From the NCBI GenBank assembly GCA_903813345.2, contig CAIIXF020000007.1:17781564-17845563 (forward strand): a stretch of DNA of 64,000 nt, read 5' to 3'. Made by a program: the position numbers and the translations under genes. This document shows positions 1-64,000 of this stretch, one piece after another. This DNA comes from Owenia fusiformis (taxonomy: Eukaryota > Annelida > Polychaeta > Sabellida > Oweniidae). Under the pieces are notes generated by a model. The model had not been told where the DNA came from, made no database searches, and was given only the letters and a program-made list of their open reading frames with translations. Position 1 is the first letter of the stretch. Every line of letters starts with the position of its first letter.

Positions 1-196
1 AGAATGTTTTTATTTTGTTTCTAAACAGTTGTGATTAAAGGATTTAAAGGTGTGAAGGTGTTGAAGGTGTTGTTTCCAAAGTTTAGGAAACAACGCCTGA
101 GTGGAATGGAGCAGCTACAATGCATTGAGTCTTAGGCTTAAATTCTTTTCACAAATTGCATTTTATCTATAAAATCATCTAAAAGGAACGAACTCA
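1..196 (-). other. Possible terminal exon and poly(A) signal of the Cys-rich gene
   Basis: A pyrimidine-rich acceptor (GTTCTTTTAG on the minus strand) at about 197-206 would, in the phase 0 left by exon 12, put TGA immediately in frame. AATAAA lies near 8-13 on the same strand. This fits a terminal exon holding just the stop codon and 3' UTR. The gene could equally continue beyond the window. Confidence 0.25.
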
Positions 197-368
197 CTAA
201 AAGAACACATTTTTAATGAAATATTTTGCTGTTTACTGTTTAACTAGTGACCTTGCATGTGTTATTGATATTTCACACACTGTTCATTATGTGAATCCTC
301 TGTTCGGATTGGTTGGAAGAGGACACACCTTGCCTAGCTATGTGTGAATAGATAATAAAGAATCTCAC

Positions 369-527
369 GGTATCTCGTTCACATTTATTTCCGTTTGCTA
401 ATTTATTTTTGCAGTCTTTGAACTTGTCCTGTACGTTCTCACAGAAAGACCACAGGCCACAGTCTTTATCCTCTTCGCATCCTCCACAGACCCCAGTTGT
501 GGATATACACACATTCTCCATGCATTG
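369..527 (-). CDS. Exon 12 of Cys-rich repeat gene: one 8-Cys module
   Basis: 53 codons, phase 0-0, acceptor TTTTAG and donor ACC|GTGAGA. It starts QCMENVCIS. If the donor were not used, the frame would run on 32 codons to a stop at about 273. A final exon may follow in 1-196, or further exons may lie outside the window. Confidence 0.75.
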
Positions 528-3500
528 CTAAAAGGTATGATAAATCATGATAGCATGCATCAAGATTTGATTCATTTACATACTGTATGTGTGTATAGTA
601 TGATGTATAGTATAGTATTAAATGATACAAACATCCATAAATATCATTTTTTTCATTTGAATAGTTTTTCTTAGATTTCGTACAGAATATATTAATTTTT
701 GATACCTCATCATCTGTACACTTTTTGCCATTTTCCAATAATCTTTTACACACTCGCGGAACATCAGGGGAGTTTTGCCCATGACAATACTCATCATATC
801 TACAGTTGAAGCTATCAGTACATTGTCCACATACACCATTACAGTGTCCATCGGCACATGCCTAAACCAACAATAAATCGACTCATTGAAACGAGCTTAT
901 CATTGGATAGGTTATAACTTGGTGCAATGTAGGAAGTTGTATCATTGAGTTTATGATATAAGTATTTATTCTATTTTCCAAAGTCGTAACCGTATCTTAA
1001 TGATGAGGGAGGGAATGTTAGACATATTTACGTCAGATCATTGTTTGGGATGATGGGGATTTATTTTTCCGATCAATTATGAATGACAATACCCTTGCTT
1101 GTTCTTTTTCTATTTGTGTTTTCACTTTTGGTCTCTATCCATATTTGGTTTTTGCTATACCTGTTTGCGACTGCATACGACTCCGACTTCTAATTTTACA
1201 ATACACTCGTTAGCCACGGATTGATCTTCGATACCATTGCAATATTGTGTACTGGGACACTGTTCGTCATATTTACAAGATCCGCAAAGACCATCACAGA
1301 TAGATGAAACACATTCCTAATATTAAACAAATCAATACGCATCATATTAACATAAACAATAACTGTCAGTGAAACTATTATTTAGCAAACAGCAGAACAG
1401 AATATTTTTCAAAATCATGGCCTACTGTTATTTAGGTCCTCAATGATTACCGATCAATGATGCTGGCGTACTGGTACTTTGTATGTTATAATGTTAGGTC
1501 AGATAAGAAATAAAATTCCTTGATAACCAATTATACATGCACAATATATATTATGCAATGGAGACCTTAAGTTGCACCAAAAGAAGGACTTGTTGAGCAC
1601 AGAGACAGTATATAAGTTTTGGTCATGCGAGATTTATCCACCTTTGAATGGATTGTTTTGCTGTGTTCATTTTACGGGGGTCTGACCCCTCCCTGCTGCC
1701 CGTTAGTGTTACGCTGCCTTCATTTATGATTTAACGCGAGGCCAACCCTTTCTATTTTAACTAAAAATGGTACTCAGGTACATTGCGAGGTGAATTTCAA
1801 AGACTTTCTTACATTTTAGCAATTTTTTGTCTGTTTGAGTCTACTAAATGGTGCTACATACAATGTAGGCATTATTGATGAGAAAGGGTGAATAAAAACA
1901 TACCAAATTTGTCATTATCTAATTATGTCATTATTTAAATAATAGTATGTGTTAGTGAATACAAATACCAACACTATCTGAAGAACATGCTGCACCCCGC
2001 TCTTTCTTATATGTGCATTGATTTCCTTCACAGTACTGCTCCGAAGGACATTCACTGTTACCAAAACAACTCGCACATCGTGAATCGATGCATATGTTGT
2101 CCAAGCATTCCTGAAAGCATTGAAGAGGATATATTGCTAGTCCTTCCATTTAGTTTTTGATCATTTCATCAAAATAATCTTGACTACTAACGTTATCATC
2201 ATTACACAGTCCCCCATTCGCAACTTTGTTGATGCATGCGTTTCCTTTCAAACGGTTGCAGTAGTCAGTCGGGTCACAGTCACTGTCTACTCTGCACTGA
2301 GCGCATTTTTGTTCTTCAACGATGCAAAATCCACCAAGGCAATGCTAAAGATAAAACATAAAATCATTTGAGTTACAGCTTCAACACGATCACCATCTTA
2401 AGACGAGCAATGGTTTAAATATACAATTACAAAGAACAGGATCTTAAGAGGTTCTGGACAAATCATTTGATTCTGGACTTGTCATATTTTTTTTTCAACG
2501 AAATCACATCCAAGGGTTGAATTTTTATTAGCTATTTAGAGAGTGAGTCCTGCCTAGTATTAATTTCAATAAAAAAGTTAAAATAGAACCCTATTTGAGA
2601 GTCAATCTAATACTTACATTACATTGATAAATTAAGGCAAATCCTGAAATATTTTTAAAGTGCATTTTTTTATGAAATATTATCCAGCAAGTATTTAAAT
2701 GAAACGGTCTTATTTAAATACAAATCATAACATGATATTTTTCATGAAACATTTTTCAATGAAATTCAATTGAAGGGTCAAGATAAAACGAGCTAATTTA
2801 GGTGAAAACCCTTACATGATGATGTGTTTTCATAACTTCTTTCATAAAATTCCATCAAGGGGTGAAGATAAAATGATCGAATTTAAGTGATTTAAGGATC
2901 ACGAGAATATGTTTTCTTTGATATTTTCTATGAAATCCCATCCAATGGTCAAGGTAAAATTTTGATTTTGATTTTGATTTGGTCACTTGTTCGAAAGATC
3001 CATATAAGGCCCATAGAACCATATAGGAACGTCATTTTGAATGTCACGTGATAGATCCATATAAGGCTTTTAGAACCATTTATGGAAAGATGAGGGAAGC
3101 CCCTGACACCTGTTTCACGATTTTTATGCACTTCATTATTGTACCGAAGTTTGCCGATTCGATTCGTCGTATTTCGGAATCCTGGTGACAATTTTATACT
3201 CCATTGGAGTATTTTTGACCTACTTCTTATGACGGAAATTCCCGAACCTTGTTCGGATTAATCCGGATTTTCTGACCTTCTTTATCTACCGAGATTTCAC
3301 GAGTTAACATTCGTCTCATTCCGGAATCCTGGTGACAATTTTATACTCCATTGGAGTATTTTTGATCTACTTTTTCTGGATTTTGCCCTACTTATTATAT
3401 CTTGACAACAAGCAAATCAAAAAGTTCGACATGAACGGGTCTCGATCAACTAACCTAGACTATGGAAGCCAGGCACGCTAACCATGAGGCCAACGAGCCA

Positions 3501-6500
3501 CCGATATGAAAGAACAAAAGTATTATATATTTATACCGAGCGTCAATTCAAAATGATCCTCACTTTTGTCTCCACTTAAATACGACTCTTCAGTTGTATC
3601 CAGAATAGTAGAACGCCTATGGCGCTAGTGAATAACCAAGTCCCATGTGAGTGGTTCGTATCCCTCCGTGATAAACTATTTTTGTTTTATTAAATACGAC
3701 AGAAAGGAGCAAGGTGTAGGTTGAAAACAAGACGTTAGTTTGTTTCAAAACAGTTTGGAAACATTAATCTCTGATAATTTAAGGTTTTCCACTCCTGAAG
3801 GGCCTCTAGATCTATGAAATTCAATAATCCACTCAGTAAAAATACGATTTCTCTGCAACCTGATGTCCAATCAAGATCATTCAAATATATATGTCTTCCT
3901 GACACGTTTGGGCGTCCGGGAATAAAATTGCTTGTGAAAACTATTTACAAAAGTGTTCCAGAGACCCTTATCTACTTGGCTAAGGTTTTATTTGAAGATA
4001 CATTGCCTTATTAGCAGGTAGAGGGGCATACAGAACACAGAAGCAAATGCTATGTTGAAAATTTTCTATATTTCAATTTGAACCTGTGTTTACATGTCAC
4101 ATAGGCCAGTATTTTATATGAGGATTATATGTACTTTCCTTGTTTACATGAACGTAAATCATTACATGAAATCTGCATTCTTCTGGGTTTAATCTGGGTT
4201 TGTATTGTCTTATTGGGGCTTTTCGACTTTAAAACAAACCCTACCTAAATGGATTGTGTCTCGGGAACGTTTTTGTAAATAGTTATTATAAACAATTCTG
4301 AAAGAATATCACATATTTTTGTCTTCCCGATTTCAGTCATGAATTACGTCAATTTCTCGTGCAAACATTGGGTAGACGTTGTCATAACCGGATGCCCGAA
4401 CGTGTCAGGAACATATAGATACTCGAATGATGTTGATTGAACATCAGGGTTGAGAGAAATCGTAATTTTACTGAGTGAGTTGTATCCAGTTGGAATCCCA
4501 GCGTAATGTTTTTAATTATATGGTTGTGCTTTGATTTTACGCTGAAAACATTTATAACTACGTCAACTTTATATTAAAACATTTATTATCTTTTCAGTTG
4601 TATTAAAATGTAAAATATGATATATGTCAGCTTATTGCTTTCTGGAGAACAGTCAAGGTTTAAATTTGGTACAATGAATCGGACACTCATGTAAATCGAC
4701 ATGGTTATAACATTGAACTCAATGCAGTAAATTAGTTATTTCTATGAATCACAGCGGGATTGGTTTCATTTTATATGATTGCCAACTCTGGCGGTTTTTT
4801 TTTGTAAATGCTTTTGACCGCTGTAAATGTGAAACTGATACAGTATTATTCAATTGTTTTATGTCTTGGTCACATTTGCTCCGATTTTCACTACGGCGCC
4901 CGGCCGATTGAGTATTGTGTTCAGAAATGTATTCAATTTTGAACAAAATACTCGCAGCAAATGTGATCCAGGCATTACACAGCGGTATTTCGAACATACT
5001 ATTGTTGCTTAACCACGACCTAGCCAATTTTAAAATCATACTCCTTATTTAAATCCAAGTAAACGATCAATGTCTAGGTATTTGGCGTTTGATGATACTA
5101 TGGCCCTTGGCGAATTATGATTAGATGAACCGAGGTCAACATTAATGTTTCTTGTACAAGGTCATCCCAAGGTCTAAGATAAATATTTAGGTATTTTACG
5201 TTTCAAGACCTTTGGACAAATTCGATTCAACGATGTATTAAAGTTAAAATGTATACAGAGATAAATAGAGGATATCCTATGATTTATGAGTGATATGATT
5301 TTTATCCACGAATGGATATGATATCTGCACGAGCGAGCGTAGCGAGAGAGTGCAGATATCAATATCCATGAGTGGATTAAAATCATATCACGAGTAAATC
5401 ATAGGATGTTCTTTTTATTCCATCGTTAAAGTCATCATCAGAATCGTCGGAAATTAAGTGATATATTTCGAATTTTCCAAACGATCCGGCGATGTTGACA
5501 CTAAGCCTCGTTTTGAGTCTGAAGTAGCAAAAATCCATAAACCATCGCATACGACGTCGTATGTCATGGCTAAAAAACCGTATGCTATGGTTAAGTGAAA
5601 ATTTGTCAAAAATATCATATTTTACCACTGATTACAAAAATACCGTTTTTATTTCCACATGTTATCCTATGAATATCATGCTAACTATGGAATAAAATAG
5701 GTTATCTCCTATCGTTTCCTTGTGTATACGTTTATGTCTCTGCGTAATAACGCAGATGCGAGCAGGTAGTTACCAATCTCACCACAAGGTGGCTCGTTCG
5801 GGTCAGATAGCATGGCGGGTATGGTAGAAAGTTCCCTTTAACTTAAAGTACATCTGTTTTCGTGGTTCAATTTTCATATCACCCTTAAAATGTATCTAAT
5901 AGCAATGCAATTAAAATATGTCCAGTGAACGAAAATGCAATACAAGAATAGATATTTCACTTTTTGTGATTTTGTAACAATGGGGTTATTTTTTGTATAT
6001 GTAACATGGTCATTTTCACATTTTATATTATTACTGTTCATATTAATCAATCCCTATTCATCTCAATATAACAGGTCCCTAAGTAGGTTGTTTGCAGTTT
6101 TACTCTTTTAATACCATGTTCACTTTTCACCTTGAGTTATTCAACTATGCAAACTGTGTCAGTTTTATATATCTATTGTTCCCCTATATGGTCTTTCTCA
6201 CTCACATGTAGCTGAGTTTGCATTGGGTGTTGGCTTGTCAGTAGTTGCTGTAAGAGTTCATGTTGTACATTACAGAGCATTGTATTTTAAACATTGAAGT
6301 TTGAAATATACTATTTTATATATATTTTAATTTGAAGTTCGAGTTTTTTTATTGCCACCCACGGGCCTTCCACACGCCCATTTACATATAACGCTTTGAA
6401 ACAACTTTAAAAAGTGAGCAATGTCAGTGTTGTGATAATAGAGAATTTTCGTTATAAGTTGTTTCAAAAACTTATACGTATACTTATAGTTTAAAGGGTC

Positions 6501-9500
6501 TTGTCGAACTAAAATCAATTCAAATTGATTTTCATAATCTGTACCAAGTGGGGCATAACTATTCCCGATATAGTCAAGCTTCATCATCAACTAGGGACTG
6601 CGAATACAATGTCCTTTGCTAGTGTCAATTATGAACACGATAAACTAAATTCTAGTTGACGGGTCCTTGTAGTGTACGATAAACAAGACCCTTTAAAGTG
6701 AATCACTACACGAACGAGTCGATCATTACAAAGTTCTCATGAAATTATAAGGTCAATTTTTAAGTTTTTACGTATAAAAGGGCCTTTATACGCAGATTAT
6801 AAACTTACAGAGTTGGATCTCCGCATAGTATATGTGTGGACCTACTGACCAGAATGGCTTATTAAAATTAATCGGCTGAATAGGCATAGTATCCAATCAA
6901 ATAGCTCGACTCATTCATTAGCTGAACTAATTCTCCCTTCGTTATTTCTACAAGGTGATTCAAAACGATCATCTACAAAAAATATATTTGAGAGTAGATA
7001 AATCTGTAAAACCCGTGTGCTATATCAGCCTATTTGATTCTAGAAAACACATATGACACAACTAAACATGCTTTACATCAAGGGGGTACGGATGGTATGC
7101 CATTGGCCCTTTTTATTACCTTCCTAGGAGATATTTCCCGACGAATTAGGAAATTATGAAACACCTTGTTTATTGGGTTTATAAGTATAAGTATACGTAT
7201 AAGTTTTTAAAAAACTTATAACGAAAATTCTCTAATAACGCCCCTCATACCTATTTATTACAGGTCGTGTAGACCATTGTTGCCTGATTTATAGCAAAAA
7301 CATTGACTTTTGCACGTTGATGATGATGATGATGATGATGATGCGCCTTTTATAATAGATCTCATATCTTAGAAGCGTATCAGTTCAAAAAATACTAGAA
7401 GACCTTACATATTTTGCCATGCACTGCGCCTATTCATTTGGCAATTCAGTTGTAAATTTTATCTTGAAAAAAATAAATCTTCCAAATTTTTTGAGTTTTC
7501 TTGCAGAAATCGCCTACCCCCCCCTCCATCCATTTTGTATGATCACAAGGCGTGATTTAAGCTGCTGATATTCTTCTTTAAACGAGTTGGATTTTCAAAA
7601 TCTATAAGTTGGACTCCCTTTATAGAAGCTTTGAACTGAATTTGCACTGCTTAATGCTGAAACTTTATTGTTTATCCATACATTTTAAGAAAAAATGTAT
7701 AAAAAAAGATGTTAAAGCCAAATGTTGCCCTAAAAATTCAGAAAATGTAAAAAATTTCGAATTTTCTATGTACAGGCCTTGTTGCCCCTTTAAGAAGCTT
7801 AATATGTAAATTATCTAATCAAACACTTCGTCCACCATTTTGAAACACTAATCAATCCAATCTGTGCTAGCGATTCATAGGGCGAGCCAGTGGGATATTT
7901 CCAGGGTTCATACACACCTGGAAATGTCAGGGAAATTGACTTGATTTTCCAAGTGCTGGAAATGTCAGGTAATTTTAAAATTAGGTCAAAAGGGCCAAAG
8001 ATGACCGGGAATTTTGAAACGGTAGACATGTCAGGGAAATGTCAGGGAAATTTGTATCAGTGTTGAAAAAATAATGTTCCAGAGATTAATGTTTCCAAAC
8101 TGTTTTGAAACAAACTAACGTCTTGTTTTCAACCTACACCTTGCTCCTTTCTGTCGTATTTAATAAAACAAAAATAGTATATCACGGAGGGATACGAACC
8201 ACTCACATGGGACTTGGTTATTCACTAGCGCCATAGGCGTTCTACTATTCTGGATACAACTGACGAGTCGTATTTAAGTGGAGACAAAAGTGAGGATCAT
8301 TTTGAATTGACGCTCGGTATAAATATATAATACTTTTGTTCTTTCATATCGGTGGCTCGTTGGCCTCATGGTTAGCGTGCCTGGCTTCCATAGTCTAGGT
8401 TAGTTGATCGAGACCCGTTCATGTCGAACTTTTTGATTTGCTTGTTGTCAAGATATAATAAGTAGGGCAAAATCCAGAAAAAGTAGATCAAAAATACTCC
8501 AATGGAGTATAAAATATAAGATTCCGGAATGAGACGAATGTTAACTCGTGAAATCTCGGTAGATAAAGTAGGTCAGAAAATCCGGATTAATCCGAACAAG
8601 GTTCGGGAATTTCCGTCATAAGAAGTAGGTCAAAAATACTCCAATGGAGTATAAAATTGTCACCAGGATTCCGAAATACGACGAATCGAATCGGCAAACT
8701 TCGGTACAATAATGAAGTGCATAAAAATCGTGAAACAGGTGTCAGGGGCTTCCCTCATCTTTCCATAAATGGTTCTAAAAGCCTTATATGGATCTATCAC
8801 GTGACATTCAAAATGACGTTCCTATATGGTTCTATGGGCCTTATATGGATCTTTCGAACAAGTGACCAAATCAAAATCAAAATCAAAATTTTACCTTGAC
8901 CATTGGATGGGATTTCATAGAAAATATCAAAGAAAACATATTCTCGTGATCCTTAAATCACTTAAATTCGATCATTTTATCTTCACCCCTTGATGGAATT
9001 TTATGAAAGAAGTTATGAAAACACATCATCATGTAAGGGTTTTCACCTAAATTAGCTCGTTTTATCTTGACCCTTCAATTGAATTTCATTGAAAAATGTT
9101 TCATGAAAAATATCATGTTATGATTTGTATTTAAATAAGACCGTTTCATTTAAATACTTGCTGGATAATATTTCATTAAAAAACGCACTTTAAAAATATT
9201 TCAGGATTTGCCTTAATTTATCAATGTAATGTAAGTATTAGATTGACTCTCAAATAGGGTTCTATTTTAACTTTTTTTATTGAAATTAATACTAGGCAGG
9301 ACTCACTCTCTAAAAAGCTAATAAAAATTCAACCCTTGGATGTGATTTCGTTGAAAAAAAAATATGACAAGTCCAGAATCAAATGATTTGTCCAGAACCT
9401 CTTAAGATCCTGTTAAAGGAGAAAGTGTCGGAAATAAGTTATATGAATATGTTATACATGTATGAACGCCAATTGGAAATATGGAGTCAGTACAATATAT

Positions 9501-12500
9501 ATCGTACCTGATCTTCACTACATGACCCACCTTGGTCAGCCATCTTCGTGCACTTGTTGGCAGTAAAGGGATCACTAATAAAATCACAAAAGTGTCCTGC
9601 TTGACAACCAATCTCAAGAGAACATTCCGAACATAAATTGTTGTCACATACGCTGCTTTTGCACACCTGTTAGAAAGAAGCATAAGCTAACATCATTATA
9701 TGCAATGTAACGGAAACAATAATAGAGAATAATCACCAATCTGCATAATCCCATAGTACAATCCAATAAAACACTTATCAATACATTATTTCATTGAAAC
9801 CAAACATGGTTCTATGCATATTAGGTATTTTAGAGGTTCTTTCACTTGCTATTTGGACGAATATGAATCGTCAGCCACTAGCAATATTAAAAGTGTAAAC
9901 AGACGCCATGGCAAGTGGAAACCAAAAGTCAACGTCAATGTAAATGGGGTTAAAAAATGTGCAGAACTGTCAAAACGAGACACATATAAAATAAACCTAA
10001 CAACAATTACTTACGGATTCTTTGCTACACTTGGCTCCTATTTCCTTACGTGGTTTACAATAAATTGATGCATTACAGTACTGATCAGTTTGACAGTCAG
10101 CATCATTAATGCATTCACTACAAGTGCGTCCTACACACATATCAGTTGAACACTCGGAGTTCTCATAGCAAGTCATGCCCAACGACTTGACTCGTTGACA
10201 TGTGTTGGGCCGTTCAGCAACGTTTATAAATGAACAGAAATATCCAGTGGCACAATCATTATGATTTCTGCAATCACTACATAAGTCATTCACACATGCC
10301 TCCGACAAGCAATTGTCATTCGTAGAACACAATTCTCCAAAGGGTAGTTTTGGTTCACATTTGCTTGGCTGAGCTGTATCAGCAAGACTTTTACAATAGT
10401 GTTCATCGGGGCAATCCAAATGTGTACTACAGCTGGAACACAGTCCAACAACACAATGCAATCCATTGCTGCATTCGTAATCAAATTTACATCCATTTCC
10501 GAATGGTTTTGTTGTTTTGCAGGTGTTTATGTTTGGAGAAGATGGGACAAGATCACAATATTCATCTATGCCACAGTCAGATGTGTTTTGACATTCAACA
10601 CAGATTTGCCTCACACATATGTTACTTAAACATTCAGATTCAGATTCACAATCACTACCATTATCCTTTCTTTTAAAACATTCATTGTGTGTTATATTCT
10701 CTCCAACACTTCTACAATAGCTTTCTGGTGTGCAATCAGAATGAGTCCTACATTCGGCACACAAATTATCGACGCAATATAGACCAAGGCATGCTTCGTT
10801 AGTCTCACATGGTTTTCCCACACCAGTTGCTACTTCACATGTGTTAACACCATCTATATTGACCATACAATATTCACCTGTTGGACAGTCCTGTGAATCC
10901 AAACACTCGGTACATACATTTGAAACGCACGAACCTGATACGCACACAGTTTCTTCATTGCAACTTGATCCCATCGAGGCTTTCGGAACACACATAGTTG
11001 GAATCCTAGTGCTTCCTAAATTCTTGCAATATGATCCAGTCCTGCAGTTGATATCAGAATCACATTGACCGCACAATTCATTGTGGCAGAATGTCGTTAC
11101 ACATTCTTCATTAAATGAACATGAAGAACCAAATCCTATTTTTTGAGTACATACATTTGGGAAGTTTTTACAAAATTGTCCCCTTCCACAGTCAGAATGG
11201 TATTGACAGTTTCCACATTGATTATTAATACATCTGTCCTTACACTCATAGTTCAATTCACATACTGATCCTATTTCCTTCATAGTTTCGCAAGTATAGG
11301 TAAGTGTTGTGTCACAAAATTCATTTGTGTCACAATCGGACGAATCATTGCATTCACGGCAAATGTTTTGAATACACCTTTTGGAAATACAGTCAATGTC
11401 AATGTTACACGAACCTCCATTTGGTTTAATAGATTGACATACACCTTTTGCATCACACAGTTGCCCAAGGTCACATTCTTCTGATGTCAGGCACTGTATG
11501 CAGATATCTCCTATACATCGTCCAGATATGCATTCATTATCACCGACACATTGTAGGGAATTAGCAAGCTTATCCGAGCAGATATTAGGGACAAGTATAT
11601 CTCTTTGATTTTCACAGAATTGGTTACTTGGACAGTTTGAATCATCTCTGCATTGTGAACAAATCTGATCTATACATGATAAACCACCATTACATGCGTT
11701 ATCCGTAGTACATGTTTGTCCCAATGTTCGTTTTGGTTTACAATTATTTCCACCCTTTGGTGTAATATCACAATATTCCCCGCCAGAACAATCACTCGAT
11801 TTGCTACATTCTACGCAAACATTCGATATACACCTTTTAGTTATACATGGTCTGTCGTTTACGCAGTTGGAAGCAATTGCAATGGCTGATAAACAGACTG
11901 TTGGCAATGTTTGACTATTTATGTTTCTACACACTGAACCAGGCTCACAATCTAAATCAGAACTACACTTCCCACAGAGGCCATTGTGACATTGTCCACC
12001 TCGACATTCCTCATTGATGGCACATGCATGTCCGAATTTCACAGTTGGTGTGCAAATGTTTGGAAGACTAGGTGAATTGATGTTTTTACAAAAGTGCCTT
12101 TTGCCACAGTCAGTATGAGCTTTGCAGTTGCCACAAATGTTTTCTATACATATGCCCCTGCATTCACTGTCAGCTTGACATGCTGAACCTATATCCATTT
12201 GAGGCTGGCAACTATATGCAGCTTGGACGTCTGTTGTATTGCAGTACTCCTGTGGTCCACAATGACTCGAATCTTTACATTCACTGCATATTCCATTGCC
12301 ACATTTTTCTGATTTGCATTCTTGATCTGTTATACAAGATGCTCCATTTTGCCACAAAGGCTGGCACATGTTGCTTTTGTTGCACATATGGTCGTCATCG
12401 CATTCATCAGATGAAATGCATTCTTTGCACACATTATCTTTGCATATGTCAGACGTGCATTCTCTATCATTGATACAAGGACTTGAGCTTTTCTTTTTAC

Positions 12501-15500
12501 CCACACAAATATTTGAAACTGTCGGATCGTCAGTGTGCTCACAATACTGGGTCATTTTACAATCGGAGTCGTTACTGCATCCAGTGCATATATTATCAAC
12601 GCATTTGTATATTTCCTGACAAACTAAGTCTCCGTCACATTGTTGACCAATGCCAACTTTAGGTTCACACGTGTGACCACCGTTGGGAACTATTTTGCAA
12701 TATTCATCGCTTGGGCAGTCGGAAGTCATTCTGCACTCGGCGCAGACTTGTGAGATACATTTCCCGGTTGAGCATAACCTATCTTCGTTACAACTTGAAC
12801 CAATGTTAGAAACTGAAGATGTGCACATGGTAGGGAGAGTGATACTGTTTGTGTTTGTGCAAAATGAACCGGGCATGCAATCGCTATGTGTGATACACTG
12901 TCCACAAATGCTATTGTGACACAAACCCGTTTCACATTCTTCATTCTTTTTACACGTAATACCAAATCTGGTAACTTGTTTACATTCATTTGCTCGTGAA
13001 GATTTGTTGACATTACCACAATATTGTTCTGTTGGGCAGTCTGAATCGCTTTCACATTCGCCACAAATGTTTTGTATACATTTAATTTCACACTCTTTGT
13101 CAGATGAACATTCTACACCGAGTTCTTTTAATGGAACACACTCATTTGGAAGTCCAGGTTCTAAATCATTTGTGCAATAATTATCCTCCTCACATTCTTC
13201 ACTGTTTTCACATTCACCACAAATTGAGTCGATGCATTTTGATGTGCTACATTGCTCATCGAACTCACATGTTGTACCAAGTCTCTCGATTGGTGAACAC
13301 GTATTTAATGTTTCTTTGAAGGCACAATAGTAGCCAGATTCGCAATCTTGTGTCTTAGCACACTCTGAACAAATATTTTCAACACACTTAGATGATGAAC
13401 ATTGGTCATTAGAAGTACACTCACGTCCAATAAGCTTGGCCTCTTCACAACTAGTTCCTGATTCATTTGACACATTGCGATTGCAATATCTGTCAGGCCT
13501 ACAATCACTTGACTCGTGGCATTCTCCACAGGTTCCGTTAATACATTTCCCTGATATGCACTCATCAGCATTTTTGCAATAAGAATCGAGTTGTTTTAAA
13601 GATTGACATATGTTGGAAAGATCACAAAAATGGTTTAAATCACAATCAGATGACGTGGTGCACTCTCCACATGCCTGGTCAATACATTTTCCAGACAAAC
13701 ACTCCTCGGGCTTATTACAAAATAATTCCAATTGTTTAGGCTCTTCACACGTGTAGCTTTCTGAGTTGCAAAATGCAATGCCCGTGCATGTAGAGCTATT
13801 AAGGCATGGCACACATCGATTTACAACACATATATCTGAATCACACTCATTGTTTTGATTGCAGAAATCACCATCAAGCCTCACATGAGAACATGAAAAT
13901 GTTTCATTACAAAACTGATTAGATCCACATTTAGTGGAGTCTTTGCATTCACCGCAGATACCCTCCGTACATTTGCCCAAATCACATTCTGTCTCACTTT
14001 TACAAGGACTTCCATTAGTTTTCAACGACACACAGACATTTTCACTATTACAGTGCTTTTTGTTTTCACAATCGGATGATTTACGACATTCTCTGCATAC
14101 TTTTCGAATGCATTTCCCAGATTTGCATTCTCTGTTTGATTTACATTTTGCATTGGGTAGTTTAAGGTCAGCGCATGCATATGGACCCAATTGTTTAGTT
14201 TTATCGCAATACTGCTTTTCTGAGCAATTATGCCTACTAATGCACTCAGCACACAACGATTCAGCACATATTTCCGAAAGACATTCCGTATTGGTTTTAC
14301 ATGGTGTGCCTATTGCAGCTAGATATGTGCATCTTGTTCCAGTGTTGTGTATGGTGCAATACTGGCCATCCAAACAGTCAGCCGATACACTACACTCACT
14401 GCACGTGCTATTGATACATTTTTCAGATGCACACTCTCTATCATCTAAACATTGTCCACCTATCTCTAAAAGCTCGGTGCATTGTTTTACTTGGGATAGT
14501 GTGTCAATATTTGCGCAAAATTCATCAGAGTCGCAATCCTCGTGACTAATACATTCGATACAAGTGTTGTTGATGCACTTATCAGTTGCACAAGCTTCAT
14601 CAATATCACACGGTTCGCCGATTTTACTTATATTCGTACACTCATTAGCTTTAGAGAATACTTTTGAGTTTTTACAATATTGATTTGGCGGGCAATCCAT
14701 AATATCGTTACACTCACTACACAAATTGGCAACACAAAGTGTAGACAAGCAAACGTTGTCAGAGTTGCATTTCGCGCCTAGTGGTTGTAACGTGCTGCAT
14801 TCATTAGCAATGTTCGGGTTATCAGTGTTAGTGCAGTATTCCCCATTGTCACAATCAGTGTCCGAAGTGCAATCTGAGCACAACCCATCTACACAAATAT
14901 CAGACAAACAGACCGAGTCGTTTTCACAAGAGGAGCCGATCATCCCAACGTCTCTTAAAACGCACTTGTTTGGTTCTGTGAAATCTCCTGATTGTTCACA
15001 GTACTCCCCTGTATTGCAATCGGGGTCATTGTGACAATCAGCACAGAAACCCTCGTAGCATATGGAACTCTCACACCATTCATCTTCAAGGCATGAATCA
15101 CCGTATTTAAGTTGTGGGTCGCAGAAACTCTCTAAATTGGTGAATACATTTGCACAATAATGTCCATCTGGGCAGTCCCATTTAAACCAACATTCTACAC
15201 ACTTTTCTTTTTCACATACCATCGAAAAACATTCGTCATACACAGAACAAGGTTCCCCAATTTCTTTTCCAATCGAACATGAATTCGGTAATGTTTCAGT
15301 GTTAGTGTTTATGCACAAATATCCGTTTTGGCAGTCATGGTGTTTCTCGCACTCTACACATATATTTCGATTACAGAGGCCAGAGAGACACTGCACATTC
15401 TCATAACATATCTGGTTGAGATGAAGCTTAGGGAGACATTCCCAGCTATTGCTACAGAACTCATCGTTTGAACATCCGGATGAGGTACCACACTCCACAC

Positions 15501-18500
15501 ATAAGTTGTCCTGACATGCACCACTTAGACAATCCTGAAGCAAAATAAAACCATTTTAATTCATATGCTATCAAAAGCTATGGTTATGATCATGAATATC
15601 GATGGATGGACAATGTCTATACTTTGTATGGAATGAACGTATTTACTGACATGAGTTCATCATCTGGCAAAATGACTAACTTACGTTGTGGTCTGAGCAA
15701 ATGCTTCCAACAATACTCAGTTTACAAATATGGGCTGAACCAGGGTCATGTTTACATGTCATATTATCTGGACAGCCATCATTGTCCCTGCAAGTGCTGC
15801 AGAATCCACCAACACAAATGTTGCTGATGCAATTCTAAAACAGATAATGAAATTAACAGAATAAACAAAATCGATACTGTAGAAATTTGTCATCCACAGA
15901 GGTTGATTCAAATTGAATTATCCCTATCCATAAAAATGCACATGTGGTCACCAACCAACTATAAAATCACCGAGGCATTCTTTTCAACTAAAACAATATA
16001 TCTCATACCAAAATACACCGTTTATAAGACTTTAATTGCAAGGTCAATTGCTCTTTTCATCAGACAATTACAAAGCAAGTTACTTGTATTCAGTCTATTC
16101 AACATCCGATATCGTTTTGAAATTATAATTTTTTGCGATTGGCAATGTAATGTTAATCGATATTGTTTTTGTCCTAATTATTATTATATGCTGATTAAGT
16201 GCTAAATCATACTTTATCTACTGTACACTTTGAACGAAGCTCTTCTTTACGTCTACATATATTATCGCCCTCTTTCAGATCATTTATTTCGCAATAAAAG
16301 CCAGGTGGACATACATCATCTGTTGAGCACACTCTACATCTACCATCAAAGCAGTGACTACTCTTGCACTCCTAAATTAGGATAACATCCCTTTGTCATA
16401 CAGTGTGTCCCAAAAAAGGAAACCATCAATAGATTGCTTATTTCTCAAATATAAATAATAATAGGAAAATTACTTATTAAAGCTACCATCTGATAGGTTA
16501 TGATGTCCTCTTTCTTATGATACCAAAGTTGTCTATATTCCTTTACGAATGTCTGATTTATAAGGGATTTAAGTGACCATGTCAGAAATGAGTTTGTATC
16601 ACTTTCAGCCAAGTCAATTTCACCATCATAACAAAGTGATAAGTAACAACAAACATCAGGATATCACTCTTTTACTCATTTATTCCAATTAAAATTACAC
16701 ATATCATATTTAACACCCCTTTTAAATCCCAATGTCCATTCAAAGTTGTTTTAACCCCAGTGTCCTTCAACATGACCCCCATTCCTTTCAATGCAAATAT
16801 CTGCCCTTGATCTCATCGCACGTACTGCATCCCTGATGATGACACTGGAGTGACACTGATGATGACACTGGGGTTAAAACAACTTTGAATGGACATTGGG
16901 ATTTAAAAGGGGTGATATGTGTAATTTTAATTGGAATAAATGAGTATAAGAGTGATATCCTGATGTTTGTTGTTATTTATCACTTTGTTATGATGGTGAA
17001 ACTGACTTGGCTGAAAGTGGTACAAATTCATTTCTGACATGATCACTTAAATCCCTTATAACTCAGTCATCCGTGAAGGAAAATAGACAACATTGGTATC
17101 ATAAGAAAGAAGACATCATAATCTATCAAATGGTAGCTGTGAAATTTTCCTATCATTATTCATATTTGAGAAATAAGCAATCTATTGCTGGTTTCCTTTT
17201 TTGGGACACCCTGTATTCATATTCTGATTATTTGCAAAAATACCCATTGTTTGAATAGAATTTCGGAACTAGAGGACATCCCGCAAAGGACAATATTTGG
17301 AAAAGCAAACCCTTAGATATTAATTGAACTGTTTTCTTTTACCTCGTTTTCTTTACAGGACTGGCCGTTCCGTTTTCTTGGTGCGCATCTATTGCCTTTA
17401 TCCTTACTATAGGCTCTCTTGCATCGTTGGTCCTTGTTACAATGCTCATGAGTAAGACAACTTCCACATGTTTCGTCACAATACCCTTCCTCACACATCT
17501 TAAAGTTAAGAATGTAAAAATTTCAAAGTATCGCATTGATTTAACGTTTAATTTCAGCAAACTTCAACTACCACATGCCGTGGGGGATCATAATTGACGT
17601 ATGTGTGCAAATGAGAATAGTACAATAAATGTACATTGGAAATAATTGTGAATAAGTAAAAACTCCCAAAATGTATTCTTACTTCATTTCTGATACAGGC
17701 ATATCCATTCTCCAATTTTACAGCACAATGCAGGGCCGCACAATAGTACCCCATTGGACAATCTTGGTCTTCCAGACACATTAGTGCTTGACCGGCATCT
17801 AGACAAATGTACGACATAGAGGCCAAAGATTACATACCCAGTAACTAAAAAGGGCCTTATCACATACGATTTATTCTTTTTGGATTGCATATTTCGTTTT
17901 ATAGAGCTGAAAAGCCTCATTGTGATATACTTTGACTTCAAAAGTCTCATCGATGTGACATTGGGGCTTATTTGCCTGTGATGTGTGTCGGGGTGTAAAA
18001 CATAGTATGATAGCATTGTGTCTTGAGTTTGTGTGTGAGATCGTACTTTTGCAGTCAGGGCAAAACATTTCTTCCAGCAAAAAGTGTGAGAGCAACTGGA
18101 GAAAGAATTTTTGAGTAGTTTGAACGGTTTCTGACTGACGAAATATTAATGAAAAGAAAATGAGAAATAACTTTATTAGCTTACAAGCCTTTGGCAATAC
18201 AACCCTATCATGTAACTATGGAATAATATATCACGCACCCGATGACACCAATGCTGCTATTTTTCGACATTTCTTATTCAAACATTTCTCATCCAAACAG
18301 TGGCCTTTTTTAATCACATTCTTCGGAAAATTGACCACCTAAAACATTAATTGCATCATAGAATAATGTTCAATCGAGTGTGTACAACTTCAAAATGTCA
18401 ATTTAATTGTCAAAACTATTTCAAACGATATTTTACCGACCAAAAAATTCAAAAATGATTTAATGTCCTGTTTAAGAATTGTTCTTACTATTGAAAATGG

Positions 18501-20184
18501 ATTCTAGTAATACTATCCCACAAGAATTTACTTGTTGATACGATCAATTTGAACTCTCTTGGGAAAATGAGGGTTTTGTATATACTCATGGTGACATACA
18601 TCGGTATACCGATGCTAAGTCTAGTGTATAGCTTTGTGTTAGGGCCAATGGACCCTTGCTGAAATCATCATTTTCTCAGAAGAACTCAAGTTGAACGAGT
18701 TTGAACAAGTACATGTGGGATAGAATTGCTAGAACACATTTTCAATCGTAAGAATAGGGGTTCTTAAACAAGACACTGGGCTTGCTTTTTAGAACTTTTT
18801 GTTGGCTAGATACATGTACAACGAATATCCACTAACCGAAGACAACGTTGGGTCTCGGAACATCGTTGGACATCCGCAACAACTAGCTTTATTTAGGCAA
18901 ATTGGCATTCCCTCTGTGCACAATGAAGATGAACCAACGGGCACTAAATAGAGTGATGAAAATAAGAGCTTCGAGATGGTACAAGGGAAGGATAAATGAA
19001 ATAGGATAATATAATTAGACTCTATCTAGTATGCTTGTATTCATTGTTGTCTTTTCCAATCATTAGCTCGTCAATCTACCGGAAAAAATGGACACAAAAC
19101 AACATATACACTGTGCATGTACCTATTATTTACTAACAAACAGCGGTGAATGGTAGATAATAAATTATCTTGATTCAAACCGATGTTACCCCCCTATCAC
19201 ACCAAACTAGTTCTTACCCGTTCTTGACAGTCCTACGAAAACGTCGTAAAACGGGATCAATCTGGCTGCGGTCGGGAAATATGTCTAAAATAATTAGCTA
19301 CTCCGTTCATAAACAGTCTTCAATACGTCCATCTCATTCGCAGTTCGTTCAGGTCGCACCAAGTCGGTGTGCAACGTCGTATATCACGTCCCTTAGTCTA
19401 GAAGTTCCTCATGACCTGATTACAGAACGGTATTGTCGCCATCGAATTTTGAATCGATTCAAAATTCTAAATCACATTCCCAGTCCGAGAAAGTCCATGA
19501 AGTTCGTAAACAGACCCTAGAACGTTGTAGTTACGTTCATTCCGTTCGCACACAGTTTAAAACCAGTTTTGAAGAACACAATGGCAGCTTGTTTGGTGTT
19601 ATAGCTATATTTTTGCTAACTCGTTCATAAGCAGTCTTAAATACGTTCTTAATCAGTTTAAACCCGTTTGCAATTAGTTCTTCCTCGTTCTCAATAAGTC
19701 CTCAGACAGTGCAACTCGTTGTTAAAACGTCCCTAGTAGGATTGAAGTACGTCCAAGTCGTTGTTAGTACGTTGTCACTCGTTCTAATTGTAGAACGTAT
19801 CGACCACGAGAACATTTTGAGCATGTTCTAAGTTCTAGAGGACCTGCCCGTTCGAGTACGTTCGATGGAGTTAGTAAATAACCCCAAACGGTTCTAGGTA
19901 CGTCGTACACAGTCCGTTCGTACACAGTTGAAGCCCGTTTTCGAGAACGTAGTGAAAACTACATGTAGTTTGGTGTGATAGTAGGGTTATTACCATTATA
20001 GAATTGTTTACCTTAAACATTTTTAAAAAACCACCCATAAAATAAACGGTTTCTGATAAAAGAAATATCTACAATTCCAAAGTGTATTTATAATTTAAAT
20101 GATAGTATCTAAAACAGATACCAACGAAAACTTACCTAATATGTTTATTATACTAACGATAAGAATGATGAAATTGATATCCAT
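369..20184 (-). CDS. Giant secreted Cys-rich tandem-repeat protein, 12 exons seen, 3' end uncertain
   Basis: Secreted protein of at least 2357 residues, read from 12 exons on the minus strand: 20136-20184, 17683-17798, 17343-17498, 16213-16371, 15685-15834, 10015-15534, 9508-9666, 2192-2344, 1973-2110, 1161-1316, 706-861 and 369-527. Exon 1 is a signal peptide (MDINFIILIVSIINIL) joined in phase 1; every later junction is phase 0. The rest is about 45 full modules of 46-55 residues, each with eight cysteines spaced roughly C-x4-C-x4-C-x2-C-x5-C-x5-C-xn-C-x8/9-C. The DC-x4-YC and GxxC pattern resembles the Dickkopf N-terminal Cys-rich family; that is a family-level impression. Four disulfides per module would make a rigid extracellular rod, which is inference. 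I see no membrane segment, so a matrix or secreted structural role fits, but the function is unknown. All introns checked are GT-AG; exon 9 uses a weak donor (GTTGGT). Confidence 0.85.
706..861 (-). CDS. Exon 11 of Cys-rich repeat gene: one 8-Cys module
   Basis: 52 codons, phase 0-0, acceptor TTTAG and donor GAG|GTATCA. It starts ACADGHCNGVCGQC. Confidence 0.8.
1161..1316 (-). CDS. Exon 10 of Cys-rich repeat gene: one 8-Cys module
   Basis: 52 codons, phase 0-0, acceptor TTAG and donor CAG|GTATAG. It starts ECVSSICDGLCGSC. There is no ATG, so it is easily missed by open-frame scans. Confidence 0.8.
1317..1972. other. Intron, no further feature seen
   Basis: Intron between exons 10 and 9. I see no extra module, repeat or open frame of note. 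The other small introns of this gene (528-705, 862-1160, 15835-16212) look equally plain. Confidence 0.6.
1973..2110 (-). CDS. Exon 9 of Cys-rich repeat gene: one 8-Cys module
   Basis: 46 codons, the shortest module, phase 0-0. It starts ECLDNICIDSRC. The donor that keeps phase is AGT|GTTGGT, a weak site; the stronger GTATTT four bases on would break the frame. Confidence 0.7.
2192..2344 (-). CDS. Exon 8 of Cys-rich repeat gene: one 8-Cys module
   Basis: 51 codons, phase 0-0, acceptor CTTTAG and donor AAC|GTTAGT. It starts HCLGGFC and has all eight cysteines. The intron before it is 7.2 kb, mostly inserted DNA. Confidence 0.8.
2435..3773 (+). repeat. Left inverted-repeat arm
   Basis: Matches the reverse complement of 8080-9414 over its full length. 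It includes paired ATACTCCATTGGAGTAT palindromes and a tRNA-like block near 3438-3512. Confidence 0.85.
3829..4478. mobile_element. Foldback MITE copy with an internal insertion
   Basis: Ends CCACTCAGTAAAA...TTTTACTGAGTG. It matches the element at 59482-59934, but about 310 bp of unrelated sequence (roughly 4012-4322) interrupts it, and it lacks one block found in the other copy. It is nested inside the 7-kb inverted-repeat element. Confidence 0.65.
4861..4975. mobile_element. Short palindromic MITE, shortened copy
   Basis: Ends TGGTCACATTTGC and GCAAATGTGATCC are inverted. It matches 42861-43002 but lacks part of the left half. Confidence 0.6.
5274..5407. repeat. 134-bp near-perfect palindrome
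   Basis: ATCCTATGATTTATGAGTG at the left pairs with the complementary right end, meeting at a GCGAGCGTAGCGAG centre near 5330-5350. It can form a long hairpin and is probably a tiny MITE. Confidence 0.65.
6438..7235. mobile_element. Degenerate element with about 57-bp inverted ends
   Basis: AGAGAATTTTCGTTATAAG at about 6440 recurs inverted at about 7217-7235, and pairing extends through the TATACGTATACTTATA stretches. The interior has no recognisable gene. Confidence 0.5.
7321..7342 (+). repeat. (GAT)n microsatellite
   Basis: Seven to eight uninterrupted GAT units. Confidence 0.8.
7575..7800. repeat. Dispersed repeat, copy 1
   Basis: Matches the reverse complement of about 35862-36058: CTTATAGATTTT next to CTATAAAGGGAGTCC at one end and CTTAAAGGGGCAACAAGG at the other. 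No coding signal. Confidence 0.55.
7870..8050. repeat. Short GTCAGGGAAAT-type imperfect repeat cluster
   Basis: GAAATGTCAGG recurs four or more times within about 170 bp. Non-coding; a short open frame here is incidental. Confidence 0.4.
8080..9414 (-). repeat. Right inverted-repeat arm
   Basis: Reverse-complement partner of 2435-3773. It is slightly shorter, because one stretch by the ACTCCATTGGAGT palindrome is replaced by a short different sequence near 8513-8521. Confidence 0.85.
8348..8420 (+). repeat. tRNA-derived, SINE-like block in the arm
   Basis: GGTGGCTCGTTGGCCTCATG then GTTAGCGTG resembles a tRNA 5' half with a box A, and GTTGATCGAGACCC about 45 bp on resembles box B. The ends do not pair as an acceptor stem, so this is a tRNA-derived SINE head or chance, not a functional tRNA. 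The same block lies inverted at about 3438-3512. Confidence 0.35.
9508..9666 (-). CDS. Exon 7 of Cys-rich repeat gene: one 8-Cys module
   Basis: 53 codons, phase 0-0, acceptor AACAG and donor CAG|GTACGA. It starts VCKSSVCDNNLCSEC. The 7-kb inverted-repeat element begins about 90 bp downstream, inside the following intron. Confidence 0.8.
10015..15534 (-). CDS. Giant exon 6 of Cys-rich gene: 36 tandem 8-Cys modules
   Basis: One uninterrupted 5520-bp exon, exactly 1840 codons, with phase 0 at both ends (acceptor CTTCAG, donor TCC|GTAAGT). I split it into 36 modules of 47-55 residues, typified by ECISGKCINGTCGEC followed by DC, YC, C and C. The lengths sum to 1840 with nothing left over. Modules 17-22, 23-28 and 29-34 line up as three copies of a six-module unit: the first of each has a shortened C-x3-C opening, the second carries CHN and usually LPT-x-C, and the third carries EYC and usually a GG or DG before its seventh cysteine. 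Flanking exons hold one module each, so this exon either lost 35 introns or grew by internal duplication of an intronless cassette. Reading frames seen on the other strand or in other phases here are shadows. Confidence 0.95.
15685..15834 (-). CDS. Exon 5 of Cys-rich repeat gene: one 8-Cys module
   Basis: 50 codons, phase 0-0, donor AAC|GTAAGT. It starts NCISNICVGGFCSTC. This is the last single-module exon before the giant exon. Confidence 0.8.
16213..16371 (-). CDS. Exon 4 of Cys-rich repeat gene: one 8-Cys module
   Basis: 53 codons, phase 0-0, acceptor ATTTAG and donor AAA|GTATGA. It starts ECKSSHCFDGRC and has eight cysteines in register with the other modules. Confidence 0.8.
16401..17213. 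mobile_element. Tc1/mariner relic folded into a long inverted repeat
   Basis: Termini CAGTGTGTCCC and GGGACACCCTG are flanked by TA, as for Tc1/mariner elements, and pairing extends about 350 bp from each end. At about 16756-16830 (minus) a fragment reads ADICIERNGGHVEG before a stop, typical of a mariner transposase C-terminus. It lies in the intron between exons 4 and 3 of the Cys-rich gene. Confidence 0.7.
17343..17498 (-). CDS. Exon 3 of Cys-rich repeat gene: one 8-Cys module
   Basis: 52 codons, phase 0 at both ends, acceptor TTTAAG and donor GAG|GTAAAA. It starts MCEEGYCDETCGSC and contains all eight cysteines, with one residue fewer than usual between the second and third. Confidence 0.8.
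17683..17798 (-). CDS. Exon 2 of Cys-rich repeat gene: N-terminal partial module
   Basis: Begins in phase 1 after a TCTAG acceptor and ends at GAA|GTAAGA in phase 0. It encodes the mature N-terminus and an incomplete module with only the second half of the cysteine pattern (CLEDQDCPMGYYC, then two more cysteines). Confidence 0.75.
18258..18345 (-). pseudogene. Partial, probably dead Cys-module exon in intron 1
   Basis: The minus strand reads HCLDEKCLNKKC, with the exact C-x4-C-x4-C spacing of the first three module cysteines. It then runs RKIAALVSSG to a TGA. The clean acceptor upstream (TTTTAG|GTG) is out of phase with exon 1 (phase 1) and would hit a stop quickly. A module remnant is the simplest reading; a rarely used alternative exon is possible. 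Confidence 0.3.
19186..19989 (+). mobile_element. 0.8-kb repeat family, copy 1
   Basis: Ends CTATCACACCAAACTA and TAGTTTGGTGTGATAG form inverted termini. The body is packed with GTTCGT, ACGTTC and GTACGT words and has a second CACACCAAAC-like site near 19590. A reverse-oriented copy lies at 27371-28184. No protein is recognisable. It sits in intron 1 of the Cys-rich gene. Confidence 0.7.
20136..20184 (-). CDS. Exon 1 of Cys-rich repeat gene: signal peptide
   Basis: ATG at 20184 opens a 16-codon hydrophobic leader rich in Ile and Leu, followed by one base and a GTAAGT donor (phase 1). Exon 2 begins with the two bases AT, completing GAT (Asp). A TATA-like box lies about 60 bp upstream, which supports this start. 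Confidence 0.75.
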
Positions 20185-20241
20185 TACGTTATCTGCCATA
20201 TATTTAGTTGAGTAATCGGCATGTGTTCCTCGATTACCAGG

Positions 20242-20249
20242 CTTATATA
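20242..20249 (-). promoter_or_regulatory. TATA box of the Cys-rich repeat gene
   Basis: TATATAAG on the minus strand, about 60 bp before the ATG at 20184. A start site some 30 bp downstream would leave a 5' leader of about 30 nt. This rests on sequence match and spacing only. Confidence 0.45.
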
Positions 20250-20289
20250 ACCACACGTTAAAAATCAATTTGTCTAAAATTGAATTCAT

Positions 20290-21587
20290 TGTTATGTCAT
20301 CCTGGCCTTTTATACGCTTTTTATTTATATTTTTCGAGGATTGTCCCAGAAGTAATGCGCCATTTGCTCTACATCAAAACTTGGTATTTTACATGAGATA
20401 TATAAAAGTATTAGTTTAAATAAATAAACATATTATATATAAAATCTAGTTGGTGAGTTTGGGTATGGCGGGGCAGATTTTTTGTCGTTTCAAAAAGAAT
20501 GAAAAATGAATATATAGAAAAATTAATGAACAAATACCATTTTGCATCTCAATAATAAGTATGCTAAAAACCTGGCGCAATACTGGCCATCCAAACTGTC
20601 CTGCCTGGTACCTGAACTGCCTATCCCTACCCCGCGTAGCTATAGCCACCATTTTAAGACTAAACACTTTTATTGTAAAATACACAAAAGTTGAATTTCA
20701 AAATATTCAAGAAAGTTAGAGCATAATAATGCATTACTTCTGTGGCAACCCTCGAATAGATCCTTTCAAAATAAAGTTAATATAATGTTTATATTCTTCT
20801 CTGTTATAACCGTAGATCATTTCATAACTTAAGTTTTATTTTATTGTAACCACCTCAAAATGCTTCATGTAATACTTGTTCGATAATCCTCGAGTACCTA
20901 ACATTGGTGTCCATTTTGTTCTTGTAAAAGTTCTTCGTACTTGTACAGTCTTATTTACACATATATTTTCCCGTCTAGTTTCTGATAATGAAAATTAGGT
21001 GAATTAATAGTCTTGGCATTGAAAAATCCATCATCGTCGTATCCAACGCACCATGTGTGCCCAACTCCTATAATCTGAACTATAACATTTAGATATGTTG
21101 TCCAGAAAAATCAGTAAAGCATTTATTATGACTTCAAATCATATAAATTTGAACCGAGACAAATTAATCATTATTAACAAACTATAAATTCTCTTTGATT
21201 TTAAATGAATTCGAATAATATTTATTGTACATTTAGATCAATATATTTTCAGAATATATAGATTTTTTGGAACACATTTTTAGGAAGGAAACATTACAAG
21301 CATCACTGGGTCCATGCAAAACCATCCTTTGTTTCAAATAAACAGTATCGATTTCATTATTTTGAAATAATTTTTATTTGCTTGGTACTTGTAACATTCG
21401 AAAAATTGTGTTGGCGTACTGCGATTAACGCCTTAGTCTTCCAAAGCGTACGTTTGCGGTTCTTAAACATCGTGTTGGATTGATAAACTGAAATCTAATT
21501 GTTTGTTAACACATTTTCAAAAAAATTCCATATCATAAAGCATTTGCATGGTAAGTCACACTCTTGACCCAGAATGCATGCGAATAT
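20290..21587. other. Intergenic, no gene seen
   Basis: Between two minus-strand genes: the start of the Cys-rich gene and the end of the protease gene. AT-rich with no convincing coding exon. AATAAA on the minus strand near 21373-21378 is a candidate poly(A) signal for the protease gene. Confidence 0.5.
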
Positions 21588-21760
21588 TTAGTTTCTCCTC
21601 ATGGTCTCTTTGATCCAGTTCACATAGCTGGTAACGCGTGTGAAGGCCCCAGGGTAACCCCCTGGTCTATCAGAGCTCGTGAATGATGCTATCCCGGCCT
21701 GAACCCATTGTCCATTCTGCTTACACACTAGGGGACCACCACTGTCTCCCGAACAGATAC
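21588..21760 (-). CDS. Protease exon 7: catalytic Ser and C-terminus
   Basis: Starts in phase 1 with [12 protein letters not shown] and ends [12 protein letters not shown] before a TAA at 21588-21590. Confidence 0.92.
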
Positions 21761-24700
21761 CTTGAAATTATATGCGGACGTGATAATAATATTTTGATTT
21801 CAATAAGGTTTACATTGTAATGTAAATTAAAATCAAATGAAATACGTTATCACACTATTTATATTTAAAATATTCAACATCAGTTAGAATCATTTGTTTA
21901 ATTACTGTTTAAGGTATCATCAATCATGGTTACAGCTAGCAGTGCTCAACAGTGTTCCGATAGGTACATTAGGATTAGACGAGGTAATGGAGAAAACATT
22001 AAAGGAGCACGTAGGTTATCGCAGACAATTTCAGAAGGTTATATCTAGGATCATGACTATTTTCTGACAATGAACACAAGTTTATCTTTGAGATCAATTC
22101 ATTATCTCAAAGAAAATTATACACAGTAATAATAGAGTCAAACAAACTCGGAGATATTTAACCAGCAATCAACCCATCAACACACTTTTTCAAAGATGTT
22201 GACCCCATTTTCACCAAAAATGCAATCATTTTTTCAATGTTTAATGCAATTACTATTCTCTATTTTGATGTATCAAATAGTTCTTGAAAGTCCCTGGAGC
22301 AATCAACTTTTCCTTTTAGGAAATCGAACATGTCTCAAAGCACATTCTAATTATGCATTCAGAAATATAATAAAAGGTTGCATTTTTGGTGAAAATTATG
22401 TCAACATTTTTGAAAAAGTATGCTGATTGGTCCATTGCCCCTTCAATATCACTTAGGTCTCATTAACTAAATTATCAATATATATACTTTTCTTGAAGAT
22501 AATGAATGGATCTAAAAGATACACCCATGTTCATGATCAGAAAATATTCATAATTCAAGTTTGAATTGTTTGAAATTGTTTGCGATAACCTACGTGCTCC
22601 TTTGTTATTTAAAAACCCTTTACCCTTTGAAGCGAGATTGTATCCGGCACATACCCTATTAACCATAGGTGTGCCGTATATACGGTGACAAGTTTGATCG
22701 TTCACTTTCGGAAGTTCAACAGCTTTAGCCCGTGAAGATACACTAGATCCTGAAAAAGAACAAATCAAATGTCACTTCCAGTTATAAAAAAAATTATGGA
22801 CTTTAATTTGCAAAGCTGGGTATACATAACCACAAGTATCGTAATATAACGTGTTCTATGGATGGCCATCTGGACCACTTCATTGAAATACTTTTAACGC
22901 TTTTAAAACATACTTTTTAGGTCGTCGTCAATATTCACTTTGACATATATGCCGTCTGGAATTATTTTGAACGCCTTCAAAACTTGTTTTATTATTAACG
23001 CCATCTTATATCAAATCAATGACATGAATTGTACAAATATGTCGCCAACTGGTATGGACTGAAATCACGTCTGATCGTACTTGTCCGTTTGTACAATGCG
23101 AGAGAGAATTTAGAATTAAAGAAGTGATTGCCAAGTTAGTTTATAAAACATCTTTTACCTTTGGCTGTACATCCCCATCCTTTCATGATGCAGTCTTGGC
23201 CATCTCTCGGGAAGCTATTGTCGCCTTGTCGAGGTAACTTAACCTTCTTAATTTCGTTAAATTGCTCACCAGATGGGACTGACTTTTTCAGCTTCACCAA
23301 TGCAATGTCATTATTCCAATGACCTTGAGAAAAAAGATATATTGCTGATTTTATTTTGATATTTGATTAATTTAGGAATGTAATTGAAAGGTGCTAGTGC
23401 TTTCAAATTGAGTAGTTGAATTTAAGATTTCCGTGAGGGATGCCGAGTCAAGACAAGAGGTGCGTTTATTACACCCTAGGTAGAACAGTAGAACTAAATG
23501 AAAGAGAACGATTAAGTTTACAAACACGTGATCACAGTCACATGTTGCTTCACGACAAACACGTACGTTTTCAGGAAAGAAAGACACAAATGTATTGTGC
23601 CAGAATAAGGGATTTTCACCAGTAATGAACGTATACTTACTAGTTCTTTCATATTGTGGATGAATGAGTATCTTGTCTACATCAATGTTCCATTGCTGCC
23701 ATTCTTCTTTGTCAAATATTTTGCCAAGCACGTGCATGAGCCAGTCAGCAGCTGAAGGCTGAAGTTCAAAGGTGCATATACATTTCTTTTAAATACATTT
23801 AAGTAGAAGTGACATAAAGAAAAATGCCAAACGTATAGAAAACACACACGGTGGAACGTACCCTTCGCGCACAGTCTAGGTATAAACGGAAGTCGAACGA
23901 ATGCAAAGGGTAGGAGGAAAGAAACATTTGAGAACATAAATAACTTACCGTAAGGAAGCAAATTCCAAAACATCCCAAACGATTATTTAATTGGGAACAT
24001 CGAACATGTCGAACATTATTATCGAACATGTTCAGAGAATATCTATTCATACATCACACAAGTCACTATAACACGCCTAATCATCGACAACGTACAGTGA
24101 CAAAATATATGGGTGTACACTTTAGATGTACCTTGTCATATATTAACGATTTGAAGAAAAAACAGTAGATTTTAAGAGATTTATTTGAGGAATATGATGT
24201 TCAGCATTTCATTGATAATTTCTTGTGCATGCTCTTGGCAAGATTTTTAACTTTATAATTAATAATAACAGATTCTCGAGTAGTGCTTGAGTTTTTTTCT
24301 CGGTAATTCCACCCACATAATTGACCGATTGAAAAATGTTGGTTATATCCACATTTTCATTGTGTCTATTATTTCTATAAAAAAATATGCTTTTGTAATT
24401 TACACAATGATGAAGATTTAATAACTATTCACGTTTCAATAATGCAAATACTTTATTCGCTTTGATCACAACGTCCGAAGGTTAACTTTACTTCGACCCT
24501 GATCACATTTACAATTTGTGAGGAACATTATTGCTAGAACTCGTGTTATATCGGTAGCATATACTGAAACATGCAATTCTATGACCTCTGATTCATAACA
24601 TTATTTATAAATTTTAAACCAACTAGCAATGATTGCGACCCAGAAATATACATCGGATGATTTACCTTTATCTTTACACTGGCGAGTCTCACTTCCCAAT

Positions 24701-27700
24701 TCCCAGGGATTTTAGCTTGCCCCCTGCAACAAAAATACAGCATAAGCATCATATAGTAGGACAGAATGCAATTGAAATGCTGTGCTCTGATTGGTTGTTG
24801 TAAAATATAAAATGACTATATTATTTAGAATAATCGAAAATATCTAAAATAGAAAAATAATACTTAATATAAATATAAATCATATAGGTCTCAATACCCC
24901 TTGATATAACAGTTATTTTACCTATGTCCATCAAAACAATGGGCGGCTGTCATTATCCAGTTATCATTAAGAACTGAGCCTCCACAGTAGACCGTCGTGA
25001 ACATAACTGGAAGACCAAAAAACCTTGTGGTGGGAATCTTGCCCTGCAGAGAAACCAACCACGGCCATTCAGCCTCGTCGATCTCATCGCCTCCAATCAG
25101 TCGTTTGCGCCGTGAATGTGTCACAGCATCTATAATATTATAGTTATATACAAATAAAGCTTTGTGTTTCACTTTTTATCTCACAGATCGGGGAACATAT
25201 TGGTTTGATGCAAGTGTCCACAAGAAAACGCTTAAAGTCGAGAGGTGGTGAATGTGTAAATTGAGAAGGAGGGTTGTAATATATATCAGGTGTTCCAAAA
25301 TGAGACACTTTTTGACAAATATTATCTCGGCAACTGATAAACCAAATTCACAGAAAATTTGTACTAATATAAAAAAAATCAAGTAAATATTCTGTGAGTA
25401 ATAGGAAATTAAAAATAGCATGTCAAAAATTCCCATATACCGGAGCTCTGATATGAGACGTCTACATTATAGTGTTTGTACCAGCTATCATCTTCGCACG
25501 CTCGGTCTTCACTGCGTTCGATGGGAGCCGAGTGATGTCTGATTAATTCTTTTCGTTCATCCCAAATATCCCAAATTCAATTCATCCTCAAATTCATTGG
25601 AGGTGATATTGCTAGAATTACCCTGCGTGCAGAGTCTTGAAGACGAAGCTCTCTTTTAAGAAGTGAAGTCAAACGAATGCAAAGGGTATGCTAGAATAAA
25701 TACGGAAAAGTATTTTTGCTTTTTGTTTTCAATTCATTTTGACATACTGGCTTTAATATACACATATAATATGAACCAATCTCTTACATATTCATGGCAC
25801 TAGCAGAAGATACCATAAAGTGCCTTTGGCAAAGTTTTCCAAAAATTTGGCGTATCCATTGCTGAGAAATTACTTCCCATTCAAATTGCTTCCCATTTTT
25901 GAGGAGAAACGCTATTAGAGTTCCCATTGCGTTTCTCCGGTATTGGCTATTATCAACACGCTATCTTGAATTTCCTAGTACTCACATATAACATTTACTT
26001 GATCCTTTTCATATTTTTGTACCTTGCTACGGATACTCTTGGGCTACTTTATACACATTTTCAGTGAATTTGGTTAATCAGTTGTCGAGATAATACTTGT
26101 CAAAAAGTGGCCGATATATTTCGTCGCGTGAGAAGAGAACCAATGTTTCCTAACTAACACTTTTGTGTGCGAGAACCAAGAATACAATGTCTTCAATACT
26201 AACTCATCTTAAATCTAACGCTGAACAATAACTTTTTTACTCAAAAGATCAAAAATTCAAAATTGTGCTATTTATGCAATAATAACAAAATCGATGAAAC
26301 CATACACTTTTATATTGTGTGCCCAAACTCTGATATAATTGTAGGAAAATTAAATGAAGAAAACGAGTATAAAACTAAAGCCATAAATTTTTGTATCTAA
26401 TACGAAAAGCCTAATACATAAATCGAGACTGATTAAAACTAAAATCAGCTTTATCCAAGTAAAGGAAATCATAAAATATAAAATCAAAGATGAACAGAAC
26501 ATTGCAAATTTAAATGATACAAGAAACCTTCTATAAGACTTGGATATGAGCTATTGAATTATTAAGCCAATTAACTCTGTCGTATATTATAAAACTAGTA
26601 CTGTAGGCATCTATATGATTTTGAAGACTATTGTGCTATTGTAAAAGTAGCACAATGAAAGTGGTTTGGGATTCTGTTTTGAGATTCTCTCCCACTGCAT
26701 TTCCCAGAGCTTCTATTTAAAAAGTGTCTAATGTCTTTGCATGGTTTCTTAAACATGTTGTGAAGAGATGGGAATTAAACAGTTTTAACTTTGCTCATTA
26801 TTTTTGCCTCGTGTTTCCGTTTCGTGCAGTGTTTCAGATCTCTCTTGCCTTTAGCTGGGTATCTCACTTGAGGTACCAGGTTGAATTTGTATAATGTATC
26901 TTCTTTAGAATATGATCTTAGGTTGGGGTTCTGTGTTGCTCCTTTCATTGGTGACTTTATGTAAGAAAAGTGAAATGTCTCTTCTCTGCCTATTGTTGAT
27001 ATACTTTCATTCACTGATATTTGATCTTTTGATTTGTCAGTATTGTTCTGTGATGTTCGTTTTTCTAACTATATTTTGCTTCTAACGACAGGAGACTTCT
27101 CTTTTGTTTTAAGAGAAGAATTTCCTATCGTGGTAGATTTCTCTTTACCTTCAGCATGTACATGTAGGGAGGTTTCTTTTGCCATGGAATGCTCTTTTGT
27201 CTTATGAATTGAACTTTGTTTGACAATGGACCTCTCTTTAGTTTTATAAGTTGAGTATTTTATGATGAAAGTATTTTCCTTGGAATCATGAGTTGAGCTT
27301 TCTTTGCCAGCAAACTTCTCTTTTGCTTCATATAAAGAATTTTCTTTGACAGTGGACTTCTCTTTTGTTCTTACCCTACTATCACACCAAACTAGTTCTC
27401 ACTACGTTCTCGAAAACGGGCTTCAACTGTGTACGAACGGACTGGACCTACTAAGAACCGTTTGGGATCTATTTACAAACTTCATCGAACGTACTCGAAC
27501 GGATAGGTCCTCTAGAACTTAGACAATGCTCAAAATGTTCTCGTGGTCGTCACGTTCTACAATTAGAACGAGTGACAACGTACTATCGACGAGCTGCACG
27601 TACTACGAACGGAACCGTCGTACTTCAATCCTACTAGGGACGTTTTAACAACGAGTTGAACTGTCTGAGGACGTGTTGAGAACGAGGTAGAACTAATTGC

Positions 27701-29514
27701 AAACGGGTTTAAACTGATTTAGAACGTATTTAACACTGCTTATGAACGAGTTAGCAAAAATATAGCTATCACACCAAACAAGTTGCCACTGCGTTCTTCA
27801 AAACTGGTTTTAAACTTTGTGCGAACGGAATGAACGTAGCTGCATTTTTCTAAGGTCTATTTACGAACTTTATGAACGTTCTCAGACGGGAATGTGATTT
27901 TAGAATTTTGAATCGATTCAAAATTCGATGGCGACCATACCGTTCTGTAATCAGGTCATGTTGACCTTCTAGACTAAGGGACGCGTTCTACTACGTTGCA
28001 CACCGACGTGGTGCGACCTGAACGAACTGCAAACGAGATGGACGTACTGAAGACTGTTTAAGAACGAAGAAGCTAATTATTTCAGACATATTTCCCGACC
28101 ACAGCCAGATTGAGCCCGTTTTACGACGTTTTCGTAGGACTGGCAAGAACGGATAAGAACTAGTTTGGTGTGATAGGGGGGTAAACGGGGATATTATATT
28201 TTGAACATCTAATACAGATCATAATAATGATTAAAAATATGCTTACATTTCTTACATGGTAAAATATTTCTTACCAAGTGAGAAATTTTAAATAACCCAT
28301 TTTAATCATTTTTTGATTATTATTATACCAGGTAAGAAATTTTAGTATAAATTTAATCGTTTTTTAAAAATGATCATAATGTAATAAACCTCATGGCATC
28401 AAGTTAATCAATTCATGGCATCAAATTAATCAATTCATAAATTGATAGGAAAAACAGACTTGTTGCGTCATAGTCACATGACTAAATAGAAGCATTCTAT
28501 TTGATGTTTTCACTTAGAGCACACAAGAACTAATTTTTGGGGGGAAATTGCAGATAGGAGATACTTCCACTGAAATACACCTAATTTCTGGTCGAGCAAT
28601 TTTTGGGTAGGCCTAATAAGACATCCGTCAACGAATAGCAAGTCTTAAAAGTAAACGACAGTTTAAAGGCAGAATCAGATCTATAGGGGGTGACAAAATT
28701 ACAGGCAACATGCATAATTGACCTACCAATCTATTCCTTACAATATCAAATACAATATCTCCCAAAAGATTCACGATATGTTATAAATTGGTGAAGTTAT
28801 TAATGATGCAAAGTGCGAAAATGGGTGAAATATGTTTAAATTCTCCCAAATAATAAGAATGGTAACCATTCTTATAAAAAAATAATACATTATTGTAAAA
28901 ATCTTTTGTTTTCCTTGAATAAAGTATGCACTTTTGTGATTTTTAGAAAATAGACATCACAAGGAATGACATGAGCCAAAAATATTCTAAAATTGAAACA
29001 ATTTTTTGTTTAGCCTGCTCGCTATCTCTGATTCTCTCTTTAATATATTTATATATATATTTGTTCTGACATTTTTCAATGATTAATGAATTGAGTATAA
29101 GGTCGTAAGTTAAGATAACACAATGGTATGTTTAATGTATGCACGATAACATATGGCCATGGCGAGATTCTTTTAATATTTAAATGAAGGCCACTTTGGC
29201 TATTACAAATCAATACAATGTTGAAATAAAAAATAGCTGTACCATTTTGATATGACAGCCAACTTTTTATTCAATTGTGTACATTATTAAATCTTCGTTA
29301 TTTTTTGTTTTTCGTTATACAAGTATATCCCAATGGATATTATAACTCACAAATTAAAGTATTTTATCAAAATTATTTTTGTGCCGTCTAGTTACATTAT
29401 TGCGCTTTTAGGTACTTAAAAGTTACAGTTATAAGAGATATAAAATGGCTTACCCTTTGTGTCACAAATTGCTACAAAACACACCAATACAATCAGGATA
29501 TATTTAATGAGCAT
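21588..29514 (-). CDS. Secreted chymotrypsin-fold (S1) serine protease, 7 exons
   Basis: 302 residues from exons 29454-29514, 24922-25129, 24666-24723, 23641-23758, 23159-23323, 22624-22749 and 21588-21760; phases agree at all six junctions. A signal peptide covers about residues 1-17, a short propeptide ends in RRKR (27-30), and the mature enzyme begins LIGG at 31. The catalytic triad is His84 (TAAHC), Asp154 (NNDIALV) and Ser252 (GDSGGP). The residue six before the catalytic serine, which sets specificity in this family, is Gly246 and not Asp, so elastase- or chymotrypsin-like cleavage is more likely than trypsin-like. Cysteines pair as the conserved 69-85, 193-258 and 224-237. The usual 191-220 partner is missing, and an extra Cys200 follows GWG. 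The dibasic site suggests activation by a furin-type convertase; that is inference. The first intron is 4.3 kb. Confidence 0.9.
22001..22603. mobile_element. 603-bp MITE beside a protease splice donor
   Basis: Inverted ends of about 120 bp (AAAGGAGCACGTAGGTTATC at the left, complement at the right). Frames inside are short and unconvincing. It lies in the last intron of the protease gene. Confidence 0.65.
22624..22749 (-). CDS. Protease exon 6
   Basis: Carries the conserved C-x12-C loop (TCHRIYGTP to VCAGY). It ends at G|GTAAAG in phase 1. A MITE begins only 20 bp downstream of this donor. Confidence 0.85.
22750..23158. other. Protease intron, no further feature seen
   Basis: Plain AT-rich intron between exons 6 and 5. 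Confidence 0.6.
23159..23323 (-). CDS. Protease exon 5: catalytic Asp
   Basis: Carries [11 protein letters not shown] with the catalytic Asp, and CIMKGWGC with the unusual second cysteine. Phase 1-1. Confidence 0.9.
23641..23758 (-). CDS. Protease exon 4
   Basis: Encodes the segment before the catalytic Asp ([11 protein letters not shown]). The acceptor at 23759-23760 (CTTCAG|CCTTCAG) is chosen because it restores phase 0; the next AG six bases on would not. Confidence 0.75.
23759..24665. other. Protease intron with a small dispersed repeat
   Basis: Between exons 4 and 3. It contains GTCGAACGAATGCAAAGGGT near 23892, which recurs near 25671, 49799 and 58199. Otherwise nothing recognisable. 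Confidence 0.45.
24666..24723 (-). CDS. Protease exon 3
   Basis: 58 bp encoding [19 protein letters not shown]. It starts in phase 2 after GTTGCAG and ends in phase 0. It has no ATG and is found only by following phase. Confidence 0.7.
24922..25129 (-). CDS. Protease exon 2: propeptide, new N-terminus, catalytic His
   Basis: Carries SRRKR then LIGGDE, and the TAAHC motif with its partner cysteine (YCGGS). It starts in phase 1 and ends in phase 2 at AG|GTAAAA. Confidence 0.9.
25283..26115. mobile_element. Degenerate element with mariner-like inverted ends
   Basis: CACTTTTTGACAAATATTAT at the left recurs inverted near 26087-26111, and patchy pairing continues inward for about 150 bp. No transposase remains. 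It lies in intron 1 of the protease gene. Confidence 0.4.
26775..27376 (-). pseudogene. Lys/Glu/Ser-rich repeat reading frame with one in-frame TAG
   Basis: About 200 codons stay open on the minus strand in one frame, broken once by TAG at 27069-27071 (…SKI, stop, LEKRTSQ…), and close with TAA at 26775. The upstream part is six to seven imperfect copies of a 14-residue unit close to TKEKSxVKxSSxxK ([40 protein letters not shown]). The downstream part is basic and non-repetitive ([17 protein letters not shown]). Such a long frame in AT-rich intronic DNA suggests true coding origin. The 5' end is cut by the 0.8-kb repeat at 27371. It could be a dead exon, a retrocopy, or an alternative terminal exon. 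I recognise no family. Confidence 0.45.
27371..28184 (-). mobile_element. 0.8-kb repeat family, copy 2
   Basis: Matches 19186-19989 in reverse orientation along its length, with the same termini and internal CACACCAAAC site near 27770. Its left end abuts the Lys/Glu/Ser reading frame at 26775-27376, so it may have truncated that frame. Confidence 0.7.
28190..29450. other. Intron sequence, nothing recognised
   Basis: AT-rich remainder of protease intron 1, with short ACCTGGTAAGAAAT-type fragments near 28270-28350 and no coding signal. Confidence 0.5.
29454..29514 (-). CDS. Protease exon 1: signal peptide
   Basis: ATG at 29514 opens [17 protein letters not shown], ending in phase 1 at a GTAAGC donor; exon 2 supplies AT to make Asp. 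A TATAATA-like box and TGACGT motifs lie about 40-60 bp upstream. Confidence 0.7.
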
Positions 29515-29962
29515 ATCCTACAAACACTTGTGCCTTCCAATAAAATCTCTGTATTATATTACGTCATTCAACGTCACGTTACGCTTCGCGCGGCAAAAGT
29601 CCACCAACAGACGATGCTTATAATGTATTGCAGATTTTGAAGCTTAAAACCTAGCTAATGTCGGATTAATATAAAGGGCCAATTGCAAATGGCAGTTACT
29701 TATACAGTAGTAGGTTATCAAATTAAGATACAAACTTCCACTGACAAATAATAATTGTTTATTAATCTAACGTATAAAGCTCTGATATTAGGACTCTAAT
29801 CTACATGGGTCCATCCAGTGCAAGTAAACACATGTTTAGCACAAGTAATTTCTGTTAATAGATTTCTATCGTCGGTATGGTAACGTTTTAGTAATTATAC
29901 GTTAGCTTCTATATGACCCCAAAACTATGTGGATAAAAAGGCATGTTTGTCCTTTTTAACTT

Positions 29963-30141
29963 ACCATACTATCACACCAAATATTTTATTACGTTCTCGA
30001 AAACAACTGTTAACGAACAGATTGAACGTACTAAGAACCATTTGGGGGACTATTTACAAACTTCATGAATGTACTCGTACGGATAGGCCATCTAGAAGTT
30101 AAAGCATTGCATGGAATTAGCGTACGCATGAGGGAATTACT
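29963..30141. mobile_element. 0.8-kb repeat family, copy 3, left part
   Basis: Starts ACTATCACACCAAAT and follows the family consensus (TTACGTTCTCGAAAAC, then ACTAAGAACCATTTG). It is broken by the element at 30142-34989; similar GAACGAGTTGAACTG sequence resumes at about 34991-35052. Confidence 0.55.
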
Positions 30142-30899
30142 AGAGAGGTTTCGCAAAACGTTTTTTAGCTCCACGGATCCGTATCCGTAACGTATTTACC
30201 AGATTTATGTGTAGTCAGTTCAATTTATACGTGAAATGATACGAAAAACACGAAAAATGAGGCTTTTGTACGTTGGTCATTTACGTATCCGATTTTACCC
30301 TTCGATTTTATTGTTTTTAGTTCTAAAGGTATCACTATATGAACAAGCACAGTGTGCTGTGCATAATTTGACTAAAATTTGGTGAGTGAGTTTGTTTATT
30401 GTTTGAAATAAATCGAGTTTTTCAAATGGTATGTTCAATTCATTTTACACTGTATTGAATGGTTGCAATAATTACAGTGTACATGTTTCGCACAACGTTT
30501 AAGCTTCCCGTATCAAGCTCCGTAACGTATCGATGGAGCAAAAGTGTACTCAATACGTTTGTGATACCAACAGCAATACCGAAAGTACGTAAACTAACAC
30601 TTTCTGTGCGTTTTGTCTCCGTATCTATTTTGTCCTTCAAATCTTGATAAAATTTTCCCTAAATGTATAATTTTAGTAACCAACATATGTAATCATGTGT
30701 ATCGTGCTAATTTTGATGAAGTAATAGCCTTATCTGCCGATAAATTTGATTTTAAGCGAGGGGCCTGCCATTTTTTACGAATAAAGCTTTAGTCACATTT
30801 GCTAATAGGCAGATGTAAGGTCTATCGTTTCTGGGGTCAATAGTAATACCGTAGTCAATTTCTTAGGGACATCAAACCAATGGTTAGCAGCTAGGCCAT

Positions 30900-32230
30900 G
30901 GCCGTCAGATGGGAGGGGGGTGCGATGGGTGCGCACCCCCCTCTGACACCCCCCCCCCCAAAAAAAATTGTGAAAATTTTTTTTGTGAAAATTTTTTTTT
31001 TTCTAATTTTTTCCATTGACTCATACACTTTGAAAGTGCCCAGAAAGCACCAAATAGCATCTTACAATTCAATTGTAAAATTTTCCAGGGGAGTGGGCCA
31101 TCCCTCAGCCCCCCCCACAAAACAATTGAAAAGTTCTGAATTTATTATATGTATTGTCTCAGACACTTTTAAAGTGCCTAGACATCATCAAATAGCTCCT
31201 TGATATAGTCAATGTTTCTGGGGGACTAACACTTGCTCCCCCTCTGGCATCCTCACCCCCTTGGACACCCCCCTCCCAAAAAAAATTGCAAAAAATTATG
31301 ATTTAATCTTTTTAATTGACTCATAAAAAAGAAAGCACCAAATAGCATCATTTAAAGATAGCATCCTAAAATTGTAAAATTTTCTAAGGAAGTAGGCCAC
31401 CCCTCACATCCCCCACAAAACAATTGGCAAAAATTCTGAATTTATTTCATGTATTGTCTCAGAAACAGACTTCATCAAATTGCAACTTTATATGGTCAAT
31501 GTTTCTGGGGGACAGATATGGGGGACAAACACTTGCTCCCCCTCTGGTACCCCAACCCTACCTCCCCCTTTGGCACTCCCCCTTGACATCCCCAAAATTT
31601 GAAAAAATGTGATTGTTGATCATTTCTTTTATTGGCTAATACACTTTAAAGGTGCCCAGAAAGCACAAAATATCATCTTAAAATTGTAAAATTTTCTAGG
31701 AGAGTTGGTCACCTATCACATCCCCCACAAAACAATTGAAAAAATATGAATATCATGTATTATCTCAGACACTTTTAAAAGTGCCCAGACATCATCAAAT
31801 AGCTCCTTGAAATGGTCAATGTTTCTGAGGGGAAACCCCTTGCTCTCCCTCTGGCATCCCCACCCCACCTCACCCTTTTATCCTCTTTGATACCCCCCAA
31901 AAATTGAAACACATTTTCTATTGACTCATACACTTTGAAAGTGCCCAGAAAGCACCAAATAACATCTCAAAAGTGTAAAATTTTCTAGAGGGGGGCACTC
32001 CTCACACCCCCACCAAAAATTGGGAATGTTACGAAGTTGCATTTATTAATTTTAAACACTTTAAAAGTGCCCAGAGATCACCAAGTGACATAATGAAATC
32101 ATAAGTAATTCTGACACCGCATCCCAAAAACTAAAGCATTCATTTACTCAAACACATTAAAAGTGGTCAGAATTAACGAGACAGCATCTTGAATTTGTAA
32201 AATTTTTCTGTGCTGCCCACTCGTTCATCT
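30900..32230 (+). repeat. Degenerate tandem array of about 300-bp dimeric units
   Basis: Two alternating half-units recur: one with CAGAAAGCACCAAATAGCAT (near 31041, 31329, 31657, 31945, then decaying near 32071 and 32167), the other with CAGACATCATCAAATAGCTC (near 31173, 31461 degenerate, 31776). Each is followed by C-rich tracts (CACCCCCC, CTCCCCCTCTGG). Non-coding. Confidence 0.6.
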
Positions 32231-33079
32231 TAGAAGAAAATCAGAATTTCTTTAAATTGATTCTATTGCCTTCTAGCACACCCTCCCCCTATTCCAATGT
32301 TTCTCCAAATTGCTCATACAATATTTAGTCTAAAAACAATATGAAAACAATAAAATACTACAATATAGGCTGAGTGGCCTTAATATAGAGAGTAACTGAC
32401 CCCCCCTTCTGACTTACGCGATTTGATTTACACGGAAAATGACAATTTTATTTTTTCTTAAAAACCGCACCCCCTTTGAGAAAAGTGTCTTACTGGCCAT
32501 GGCCTGTTGGCCACCTGAATATTTATTTTGTGCCTAAGTCACGCTCCGAATTCATATAGAGCAGGGTCTTGGGCTTAGTTTGAGTAAAGTAGCTTGGTCC
32601 TGACCTCGACAATGAATGGCAAGGGGGAACTTTTTGGCTTAAAACTCCCGAAAAGTGCTCAGTATGATGAAATTTCTAGCCAGGTAGCTTCTTCCCGTGG
32701 TAAGACTTGAACACGCATCAAGTCATGCGATCTATGTCAAATAGTAAGCGGCCTCGTTTGGGGGTCCAGGGAGACTAGTGCCCTAAAGCTTAGTAGTGCC
32801 CAAGCTTCCCCGAACCAACGTCAGTGATTATGTAACAGGTAGAGTATATTTCTTTGATCCTAGGATGATAATACTGGCGTATCATTTCCTATTTTCATTT
32901 TTGTAAAGACAGGCCTGACATCCAGATCCTGTATCAGATCTTCTCTCTTACAGTACACATGAGTCACAGTAGGGCCCCCAGATGTTCCTAACTCTTTGGT
33001 AGTGGTCCATGATGTGTTCTTCATTAGCAGCCTTGTGATGATAGGGAAAGGGGGGGGGGGGTTGTAATTCAAGTACAAA

Positions 33080-34060
33080 TCAGTAGATATCGGGTTGTCC
33101 CCGATTGTTTTGTGCGATTGTCTCCAGTTGGAATAACTTAGTTGAGTAAATCGGTATCATCTCGTTTCGTTGTGGTTTATTGGTTGTGCCTAATTGTGTT
33201 TTGATGGGCTGAGTAAATCGATTGAGTATTTTGTTAAGCCTGGTTGTGTAATGGTGGGTTAGTGTCAAGTAGGTATAGGTTTTGCCGAATTGTGTTGTGT
33301 ACGTTTGAGACTCTGTTCTCTTTTGATGGTTGTTGGTTGGTTGGCTAGCTGGTTGTGGCTAGTCGGGTGAGGTATCTTGTTGTGTCTGATTGTGTTGTGT
33401 GATTTGCGTTGTCTCCAATTGGGTTAAGTTAATGGTGTGTATCTCGGTATTACAATTTTAATGTGTTTTTTGCCTGTGCCTGATTTTGTTTTGATTGTTT
33501 GGTTTTGGGTTTTGAAAAATTGTGTTGTGTTACTTGAACAATGGGCTGTGTTTGCTTTTGTTGGTTTACCATTGGGTTGTGCCAAATTGTTGGTGATAAT
33601 TTCACAGTTCGATGTGTTCTCATGGTTGTTAGTTTAGTTGTATTTTACTGGTTGTGCCTGATTGTGTTTTTATTGTTTATTGTTGGATTGTGCACAATTG
33701 TGTTGAGTTAATTCAACAATTGGTTGTGTTTGTCTTTGTTGTCTTATTATTGCGTTGTGACATATTGTGTTAATCTGATAATTGGTTGTGTTTTTAGTAG
33801 TTGTAAGTCAGGTTGCGCTATGCTGGCTTTGGTGCTGGGTTATGCTCTATTGCGTTCTGCGTATTTTGACACTGGGTTATGTTCTATTGTAATGTTGCAT
33901 GATTGGTGATCAAGATTGTGTTTGGTTGTAATAGGTTATATATGTTGAGATGTGGGCTGTGTCCGATCAGGTTGTGGTGTTTATTGGGTTAAGAAACAAA
34001 TGGCCGGTTTAGGGTATTATGTTGTTGGTTTATCAGTTGATTCTGTGTAGACCCCAAAGG
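33080..34060 (+). repeat. G/T-rich degenerate array
   Basis: About 1 kb with strong strand asymmetry: the plus strand is mostly G and T, with recurring GGTTGTGCC, GATTGTGTT and ATTGGGTT words at irregular 50-100 bp spacing. No open frame of interest. Confidence 0.5.
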
Positions 34061-35052
34061 GGAAATAGGGTATTATGATGGTGAGATATTCAACTGGTAT
34101 GGTAGGCGTTAGCTTCGCGTCGTTCTCTGATGAGCAATTCAAGAAAAACAATGCTAATTTATCTTTTTACATAATATATTTTTTGTTGATTTCTCATACA
34201 AAACATACTTTTATTGCATAAATGTTTCTTGAAACATAGGATAATTTCCTATGCTTGTGTCGCTTTCTATGATCAAATATGTTACTTTGCTCCCCTCCTT
34301 AGTTTATATGAGGCATGGGTTTTCAACTAATTAAAGCCCATGTATGAGGAAAGGTGGGTGGCTTATGTGAAAACGTATTGTTTCCGAATGCCCTGGCCTT
34401 GCCCAAGTCGCTATTTTTTTTACTTATTTGATCTTGAATTATTACCAAAATATACAGCTGCAAAAACATGAAATTAAAGGTCCATGTGCAGCATGGCAAG
34501 TGATTTTAGAAATGTTTACGCATTTTGTGGCATTATGCAGTCACTGCACGTCACTTAATAACCACTATTCAGCCTATCTGTTTTCAAACCCTTAAATTTT
34601 CCCAAAAGTATAATTTGACACTGAATTGGTTATTGTAAACCTGGAAATAATCTTTTCTGGCCTAAAGGATATTCTTGATGTCATGAAATTAATAAATGAC
34701 ACCTTAGGGATGAAAGGGTTAAGATGTATTTTTGCACTCACCAAAAATACTTTTGGAGTTGTGATTCTGAAAGCTGACACTCCCAATGGTGTTTTGAAAT
34801 CTTAGTGCAGATTAAGCCTTTTATTTGACCCTAGTTTTCACTACTATTAAACGCGGATTGAGGTGCGTTTATATTTACGTACTTCAAAAAACGAACTGCG
34901 AAACGAAAATTATCGAAATACGTATCCGTAAACGTAACGAGATACGGATGCGGATACGTTTTAGCTAATTCGTTTTGCGAAACCTCTCTACTTATACGTT
35001 CTGCACGTATATGTGACGCGATGTTTACGTTTCAGAACGAGTTGAACTGAGA

Positions 35053-36466
35053 TTTTAATTTATGAGATGAGATTTTATTTTGTTTTTTCAATATTGAGAA
35101 AAGAAGTATATGCCAATTGCAAATACATAGGAAAATGAACATAGAACACACTTACTATTTCAGTGTTACGAAAGCATTGAACGTTGAAACTGGTCATATC
35201 TTTATTTTCAATTTGCTCAAAAACTGTTTGAGACAATCTTAAAATATATAGATTTTCTATATTACTATATGTTAAATATTGTGAACATTTAACAAGCATA
35301 GCAGTTGAATACTTTTGAAGTTACAGATGTCCAATCTTTCAAAACCTGATTTTACAGTTTCACCAAAATGTGATTTAGAACATTATTATTTTCGAGGGTT
35401 GTCGAAAAAGTCTTGAAATCTTTGCTTTCATTTTCATCAAAAATTTTACCAATTTTTGCTGAAACGTCATACCATATGTACTTTATGCCCTTATTTATGT
35501 TTCATTAACAAAATATCATGATAATGCATGCTTCAGATACCTTGCGTGATATGGTTGCTGTAGCAACACGGATTAGGGGGGGGGCAGGTTTTATTTATTA
35601 TATCACACGGTTCATTATATATAAAACAAGTAAAACATTGATTACATGAATTTGATGCACCATTAAATGAGAAATATCCCTGAATAGCAAAATGAATTTT
35701 TATTTTGATATCATGTGTTTCTGACATACTGAAGGTACAATCGATACATTTGAACCAGAGACTAACGGCTCCAATTTGGCAATATGGCAGCCATTCGCGG
35801 ACGAATGTTGCATATTTATTCCAGATGTGTGTTTAGTATGCGCATCTCAGTTTATAGATACTTAAAGGGGCAACAAGGACTGTATAGAGAAAATTCGAAT
35901 TTTTCTGACCTATCAGGTCAATATTTGGCTTAACACCTTCTTTGACATACCTATTTTCTTAAAATGTATGTATAAACTATCAATTTCAGCATTAAGAAGT
36001 GTAAATTCAGTTCAAAGCTTCTATAAAGGGAGTCCCACTTATAGATTTTAAGATCCGCCACGTTTCAAGAGGAATATCAGCTGATGTAATGTTCATCCAG
36101 GGGGTTTCTTTGTAGATAATGAAAATATATGTTAGTCTTGATGAAATATCCAAACTTAAATATATTTTGACACTGGTCGATGATCGTTGAATGCCCCCCC
36201 CCCCCACTAATTGTTGCACCTTTAACCATGAACGAACGTAAAATTGGCATTACAATGCTGCAGTTGAAAATAACCTTTTTTAGAAAACAGCCCATTTGTC
36301 ATATATTGGGACATTGAAATAGGGCTGTCTAAAATGTATGTAATATGGAACAATTCACAAAATCGACCTCAGCAATTAGAGATGGCATATTAACCGGATA
36401 TATGTTTTTCAAGCTCAATCAAATACGATCATTATTGCAAATAGTGTATCGATTAATTCTTCATAA
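35053..36466. other. Intergenic, repeats only
   Basis: Contains the repeat copy at 35862-36058 and homopolymer C runs; no gene recognised. Confidence 0.5.
35862..36058. repeat. Dispersed repeat, copy 2
   Basis: Inverted counterpart of 7575-7800, ending in CCCACTTATAGATTTTAAGA. Confidence 0.55.
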
Positions 36467-38167
36467 TTAAATGTCACTTTTCTCTTTTATGTCCTGTATA
36501 ACTGTTTTAGTATCGAAGTCAATGGCAACCCTTTCGCATTGTTTCTTCCAATGCTTAATTTCCATGGTAACAAATGTCCATTTCATGATCTCATCCGCCC
36601 ATTTTTCTTTTTGTTCGCATAGGATTTTCTTTTGGTCAATTCTAGATTTGATATATTTACAAACATCTTCATCGTCATAATCCGTCCGTCTGTCTTCCCA
36701 CGCTTTGCTCCAAATTGACCGACTTACTTCATTAGGACATGTAGGGATCGTTAAGCCTCTGGAAGATTTCCTTAAATGTAATGCAATATTAACTTCTTCC
36801 GCTGATGGTCTGTAATTTGGGTCTTCGTCTAAGAAACGTTCAATATCAAAACAGTCTACAATGATTTCTTCCAAGATCCAGTAACTTTTTGCTATTTGTT
36901 TGAAAACCTTTCCTAAACTGAATACATCTGAGGATAGAGTCGGAGTATCTCCCCGTGTTAGTTCTGGGGCGATGTATAAATCATTATCAGAAGATGTTGA
37001 TACACGGCATGAATGGGTGAAACAACTTTGTTCAACAGTAGTGGCATTTCCCCATCCAGTTACAAAAACGGCAAAATTGTCATTGTCGTGAACACCGTAT
37101 TTAACAATGATGTTCGATGGACAGATGCTATTATGGACAATTCCGAGATTATGAACTCTTGCGATAACTGAGGTTAATAAAGAGAGCAAACGATAGCAGA
37201 ATACATCAGTTATAGCGCCCTCTTTTCTTCTTATTCTAAGGAAAGCTTCAATATCTGTACACGTTGTGAAACAGTCATGATTTACTTCACCTCCAGAACG
37301 AGTAACAGTTTCCTGATTTACATCACCAATAAAACGAGTGACAGTTGCATAATCAAGATATAGGGCAGTCGTGTGTTCCAACCTTATTGCCCCTAATAAT
37401 AACGGCACCTGTTTTATTTTTGCTTTTCTGATTTTTGCCAATACAGATAGGTGTATAAACGTGGAATTTAGAGTGTCAGCATGTTCTCGTTTCTTGCTTT
37501 CGATGACAACTGTTTCGACTACTCTATCTACTTTATCTTTATAAAATGTAGAGGCTATATTTCTTTGATTCCGACACATCCAACCCTTGTCAACTAAATG
37601 AGCATACGATCCTAAATAAATGCGATGTTTTGCACAATCGTGAAGGATGGCCGGGTTACCATTACCATCCTTCACAAATTCTATCTCAGAGCTGTTCAAT
37701 ATATCGACATCTTCAAGGCCATATGTTCGTTCAACAACCGTGTTAAACTTATCCCATCTGGTACCACGGGATATGGTTAGCGGGTGAGGTGTTTGAGAGT
37801 GACACGTTAGGGGCTGAATTGAGCTCCGTTGAATAATGGGCCAACCAATTTCTTCGGAGGTCGAGACTGAGGATGTTTTTTCTACGTCACTCTTTTTCTC
37901 TGGACTGTCTGTTTTATATTCGGATGTGAGAACCAAATTATCAAATGTAAGTTCACCGCTTTTATTCTCTCGAGCTGAGGATGGCTTACTGCCTGACTTA
38001 TCGCGGTTTCCAATGTCTACTTTGTCCTTTGGTTTTCTTGAATTCGACGTCGATTTGCCTCTGTCTCTTATCCGCTGTTCACAATCAAGTGTTACTCCCG
38101 GAAAATATGTCTTCATGTATTCAGTAAGTGTGTCACGAGGAGGAATGGGTGGTTTTATATCATCCAT
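36467..38167 (-). CDS. Intronless pseudokinase, 566 aa
   Basis: A single-exon frame of 566 residues. The first true ATG gives MDDIKPPIPPRD; the five codons before it open with TTG. Residues 1-200 are polar and Ser/Lys-rich, starting with a proline motif suited to SH3 binding. Residues about 210-465 have a protein-kinase fold signature: IVHNSICPSNI for the catalytic loop, VTGWG for the DFG region, YIAPE for the activation-segment end, SSDVFSLGKVF for helix F and EDPNYRPSAEEV near helix H. Both catalytic aspartates are missing (HRD reads HNS, DFG reads GWG), so phosphotransfer is unlikely and a scaffold or regulatory role is more plausible. A charged C-terminal region of about 100 residues may be helical. 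The frame is intact, so it is probably a live gene, perhaps an old retrocopy. Confidence 0.85.
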   Translation of the reverse strand: MDDIKPPIPPRDTLTEYMKTYFPGVTLDCEQRIRDRGKSTSNSRKPKDKVDIGNRDKSGSKPSSARENKSGELTFDNLVLTSEYKTDSPEKKSDVEKTSSVSTSEEIGWPIIQRSSIQPLTCHSQTPHPLTISRGTRWDKFNTVVERTYGLEDVDILNSSEIEFVKDGNGNPAILHDCAKHRIYLGSYAHLVDKGWMCRNQRNIASTFYKDKVDRVVETVVIESKKREHADTLNSTFIHLSVLAKIRKAKIKQVPLLLGAIRLEHTTALYLDYATVTRFIGDVNQETVTRSGGEVNHDCFTTCTDIEAFLRIRRKEGAITDVFCYRLLSLLTSVIARVHNLGIVHNSICPSNIIVKYGVHDNDNFAVFVTGWGNATTVEQSCFTHSCRVSTSSDNDLYIAPELTRGDTPTLSSDVFSLGKVFKQIAKSYWILEEIIVDCFDIERFLDEDPNYRPSAEEVNIALHLRKSSRGLTIPTCPNEVSRSIWSKAWEDRRTDYDDEDVCKYIKSRIDQKKILCEQKEKWADEIMKWTFVTMEIKHWKKQCERVAIDFDTKTVIQDIKEKSDI

Positions 38168-39420
38168 TTTCCGACAAATCAAATTATTTTATTCAATCTA
38201 GTTTCTTTGTATCATTACAATTTAGTAATTATGCGTTGTCGTGGTATCAGTTAAATAGAAACCTTAAATAGCAACCTTTCTAACGTCATAATGAATACAA
38301 TGATGCGTTGTCCTTTTGTCCCAAGACCTTGTGGCTATGCATAAAACTGCACTTGTATCTTTATCTAAGGTTTTTAATCTTTATCCATCCCTCGTAGCTG
38401 GGCTTATTAAAATTTTGAATAGCTTGAGTTCAATTCTTTTAAAAGATAACAGATACCAGGAATGATTTTTCACAAACCTTGCAATTATTTCATTTAAAAT
38501 CTGGAGTCTTAAATTGAATTTTGTTCAATTGTAAAGTTTCTATATAGCTCTATAAAATGCGTTTTATAAGTATGAGAATAGCATGATGTCTTGATATTTC
38601 AAGGTAACGTCGTTAGAAAAGTGATGGCGGTGATTGAAAAAACGATGTAAAGATAAAACCGCAACGAAACATTTGTAGATTTCTTTGAAGAACTAAAAAA
38701 CATAATAATTTTTGAGCTTATGTTTGAAAGTCACCATTATATTACCCTAATTTGTAAGCGTTATGGATTTTTTATGGCTGTCATTTGTAACAGATATAAA
38801 GAAAAGAGCAAATTGTTTAATCAATGTATCTTTTATAGCTCTCTGGGTAATTCTTTGAAATATTTAATAAATTTTCCTTTCATATACCATTAAGACGCAT
38901 TTTCAGTATCCATCAAATAATTGGTTCATGCATATTACGGTATAGTGTCATTATGAAAGAACCTATCATAAAGTTCATATTCCAAGAAAATATTAAAAGC
39001 ACCATCATTTGGAGTCTAAAATCATGGGCTTTCAATTAGAACCACGCTAAAACCAGCCGTTTTATATTTCAAAAAGCGATATCACCAATGTGGATAGCGA
39101 TTGAAATAATGGTCTCTGAATGGTTGGGGAGAGGGGGCGACATTTGACTCTATTAGATCGTTGTTAAGGATGCTTGGACTTTGTATCCTTATAACCGACT
39201 TTATACCTCTGAAAACAGCGGCATCTATTCACCTTTCTTTGATTGAAATGCTTCGTGAGCACATGAGCATCACATGAGCACAAGAAGACAACCGATTGTA
39301 GCAATTAATCAAGTTTATGTTTGAATACCTTTTTATGAGCAATAACTGATAGTAAACATACATGTCACTCCACTATTTCTATCGTACATTAAGCAATAAT
39401 TGCCAGTGATGTTAAGTCAT
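38168..39420. other. Intergenic between divergent genes, nothing recognised
   Basis: AT-rich space between the start of the minus-strand pseudokinase and the start of a plus-strand gene. It would contain both promoters. I see no conserved block. Confidence 0.5.
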
Positions 39421-39429
39421 TTATATATA
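39421..39429 (+). promoter_or_regulatory. TATA box of the coiled-coil gene
   Basis: TTATATATA, only about 14 bp before the first ATG. With normal TATA spacing, transcription would begin after 39443, so the second ATG (39458) is the better start. Confidence 0.45.
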
Positions 39430-39442
39430 CACTTACTTAACG

Positions 39443-39674
39443 ATGCATATCTTCAATATGATTCAATATTCATCTCTTTGTATTTTTATAATTCTGTTCT
39501 CTTTATCGCAGGGCCAGCAGTGTGAAAAACAAGACATAAATATGCTCAAGAAGGAGATTTTGGAAGGAGTAGATTCAAAGATAGCAACATTGACTTCGTT
39601 AATGAAGAGGCAAAATAGGAATTTGAAGGACAAAATAAAAGAAATAACGGATGAGACATGTACTAAATCACAAG
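39443..39674 (+). CDS. First exon of a small secreted coiled-coil protein
   Basis: A hydrophobic leader (MIQYSSLCIFIILFSLSQG, start at 39458 preferred) is followed by QQCEKQDINMLKKEIL, a Lys/Glu/Leu stretch with heptad character, and ETCTKSQ. The exon ends in phase 1 at G|GTAAGT. Signal peptide, cysteine and short coiled coil is the usual N-terminal layout of oligomeric secreted proteins such as C1q-domain or fibrinogen-related proteins. The C-terminal domain is not visible in the window, so the identity is open. A similar layout appears at 57605-57800. Confidence 0.55.
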
Positions 39675-40337
39675 GTAAGTCTACCAAAGCTAAGGCAATG
39701 CACTCTCTCCCCTTGGACCTTTGACGCTATTTATAGAGGCCCGTGGGAATAGAGCACTGGCGCATCTGTGGGGTCCCCCAAAAAACGTTAGAAAAATGGG
39801 CTCTTTTGGGCATAATTTGACCTTCTTAGACCTTCTTTTTGGGCCAAAAATGTCACTGAATTTTCAAGATTTTGGATTTTAGGGGCCCCAAATTTTTTCC
39901 AGACTTTAAATTTGCCCTCCCCCTTGTTAGCTTCTGGCCCCGCCAGTGTAGAGTCCCATGGATGAAGTTTAGAAAACAATTTTTAGGGCCGAAACATTTT
40001 GTAGGGCCTCAAAAATGGGCCTTTTGGGCATATGACGTCACTACAAGATAGAATCCATTCGGTGATCGCAAATCATCAATTGCAAGGTTTTAAAGAATCT
40101 TAGCATTACATCAATAGAGATTTGGCCCAAGTTTTTTTTAAAAGTCATGGGAAATGATTAAAATGACAATTGTAAAAATCAAAGTTATTATTGTGGAAAA
40201 CTTTTCAAATATGCTATTAAAAAGAAAGAAAAGTTATAGTCGTTCAGGTTAAAAGTGCAAATCTCTTAAATTTCATGCATGGTAAACTAGAATAAGCTAT
40301 ATGGAACAATCTATGCAGACTGTGCTATACGAAAACA
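39675..40337. other. Non-coding, repeat-like
   Basis: Includes a TTTTGGGC/GGGCC-rich stretch (39770-40030) that looks like a dispersed repeat. No following exon of the coiled-coil gene was found. Confidence 0.4.
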
Positions 40338-40896
40338 AGCGGTGCGGATATCATGTGCGCAAGGTGCAGATATTAACGGTCATTTTTGAATTTGATTTCG
40401 TGATATTTCACCAACTATTTCACCAGCATGTTGGGTCTTCACTTATATTCATACATGTGTACAGGCTCCCTAATAAAAAGGAAATTATGTACATCGGCGT
40501 GAAGTTCGTTCTATAGCGACACATCAAGCAATCAATGATACTCTCTCCAAAGCAAATAATTTGAAATTGCAGCTATTTCACAGCGTAGACAGCATTTATT
40601 CAATAGAAGTGATCGAGATGACCTATCAATACAAATTATATTTGCACTTTGAAAGTTGAACGGTTTCTGTGTGATTTTATACAAAATGGGAAACATTACA
40701 AAAAGTGCTACCTTTAAAGAAGCGGTGCTGATATCCGCGAATATCCGTAAAGTGACGATGCCCCTATTATTAGGTATCCTCTACAAATGGAACACTATGA
40801 CTTAGTACCCAACATGCCTGAATTTATAAACATAAATTCAAAATTTAAAAATGACTGTTGATATCCGCAACTTGCGCACATGATATCAGCGCTGCT
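40338..40896. mobile_element. Degenerate element with about 60-bp inverted ends
   Basis: GATATCATGTGCGCAAG at about 40347 recurs inverted at about 40870-40886, with flanking pairing through the ATTTTTGAATTTG stretch. No coding capacity. Confidence 0.5.
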
Positions 40897-41378
40897 GTAT
40901 AGGGTGTGGAAACTTCTCCATTGACCATTCTACCATTGTAGATATTCCAAATGATGCAATCGGCAAAAATAGGCCGATACACTTCTGTATGTTTATGCAA
41001 AGTGGAAGAATTCAATCGAAGTAGGTATTTACGATCGGCAAAAAATAAAAGTAGGTAAAGTAAATACTTTTGTTTGCATATACAAAGTGGATCGAAGTGG
41101 GTATACAAACATGGATTAATTACGGCAATCAAGTTGCGACAAACATTTTAGATCTAAATTGCTCCTAGTTCCTTAATTCCATATTTGTTACGTTTTGCCC
41201 ACACATTTCTCTTTTTAATCCTAAATTCAACGTTTGGGTCAAATTGTTTCCCATTTTTACAAATCACCTTTCAAGTAATAAATAAATAAATAAAGCAAAA
41301 CAACAATATGAATATTCCACTCTTATATATTCTTCATATATAACTACATCGAAATATTTAAATATGTATCTCTCTGTA

Positions 41379-41805
41379 CAGGGTGTCAAAAAACAACGGC
41401 ACCCCCTCTACAGCAAAAAGTACTTAATGCTACATGGTGTGTCAAATTCAGATAAAGGTATTGCATTGCGCTTTCCTCACATTCTTCAGAATTACATCCT
41501 TACTGTATCTATTTTCAAGAGTATATTTGTCCATCAATTCCTAAACCCTCTTTTTCAGAACTGAGCGCATATGTTCAGTGCAGTTGAAATCTGGGCTAAT
41601 TATTTCATATTCCTCTAACTAGTAACAGCGCACCAAACAAAGTACTAAAGTACCAAACTTTGAAACCATGTAGCTTTTTAAATATAAAGCTTTATTAAAT
41701 TAGTAACTCCAGAATTAAATTATCTTTCAAATAAGGTATAACAGGATATATAACATTGAGTACTTTTTACTGTAGAGGGGATGCCGTTGTTTTTTTGACA
41801 CCCTG
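41379..41805. mobile_element. 427-bp mariner-type MITE
   Basis: Ends CAGGGTGTCAAAAAA and TTTTTTTGACACCCTG, flanked by TA on both sides (41377-41378, 41806-41807). Pairing extends over about 35 bp (AACAACGGCACCCCCTCTAC). No transposase. Confidence 0.75.
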
Positions 41806-41807
41806 TA

Positions 41808-42860
41808 TATAACTATCAATATATCTACGTATGTCTATGAATATGTATTATTATTATTAAACGTTTCTGAAAATATATCATGATGGTATTTTATTAGAAT
41901 TTAGCCCAGGGCTGGATAGTAATGTAGATGATTTAGCATGAGCGGTTCTTTAATGAGACTTAAACCTTAGGGTACATTTATTCACCCATAATTCATCGAG
42001 TCTTACTCCCAAATCATTTTCACAAATAGCGAACATTTCTTAACGATATCATCAAAAAGGATGAAATTCAACCTGAACATTTTGCAAGGTCAACATTTTG
42101 ACCTGCGTGAGCACCTGTAACTATAATACTAAATACATAGTTTATAATACTATAAGTTATTGAATGATTTGAAGTGCAATACAGGTTATATTATGCTCGA
42201 AAAATTCTGTATCGCAATTCAAATGGTTCTATAACGTTTTAATCGTGTGATCTTAGGCCAAAACATTTTACTTAGGAGATAATCCCTAGGAAATATTCTG
42301 TATCCCCTGTTTTGCTAATGAGATGCCCATACGGAGCAATTTCTGTATTGCTCCGGAGATGATCAATGGGGACAATCTTAGAATTAAGCAATTACAGATT
42401 GGCACAGCACAAGAACTGACCAATCAAATGGCTTCATTTTACAGTTGATACGATAACATTTTGATCAGTTTTCTTTTATTGTTCACCATCAATTTGTTGT
42501 AAAATATTGAAAGACTGCGTTCTGATTGGCCAGAATATGATATATCATGCCAAGTAATCAGTAAGCAATGAGGATTGGCTACCAGGGACGTAACTCGATA
42601 TTTTCCAACAATGAAATTGCCAACAGTCAATCAACAGTCTAAAAGATTCGAATCAATATCTCGGTCACTTCTTACAAGAAGTACACATGTGTTCTTGTGT
42701 GTGGAGTTTTTTATTTGGAAATAAGACCAAAACTCATGATTCAAATTTTCGAAGTGAACAAAATGGCGGCTGTTTGAATTCTTGTAATCCCGACATCTCC
42801 ATATAAGGCTAAGGCAGAATATGAGTTGGAACTCTGGGAGTCAATCCTCCTTGATCAGTA
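41808..42860. other. Intergenic, nothing recognised
   Basis: AT-rich, no exon or repeat that I can define. Confidence 0.5.
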
Positions 42861-43002
42861 ATGCCTGGGTCACATTTGCTACGATTCATCGGCCGGTGCC
42901 CGACCAGTTGAGTATTTTGTTCAAAATTGAATACATTTCTGAACAAAATACTCAATCGGCCGGGTGCCGTAGTGAAAATCGGAGCAAATGTGACCAAGGC
43001 AT
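42861..43002. mobile_element. Short palindromic MITE, fuller copy
   Basis: ATGCCTGGGTCACATTTGCT at the left pairs with the right end, and the interior (TTGAGTATTTTGTTCA and its complement) is also palindromic, so nearly the whole 142 bp can fold into one hairpin. Confidence 0.65.
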
Positions 43003-43475
43003 AACAGATATGTGTAAATCAAGGACTTAAAATATTGTCGCCACTTCGATATGTCAATCACATAAATTATATTATTTTCTATCTTTCCCCTATTGTGTGA
43101 TATATAAGCACATGATGTCATGTTGACTTGGAATATAAGACAGGTCAAGTTCCGTGTTCGTAGCCAGTTTCCTATTCAAGTCTACCTTGTTCAGAAAACA
43201 CCTTCAAAGTAAGCAAAAAATAATTATGACCTGCTGCTTATACGGATATATAGATATACGGATAAACAGAAGACAAAAATGCTATTATGAATGACCTATG
43301 AATTTGTTATCAACTATGACATAATGATACATATCTGCTAGTATGTAAATTATTACGTGTTTCTCAAATTGATTCGTACTCATCGCATTTTGAGTTCTTT
43401 ACCGATAATTATTTCCACAGTTCCACTACAACGACGATTCAACATACATTTTTCTATAAGATGAATACCTAGAAA

Positions 43476-44284
43476 CTATTTTCCGTGGTGTCCGTAGCCG
43501 CCATGATGCCCACCGTGGTGTCCGCCATGATGTCCATGGTGACCGCCGTAAGATCCATGGTGACCACCGTGATGTCCATGGTGACTGCCGTGATGTCCAT
43601 GGTGACCACCGTGATGTCCATGGTGACTGCTGTGATGGCCATGGTGACTGCCGTGATGTCCGCTGTGACCACTATGGTGACCGCCGTGGTGACCACCGTG
43701 GTGTCCGCCGTGATGTCCGCCGTGGTGTCCACCATGATGTCCGCCATGGTGTCCGCCATGACCGTGGCCGCCGTGATGTCCGCCATGACTGTGACTGCTG
43801 TGATGTCCCCCATGGTTTCCGACATGACCATAGCCGCCGTGATGTCCACCATGACCGTGGCCGCCATGATGTCCACCATGACCGTGGCCGCCATGATGTC
43901 CGCCATGACCGTGACCGCTGTGATGTCCGCTATGACCGTGGCCGCTGTGATGTCCGCCATGACCGTGGCCGCTGTGATGTCCGCTATGACCGTGGCCGCC
44001 GTGATGCCCACCATGACTATCATGGTGACCACAGACGTGATAAGCGCCATGGTGGTCATTTACGTGACAAAAGTCAACTCCATATCCTCCTGAGTAATGG
44101 TGCCCGTGCCCATGTCCATGTCCGTGGTTACTATGACCGTTGTAAGAACCCTCGGCGCAGTTAAAGATAAAAGTGCGGTGGTTGGAACATTTCACAAAGG
44201 TGCACTTGGGATCAGCATCATGGGTGAGGCCAGTGTTGGCATAGTCACCATCATAGAGTTCGTCGCAGTAATGGCTGTAGATTT
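43476..44284 (-). CDS. Exon 2 of Gly/His protein: six-Cys core and second GH block
   Basis: Acceptor TTTCAG at 44285-44290, phase 1, stop at 43476-43478. All six cysteines lie in this exon. Confidence 0.88.
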
Positions 44285-44939
44285 CTGAAATGGAAAGTAC
44301 ACATAAATAAACTGAGTAACCACAAAACGCATCTATACAATTAATTTATATAAAACAATTTAAGCAGTGTCACACTACAATTTCCAAATTCACTATTGAG
44401 AATAAAACTATAGAACTTTGATATATGAACAGGGAAGCATTCTTAATAAAGTCCATGAAGATATAGTATTTACCGTATCCACCAACACCATGGTGGTGAT
44501 AACCGTGTCCATGTCCGTGTCCATGATGCCCACCGTGTCCGTGATGTCCACCGTGTCCGTGATGTCCACCGTGTCCGTGATGTCCACTGTGTCCATGATG
44601 TCCACCGTGTCCGTGATGTCCACCGTGTCCATGATGTCCACTATGTCCGTGATGTCCACCGTGTCCGTGATGTCCACCGTGATGTCCACCGTGTCCACCG
44701 TGTCCGTGATGTCCACCGTGTCCGTGATGATGTCCGTAATCGTTCACTGGTTGCAGAGAGTTAGCACCCTGGGATGGTATAACATTAGAATGCCTTGCTT
44801 GAGACACTGGAAGTGCTCTAGAATATGTGGCAACAGCGTTGATTTCCGCATCTTGGTATTCATTTGCTTTGTCGTTGATATCCCCAGCTTGCGCTAAGGC
44901 AAATATGGCCAGCAAAGCTGACGCTAACCAGCCTCTCAT
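43476..44939 (-). CDS. Secreted Gly/His-rich protein with chitin-binding-like core, 2 exons
   Basis: 424 residues from exon 1 (44474-44939) and exon 2 (43476-44284), joined in phase 1 across a 189-bp intron. Residues 1-18 are a signal peptide (MRGWLASALLAIFALAQAG). A short spacer leads into a Gly/His block (GHGGHHGHGG units, about 70-150). Next comes a six-cysteine segment: YCDELYDGDYA, DPKCTFVKCSN and FNCAEGSYN, then after a small GHGHGH insert DFCHVNDHH and YHVCGHH. The DGDY, CxFxxC and C-x9-C pattern resembles the peritrophin/CBM14 chitin-binding family. The C-terminal half is GHHxGHGH repeats to the end. His clusters of this kind bind Zn or Cu, and Gly-His proteins harden annelid jaws and squid beaks, so a sclerotised or metal-binding chitin composite is plausible (inference). 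Open frames in the other phases (Met/Thr/Ala- or Asp/Ile/Thr-rich) are by-products of the repeat. Confidence 0.88.
44474..44939 (-). CDS. Exon 1 of Gly/His protein: signal peptide and first GH block
   Basis: 155 codons plus one base, ATG at 44937-44939, donor G|GTAAAT. DNA repeats of CACGGTGGACATCACGGACA type encode the GHGGHH units. Confidence 0.85.
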
Positions 44940-44987
44940 CGTGATGCTTTTTCAACTTTCAGAGACTCACCCGAAAAAGCTTTTGAT

Positions 44988-44998
44988 CACTTATATGA
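44988..44998 (-). promoter_or_regulatory. TATA box of the Gly/His gene
   Basis: CATATAAGT on the minus strand, about 52 bp before the ATG at 44939, with an ATTGG (inverted CCAAT) about 10 bp further upstream. Confidence 0.45.
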
Positions 44999-45059
44999 TG
45001 AACCAATCCCAGATCTATTTTGGCAATCAGCTTGGGGCATATTGGGAACATTTAATGAT

Positions 45060-46587
45060 TGCAATTTGATTTTGATTTTGGTGCCGGGCATATGTACATT
45101 CCGATTAGATTTTAATAATAAATGTTTTGTGAATTTAATAATACTTCATATATTCATGATCATTTCAATTGGATTGTGATTAAATAAGCAATGACAGTGC
45201 TATCCTGCAATTAATTAAGTCGCACAATGAAGAGCATTCGGTTTCATAATACTAAACACAACGAGAAACACTATATAATAAACGTCAATACGACGAGATA
45301 ATAGATTTATTATCCAAATTGAATAATAACTAATAAGATCAGTTACTGTTGAATAACATTCTGCCTGGGATTTGTTATTAATCATATAGAAATGTCTTAT
45401 CCGAACAGCTTACATGTACGTATTATCCGTTGCGGCGATTAACAATTTTACATATCTAATTAGCTAAGTAAATAAACATGCGTCGACGCAGTCGCAGTTG
45501 ACTATGAAAAGCTCAATCATCAATCTTATTTTTATTTTCTTGATTTAAAGATTTATTATGTTTAAAAAAGAAAATGTTTGATTTTTAAGTTCAACCTTTA
45601 ATTCTTATTATCAAGAACGCGCATGCAAATTCGCCAACCATGTACATTGTTTGCAGTCTGAGCAATTTAATGTAAATGATTGTATATTTTTCGATATACT
45701 GTAATACTATTCATTATTTGTAAAATTGAACCGAGTATAATCTAAAATTAATCAGCTTTAAATACATTATATGTCATAAAAGTTGCCTTAAAACAATACA
45801 ATTCGTGCGTTTGTAAATGCTCTAAAGCCCCGCTAGTATACGAACGAATCCTAAATAGAAATGAGTAAAATTCGTTCCCATTAGTGTGTACACGTTCTAC
45901 ACCGAGACTTCTCCTTTAAATCAAATCAGTCCACTAGTATGAGTTTAGAATGGACAGAGGGACGGATGTCTTCATTCAATGGGATGATTAAGATATTTCA
46001 AAACCAGTGTCATTCTTCTATGCATACATCACTCCAATCATAACATAAAACAAGCTGTTTATTTTAAAACTATTCTTTACGAATCTATGATAAGTGTATA
46101 ATGTTCAATCATACAAATCGCAGTCAGTGATTGTTCTCCACACTCACCCCTCCCCTTCCTGACATGAACTATTTTGTAAAACCATTGACAGTGTGGAAAG
46201 GATTCTTACACTCGAGTGTCAAGGGGGGGGGGGGCAGTTACAGAAATATACAAGGCGATGGTTCAAATTGGACAATTTTCAAAACTGCTCAACATGGTGA
46301 AAACTTCACGTTTTTAAAGAATGCTTGCCCGGCGAGTGGTTTGCTCTGGATTGCGAGAGAACAAAAACTTTGAGTTAGGATTTTTCCTAATACTATCTAT
46401 ACTAAACAACTTTTTAAACCGTCTCTGACTACATATCATGCCAATTAATACCATTATTGTGTTGACAGGATTAAATATGATATCTATGGAATTATAATTT
46501 AATGAACTCAATAGTCTAAATGATAATAAGTTCATAATTTAGTCTTGGCTGACTAGTCTTGCATCATCAGAGTTGGATTGCAAATAC
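45060..46587. other. Intergenic, nothing recognised
   Basis: AT-rich, with one poly-G run near 46225. No supported gene. Confidence 0.5.
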
Positions 46588-46870
46588 CTCCCTAAATCAA
46601 ATATTTAAAATTTACAAATTTACTAGTGTACGGGGTGGGGAAACAAGTCTCCATCCAACCACTAAAGTTTAAAAGGATGACTATAGTGTCCCGTGAATTC
46701 ATTATAATTATCTTAGACAATAGTGAAGCGGTACAATCATTGGAGTGTTAATTAATCGGAATGCAAGTTTGATTTAAAATAACTCCTTTGGATCAAATAT
46801 TTAAATTCTACTAGAATGCGGGGAGTGGAAACAAGTCTCCATTCAAGCACTAAATATCAAAAGAAAGATT
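46588..46870 (+). repeat. Local tandem duplication, about 200-bp period
   Basis: AATCAAATATTTAAA followed by GGAAACAAGTCTCCAT and AACCACTAAA-type sequence occurs at about 46594-46690 and again, diverged, at about 46791-46870. Confidence 0.5.
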
Positions 46871-48915
46871 TCAGTACCCACTAACTTCACTCCCGGACTT
46901 CACTATTCACCACCACCTCTCCCCTTCCCCAAGTATCCCTTATGACCCCAGAATGTTCGTTTCTGTGCCCCCCCCCCTGTCCATGGCCAGTAAGTAATCT
47001 ATGTGTATATTGGCTCCCTCCCAAAGGTGGGAAAACCAGATGCAGGCATAGACATTGACAAGGTGAGGGGATTTAAATATAAAAAAGTCTTGTTTTTGGC
47101 TCCGACTTATATATTTTGGCACTGTTTAACGAAGCCGGTTTAAGGAATGAGAGGCAGAAATAATTCCTAGAAATAAGATGGCCTAATCGCGATAGCCGCG
47201 ACCCCTTTGTCTTTATCCTTCCACAATCGGCAGATAAGAGTGGCTCTGGCATACCAGAATGAGATGGCCTGTCTTTACCGTAATCAAGATATGGTACCTA
47301 ACCGCAGGTTAAGATTGTTAAAACGCTGAAAATAAAACTTGATTCCTCTCAATTTACATAAAAATGAAACAGATTAGATTCGAATCTCAGTCACACCAGC
47401 ACCACTGGTCAAAGGAAGTACAAATATCTATATTAATCAAATGTCTGAGAATTTGATAACTGTCTGGGATCCAATGTTAATTTTATTGAAGCAAACTAAG
47501 AAAAGATGAATTTTAAACGTTTAGAGGGAAAAGTCAAATATGCATTGATACCCTAAAAATAATTCATTAAAGTGTCGTACACATTTTATAACATTTATAT
47601 AAATAAAACAAATAAAGCACAACCCTAATGCCCTATAATGAATTCATATCGGCGCTAAACGGCCCTTGCAATAAAAACGCATCGAAGCAGGGAATGCTTG
47701 GAAAATTCTTCCGAGACTGACTTTTGTTATTTCAAAATTGAAATATGCCTAATTCCTATGAACACGCGATCTTTTTCCCTGGGTTTTACTCTATTTTAGA
47801 TTTACTAGAAAAATTTTTATATGATGATTGCGTTTGCTTCTCACGAGTTCATTGAAACGTTCAGTCGTAAAACTTTAGAGATCAAAAGACTAATTAGGCA
47901 CCTGATTGCGAAAGTTTGATTGCATTTCGATCGCCGGGATTTTACAAACGTATTGTTTAAGTATCGATCGTGTTCTTGGGATCTTGATAACTTCCTATTT
48001 TAAGTTTTGGGTTGAAAGCAATGAGTATGTCGGACTTTCTCAAGTCCACATAATGAAACAATATCCCTTTATATTAGTCCAATCGGAATTTGCATAAACA
48101 TACCAGTTTTATATTGCAAAAAGAACTGTAATTAATAGCCTACATAAAAGCATCATGATAAATAAAACATTAAAGCATATATAAAGCCTATTGTTATCGC
48201 ACCCATCGCACCCCCCCCCCCCTCCTGGCTACGCCTATGGATATTTTGGCAACTTTCACGTTTACCCCGCCCCCTAATAATTCTTGCGCCCCCTTTAAAT
48301 ATCAGACCCGTCAGGCGTTGAGGCATGGATCAGGATACCCTGACTCCCAAGCTGTGCGACTTCTGGTAACCGCTACACCTATATTCCCGGGGAAAACGCT
48401 TTTAGAAAAATTGTCAAATATGGTCGTGTGTGGGCGGAGGAGGAGGAGAGGCGTGCGTGCATTGTGTGCGACCCTTCATCAGTTGTGTACCTTATTTTTT
48501 GTATGAATTTCTTCCGAATAGTTATGCTAGAGGGGTTCTGATATTTATTTCTGTTTTCAAATGAAATAATTTCACCCTTGCCCGACTGACTTGTAGATAA
48601 TGCACGAATCAAATAGCATGGAGATCAGATAATCAGATTGATTCGTATTTTCGCAATCAGATGAATTAACTTATTGTTTTCTTCGATCAAAAGGCGGTTT
48701 GAAGCTACTTTTACAGGATTTGTAAATTCGCAATCAGACTAGCTTATTTTAATATTTAGTCAGTGCAAGAGGAGGGGACTATAATGTAGAAAATTGTTTT
48801 GATTTCGACACTAACTGAATAATTTATCACAATTGTTAAATAAACAAACAGAAACAAGTTTAAAAATGAGAATAGAGGCAAAAAAAGTCTATACATAAAA
48901 TGTAATTAAAACCCG
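46871..48915. other. Intergenic, nothing recognised
   Basis: Contains C-rich runs (near 46970 and 48208) and a GC-rich patch near 48430-48480. Short frames here lack coding character. Confidence 0.45.
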
Positions 48916-49566
48916 GGAATTAAAAGCAATTTTAGACTGTTAGATGATCTCTTCTGTAATCAAGGTGATGTTGGTACACTTCCGCCGTTAGAAAAACAAA
49001 GACTAAGACAAAGACTATAGCAATTAATCCTTTTGTAATCATTAAATGTTAGATTCTTATTATTTTGTTGGACAATGTTCAGACTTCTGACTAAGATTAA
49101 ATCATTTATGTTTGTATTTAAAAATAGTATTTCAATCAGACAGACGTTCTAATGAGTTAGAAAAATACATTTGTCCATTTCCTCTCAAGAAGTTTTCAAA
49201 GGTAATCAAGTCGATTTGTTTGAGTGTTTAGCATTGTTTTTCATAACTTGACGCTTCCATGAACAGAATGACTTTGAAATGAGTTTTTATAATTTTAGCT
49301 TTTATACGGACATGCTTATTGTATATTTCTATATGAACGTTGTAGTTATGTGATGTAACATCGCCCCCCCCCCCCAATTACAGGTATACAAATTTAGGTT
49401 GGAATGCATTAACTTGCAATTAAAAGCAATTTTAGACTGTTAGATGATCTCTTATGTAATCTAGGTGATGTTGGTACACTTCCGCATTTAAGAAAACAAA
49501 GACTAAAACAAAGAGAACTAAGCAATTAATCCTTTTGTTATCATTAAATGTTAGATTCTCATTTTT
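48916..49566 (+). repeat. Direct repeat pair of about 150 bp, 0.5 kb apart
   Basis: AAAAGCAATTTTAGACTGTT and about 130 following bases at 48921-49062 recur at 49421-49566 with few changes. The intervening DNA is unrelated. Confidence 0.65.
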
Positions 49567-49787
49567 TCGTGGAAACTCCCATATTCATTCACATAATGTC
49601 TTACAGCTATTTCGCAAATGACATAATCCTAAACAACATAATATTGCAGAACTGAGCGAAAAGAAAGGTGGAACAAATCAGATTAAGATATTTTATTTTT
49701 GAAATGCACAAAGGGCAACAGTTGAAGAACAAAAGTTAAAGGCGTTGTGAAATAGATCGTGCTTTTATATGATCCCCTTCTATAGTA

Positions 49788-49912
49788 CCCTACCCTTTGC
49801 ATTTGTTCGACTTCACTTCTCTAATGAGAGTTTCGTCTTCTCGTAGTTTATAATTAGTAGACGAAGCTCTATTTTAAGAAGCGAAGTCAAACGGATGCAG
49901 AAGGAAGCCAAT
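49788..49912. repeat. Small hairpin repeat, dispersed family
   Basis: CCCTTTGCATTTGTTCGACT at the left pairs with AAGCGAAGTCAAACGGATGC at the right through an AGAGTTTCGTCTTC stem. Related sequence occurs near 23870-23912, 25620-25692 and 58190-58245. Confidence 0.5.
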
Positions 49913-50655
49913 AGTTAGATGGTTAACTAATATTAACACAAAATAATAATACATGATAATCAAAAAAATAAACCTCGGTATTCGGGCCTAAAATCCAAGG
50001 ATACGTGTACCATTACTTAAGTGTAAGCTGCAATACCATATCGGATACCTGTACCATTACTCAATAATAACCACTAGTAAGACCATAATACCAAGCTTAA
50101 TAACCATCTTATTGCAATTTATTCCATACGATTTTGTCTTGTGAAATGTGCTTGAAGATAACACGAATGACTGCCCAAGGCTGTAGCCGGAACAGACAAT
50201 TATCTAACACATGTTAAAATCCATTTATAGAACCTATATGGGTATAATTATAATGACTTACTATGTTTCGAATCACTTGGAGAACAGCATAAAAAGTAAA
50301 CAGTTGCACAAATTCATGATTATCGAGATATAAAATGTATCACTTTCAGTTAGAACATTAACAGTGTCATAGAAGTAGATGCATATAGTGTATTTATTGC
50401 ATCAATATTCGTAACATTAATATCTTCGGTTTTTACCCCACGGAGTAAGTTAAACCGAACATAAACAAAACCAGTTACAACAAATGGTACCTACTATCCC
50501 ACATATAATTGACTGCCTTACGCAACAAATATGTAAAATGCTTCAAAACTGTATTCGACCCGATCAAATATAAATTTGATTTAAATATGTGCGATGCCAA
50601 GTACCATTCGTATTGGGTAAACATATTCATTCGTGGTAAACATATTAATTTGTGG

Positions 50656-50675
50656 GGTAAGTCACGTGACTTACC
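50656..50675. promoter_or_regulatory. 20-bp palindrome with a CACGTG core
   Basis: GGTAAGTCACGTGACTTACC is a perfect palindrome around an E-box. The core recurs near 55141, 55438 and, partially, near 55381 and 55500. GTCACGTGAC is the kind of site bound by USF/TFE-type bHLH-zip factors; binding here is not shown. Confidence 0.35.
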
Positions 50676-50696
50676 GAATGCTTTTATATAAACCAA

Positions 50697-51162
50697 GGTA
50701 TGAGGTTCCATATCCATCCGCCAAAAGGTATGACTATATAGTCCATTTAAAAAACCTGCGATTTGTTGCAAATAAGGCCATGGATGGCTTCTAGGATACC
50801 TAGTATGCCATTATTTGGTATCAAAATAAAGAGGATGAGTTCAACTCTCATTTTAAGTACAAAAAGAGCGATGTAGGTCAAAAATAGTTCCGACGTGATC
50901 GTGTTTACTACGCGTGTGCACGTCATTTCCGTATTGTCCAAATGTTAGCAAATGGGAGTTGCAATAAATGAACGCTGATATCTCGAAAAGTAACCTGACT
51001 CTCTATAATTTGATGTAGATTAATCGAATCCCTATATAAACAGGTACATTTTGATATATAACATGATGGGGGGTAAGCGTTTCATAGTAGGTAACGAACG
51101 CCATTTGTCCCAAATATTGGAAGGAATTTTCAAAATTCGTGTTAGATTACGGTACTCGTACC
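50697..51162 (+). repeat. Direct repeat, left copy
   Basis: Starts GGTATGAGGTTCC and ends ACGGTACTCGTACC; the outer 8 bp form an imperfect inverted pair (GGTAYGAG). Flanks: CCAA on the left, TTAA on the right. Confidence 0.75.
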
Positions 51163-51201
51163 TTAATTGAGCCCAAATTCGACCTTGAAACTGTCTGCAA
51201 C

Positions 51202-52089
51202 ATGGATGTAAGTACAAAACTTTACATTTTCCCGACTTGTATCGTATTGTATCCATTTATATTCAGTTATATGATGACTTAAAGGTCTTTTGTCGACCAT
51301 TGCCCCTATATATGCTTCAAAATAGTAGATTTACAGTGAATATAAGTCAATTGAACACCCACTCAGATAGCAAAAATAGCATGCTTTTCTCGAATTTTTC
51401 TGAATTGCGTTCAATGTTCCCTTCAGGAGTCTGACACTGTATAGTGGTGTTCCAACCCTCATAATTTCAGTATTTCTTGATAGATCGAAACGTTTTCATG
51501 CCCAAAAATGGTAATTTAACCTAATAATTGGCCAAAAATCAGTAACTTTGGTATCCAGAAATAGCGTTTTTATATTAAATTACCCCCAAATTAAGCTTAC
51601 GTTTCCTAATTTATTCATGTTTTTTATGTGATTTTTTTTTGATTAACATCTATTTTTATTTGATTAACAAAATTCATTTAATTTATCTTTCTTTTTTAGC
51701 ACACAAGTATAAATGAACTGATAGAAAATATCAGCAGAGAGTACAGAGATACCTTGCTGGAGAGACTGACACACCCAGACAGAACGGTTAATGTCGGTAC
51801 TTGTAAAAATTGGATAAAAGCTAAAAGTGGAAAGGGTTATGGCCAAATAAAAGTGACGTATCGGGGTTGGGGGGCTCGGCCAGTGAATTGTCATCAGCTT
51901 ATTTACATTTTACATTTTAACACTCCCTTAGCTAGAAATGAACAAATCTCACATCTATGCCATTCTAAAACGTGTATCAACATAGACCATCTCTGTGCCG
52001 AGTCCCCCCAAAATAACAACCTCAGAAAAGTTTGCTTCATGAATGGGATTTGCTTTGGTCATGATGGCCCAAAATGTTTATTAGAGTGA
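51202..52089 (+). CDS. His-Me finger (zinc-binding) nuclease-like protein
   Basis: The main exon is 51700-52089 after a strong acceptor (ATCTTTCTTTTTTAG). A tiny first exon, ATG GAT at 51202-51207 followed by a perfect GTAAGT donor, joins in phase 0 and gives 131 residues. The body has GYGQIKV, CHQLIYIL, ISHLCHSKTCINIDHLC and an NNNLRK tail, matching the zinc-binding His-Me endonuclease fold of homing-endonuclease relatives (the SHLCH-x3-C-x4-HL core). The likely catalytic His and zinc Cys/His residues are present. It lies inside the transposon unit, convergent with the transposase, so it is probably element-borne. Whether it cuts DNA or helps transposition is unknown. The mini-exon is less certain than the main exon. 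Confidence 0.65.
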
Positions 52090-52310
52090 ATTCGCAGTTT
52101 GTCAAAGAGGGTTCCAATGTTACATTTAAAAGCATTTATATTTTGTTCTTCTCACTTTGTTTCTTTACAGTTTTGATCCTTTCCCTTTGGCACTTGTGCT
52201 TAGCTATTTTTAGAAATAGGGGCAATTAAGATCAACTACGTTGTGGTAAGGCTAGAGAATAAATAACAACAACACATATATTATAGAATTAATGGGAGAT
52301 ATTTATTGGT

Positions 52311-54151
52311 CTAAACATAATTGTGATCAGAAATTGTTCCATTTTTCCCTAGTCTTGCCCCTTCAACACTTAAAGTTGCTAGTCTTTTGAGGCCAATTTT
52401 AGCATTTCTTGCAGAAACTCTCCTTTGCTTTGTTTTACACTTCCTTTGAAGGGTAAGTTTCTTTCCATTTGCTATATGCATTGCCTCCAAATTGATCACA
52501 GCCTTTTTACAAGTAAGGTTTGCACCGATTTTTTCATTTGCCATGATTATGGACTTTGGAGTGCCGATAGAATGGGAGTGCATTGCACTGTCAAAACGAC
52601 CATATACATTTTTAGAAGACGTTTTTGATTTTGGCAATGTCTTAAGTGTCCTCAAATGACAAGCCTCTGTCTTGTTGGTGTTTGTTGTTTTGAACATTTG
52701 TCTTATCGTATCAGCATTTAACATATAGTCAATGCATGCTTGTAGCTTTGCTATATCAGCAGGAGTTGCTTGTATATATTGATTACAAGGTAAGTAATTG
52801 AGAATCGTTTTCACATTGCATTGCAGTGATGTTTTTTTGCAATGAGTGTGGTCACCCATTATACAGCGAAGGAGATGCGTGCGTTTTTTTTCGATCAACT
52901 CAAAAAATTTGAAATCTTTTCTAGAAAATTTTCGCCTTGCTGTGTAGAGCTCTGAGATACATCTACTTGAAAGATATTCTGACATTTTAGCCCTTTTGTA
53001 TCCATAACTTTGATCCGTGCTTTTGCCAATCATTATTTGACTAAATGTTTGAGAATAAAATTTTCTCTTCAAACCACGGCCTTTGTGCACAACGCATTCT
53101 AGAGGTTGAACGTTGATGTTTGTAAGTGTCTTTTTCACACTTGTATTACCGTCTGTGGTAGCGTGAGTGATAGTTAAGTCTTGAGAAGCCTCTGTTATGA
53201 GAACTGATGCAGCCATACTCTCTGAATTACCTATCGCTTTCTGGTTTTCGAAATTTGCACTGGAACATCCATCCATCTTCCCTTTACAAGCCAGCCCATG
53301 CCTGCTACATAGCTTATTGTACGCTTTATTCGCCAGAATTAGATTGGTCTCTTCATGTAGCAACGGCGTATAGCTTTGCGTTCCCGGTTGAGAAAAAGCA
53401 CGGCCTTTTGGGTTGTTGTTGAAGGCAGTGTCCAGTTGTACAACACACTCTTTTGTGCTCGATGACTCGTGATACGTTTTACAAGCTCTCGGTTTTTCAC
53501 ATTCTGGTCATCATTAAGGGCAGAGTACGTTTTTGATGATGCATCTACTAATCTTTGCAAGGTCGACCTTCCGATAGGTGGCATATCTAAAGTAGTCATT
53601 AATAATCTGATGTCATCCATCGGTATTGATGTCTTCAACATGAATGTACCCAGCTGGTAGTTGCACATTGCTTTTTGGCGTCCAGGTACCTGATTTGATG
53701 TCTTTCCGATTGATAGGTAAGTCTTAAATGTACATGATGTGAATCGACACTGCTTGCATTTCATTGCGTATGCATAACCTAAGCCTTGTTGCTCCTCTTT
53801 GTTGGCAGGTAAGCAAAACTCAGGCGTTTTACATTTTGGACTAACGGTTTGATGATCTTTGATTGTTCTATTGATCATTACCATTAGCTGCTCCATATTA
53901 ACGAGTCTGTTTCCCTTGACTGTGCGACTGTTCACACTTGTTCTCAATTTAGTGAAAAACACATCTCTTTTCTCTGGTCTCAGGCTGCTGAGTGGAATAC
54001 CGCAAGCCCTTAGAGATGTATCACTGTCCAATCTGAAGAATCTATTTTTGACATTTGGCTGGGTATTTCTAGTTCTGGCCTGACCACTATTGTTGTAGCA
54101 ATGCTTGTTATTGATCTCAAATGTATGTTTTTTTCTACTTCCCTTCGCCAT
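52311..54151 (-). pseudogene. DDE transposase (Mutator/Kolobok-like), one frameshift
   Basis: Two overlapping frames: 53339-54151 (ATG at 54151, MAKGSRKKHTF…) and 52311 to about 53370. They differ by a shift near 53345-53375 and read as one protein of about 610 residues. The N-terminal part has Cys-rich, zinc-binding-looking segments (MKCKQCRFTSC) and a helical LPPIGRSTLQRLV-like region. The second part has ATTDGNTSVKK, a likely catalytic Asp, then LECVVHKGRGLKRK, whose C-x2-H fits the motif shared by Mutator- and Kolobok-type DDE enzymes, and MGDHTHCKK, a further zinc-type cluster. The inner TTAA flanks would suit Kolobok, which duplicates TTAA. I could not fix all acidic residues. The shift is either inactivating or a sequencing error; the rest is intact, so decay is recent. 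Confidence 0.65.
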
Positions 54152-54647
54152 TTTACAGCTTGAACTGTTTAGTTTATTGATTTAGGTTTCCAAAGAAACT
54201 TAATTGATAATACATATGACTAAATAAGTATGTATGACGTCATCTACACAGAGCTTTGCATGCTTCGTCAAAGCACTTGGTCAGAATGGAGGAAATAGTG
54301 GAAAAAAGTCAGACAAGATGCATTTAAAAGTTAAAATTTCGTTCAGATGAAACACTTACCAGTGTTAATGGATGTCATATCCTGAAATATACTTACCTTG
54401 GGCTTAATAATCAACAATAATCTCGGAGAAAGTCAGGTTACTTTTGTGACGTCATCGCTGCAAAGTTTGATAGCATATTTTAGGGTATTTCGGGGTATCA
54501 AAAAATCGCTTCACACCCCCCCTTTTACAAAATTTTTTTTTCCTACATCAAAATTGGACTTAAAATCAATGTTTCAAGTGTAGAATAGTGCAATCAACCA
54601 TAAAAATGAATTATCTCGATAATTGGAAACATGCCAAAATCTATTAA
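54152..54647. other. Transposon 5' flank, non-coding
   Basis: Upstream of the transposase ATG (minus), inside the right direct repeat; AT-rich, no TIR partner at the opposite inner end. Confidence 0.4.
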
Positions 54648-55116
54648 GGTATGAGGTTCCATATCCATCCGCCAAAAGGTATGACCCCTATATAGTCCAT
54701 TTAAAAAACCTGCGATTTGTTGCAAATAAGGCCATGGATGGCTTCTAGGATACCTAGTATGCCATTATTTGGTATCAAAATAAAGAGGATGAGTTCAACT
54801 CTCATTTTAAGTACAAAAAGAGCGATGTAGGTCAAAAATAGTTCTGACGTGATCGTGTTTACTACGCGTGTGCACGTCATTTCCGTATTGTCCAAATGTT
54901 AGCAAATGGGAGTTGCAATAAATGAACGCTGATATCTCGAAAAGTAACCTGACTCTCTATAATTTGATGTAGATTAATCGAATCCCTATATAAACAGGTA
55001 CATTTTGATATATAACATGATGGGGGGTAAGCGTTTCATAGTAGGTAACGAACGCCATTTGTCCCAAATATTGGAAGGAATTTTCAAAATTCGTGTTAGA
55101 TTACGGTACTCGTACC
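54648..55116 (+). repeat. Direct repeat, right copy
   Basis: Same orientation as the left copy, with only a few differences (for example a short CCC insertion near 54686 and a C-to-T change near 54844). Flanks: TTAA on the left, CCAA on the right. Confidence 0.75.
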
Positions 55117-55136
55117 CCAATGTTCACTGTTTTGAT

Positions 55137-55515
55137 GTGGGGTAAGTCACGTGACTTCGACCATGTGACTTGCGCCATCTATATATTCAAAGAGCTCTGG
55201 TGTGATTCTCCAATCGCGAAAACGTATCTTCTATTAAGAAAGGATCGCTTGTAGCCTCATGCCTGTTGTAATGATCTAATAACTTCTCAATTTCCTCTGT
55301 GAATTGTGAATATGAATCGTATTCAAATATTCTTTTTCCTCGCTTGTTTCATCCATTTTGAAATAATTTCTACGTCACTGGTCACGTGATTTACCGAATG
55401 GTTTTATGCTACATGCAGCATGTGTCATTTATGTGGGGTAAGTCACGTGACTTACGCCACATAATTTTATGTGAAAGTACATGTCATTAATTATGTGGGG
55501 TAAGTCACCATATGT
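55137..55515. repeat. Cluster of TGTGGGGTAAGTCACGTG repeats
   Basis: Four copies or part-copies of the motif within about 380 bp (near 55137, 55381, 55434 and 55494), irregularly spaced. The copy at 55438-55455 is a complete 18-bp palindrome. Confidence 0.5.
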
Positions 55516-55519
55516 CCGT

Positions 55520-56173
55520 GCTATTTTGTACTCTATGATTGTTCGGTAAATGAACATTGTTTGGTGCTAAAGTGTATTTATATTTGATGCGTGTTCTAAA
55601 TATATGTGTCAACCGTCTTTGTTCGTGTGTGTACATGGACTTATATATGTGATATTTTACCAAACACTGAATAACATAAACCGCATATACAAGTGCATTT
55701 ACCGCATATATAGGTACATAAATCAAATACAAATGTGTAAAAACAAACAAATTTATTACGTGTTTCGAATCATTTTAATAGAGTGGAATATCGAATGGTT
55801 GTAATCAAATACAAAAGTGTTAAAATCGAATAAAGATGCAGAAAAAATTCCATAGATGCATGGTCAATTATTTATTTATTTGAACGGTGATTCCTTCTAC
55901 ACGATACTATACATAATTTGAATTCATTGATTGTGTCCTTCGTGCTATTTTCCGATGGGTTTAACACATACTATCCATCCATGTGTTCAGTTCATTTCGA
56001 TTATCAGAAAAGTCTTCAGAGAAGTTGTGCTTATATAAAAGGAAGAAGTCGCAATTCAAGCATATCATGGTTCTAGCTAGTTCAAGTAAACGCATACATT
56101 TAGGTAAAAAGTAGAATGTATTTCAATGTATCATATTGCTGTTAGATTATACGTCAAGTGATTCTGAGAATAT
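55520..56173. other. 3' flank of the TSP1-vWA gene
   Basis: No exon seen. AATAAATAAA on the minus strand near 55869-55880, about 300 bp past the stop, is a candidate poly(A) signal. Confidence 0.4.
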
Positions 56174-56496
56174 TTATTTATCCCATTCAATAGTTGCACA
56201 TGCATCTCCATATTCAACCCAAGTCTCGTTTAATCTCGTTTCAACTCTATGTAGCATCTCGAGAAATCCTCTTTCATCCGGGACATTGAATGCATGGTTA
56301 TACTTTGGAGCAGATACTACAGTTTCAAGTTCTGCCTTGGCGTACTTATTGTTGAATTCCCCTATACCTACAGTATAAACGGTTGCGATCGTTCTTAGTT
56401 TTTCCGCTTCTTTCACAATATCATGGCCACAGTTCGATTTTCCATCTGTCACGAGAAGGACTTCTTTGCTAACTTTCGATTGATGCAAACGGGCTC
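56174..56496 (-). CDS. TSP1-vWA exon 4: end of vWA
   Basis: Starts in phase 1 (ATTACAG acceptor), carries KEVLLVTDGKSNCG and VYTVGIGEFN, and ends IEWDK before TAA at 56174-56176. Confidence 0.88.
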
Positions 56497-59400
56497 CTGT
56501 AATTATCAAATCAAAAAGTCATTTTATTTAAAATTCAAATAGACAAATAGACAAATTAAACATTCTCATCAAGGTTTGTATTTTAGAACTGAAGATTGTT
56601 TCAGTTACTTTTGAACGATTTAAAAGATAGCTATCACACCAAACTAGTGTTATGACTCAAGCGAAGGGACAAGACACAATTCTAAAATTATTACATTTAT
56701 TTTACACATATAATTAAATATTAACCCTGTACTGCCTTACGTTATGACAAACAATATATACACTCATCCAACTATCTTTCCTATGCAGTATGATGTATTG
56801 TCGGAAACAACGCTGTTTCCTTATTACTGTTACTGTTAATGGCTTGGTCGCCACTATCGAGTTGACGATGTCATTTCTTAATATGGTTTCAAGTATAGAA
56901 TTGATGAAATTATTGTGGAAACTCTCAAAAAGGACAACATGTCTTTTATTTATGTACATTACAAATATAAGTGAATTATTATTGCTTATTTTTTGTAAAT
57001 ACACTCTACTATACCTAACCCCCAGAAATGCATAAAAAGATACTGTTTGTCTAATTGTATTGATTGGTATATTTTTGCAAGTACGTGTACCTTATTAACA
57101 TCTAACAGTCTTCCGATAAACCATTCATAACGAACAAACAAATAAAAACAAATAACATTATCATTACTATTAAGCCAATTGGGTTGCTCATGAACACTAA
57201 ATGCAAGATATAGTAGAGTGAATATCTTCTTCTATCAGAAATAACTTGTTCAAAATAAGTAAAGTAGTGACAATAGTAATTGAATGGCTTCATCAGAAAA
57301 AATTAAATATATATTTATCATTCGGGTGAATGGATGCCATTTCCGTCAAATGTCATAATCTCAAAATAAAATATAGTAGCGTCAGGAGGTACATGTATTT
57401 GAATGAGTTCATCGGGTGAACGTCCTTTTCATAAGTGTCCCTTTGTTCTTTGTTTGTTATGGTTGTTGTTCTACTTTAAATATTTAGAGCATCATATAAA
57501 TCTATATGCAGGACCATTGCTCAGATATTGAGAGTATTTGTGAAAGGTTCCCAGCTGAAGTACAAGGTTATCACATCTCTGATATCTAATCCCCAGTGCG
57601 AGATATGACAATGAACTCGATGGACGTTATATTCTATATTGCATCTGCAATAGTTTTCCTTGCATTTGTAGATAATACCACAGCATGTTGCAGAACTTCC
57701 GAACTCCAAAATGAAGTAAACGATTTGAAGAAGCGACTTGAAACGACACAGACAGAACTCGACCGTCAAAATCAAAGGATAAATGATCTTCAGAAAAATG
57801 GTAAGGCTATCAAATAAGATTTGACCCTTTTCTTAGTTTCTAAATAGGTTTACTTTATGTAGAAGTAACCTCCATCACCTCTTGATTTGGCTTTAGTAGG
57901 GATCTAGTCGCTGAAGTCGTATGGCTTCCTAATAGAGGTACGTACCATATTATTTTATTTTACATGTAACTCATAACATATATCATGGTCTACATCTCTT
58001 AGTTTTGCACAGAGTAGAAAAATGTTGTTAGATTAATGTATTAGTTGTGAGTTAATCATTTACTGCAATTTATGAAACTTTAATTATAAGAAATTGAGTG
58101 GCTTATTTTTTAAGAACAAAAATGTTGGTCACTAATATGATTAACACTCAAATAATATATTCACTGGATACATTCACTGTTCCACAACTGTTCTATCCTT
58201 TGCATTCGCTCGACTTCGCTTCTCAAAAGAGAGCTTTGACTAGTTGTGGAACAGTGGTATCAATGTGTCCTTTCTGCTGGAGGCCATGATTAAATCATAT
58301 GTATGTGCCTGAAATAACGAAGGACTCAAATCAGGAAGCCATAAAACTGAGCATACGAATATAGTTTAACACTCTCCTTGTCAATATTTTGAGATAAATG
58401 ATAGTATGATCGCACTTTCAGAAATAATATACAGGGTAGTCCAAAAAAAGTGAACCCTTGCAACCGGCTATATTTCCCTTATTACCTGCAGGAATCCTTT
58501 CATAGTTTCACATGTTGTAGGGGAAGGTCTCGAATTTTTGTTGGTACTATACATCTTTCTTAGTATTGAAATTTGCAGAAATGATAAGCCCTAACGAAAC
58601 ATCACTGAAAATGGGTAAAATGTGAACTTCAATATCTGCGATTCTTCAACCCTTTAACAATCTTCCCATGGAAATCTTTTAAGCCGGAGTTTGGGAAACC
58701 TAATGTTTTCTGACTTTGTTTGGTTTTGAATCCCACACAATATGATGTAAATATTAGCATCCTACCTCTGTTAGTTGTAAAGTTATTGTGATCAAAAGAA
58801 ATGTTCAATGTTTCCAAAGACGAGAACATCTTCCAGTGAAATCGCAACATAACCCTATATGGTCTTAAAATGTCAATATCATTAAGCATGGACCAATTCT
58901 AATGAAATGTGGCTCAAAACACTGAATATTAGATTTCCTTTTGATTAATGTAAGATTTTATATGAAGGGCTTCTCAGATTTTGCTAATTTGAGGCATGTT
59001 TGTATAAGTTTTGTAATTTCTTCGAAATTCAAGACTGAGAATAAATTATGCTGTCAACAAAAAGTTTAGACCTTTCCCTACAAGATGTGATAATATGAGC
59101 AAAGTCATGCATGTATTAAGGAAAATATAGCTTGTTGCAGGGGTTCACTTTTTTGGACCACCCTGTATACATAAGCACTCAAACGAATAGATCTCAGTGA
59201 ATATAAACTTAGTTTAATGAGCTTGAATCGTATACATATACTGTACATTATGAGGAAGTAATGTGTTTGATTAAAGCGAGCAGATGTATACTAGGAATCC
59301 AAGTGAAAATACAGAAATGACATTGATTGTTTTTATAATTTTCACAATCGTCGGTATCATTTGAATTTTTGCATGTAATCACTTTAACTAGATACATCAA

Positions 59401-62400
59401 GGACGTCTATAGAGAGAGACGTCCTTGGATACATGTACATGAGCTTAGGTATTTCTGCATTTTAACGAGGCGTATAGCCTTTTTATTTTTTCGTGAAGCC
59501 ACTCAGTAAAATTACGATTTCTCTGCAACCTGATGTCCAATCAAGATCATTCAAGTATCTATATGTTCCTGACACGTTTGGGCGTCCGCAAAAAACCACG
59601 TCTACCCAAAGTTTGCACGCAAAATTGACATAATTCATGACTGAAATCTGGAAGACAAAATTTGAGATTCACAAACAGATTGCTTGTGAAAACTATTTAC
59701 AAAAGTGTTCCAGAGGCTCTAATCTACTTGGCTAAGGTTCTATTTGAAGATACATTGCCTTATCCCGATTTCAGTCATGAATTACGTCGATTTCGCGTGC
59801 AAACATTGGGTAGACGTTGTCATAACCGGATGCCCAAACGTGTCAGGAACACATAGATACTTAAATGATGTTGATCGGATATCAGGGTGCAGAGAAATCG
59901 TAATTTTACTGAGTGGCCTCACGAAAAAATAAACAACATTTTAGGCCACGTTAAGCGTTACGTAGAACTGTGTAACAGTTGAAGCTATTGGCCACTGTTT
60001 GACCAATTAAAACGGAGCATTAACTAATGATAATACACACCTTCAACTGGAGTAAACATCACTTCGTAGGCGTGCTTCAAGGCATTCCCAGTACAGGTGG
60101 ATCCTCCTCTTTGAGAAACATTCCGGATGCCATAACTGTCAATTACAGTAATACGTTAATCCAAGTATACAGGTATCCAAAAATCAAAAAATATATTTAG
60201 GCAAAATTAAGACCTGAAATTAATCTACAATAATCCGTATTTACAGAGTGGTCCAAAAAATGGGACACTCGTATTTCAAAAATAAATAATAATTTTCTTG
60301 ATGAAAACATATACCAGTGGGAAAGATAGGGAATTTACTAATCTTTTATTTGGTATATCATAAGTTCAAATTTATTATAATATTTGTCAACCAGCGTTCA
60401 ATGTATAAATGACGTCATTTTAGTTTCAAAACAGGTTTTCCAAAACTTGCAAAAAACAAATTTTTGACAATTTTTTTTACGCAAACAGACATTAAATATG
60501 TCAATCATTTTGACCAATTAGAGCCCTCAATTTTGGCCTTAACTGGTCAAAAACATCATTGATATTCTGTTGAGACAATGAATTCCACTTCTCAACATGT
60601 CCTTAATAAGGGACTGAGTAGATGTAAGGGGTTCATGGTAAACCAATCCTGTTAGTTCTCCCAATACGTGGTAGTCGCATACGTTGACATCGCATTATCC
60701 AATTATGTTGTTTTTAAACCATCCTGGTATGAGCTCATTCTCGAATCTTTACATTTTCCGACAAGATGGGGCTCCAAACAATAGATCTCACAAGAGTGTC
60801 AAATGTTTAAAAGAAAATGTGTCTAGATTCATCTCCCTAATCACTGCCTCCCCCAGATCATACGATCAAGCAACGTCTGCGACTCCCACGTATGGGGAGA
60901 ACTAACAGAATTGGTGTACCATGAATCCTTTACATCAATTCAGTCTCTTGAGAACAGAATTGAATTAATGAGAAGTGAAATTCATTGTCTTTAACAGCAT
61001 ATCAATGATGCTATTGGCCAATTGGGTACAATTGATCAAAATGGTGGATAATATATCCACTGGATATATTGAACGTCTGTTTATGTAAATAAAGTTGACA
61101 ATATTTGGAAAAACCGTTTTGAAATGAAAACGACGTCATTTATATTATGGACGCTGGTTGAGAGACATCATAATAAATTTGAACTTACGATATACCAAAT
61201 TAAAGATAAGTAAATTCCCCATCCACTGGTATATAATATGACATGTTTTCATCAAGAAAATCAATATTTATTTTTGAAATGCGAGTGTCCCATTTATGCA
61301 CCACCCTGTACTCATTCATTAAAAAGGTGAATCGAATTATGCTCGTAAAAATAAGCACTAGGATAATCTCCCAGCCCCCTCCCCATGCAAAAACAAAACG
61401 ATATGTATTCTTACCGATATCCCGCTTTAGTTTGGTAGCGTTTGAAATTGAACCTCTTCTGAACTGACGGTTTCGATCCGAATGTTGTCACAGCGTACCT
61501 GTGATGCCTCGTTTCATCCGGGCCCACCTTACCGCAAATAAGTTCTATTAATCGAGCCACACCTGCTCGTACCTTCCTGAACTGTGAACGCCCTATTGAA
61601 CCAGATTCATCGAGTATGAAGAGGAGATCACGCGGGACTACAGATTTCTTTTTATGTACTTCTTCGTCATATTGGGCTTCATCATTGGATGCAACGGATT
61701 TATGAAGTATGAAGTTCTTGTAGAAGCTCTTAGCTGTTTGATCTATCGTAGGGGCAACACCTGGTTGAAAAATGATCATTATTAGAACCTAATTGTCATG
61801 CCTTCCCATGAGATCATATTCAATTAGAAATTCAAAAGTAAGAAGAAACCGCTACGAAAATCAATGCACGATGAATACATTTGTTTCCTTGTCATCTCGA
61901 CCCCAAGTCAACTCAACCCAGTAAAATTCAACCCCAAGTCAACTCAACCCCAAGTCAAGTCAACCTCAGTGAAACTCAATCCCAAGTCAACTCAACCCTG
62001 TATAACCCAGCCCCAGTAAAATTAATTATTGATAAATTTATGTTCAACATGAAGTGAAAGTTTATTTTATAAAAAAATATTTTTTAATTCTAAGTGAGTT
62101 TATGATATTCATTCTTATACCTGAGCATGAGATGGGTCATTTTATCAATCTTGCTACATTTGTTGACACTTGTGATCATTTCGAATACCGGAACATGAGC
62201 ATTGCTTTTAGTCCATTAATATACTAGATGCGATTGCTTTATTTTATTTGAAAATGTGACTTTTAAGTCGGGGAGATTCCCCATAGACTCTATGTTACAA
62301 AATCAGAAAAAGGAAATATCTTTTCTTATAATGGACAGATAATATTTTTCTTTAACGGGATATATTTCAGTTTGTACAACTACCAGATACATAAGGGTAA

Positions 62401-63822
62401 TATGAAAATTGAACCACTAAAACTGATGAATATTCAAGTTTAAGGGAACTTTCTAATACTTTCTGCCATGTTAATGTTATCCACCCGAATTAGCCACCTG
62501 GTGGTAAAAATTGTAAAAACCTTCCCGCATCTGTATAATGACTAAACGATTTCAATGATCGATGCATGTACGAGCGTACATATAAATAAAAAGTTATATT
62601 TCATTGTTAATTATTTCTAAATTATCTAAATTTTGATTTAAAAAGATCAAATAATAGGGACAACTTGATGAATTATCCTTGAACTGTTTTTTGAATAATT
62701 TAACAACTTTCTATTCAACGTATCATGCAAAATGCAAGATTTTCAGAAATGAATGACTTCAATTACTCATCGTAAAATTGAATTAGACATCACACAAATG
62801 AATAGGGTTGACTTTTACTGGGGTTGAGTTTTACAGGGTTGATTTGACTTGGGGATGAGTTTTACTGGGGTTGACTTGGGGTTGAGTTTGACTGGGTTGA
62901 GTTGACTTGTGGTTGAGATGACCTGTCACCTTAGGAAGTGAGGGGGACAAATGTCCTAAATATATAAGTTCGACCAATATTACATGGATATTGTAGCTGA
63001 ACCGATTAGCAACCTGAATACATAAGTGCCCGGCATTGCGCCAATGTGGGGTTCATTGATTAGAGAATTAGAGAAACTTTCTGTTTATGAGTCCATGAAT
63101 ATTTCAATATTCATAAACAGTGTCAAAATGGGAAAAATGAAATTAATTCCAAGAACTTGTCACTAATATTTGTTTTGAGTGCACAAAAGCGACAACGTGC
63201 AGAAAAATCTTTGAAAGTCCCTCAACATTTGAGGGTGTCCGAGACCCATACAACATCTATCCTACATTGATCCTTTGAAGCGGTCCCTAATTTAGGTGGA
63301 ACTATATCATTAAATTGGCCAAAGGTGAATGAGGGAAGAAATCGAGTACAAAAATGTTTGAAAACCTGTGGCGCGTGCCTCTCTCAGTCTAGGGCAGGGT
63401 TCTCCATTGTTTGTAGGTTGTACAAGCACATGTCGTTTTCTTTCTCTGGTTCCTTTGAGGCCTCTTGGCTCGCTCCATTTGCTCCATGCTGTAACCCTAC
63501 AGTCGGTTGGAGTACACGTGCAGTTGCATCTATCCTTAGTATCCTCATCATTTCTAAGGTAATCATCCCAATAATTCTCTCTTTCATACTCATGGCTTGT
63601 GTCTGTATCACCATCATCACGGCTATCAAAATTGTCATCACGATCGCGGTATTTCTTGTCTTTGTACTTTTTATAGTGCTTCTTGTATTTTAGATATCTT
63701 GGCTTAGTATCCGATTCATTGTAGTCTTTATTTTTATCTTTAATAGGTTTTTCCTCTTCTGAATACCAGGCATGTGTATAATTTATGGCTAGTACCAATA
63801 CTAAGAGTTTCGTCAAGTTCAT
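56174..63822 (-). CDS. Secreted TSP1-vWA domain protein, 4 exons
   Basis: 406 residues from exons 63366-63822, 61415-61760, 60041-60135 and 56174-56496; the junction phases (1, 2, 1) all match. A signal peptide (MNLTKLLVLVLAINYTHA) is followed by a Lys/Asp/Tyr-rich linker, then CNCTCTPTDC and a thrombospondin type-1 repeat (VTAWSKWSEP, GTRERKRHVLVQ, CPRLREAR). The rest is a von Willebrand A domain with a complete metal-ion site: FILDESGSIG supplies the DxSxS, GGSTCTGNAL the Thr, and LLVTDGKS the Asp. TSP1-vWA combinations occur in adhesive and mineral-matrix proteins of invertebrates, so a matrix-adhesion role is likely. The fourth and sixth TSP1 cysteines are not obvious, so this repeat may be divergent or shortened. 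Large introns hold mariner-type elements and a nested plus-strand exon. Confidence 0.88.
56650..57490. other. Intron sequence, nothing recognised
   Basis: Part of the last TSP1-vWA intron; only a fragment of the CTATCACACCAAACTAG terminus of the 0.8-kb family near 56629-56645. Confidence 0.4.
57495..57500 (+). promoter_or_regulatory. TATA box of the nested coiled-coil gene
   Basis: TATAAA about 105 bp before the first ATG at 57605. Consistent with a short 5' leader. Confidence 0.35.
57605..57800 (+). CDS. First exon of a second secreted coiled-coil protein
   Basis: ATGs at 57605, 57611 and 57620 all lead into VIFYIASAIVFLAFVD, a signal peptide, then TTACCRTSELQNEVN and KKRLETTQTELDRQNQRIN, a clear heptad coiled coil. 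It ends at G|GTAAGG in phase 1. Layout and end phase match the exon at 39443-39674, suggesting the same family type though not close sequence. It lies on the plus strand inside the last intron of the TSP1-vWA gene. No downstream exon was found. Confidence 0.55.
58432..59165. mobile_element. 734-bp mariner-type element, foldback
   Basis: Ends CAGGGTAGTCC and GGACCACCCTG with TA on both sides (58430-58431, 59166-59167). Inverted pairing is patchy but long, through AGTGAACCCTTGCAAC. No intact transposase. Confidence 0.7.
59482..59934. mobile_element. Foldback MITE, intact copy
   Basis: Terminal inverted repeats of about 150 bp or more (GCCACTCAGTAAAATTACG at the left, its complement at the right), leaving only a short unpaired centre. 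It lies in the intron between exons 3 and 4 of the TSP1-vWA gene. Confidence 0.75.
60041..60135 (-). CDS. TSP1-vWA exon 3: metal-site Thr
   Basis: 95 bp, acceptor TTGACAG and donor G|GTGTGT, encoding YGIRNVSQRGG then STCTGNALKHAYEV. There is no ATG; it was found by phase. Confidence 0.8.
60244..61308. mobile_element. 1.07-kb mariner-type element with very long inverted repeats
   Basis: Ends CAGAGTGGTCC and CCACCCTG flanked by TA (60242-60243, 61309-61310). Pairing extends about 400 bp from each end, so the transposase 3' end is present in both orientations (near 60520-60670 inverted, 60880-61000 forward). It lies in the intron between exons 2 and 3 of the TSP1-vWA gene. Confidence 0.75.
60735..60995 (+). 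pseudogene. Mariner/Tc1 transposase fragment
   Basis: FRQDGAPNNRSHKSVKCLKE matches the second catalytic Asp block (QDxAPxH) of Tc1/mariner transposases. A shifted frame near 60890 continues VWGELTELVYHESFTS and ends EIHCL before TAA. The N-terminal half is missing and at least one shift is present; non-functional. Confidence 0.65.
61415..61760 (-). CDS. TSP1-vWA exon 2: first half of vWA
   Basis: Starts in phase 1 (AACCAG acceptor) with VAPTIDQT and carries LLFILDESGSIGRSQF. Ends CG|GTAAGA in phase 2. Confidence 0.88.
61890..62930. repeat. Inverted pair of CAACCCCAAGTCAACT minisatellites
   Basis: 61890-62028 carries six or more imperfect copies of CAACCCCAAGTCAACT-type units; 62802-62930 carries their complement (GGTTGAGTTGACTTGG). 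The arms can pair across about 770 bp of plain sequence. Possibly the termini of a degenerate element. It lies in the first intron of the TSP1-vWA gene. Confidence 0.6.
62931..63365. other. Intron sequence, nothing recognised
   Basis: Remainder of TSP1-vWA intron 1; no exon or repeat defined. Confidence 0.45.
63366..63822 (-). CDS. TSP1-vWA exon 1: signal peptide, charged linker, TSP1
   Basis: 152 codons plus one base; donor G|GTTTTC in phase 1. The linker alternates Lys/Tyr-rich (KYKKHYKKYKDKKYR) and Asp-rich (DDNFDSRDDGDTD) stretches. Confidence 0.82.
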
Positions 63823-64000
63823 CGTGTTTTACTATAATTATTTAACATTAAATCATATTTTTGTTAGTGTTTTGTCTTCAAAGTGTTGTCCTCAAGTCAC
63901 CTTTAAATGTTATTCCCTGCTTTTGTACTCCGTCGATAAAAGTTTTCATTACACAACTTGACAGCTTTATCATTCTCAAATATTCAATGTCAAATTCTTT
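63823..64000. other. Upstream region of the TSP1-vWA gene
   Basis: AT-rich, no clear TATA box; ends at the window edge. Confidence 0.4.

Follow-up and report, generated by a model that had tools for sequence, protein, structure and literature searches.

The gene and its giant exon

We analyzed a 64,000-nucleotide window of the Owenia fusiformis genome, in which the minus strand carries a gene built of repeated eight-cysteine modules (Table 1). Exons were called from open reading frames, GT-AG splice sites and the phase of the modules, all taken from the DNA sequence alone. One giant exon holds 36 of the modules. It has no stop in 1840 codons and its translation contains 288 cysteines, which is 36 x 8; the eight-cysteine parsing succeeds for 36/36 modules, and in their alignment the eight cysteine columns are invariant. 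An acceptor (...ttttgcttcag) lies directly before the exon and a donor (gtaagt) directly after it, with phase 0 at both edges. Based on the exon's own base composition, the log10 probability of a stop-free run of this length is about -58. The first-pass annotation had described 36 eight-cysteine modules in one intronless exon of 5520 bp, with the first module starting at an acceptor and the last ending at a donor, and the open frame, the module parse and the splice sites confirm this description and the exon's position. By these features it looks like a genuine exon. No array within it was listed when tandem repeats were searched for at the DNA level, and a phage protein search gave no match.

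Table 1. Exons of the giant-exon gene, super-repeat blocks and related genes. Positions are those of the window unless a C5 or C7 position is given.
Feature	Position	Strand	Basis or remark
U0 (first module), first half; exon ends in phase 1	18239..18338	minus	splice sites read; translation of 18240-18338
U0 (first module), second half	17683..17798	minus	HMM match 1.1e-4; flanks; translation of 17683-17796
U1, single-module exon, phase 0-0	17343..17498	minus	module match, splice sites
U2, single-module exon, phase 0-0	16213..16371	minus	module match, splice sites
U3, single-module exon, phase 0-0	15685..15834	minus	module match, splice sites
Giant exon, modules G01-G36 (Dickkopf_N-type)	10015..15534	minus	5520 bp, 1840 codons, phase 0-0
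Super-repeat block 1, modules 17-22	12166..13095	minus	offset-6 signal; 44.8% amino acid identity to block 2
Super-repeat block 2, modules 23-28	11248..12165	minus	offset-6 signal, block alignment
Super-repeat block 3, modules 29-34, clear for 29-31 only	10315..11247	minus	38.3% amino acid identity to block 2 (six modules)
D1, single-module exon; of the outside modules the most giant-type	9508..9666	minus	profile comparison, splice sites
D2, single-module exon	2192..2344	minus	module match, splice sites
D3, single-module exon	1973..2110	minus	module match, splice sites
D4, single-module exon	1161..1316	minus	module match, splice sites
D5, single-module exon	706..861	minus	module match, splice sites
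D6, single-module exon; D7 and the fused terminal exon follow outside the window	369..527	minus	module match, splice sites
D7, single-module exon beyond the window	C7:17780969-17781124	minus	module match, splice flanks
Fused terminal exon beyond the window (T1, T2 and a partial module)	coding C7:17780720 down to ~17780352	minus	
Tandem neighbour gene, downstream of the giant-exon gene	C7:17771975 down to ~17755421		eight-cysteine modules
Relative gene on C7 (one of a pair)	C7:7872211-7875393		eight-cysteine modules
Relative gene on C7 (other of the pair)	C7:7879903-7889023		eight-cysteine modules
Relative gene on C5	C5:9583505-9591296		eight-cysteine modules

On both sides of the giant exon the same module occurs as single phase-0 exons, three at the 5' side and six at the 3' side within the window, as had been counted earlier. 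In all nine, AG stands directly before the exon, at the residue preceding the first cysteine, and GT follows in the same phase. These exons are cut at the module boundary, so each internal module boundary of the giant exon corresponds to an intron position elsewhere. The first-pass statement that neighbouring exons keep one module each holds for these nine exons and fails at the two ends of the gene, where a phase-1 intron interrupts the first module and the terminal exon is fused, with two modules, a partial third module of five cysteines and a stop, and no intron between the modules. Because of these two exons, one module per exon is not a rule for the whole gene, and we rejected it as a description of all neighbours. 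The array comes to 1 + 3 + 36 + 7 + 2 = 49 modules plus a part. The predicted product is a long chain of about 49 Dickkopf_N-type modules, rich in disulfides and probably secreted, given that the family is cysteine-rich.

The giant exon matches Pfam Dickkopf_N (PF04706) in 30 stretches with an E-value of 1.6e-99 (326.6 bits against a cut-off of 25) and DUF7107 (PF23416) in 19 stretches with an E-value of 1.2e-44 (150.8 bits against a cut-off of 24.6). A single-sequence search of the PDB gave DKK4 matches (E 0.0022 and 0.029), and the module profile gave six weak PDB matches, all of them Dickkopf, the best being DKK1 (E 0.055). An AlphaFold model of two modules has a mean pLDDT of 88.2 and a pTM of 0.59. 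Its top Foldseek match of 103 is the N-terminal region of DKK4 (5o57), a weak match (E 0.67, probability 0.75; 2.0 A over 56 columns); no match in the list of 103 has an E-value as low as 0.001. The module thus appears to be Dickkopf_N-type by sequence, with weak agreement from the fold; since the fold match is weak, the family label rests on the sequence. Vertebrate DKKs have one such N-terminal domain and one C-terminal cysteine-rich domain. The likeness to Dickkopf proteins is the PF04706 module and the difference is the approximately 49 modules per chain, and we rejected an identity as a DKK Wnt antagonist, given the tandem N-type array and a terminal exon that closes with a partial module followed by a stop. 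Among the papers listed in searches of the open-access literature we found no tandem Dickkopf_N arrays and no paper on DUF7107.

A six-module super-repeat

Giant-exon modules that lie six apart have a mean pair score of 101.4. Of the 24 offsets scored, the remaining 23 give means between 77.7 and 92.0, the highest of these being that of offset 12 (92.0). When module order was shuffled, 0/5000 shuffles reached the observed score at offset 6 and 4/5000 reached it with the best of offsets 1-18; the period of six had been spotted by eye before the test, and therefore the all-offset figure (4/5000) should be preferred. Most of the signal arises where modules 17-25 are compared with modules 23-31. 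There, G17, G18, G19, G20, G22 and G23 each find their best giant-exon match six modules further along, and for G21, G24 and G25 the module at that distance ranks second; outside modules 17-31 only G08 has its best match six modules on.

The alignment of blocks 17-22 and 23-28, which contains 4 gap columns in protein, also has 55.8% identity in DNA and 39.9% at third codon positions, and it scores 808 where the median over 325 block pairs is 521. For comparison, blocks 11-16 and 17-22 have 32.2% amino acid identity and blocks 5-10 and 11-16 have 35.3%. In the third block, modules 29-31 have 45.7% amino acid identity to modules 23-25. The clear super-repeat is made up of modules 17-31 (15/36), and beyond it no clear block structure is seen apart from single pairs (8 with 14, and 4-5 with 15-16). 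Judging from these alignments, the block duplication is real but old. Neither block has introns, so the blocks were apparently already intronless when they were copied. With third codon positions at 0.40 identity, we found no dating and no DNA footprint of the first step.

Related genes and modules

We looked for relatives in four further regions and in the 40 kb adjoining the window; two of the regions and the adjoining slices gave full eight-cysteine modules, from which four related genes were delimited by a start resembling the first module and a fused end. In the C10 region the module profile found four partial five-cysteine matches only, and in the C6 region no match at E < 0.01, yet PF04706 is above its cut-off in both; these sequences were left out of the trees. 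The exon-structure comparison consists of the four relatives, and the C12 clusters, further C10 clusters, C2, C6 and other places with PF04706 lie outside it.

Among the 60 eight-cysteine modules of the four relatives, 52 begin at an acceptor and are followed by a GT in phase no more than 9 codons past the last cysteine; the remaining 8 are terminal-exon modules and two first modules. In 4/4 relatives the last exon is fused and carries two modules and part of another, as in the giant-exon gene, and the C5 gene has a further internal fusion, an exon at 9584901-9585131 with 12 cysteines, or about 1.5 modules. The giant exon is absent from all four. Because the relatives share single-module exons and the fused terminal exon but lack the giant exon, the giant exon is probably derived. 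Genome-wide searches gave at least 19 matches for PF04706 and at least 49 for PF23416, in each case 10 of them within the giant exon, and at least 11 for protein P0001, one of which is the giant exon itself. Among the matches listed in the protein search there is no second copy of the giant exon, and the longest open frame among the other matches listed in the three genome searches is 198 aa, in a match with three stops.

The tandem neighbour gene contains 300-nt units, each running from an exon through its intron into the beginning of the following exon, that repeat at 94% identity, with a third copy at 65% identity (ungapped), as well as 167-nt units that repeat at 93% and 90%. The Dickkopf_N-module family therefore also expands by copying exon and intron together. 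This agrees with the expectation of the first-pass annotation that recombination between exons carries introns along, here in recent exon-intron-exon copies of 90-94% identity, and it is by contrast with such copies that the giant exon becomes informative.

For the trees we used eight-cysteine modules only: 60 of the 69 matches in other genes, 12 modules from the gene's own flanks and the 36 giant-exon modules, or 108 in total. The rows dropped were 4 from C10, 3 from C5 and 2 from C7b, and the split U0 was also left out. The 108-module tree (53 columns) has 72 of 105 inner branches open, and giant-exon and other modules interleave in it; the giant label needs 14 changes, compared to a mean of 30.1 for shuffled labels (0/500 as low). 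In an AU test of one giant clade p-AU is 0.604, the tree constrained to that clade scoring 12.5 log units better. For the 48 modules of the giant-exon gene alone, a quick-method tree needs 10 changes against a shuffled mean of 10.8 (175/500 as low), which shows no clustering, and the AU test gave p-AU 0.353, with the constrained tree 9.5 log units worse. The 48-module tree groups T1 with G33 (89), D2 with G20, G26 and G32 (87), D1 and U3 with G04 and G05 (82), and T2 with G01 and G35 (82), all with a long-branch warning. As to whether the 36 modules form one clade, the free trees interleave them with other modules, mostly at open forks, and the AU test rejects one clade in neither set.

In leave-one-out profile comparisons, the giant-type profile is preferred by 30/36 giant-exon modules, a figure helped by super-repeat siblings (12/16 for modules 1-16 alone), and by 10 of the 72 other modules: 2/12 in the gene's own flanks, 3/12 in the C5 gene, 4/23 in the C7 pair and 1/25 in the tandem neighbour. 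The three outside modules that score highest are D1 (+8.3 bits), which is the exon directly 3' of the giant exon, C7b_15 (+8.1) and T1 (+5.1), which sits in the fused terminal exon. Mean non-cysteine identity is 0.219 among giant-exon modules and 0.197 among own flank modules, and because the giant-exon modules are nearly as unlike each other as the flank modules are, many of them could be old separate lineages.

In a colinearity comparison of low power, the giant exon matched none of the four relatives in module order (127, 300, 285 and 185 of 300 shuffles scored as high). The gene's own flank modules are not colinear with the same four genes either (220, 91, 64 and 171 of 300), while in the control pair, the close paralogues C7b2 and C7b1, 0/300 shuffles scored as high.

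Origin of the giant exon

Our best reading, and one we consider fairly probable, is that an exon was fused and then grew by duplication of blocks within itself. The starting state would have been a family of one-module phase-0 exons with a fused terminal exon. An internal exon would first have gained more than one module without an intron, either through a tandem duplication inside it or because one intron, or a few, were lost; this first intronless pair needs a separate step because copying between single-module exons carries introns along. Unequal exchange between module-coding stretches within that exon would then have added intronless modules, including one complete copy of the six-module block and a second copy of at least its first three modules. 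Splicing would include the long exon as a single phase 0-0 unit, whose main effect would be a longer protein. The first fusion step, the unequal exchange and the lengthening as function are what we infer. The first-pass annotation had also proposed that one exon expanded within itself; the super-repeat in intronless sequence and the absence of the giant exon from the four relatives favor this.

Alternatively, most of the array may first have been single-module exons, and recombination with a cDNA of the spliced mRNA may have removed many introns at once, followed by limited block duplication. Cases of adjacent introns lost together in several species, as a reverse-transcriptase model predicts, are reported in one published study, which also mentions other studies without an excess of adjacent intron loss (PMC3652778). 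The giant exon's edges are exactly at module boundaries with splice sites intact, as cDNA recombination would leave them, its module diversity is close to that among single exons, and giant and flank modules interleave in a poorly supported tree. However, modules 17-31 are block copies made in intronless sequence, so the loss of all 35 introns is not required, and no colinear source array was found in the four relatives, a comparison in which the gene's own flanks are not colinear either. We regard cDNA-mediated intron loss as possible but unsupported, and on balance rather unlikely. The earlier suggestion that a processed copy replaced a run of exons is not supported, with 0/4 relative arrays colinear (at low power) and no second copy among the matches listed. 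A more elaborate version seems to us quite doubtful: the giant exon would be a symmetrical cassette of 1840 residues whose inclusion or skipping leaves the reading frame intact and yields forms of about 49 and about 13 modules, its mid-gene introns would have been removed when a cDNA recombined with several consecutive exons, and freedom from introns would then have allowed the array to grow by six modules at a time, while in the tandem sister gene exons continued to be amplified together with their introns.

In the reverse order, which is very unlikely, the intronless array would have come first and the single-module exons would have formed afterwards, through introns gained at module boundaries or through exons shuffled out of it. 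The fused terminal exon common to the giant-exon gene and its four relatives means that some fusion is old, but 52/60 modules of the relatives are cut at the same boundary as in the giant-exon gene, and repeated intron gain is unlikely because many gains at exactly the same sites would be needed. An assembly error, a pseudogene or a chance frame is extremely improbable and was rejected: the open frame, all 288 module cysteines and the splice sites are intact, and repeat collapse or mis-joining would not create modules that share only about 22% non-cysteine identity.

The absence of introns was called unusual in the first-pass annotation, which overstates the case: in a published survey, 30% of the repeats with at least ten domains are contained in a single large exon (PMC1553488). 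The same survey treats long domain repeats in one exon and discusses both intron loss and within-exon duplication. Long repeats in one exon thus have published precedents. Here the same module has been amplified in two ways side by side, intronless in the giant exon and with introns in the tandem neighbour, and given a comparison of related species this is a natural case for asking if intron loss lets repeat arrays grow faster or in larger blocks. C2H2 zinc fingers and LRRs, which are other domain families, also form long domain repeats in one exon; in contrast to them, single-exon and many-per-exon copies coexist here in one gene. The C-zone of titin is a published precedent for a long exon with super-repeats, although its domains are Ig and FnIII and we claim no homology. 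The giant exon is titin-like in having a super-repeat within a single exon, with period 6 over modules 17-31, but in the middle-Ig super-repeats of titin the one-domain exons stay separate, while here the blocks share one exon.

Inverted repeats in the introns

Two introns of the giant-exon gene are largely taken up by inverted repeats. Nearly the whole of the intron between D1 and D2, the single-module exons 3' of the giant exon, is occupied by a long inverted repeat (window 2435-3773 and 8080-9414) with arms of ~1.3 kb, each in three segments, which are complementary over 758 nt at 100%, 436 nt at 100%, and 149 nt at 97%. The structure probably represents a recent element bounded by long terminal inverted repeats. 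On the 5' side, most of the intron between the single-module exons U1 and U2 is a hairpin-like, MITE-like inverted repeat (window 16398-17216), with 226-nt arms that are 93% complementary and 74-nt arms that are 95% complementary.

Related module genes

In the tandem neighbour gene (L002 7277-8788), exon-intron-exon units have been duplicated recently, and the modules are of two types that alternate. The relative on C5 has a 12-Cys internal exon (L008 4901-5131) in which ~1.5 modules are fused, and this exon is a second internal fusion within the module family.

Other features of the window

The remaining features are listed in the table. A Pfam search of the two Gly/His-rich open frames gave no match, and the open frame at 52314-53507, which overlaps the Mutator-like transposase match, is also without a Pfam match.

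Other open frames and Pfam matches in the window
Feature	Window positions	Strand	Details
Trypsin-family exons, 5' of the giant-exon gene	21591-25175	minus	PF00089, E 5e-13 and 5.1e-11
Kinase-like open frame	36470-38188	minus	PF00069, 30.3 bits, slightly below the cut-off of 31.7
Two Gly/His-rich open frames	43469-44951	minus	contain tandem 18- to 27-nt repeats
Mutator-like transposase match	53342-54181	minus	Pfam PF20700, E 2e-20
Spondin-like TSP1 match	63313-63828	minus	PF19028, 38 bits, below the cut-off of 41
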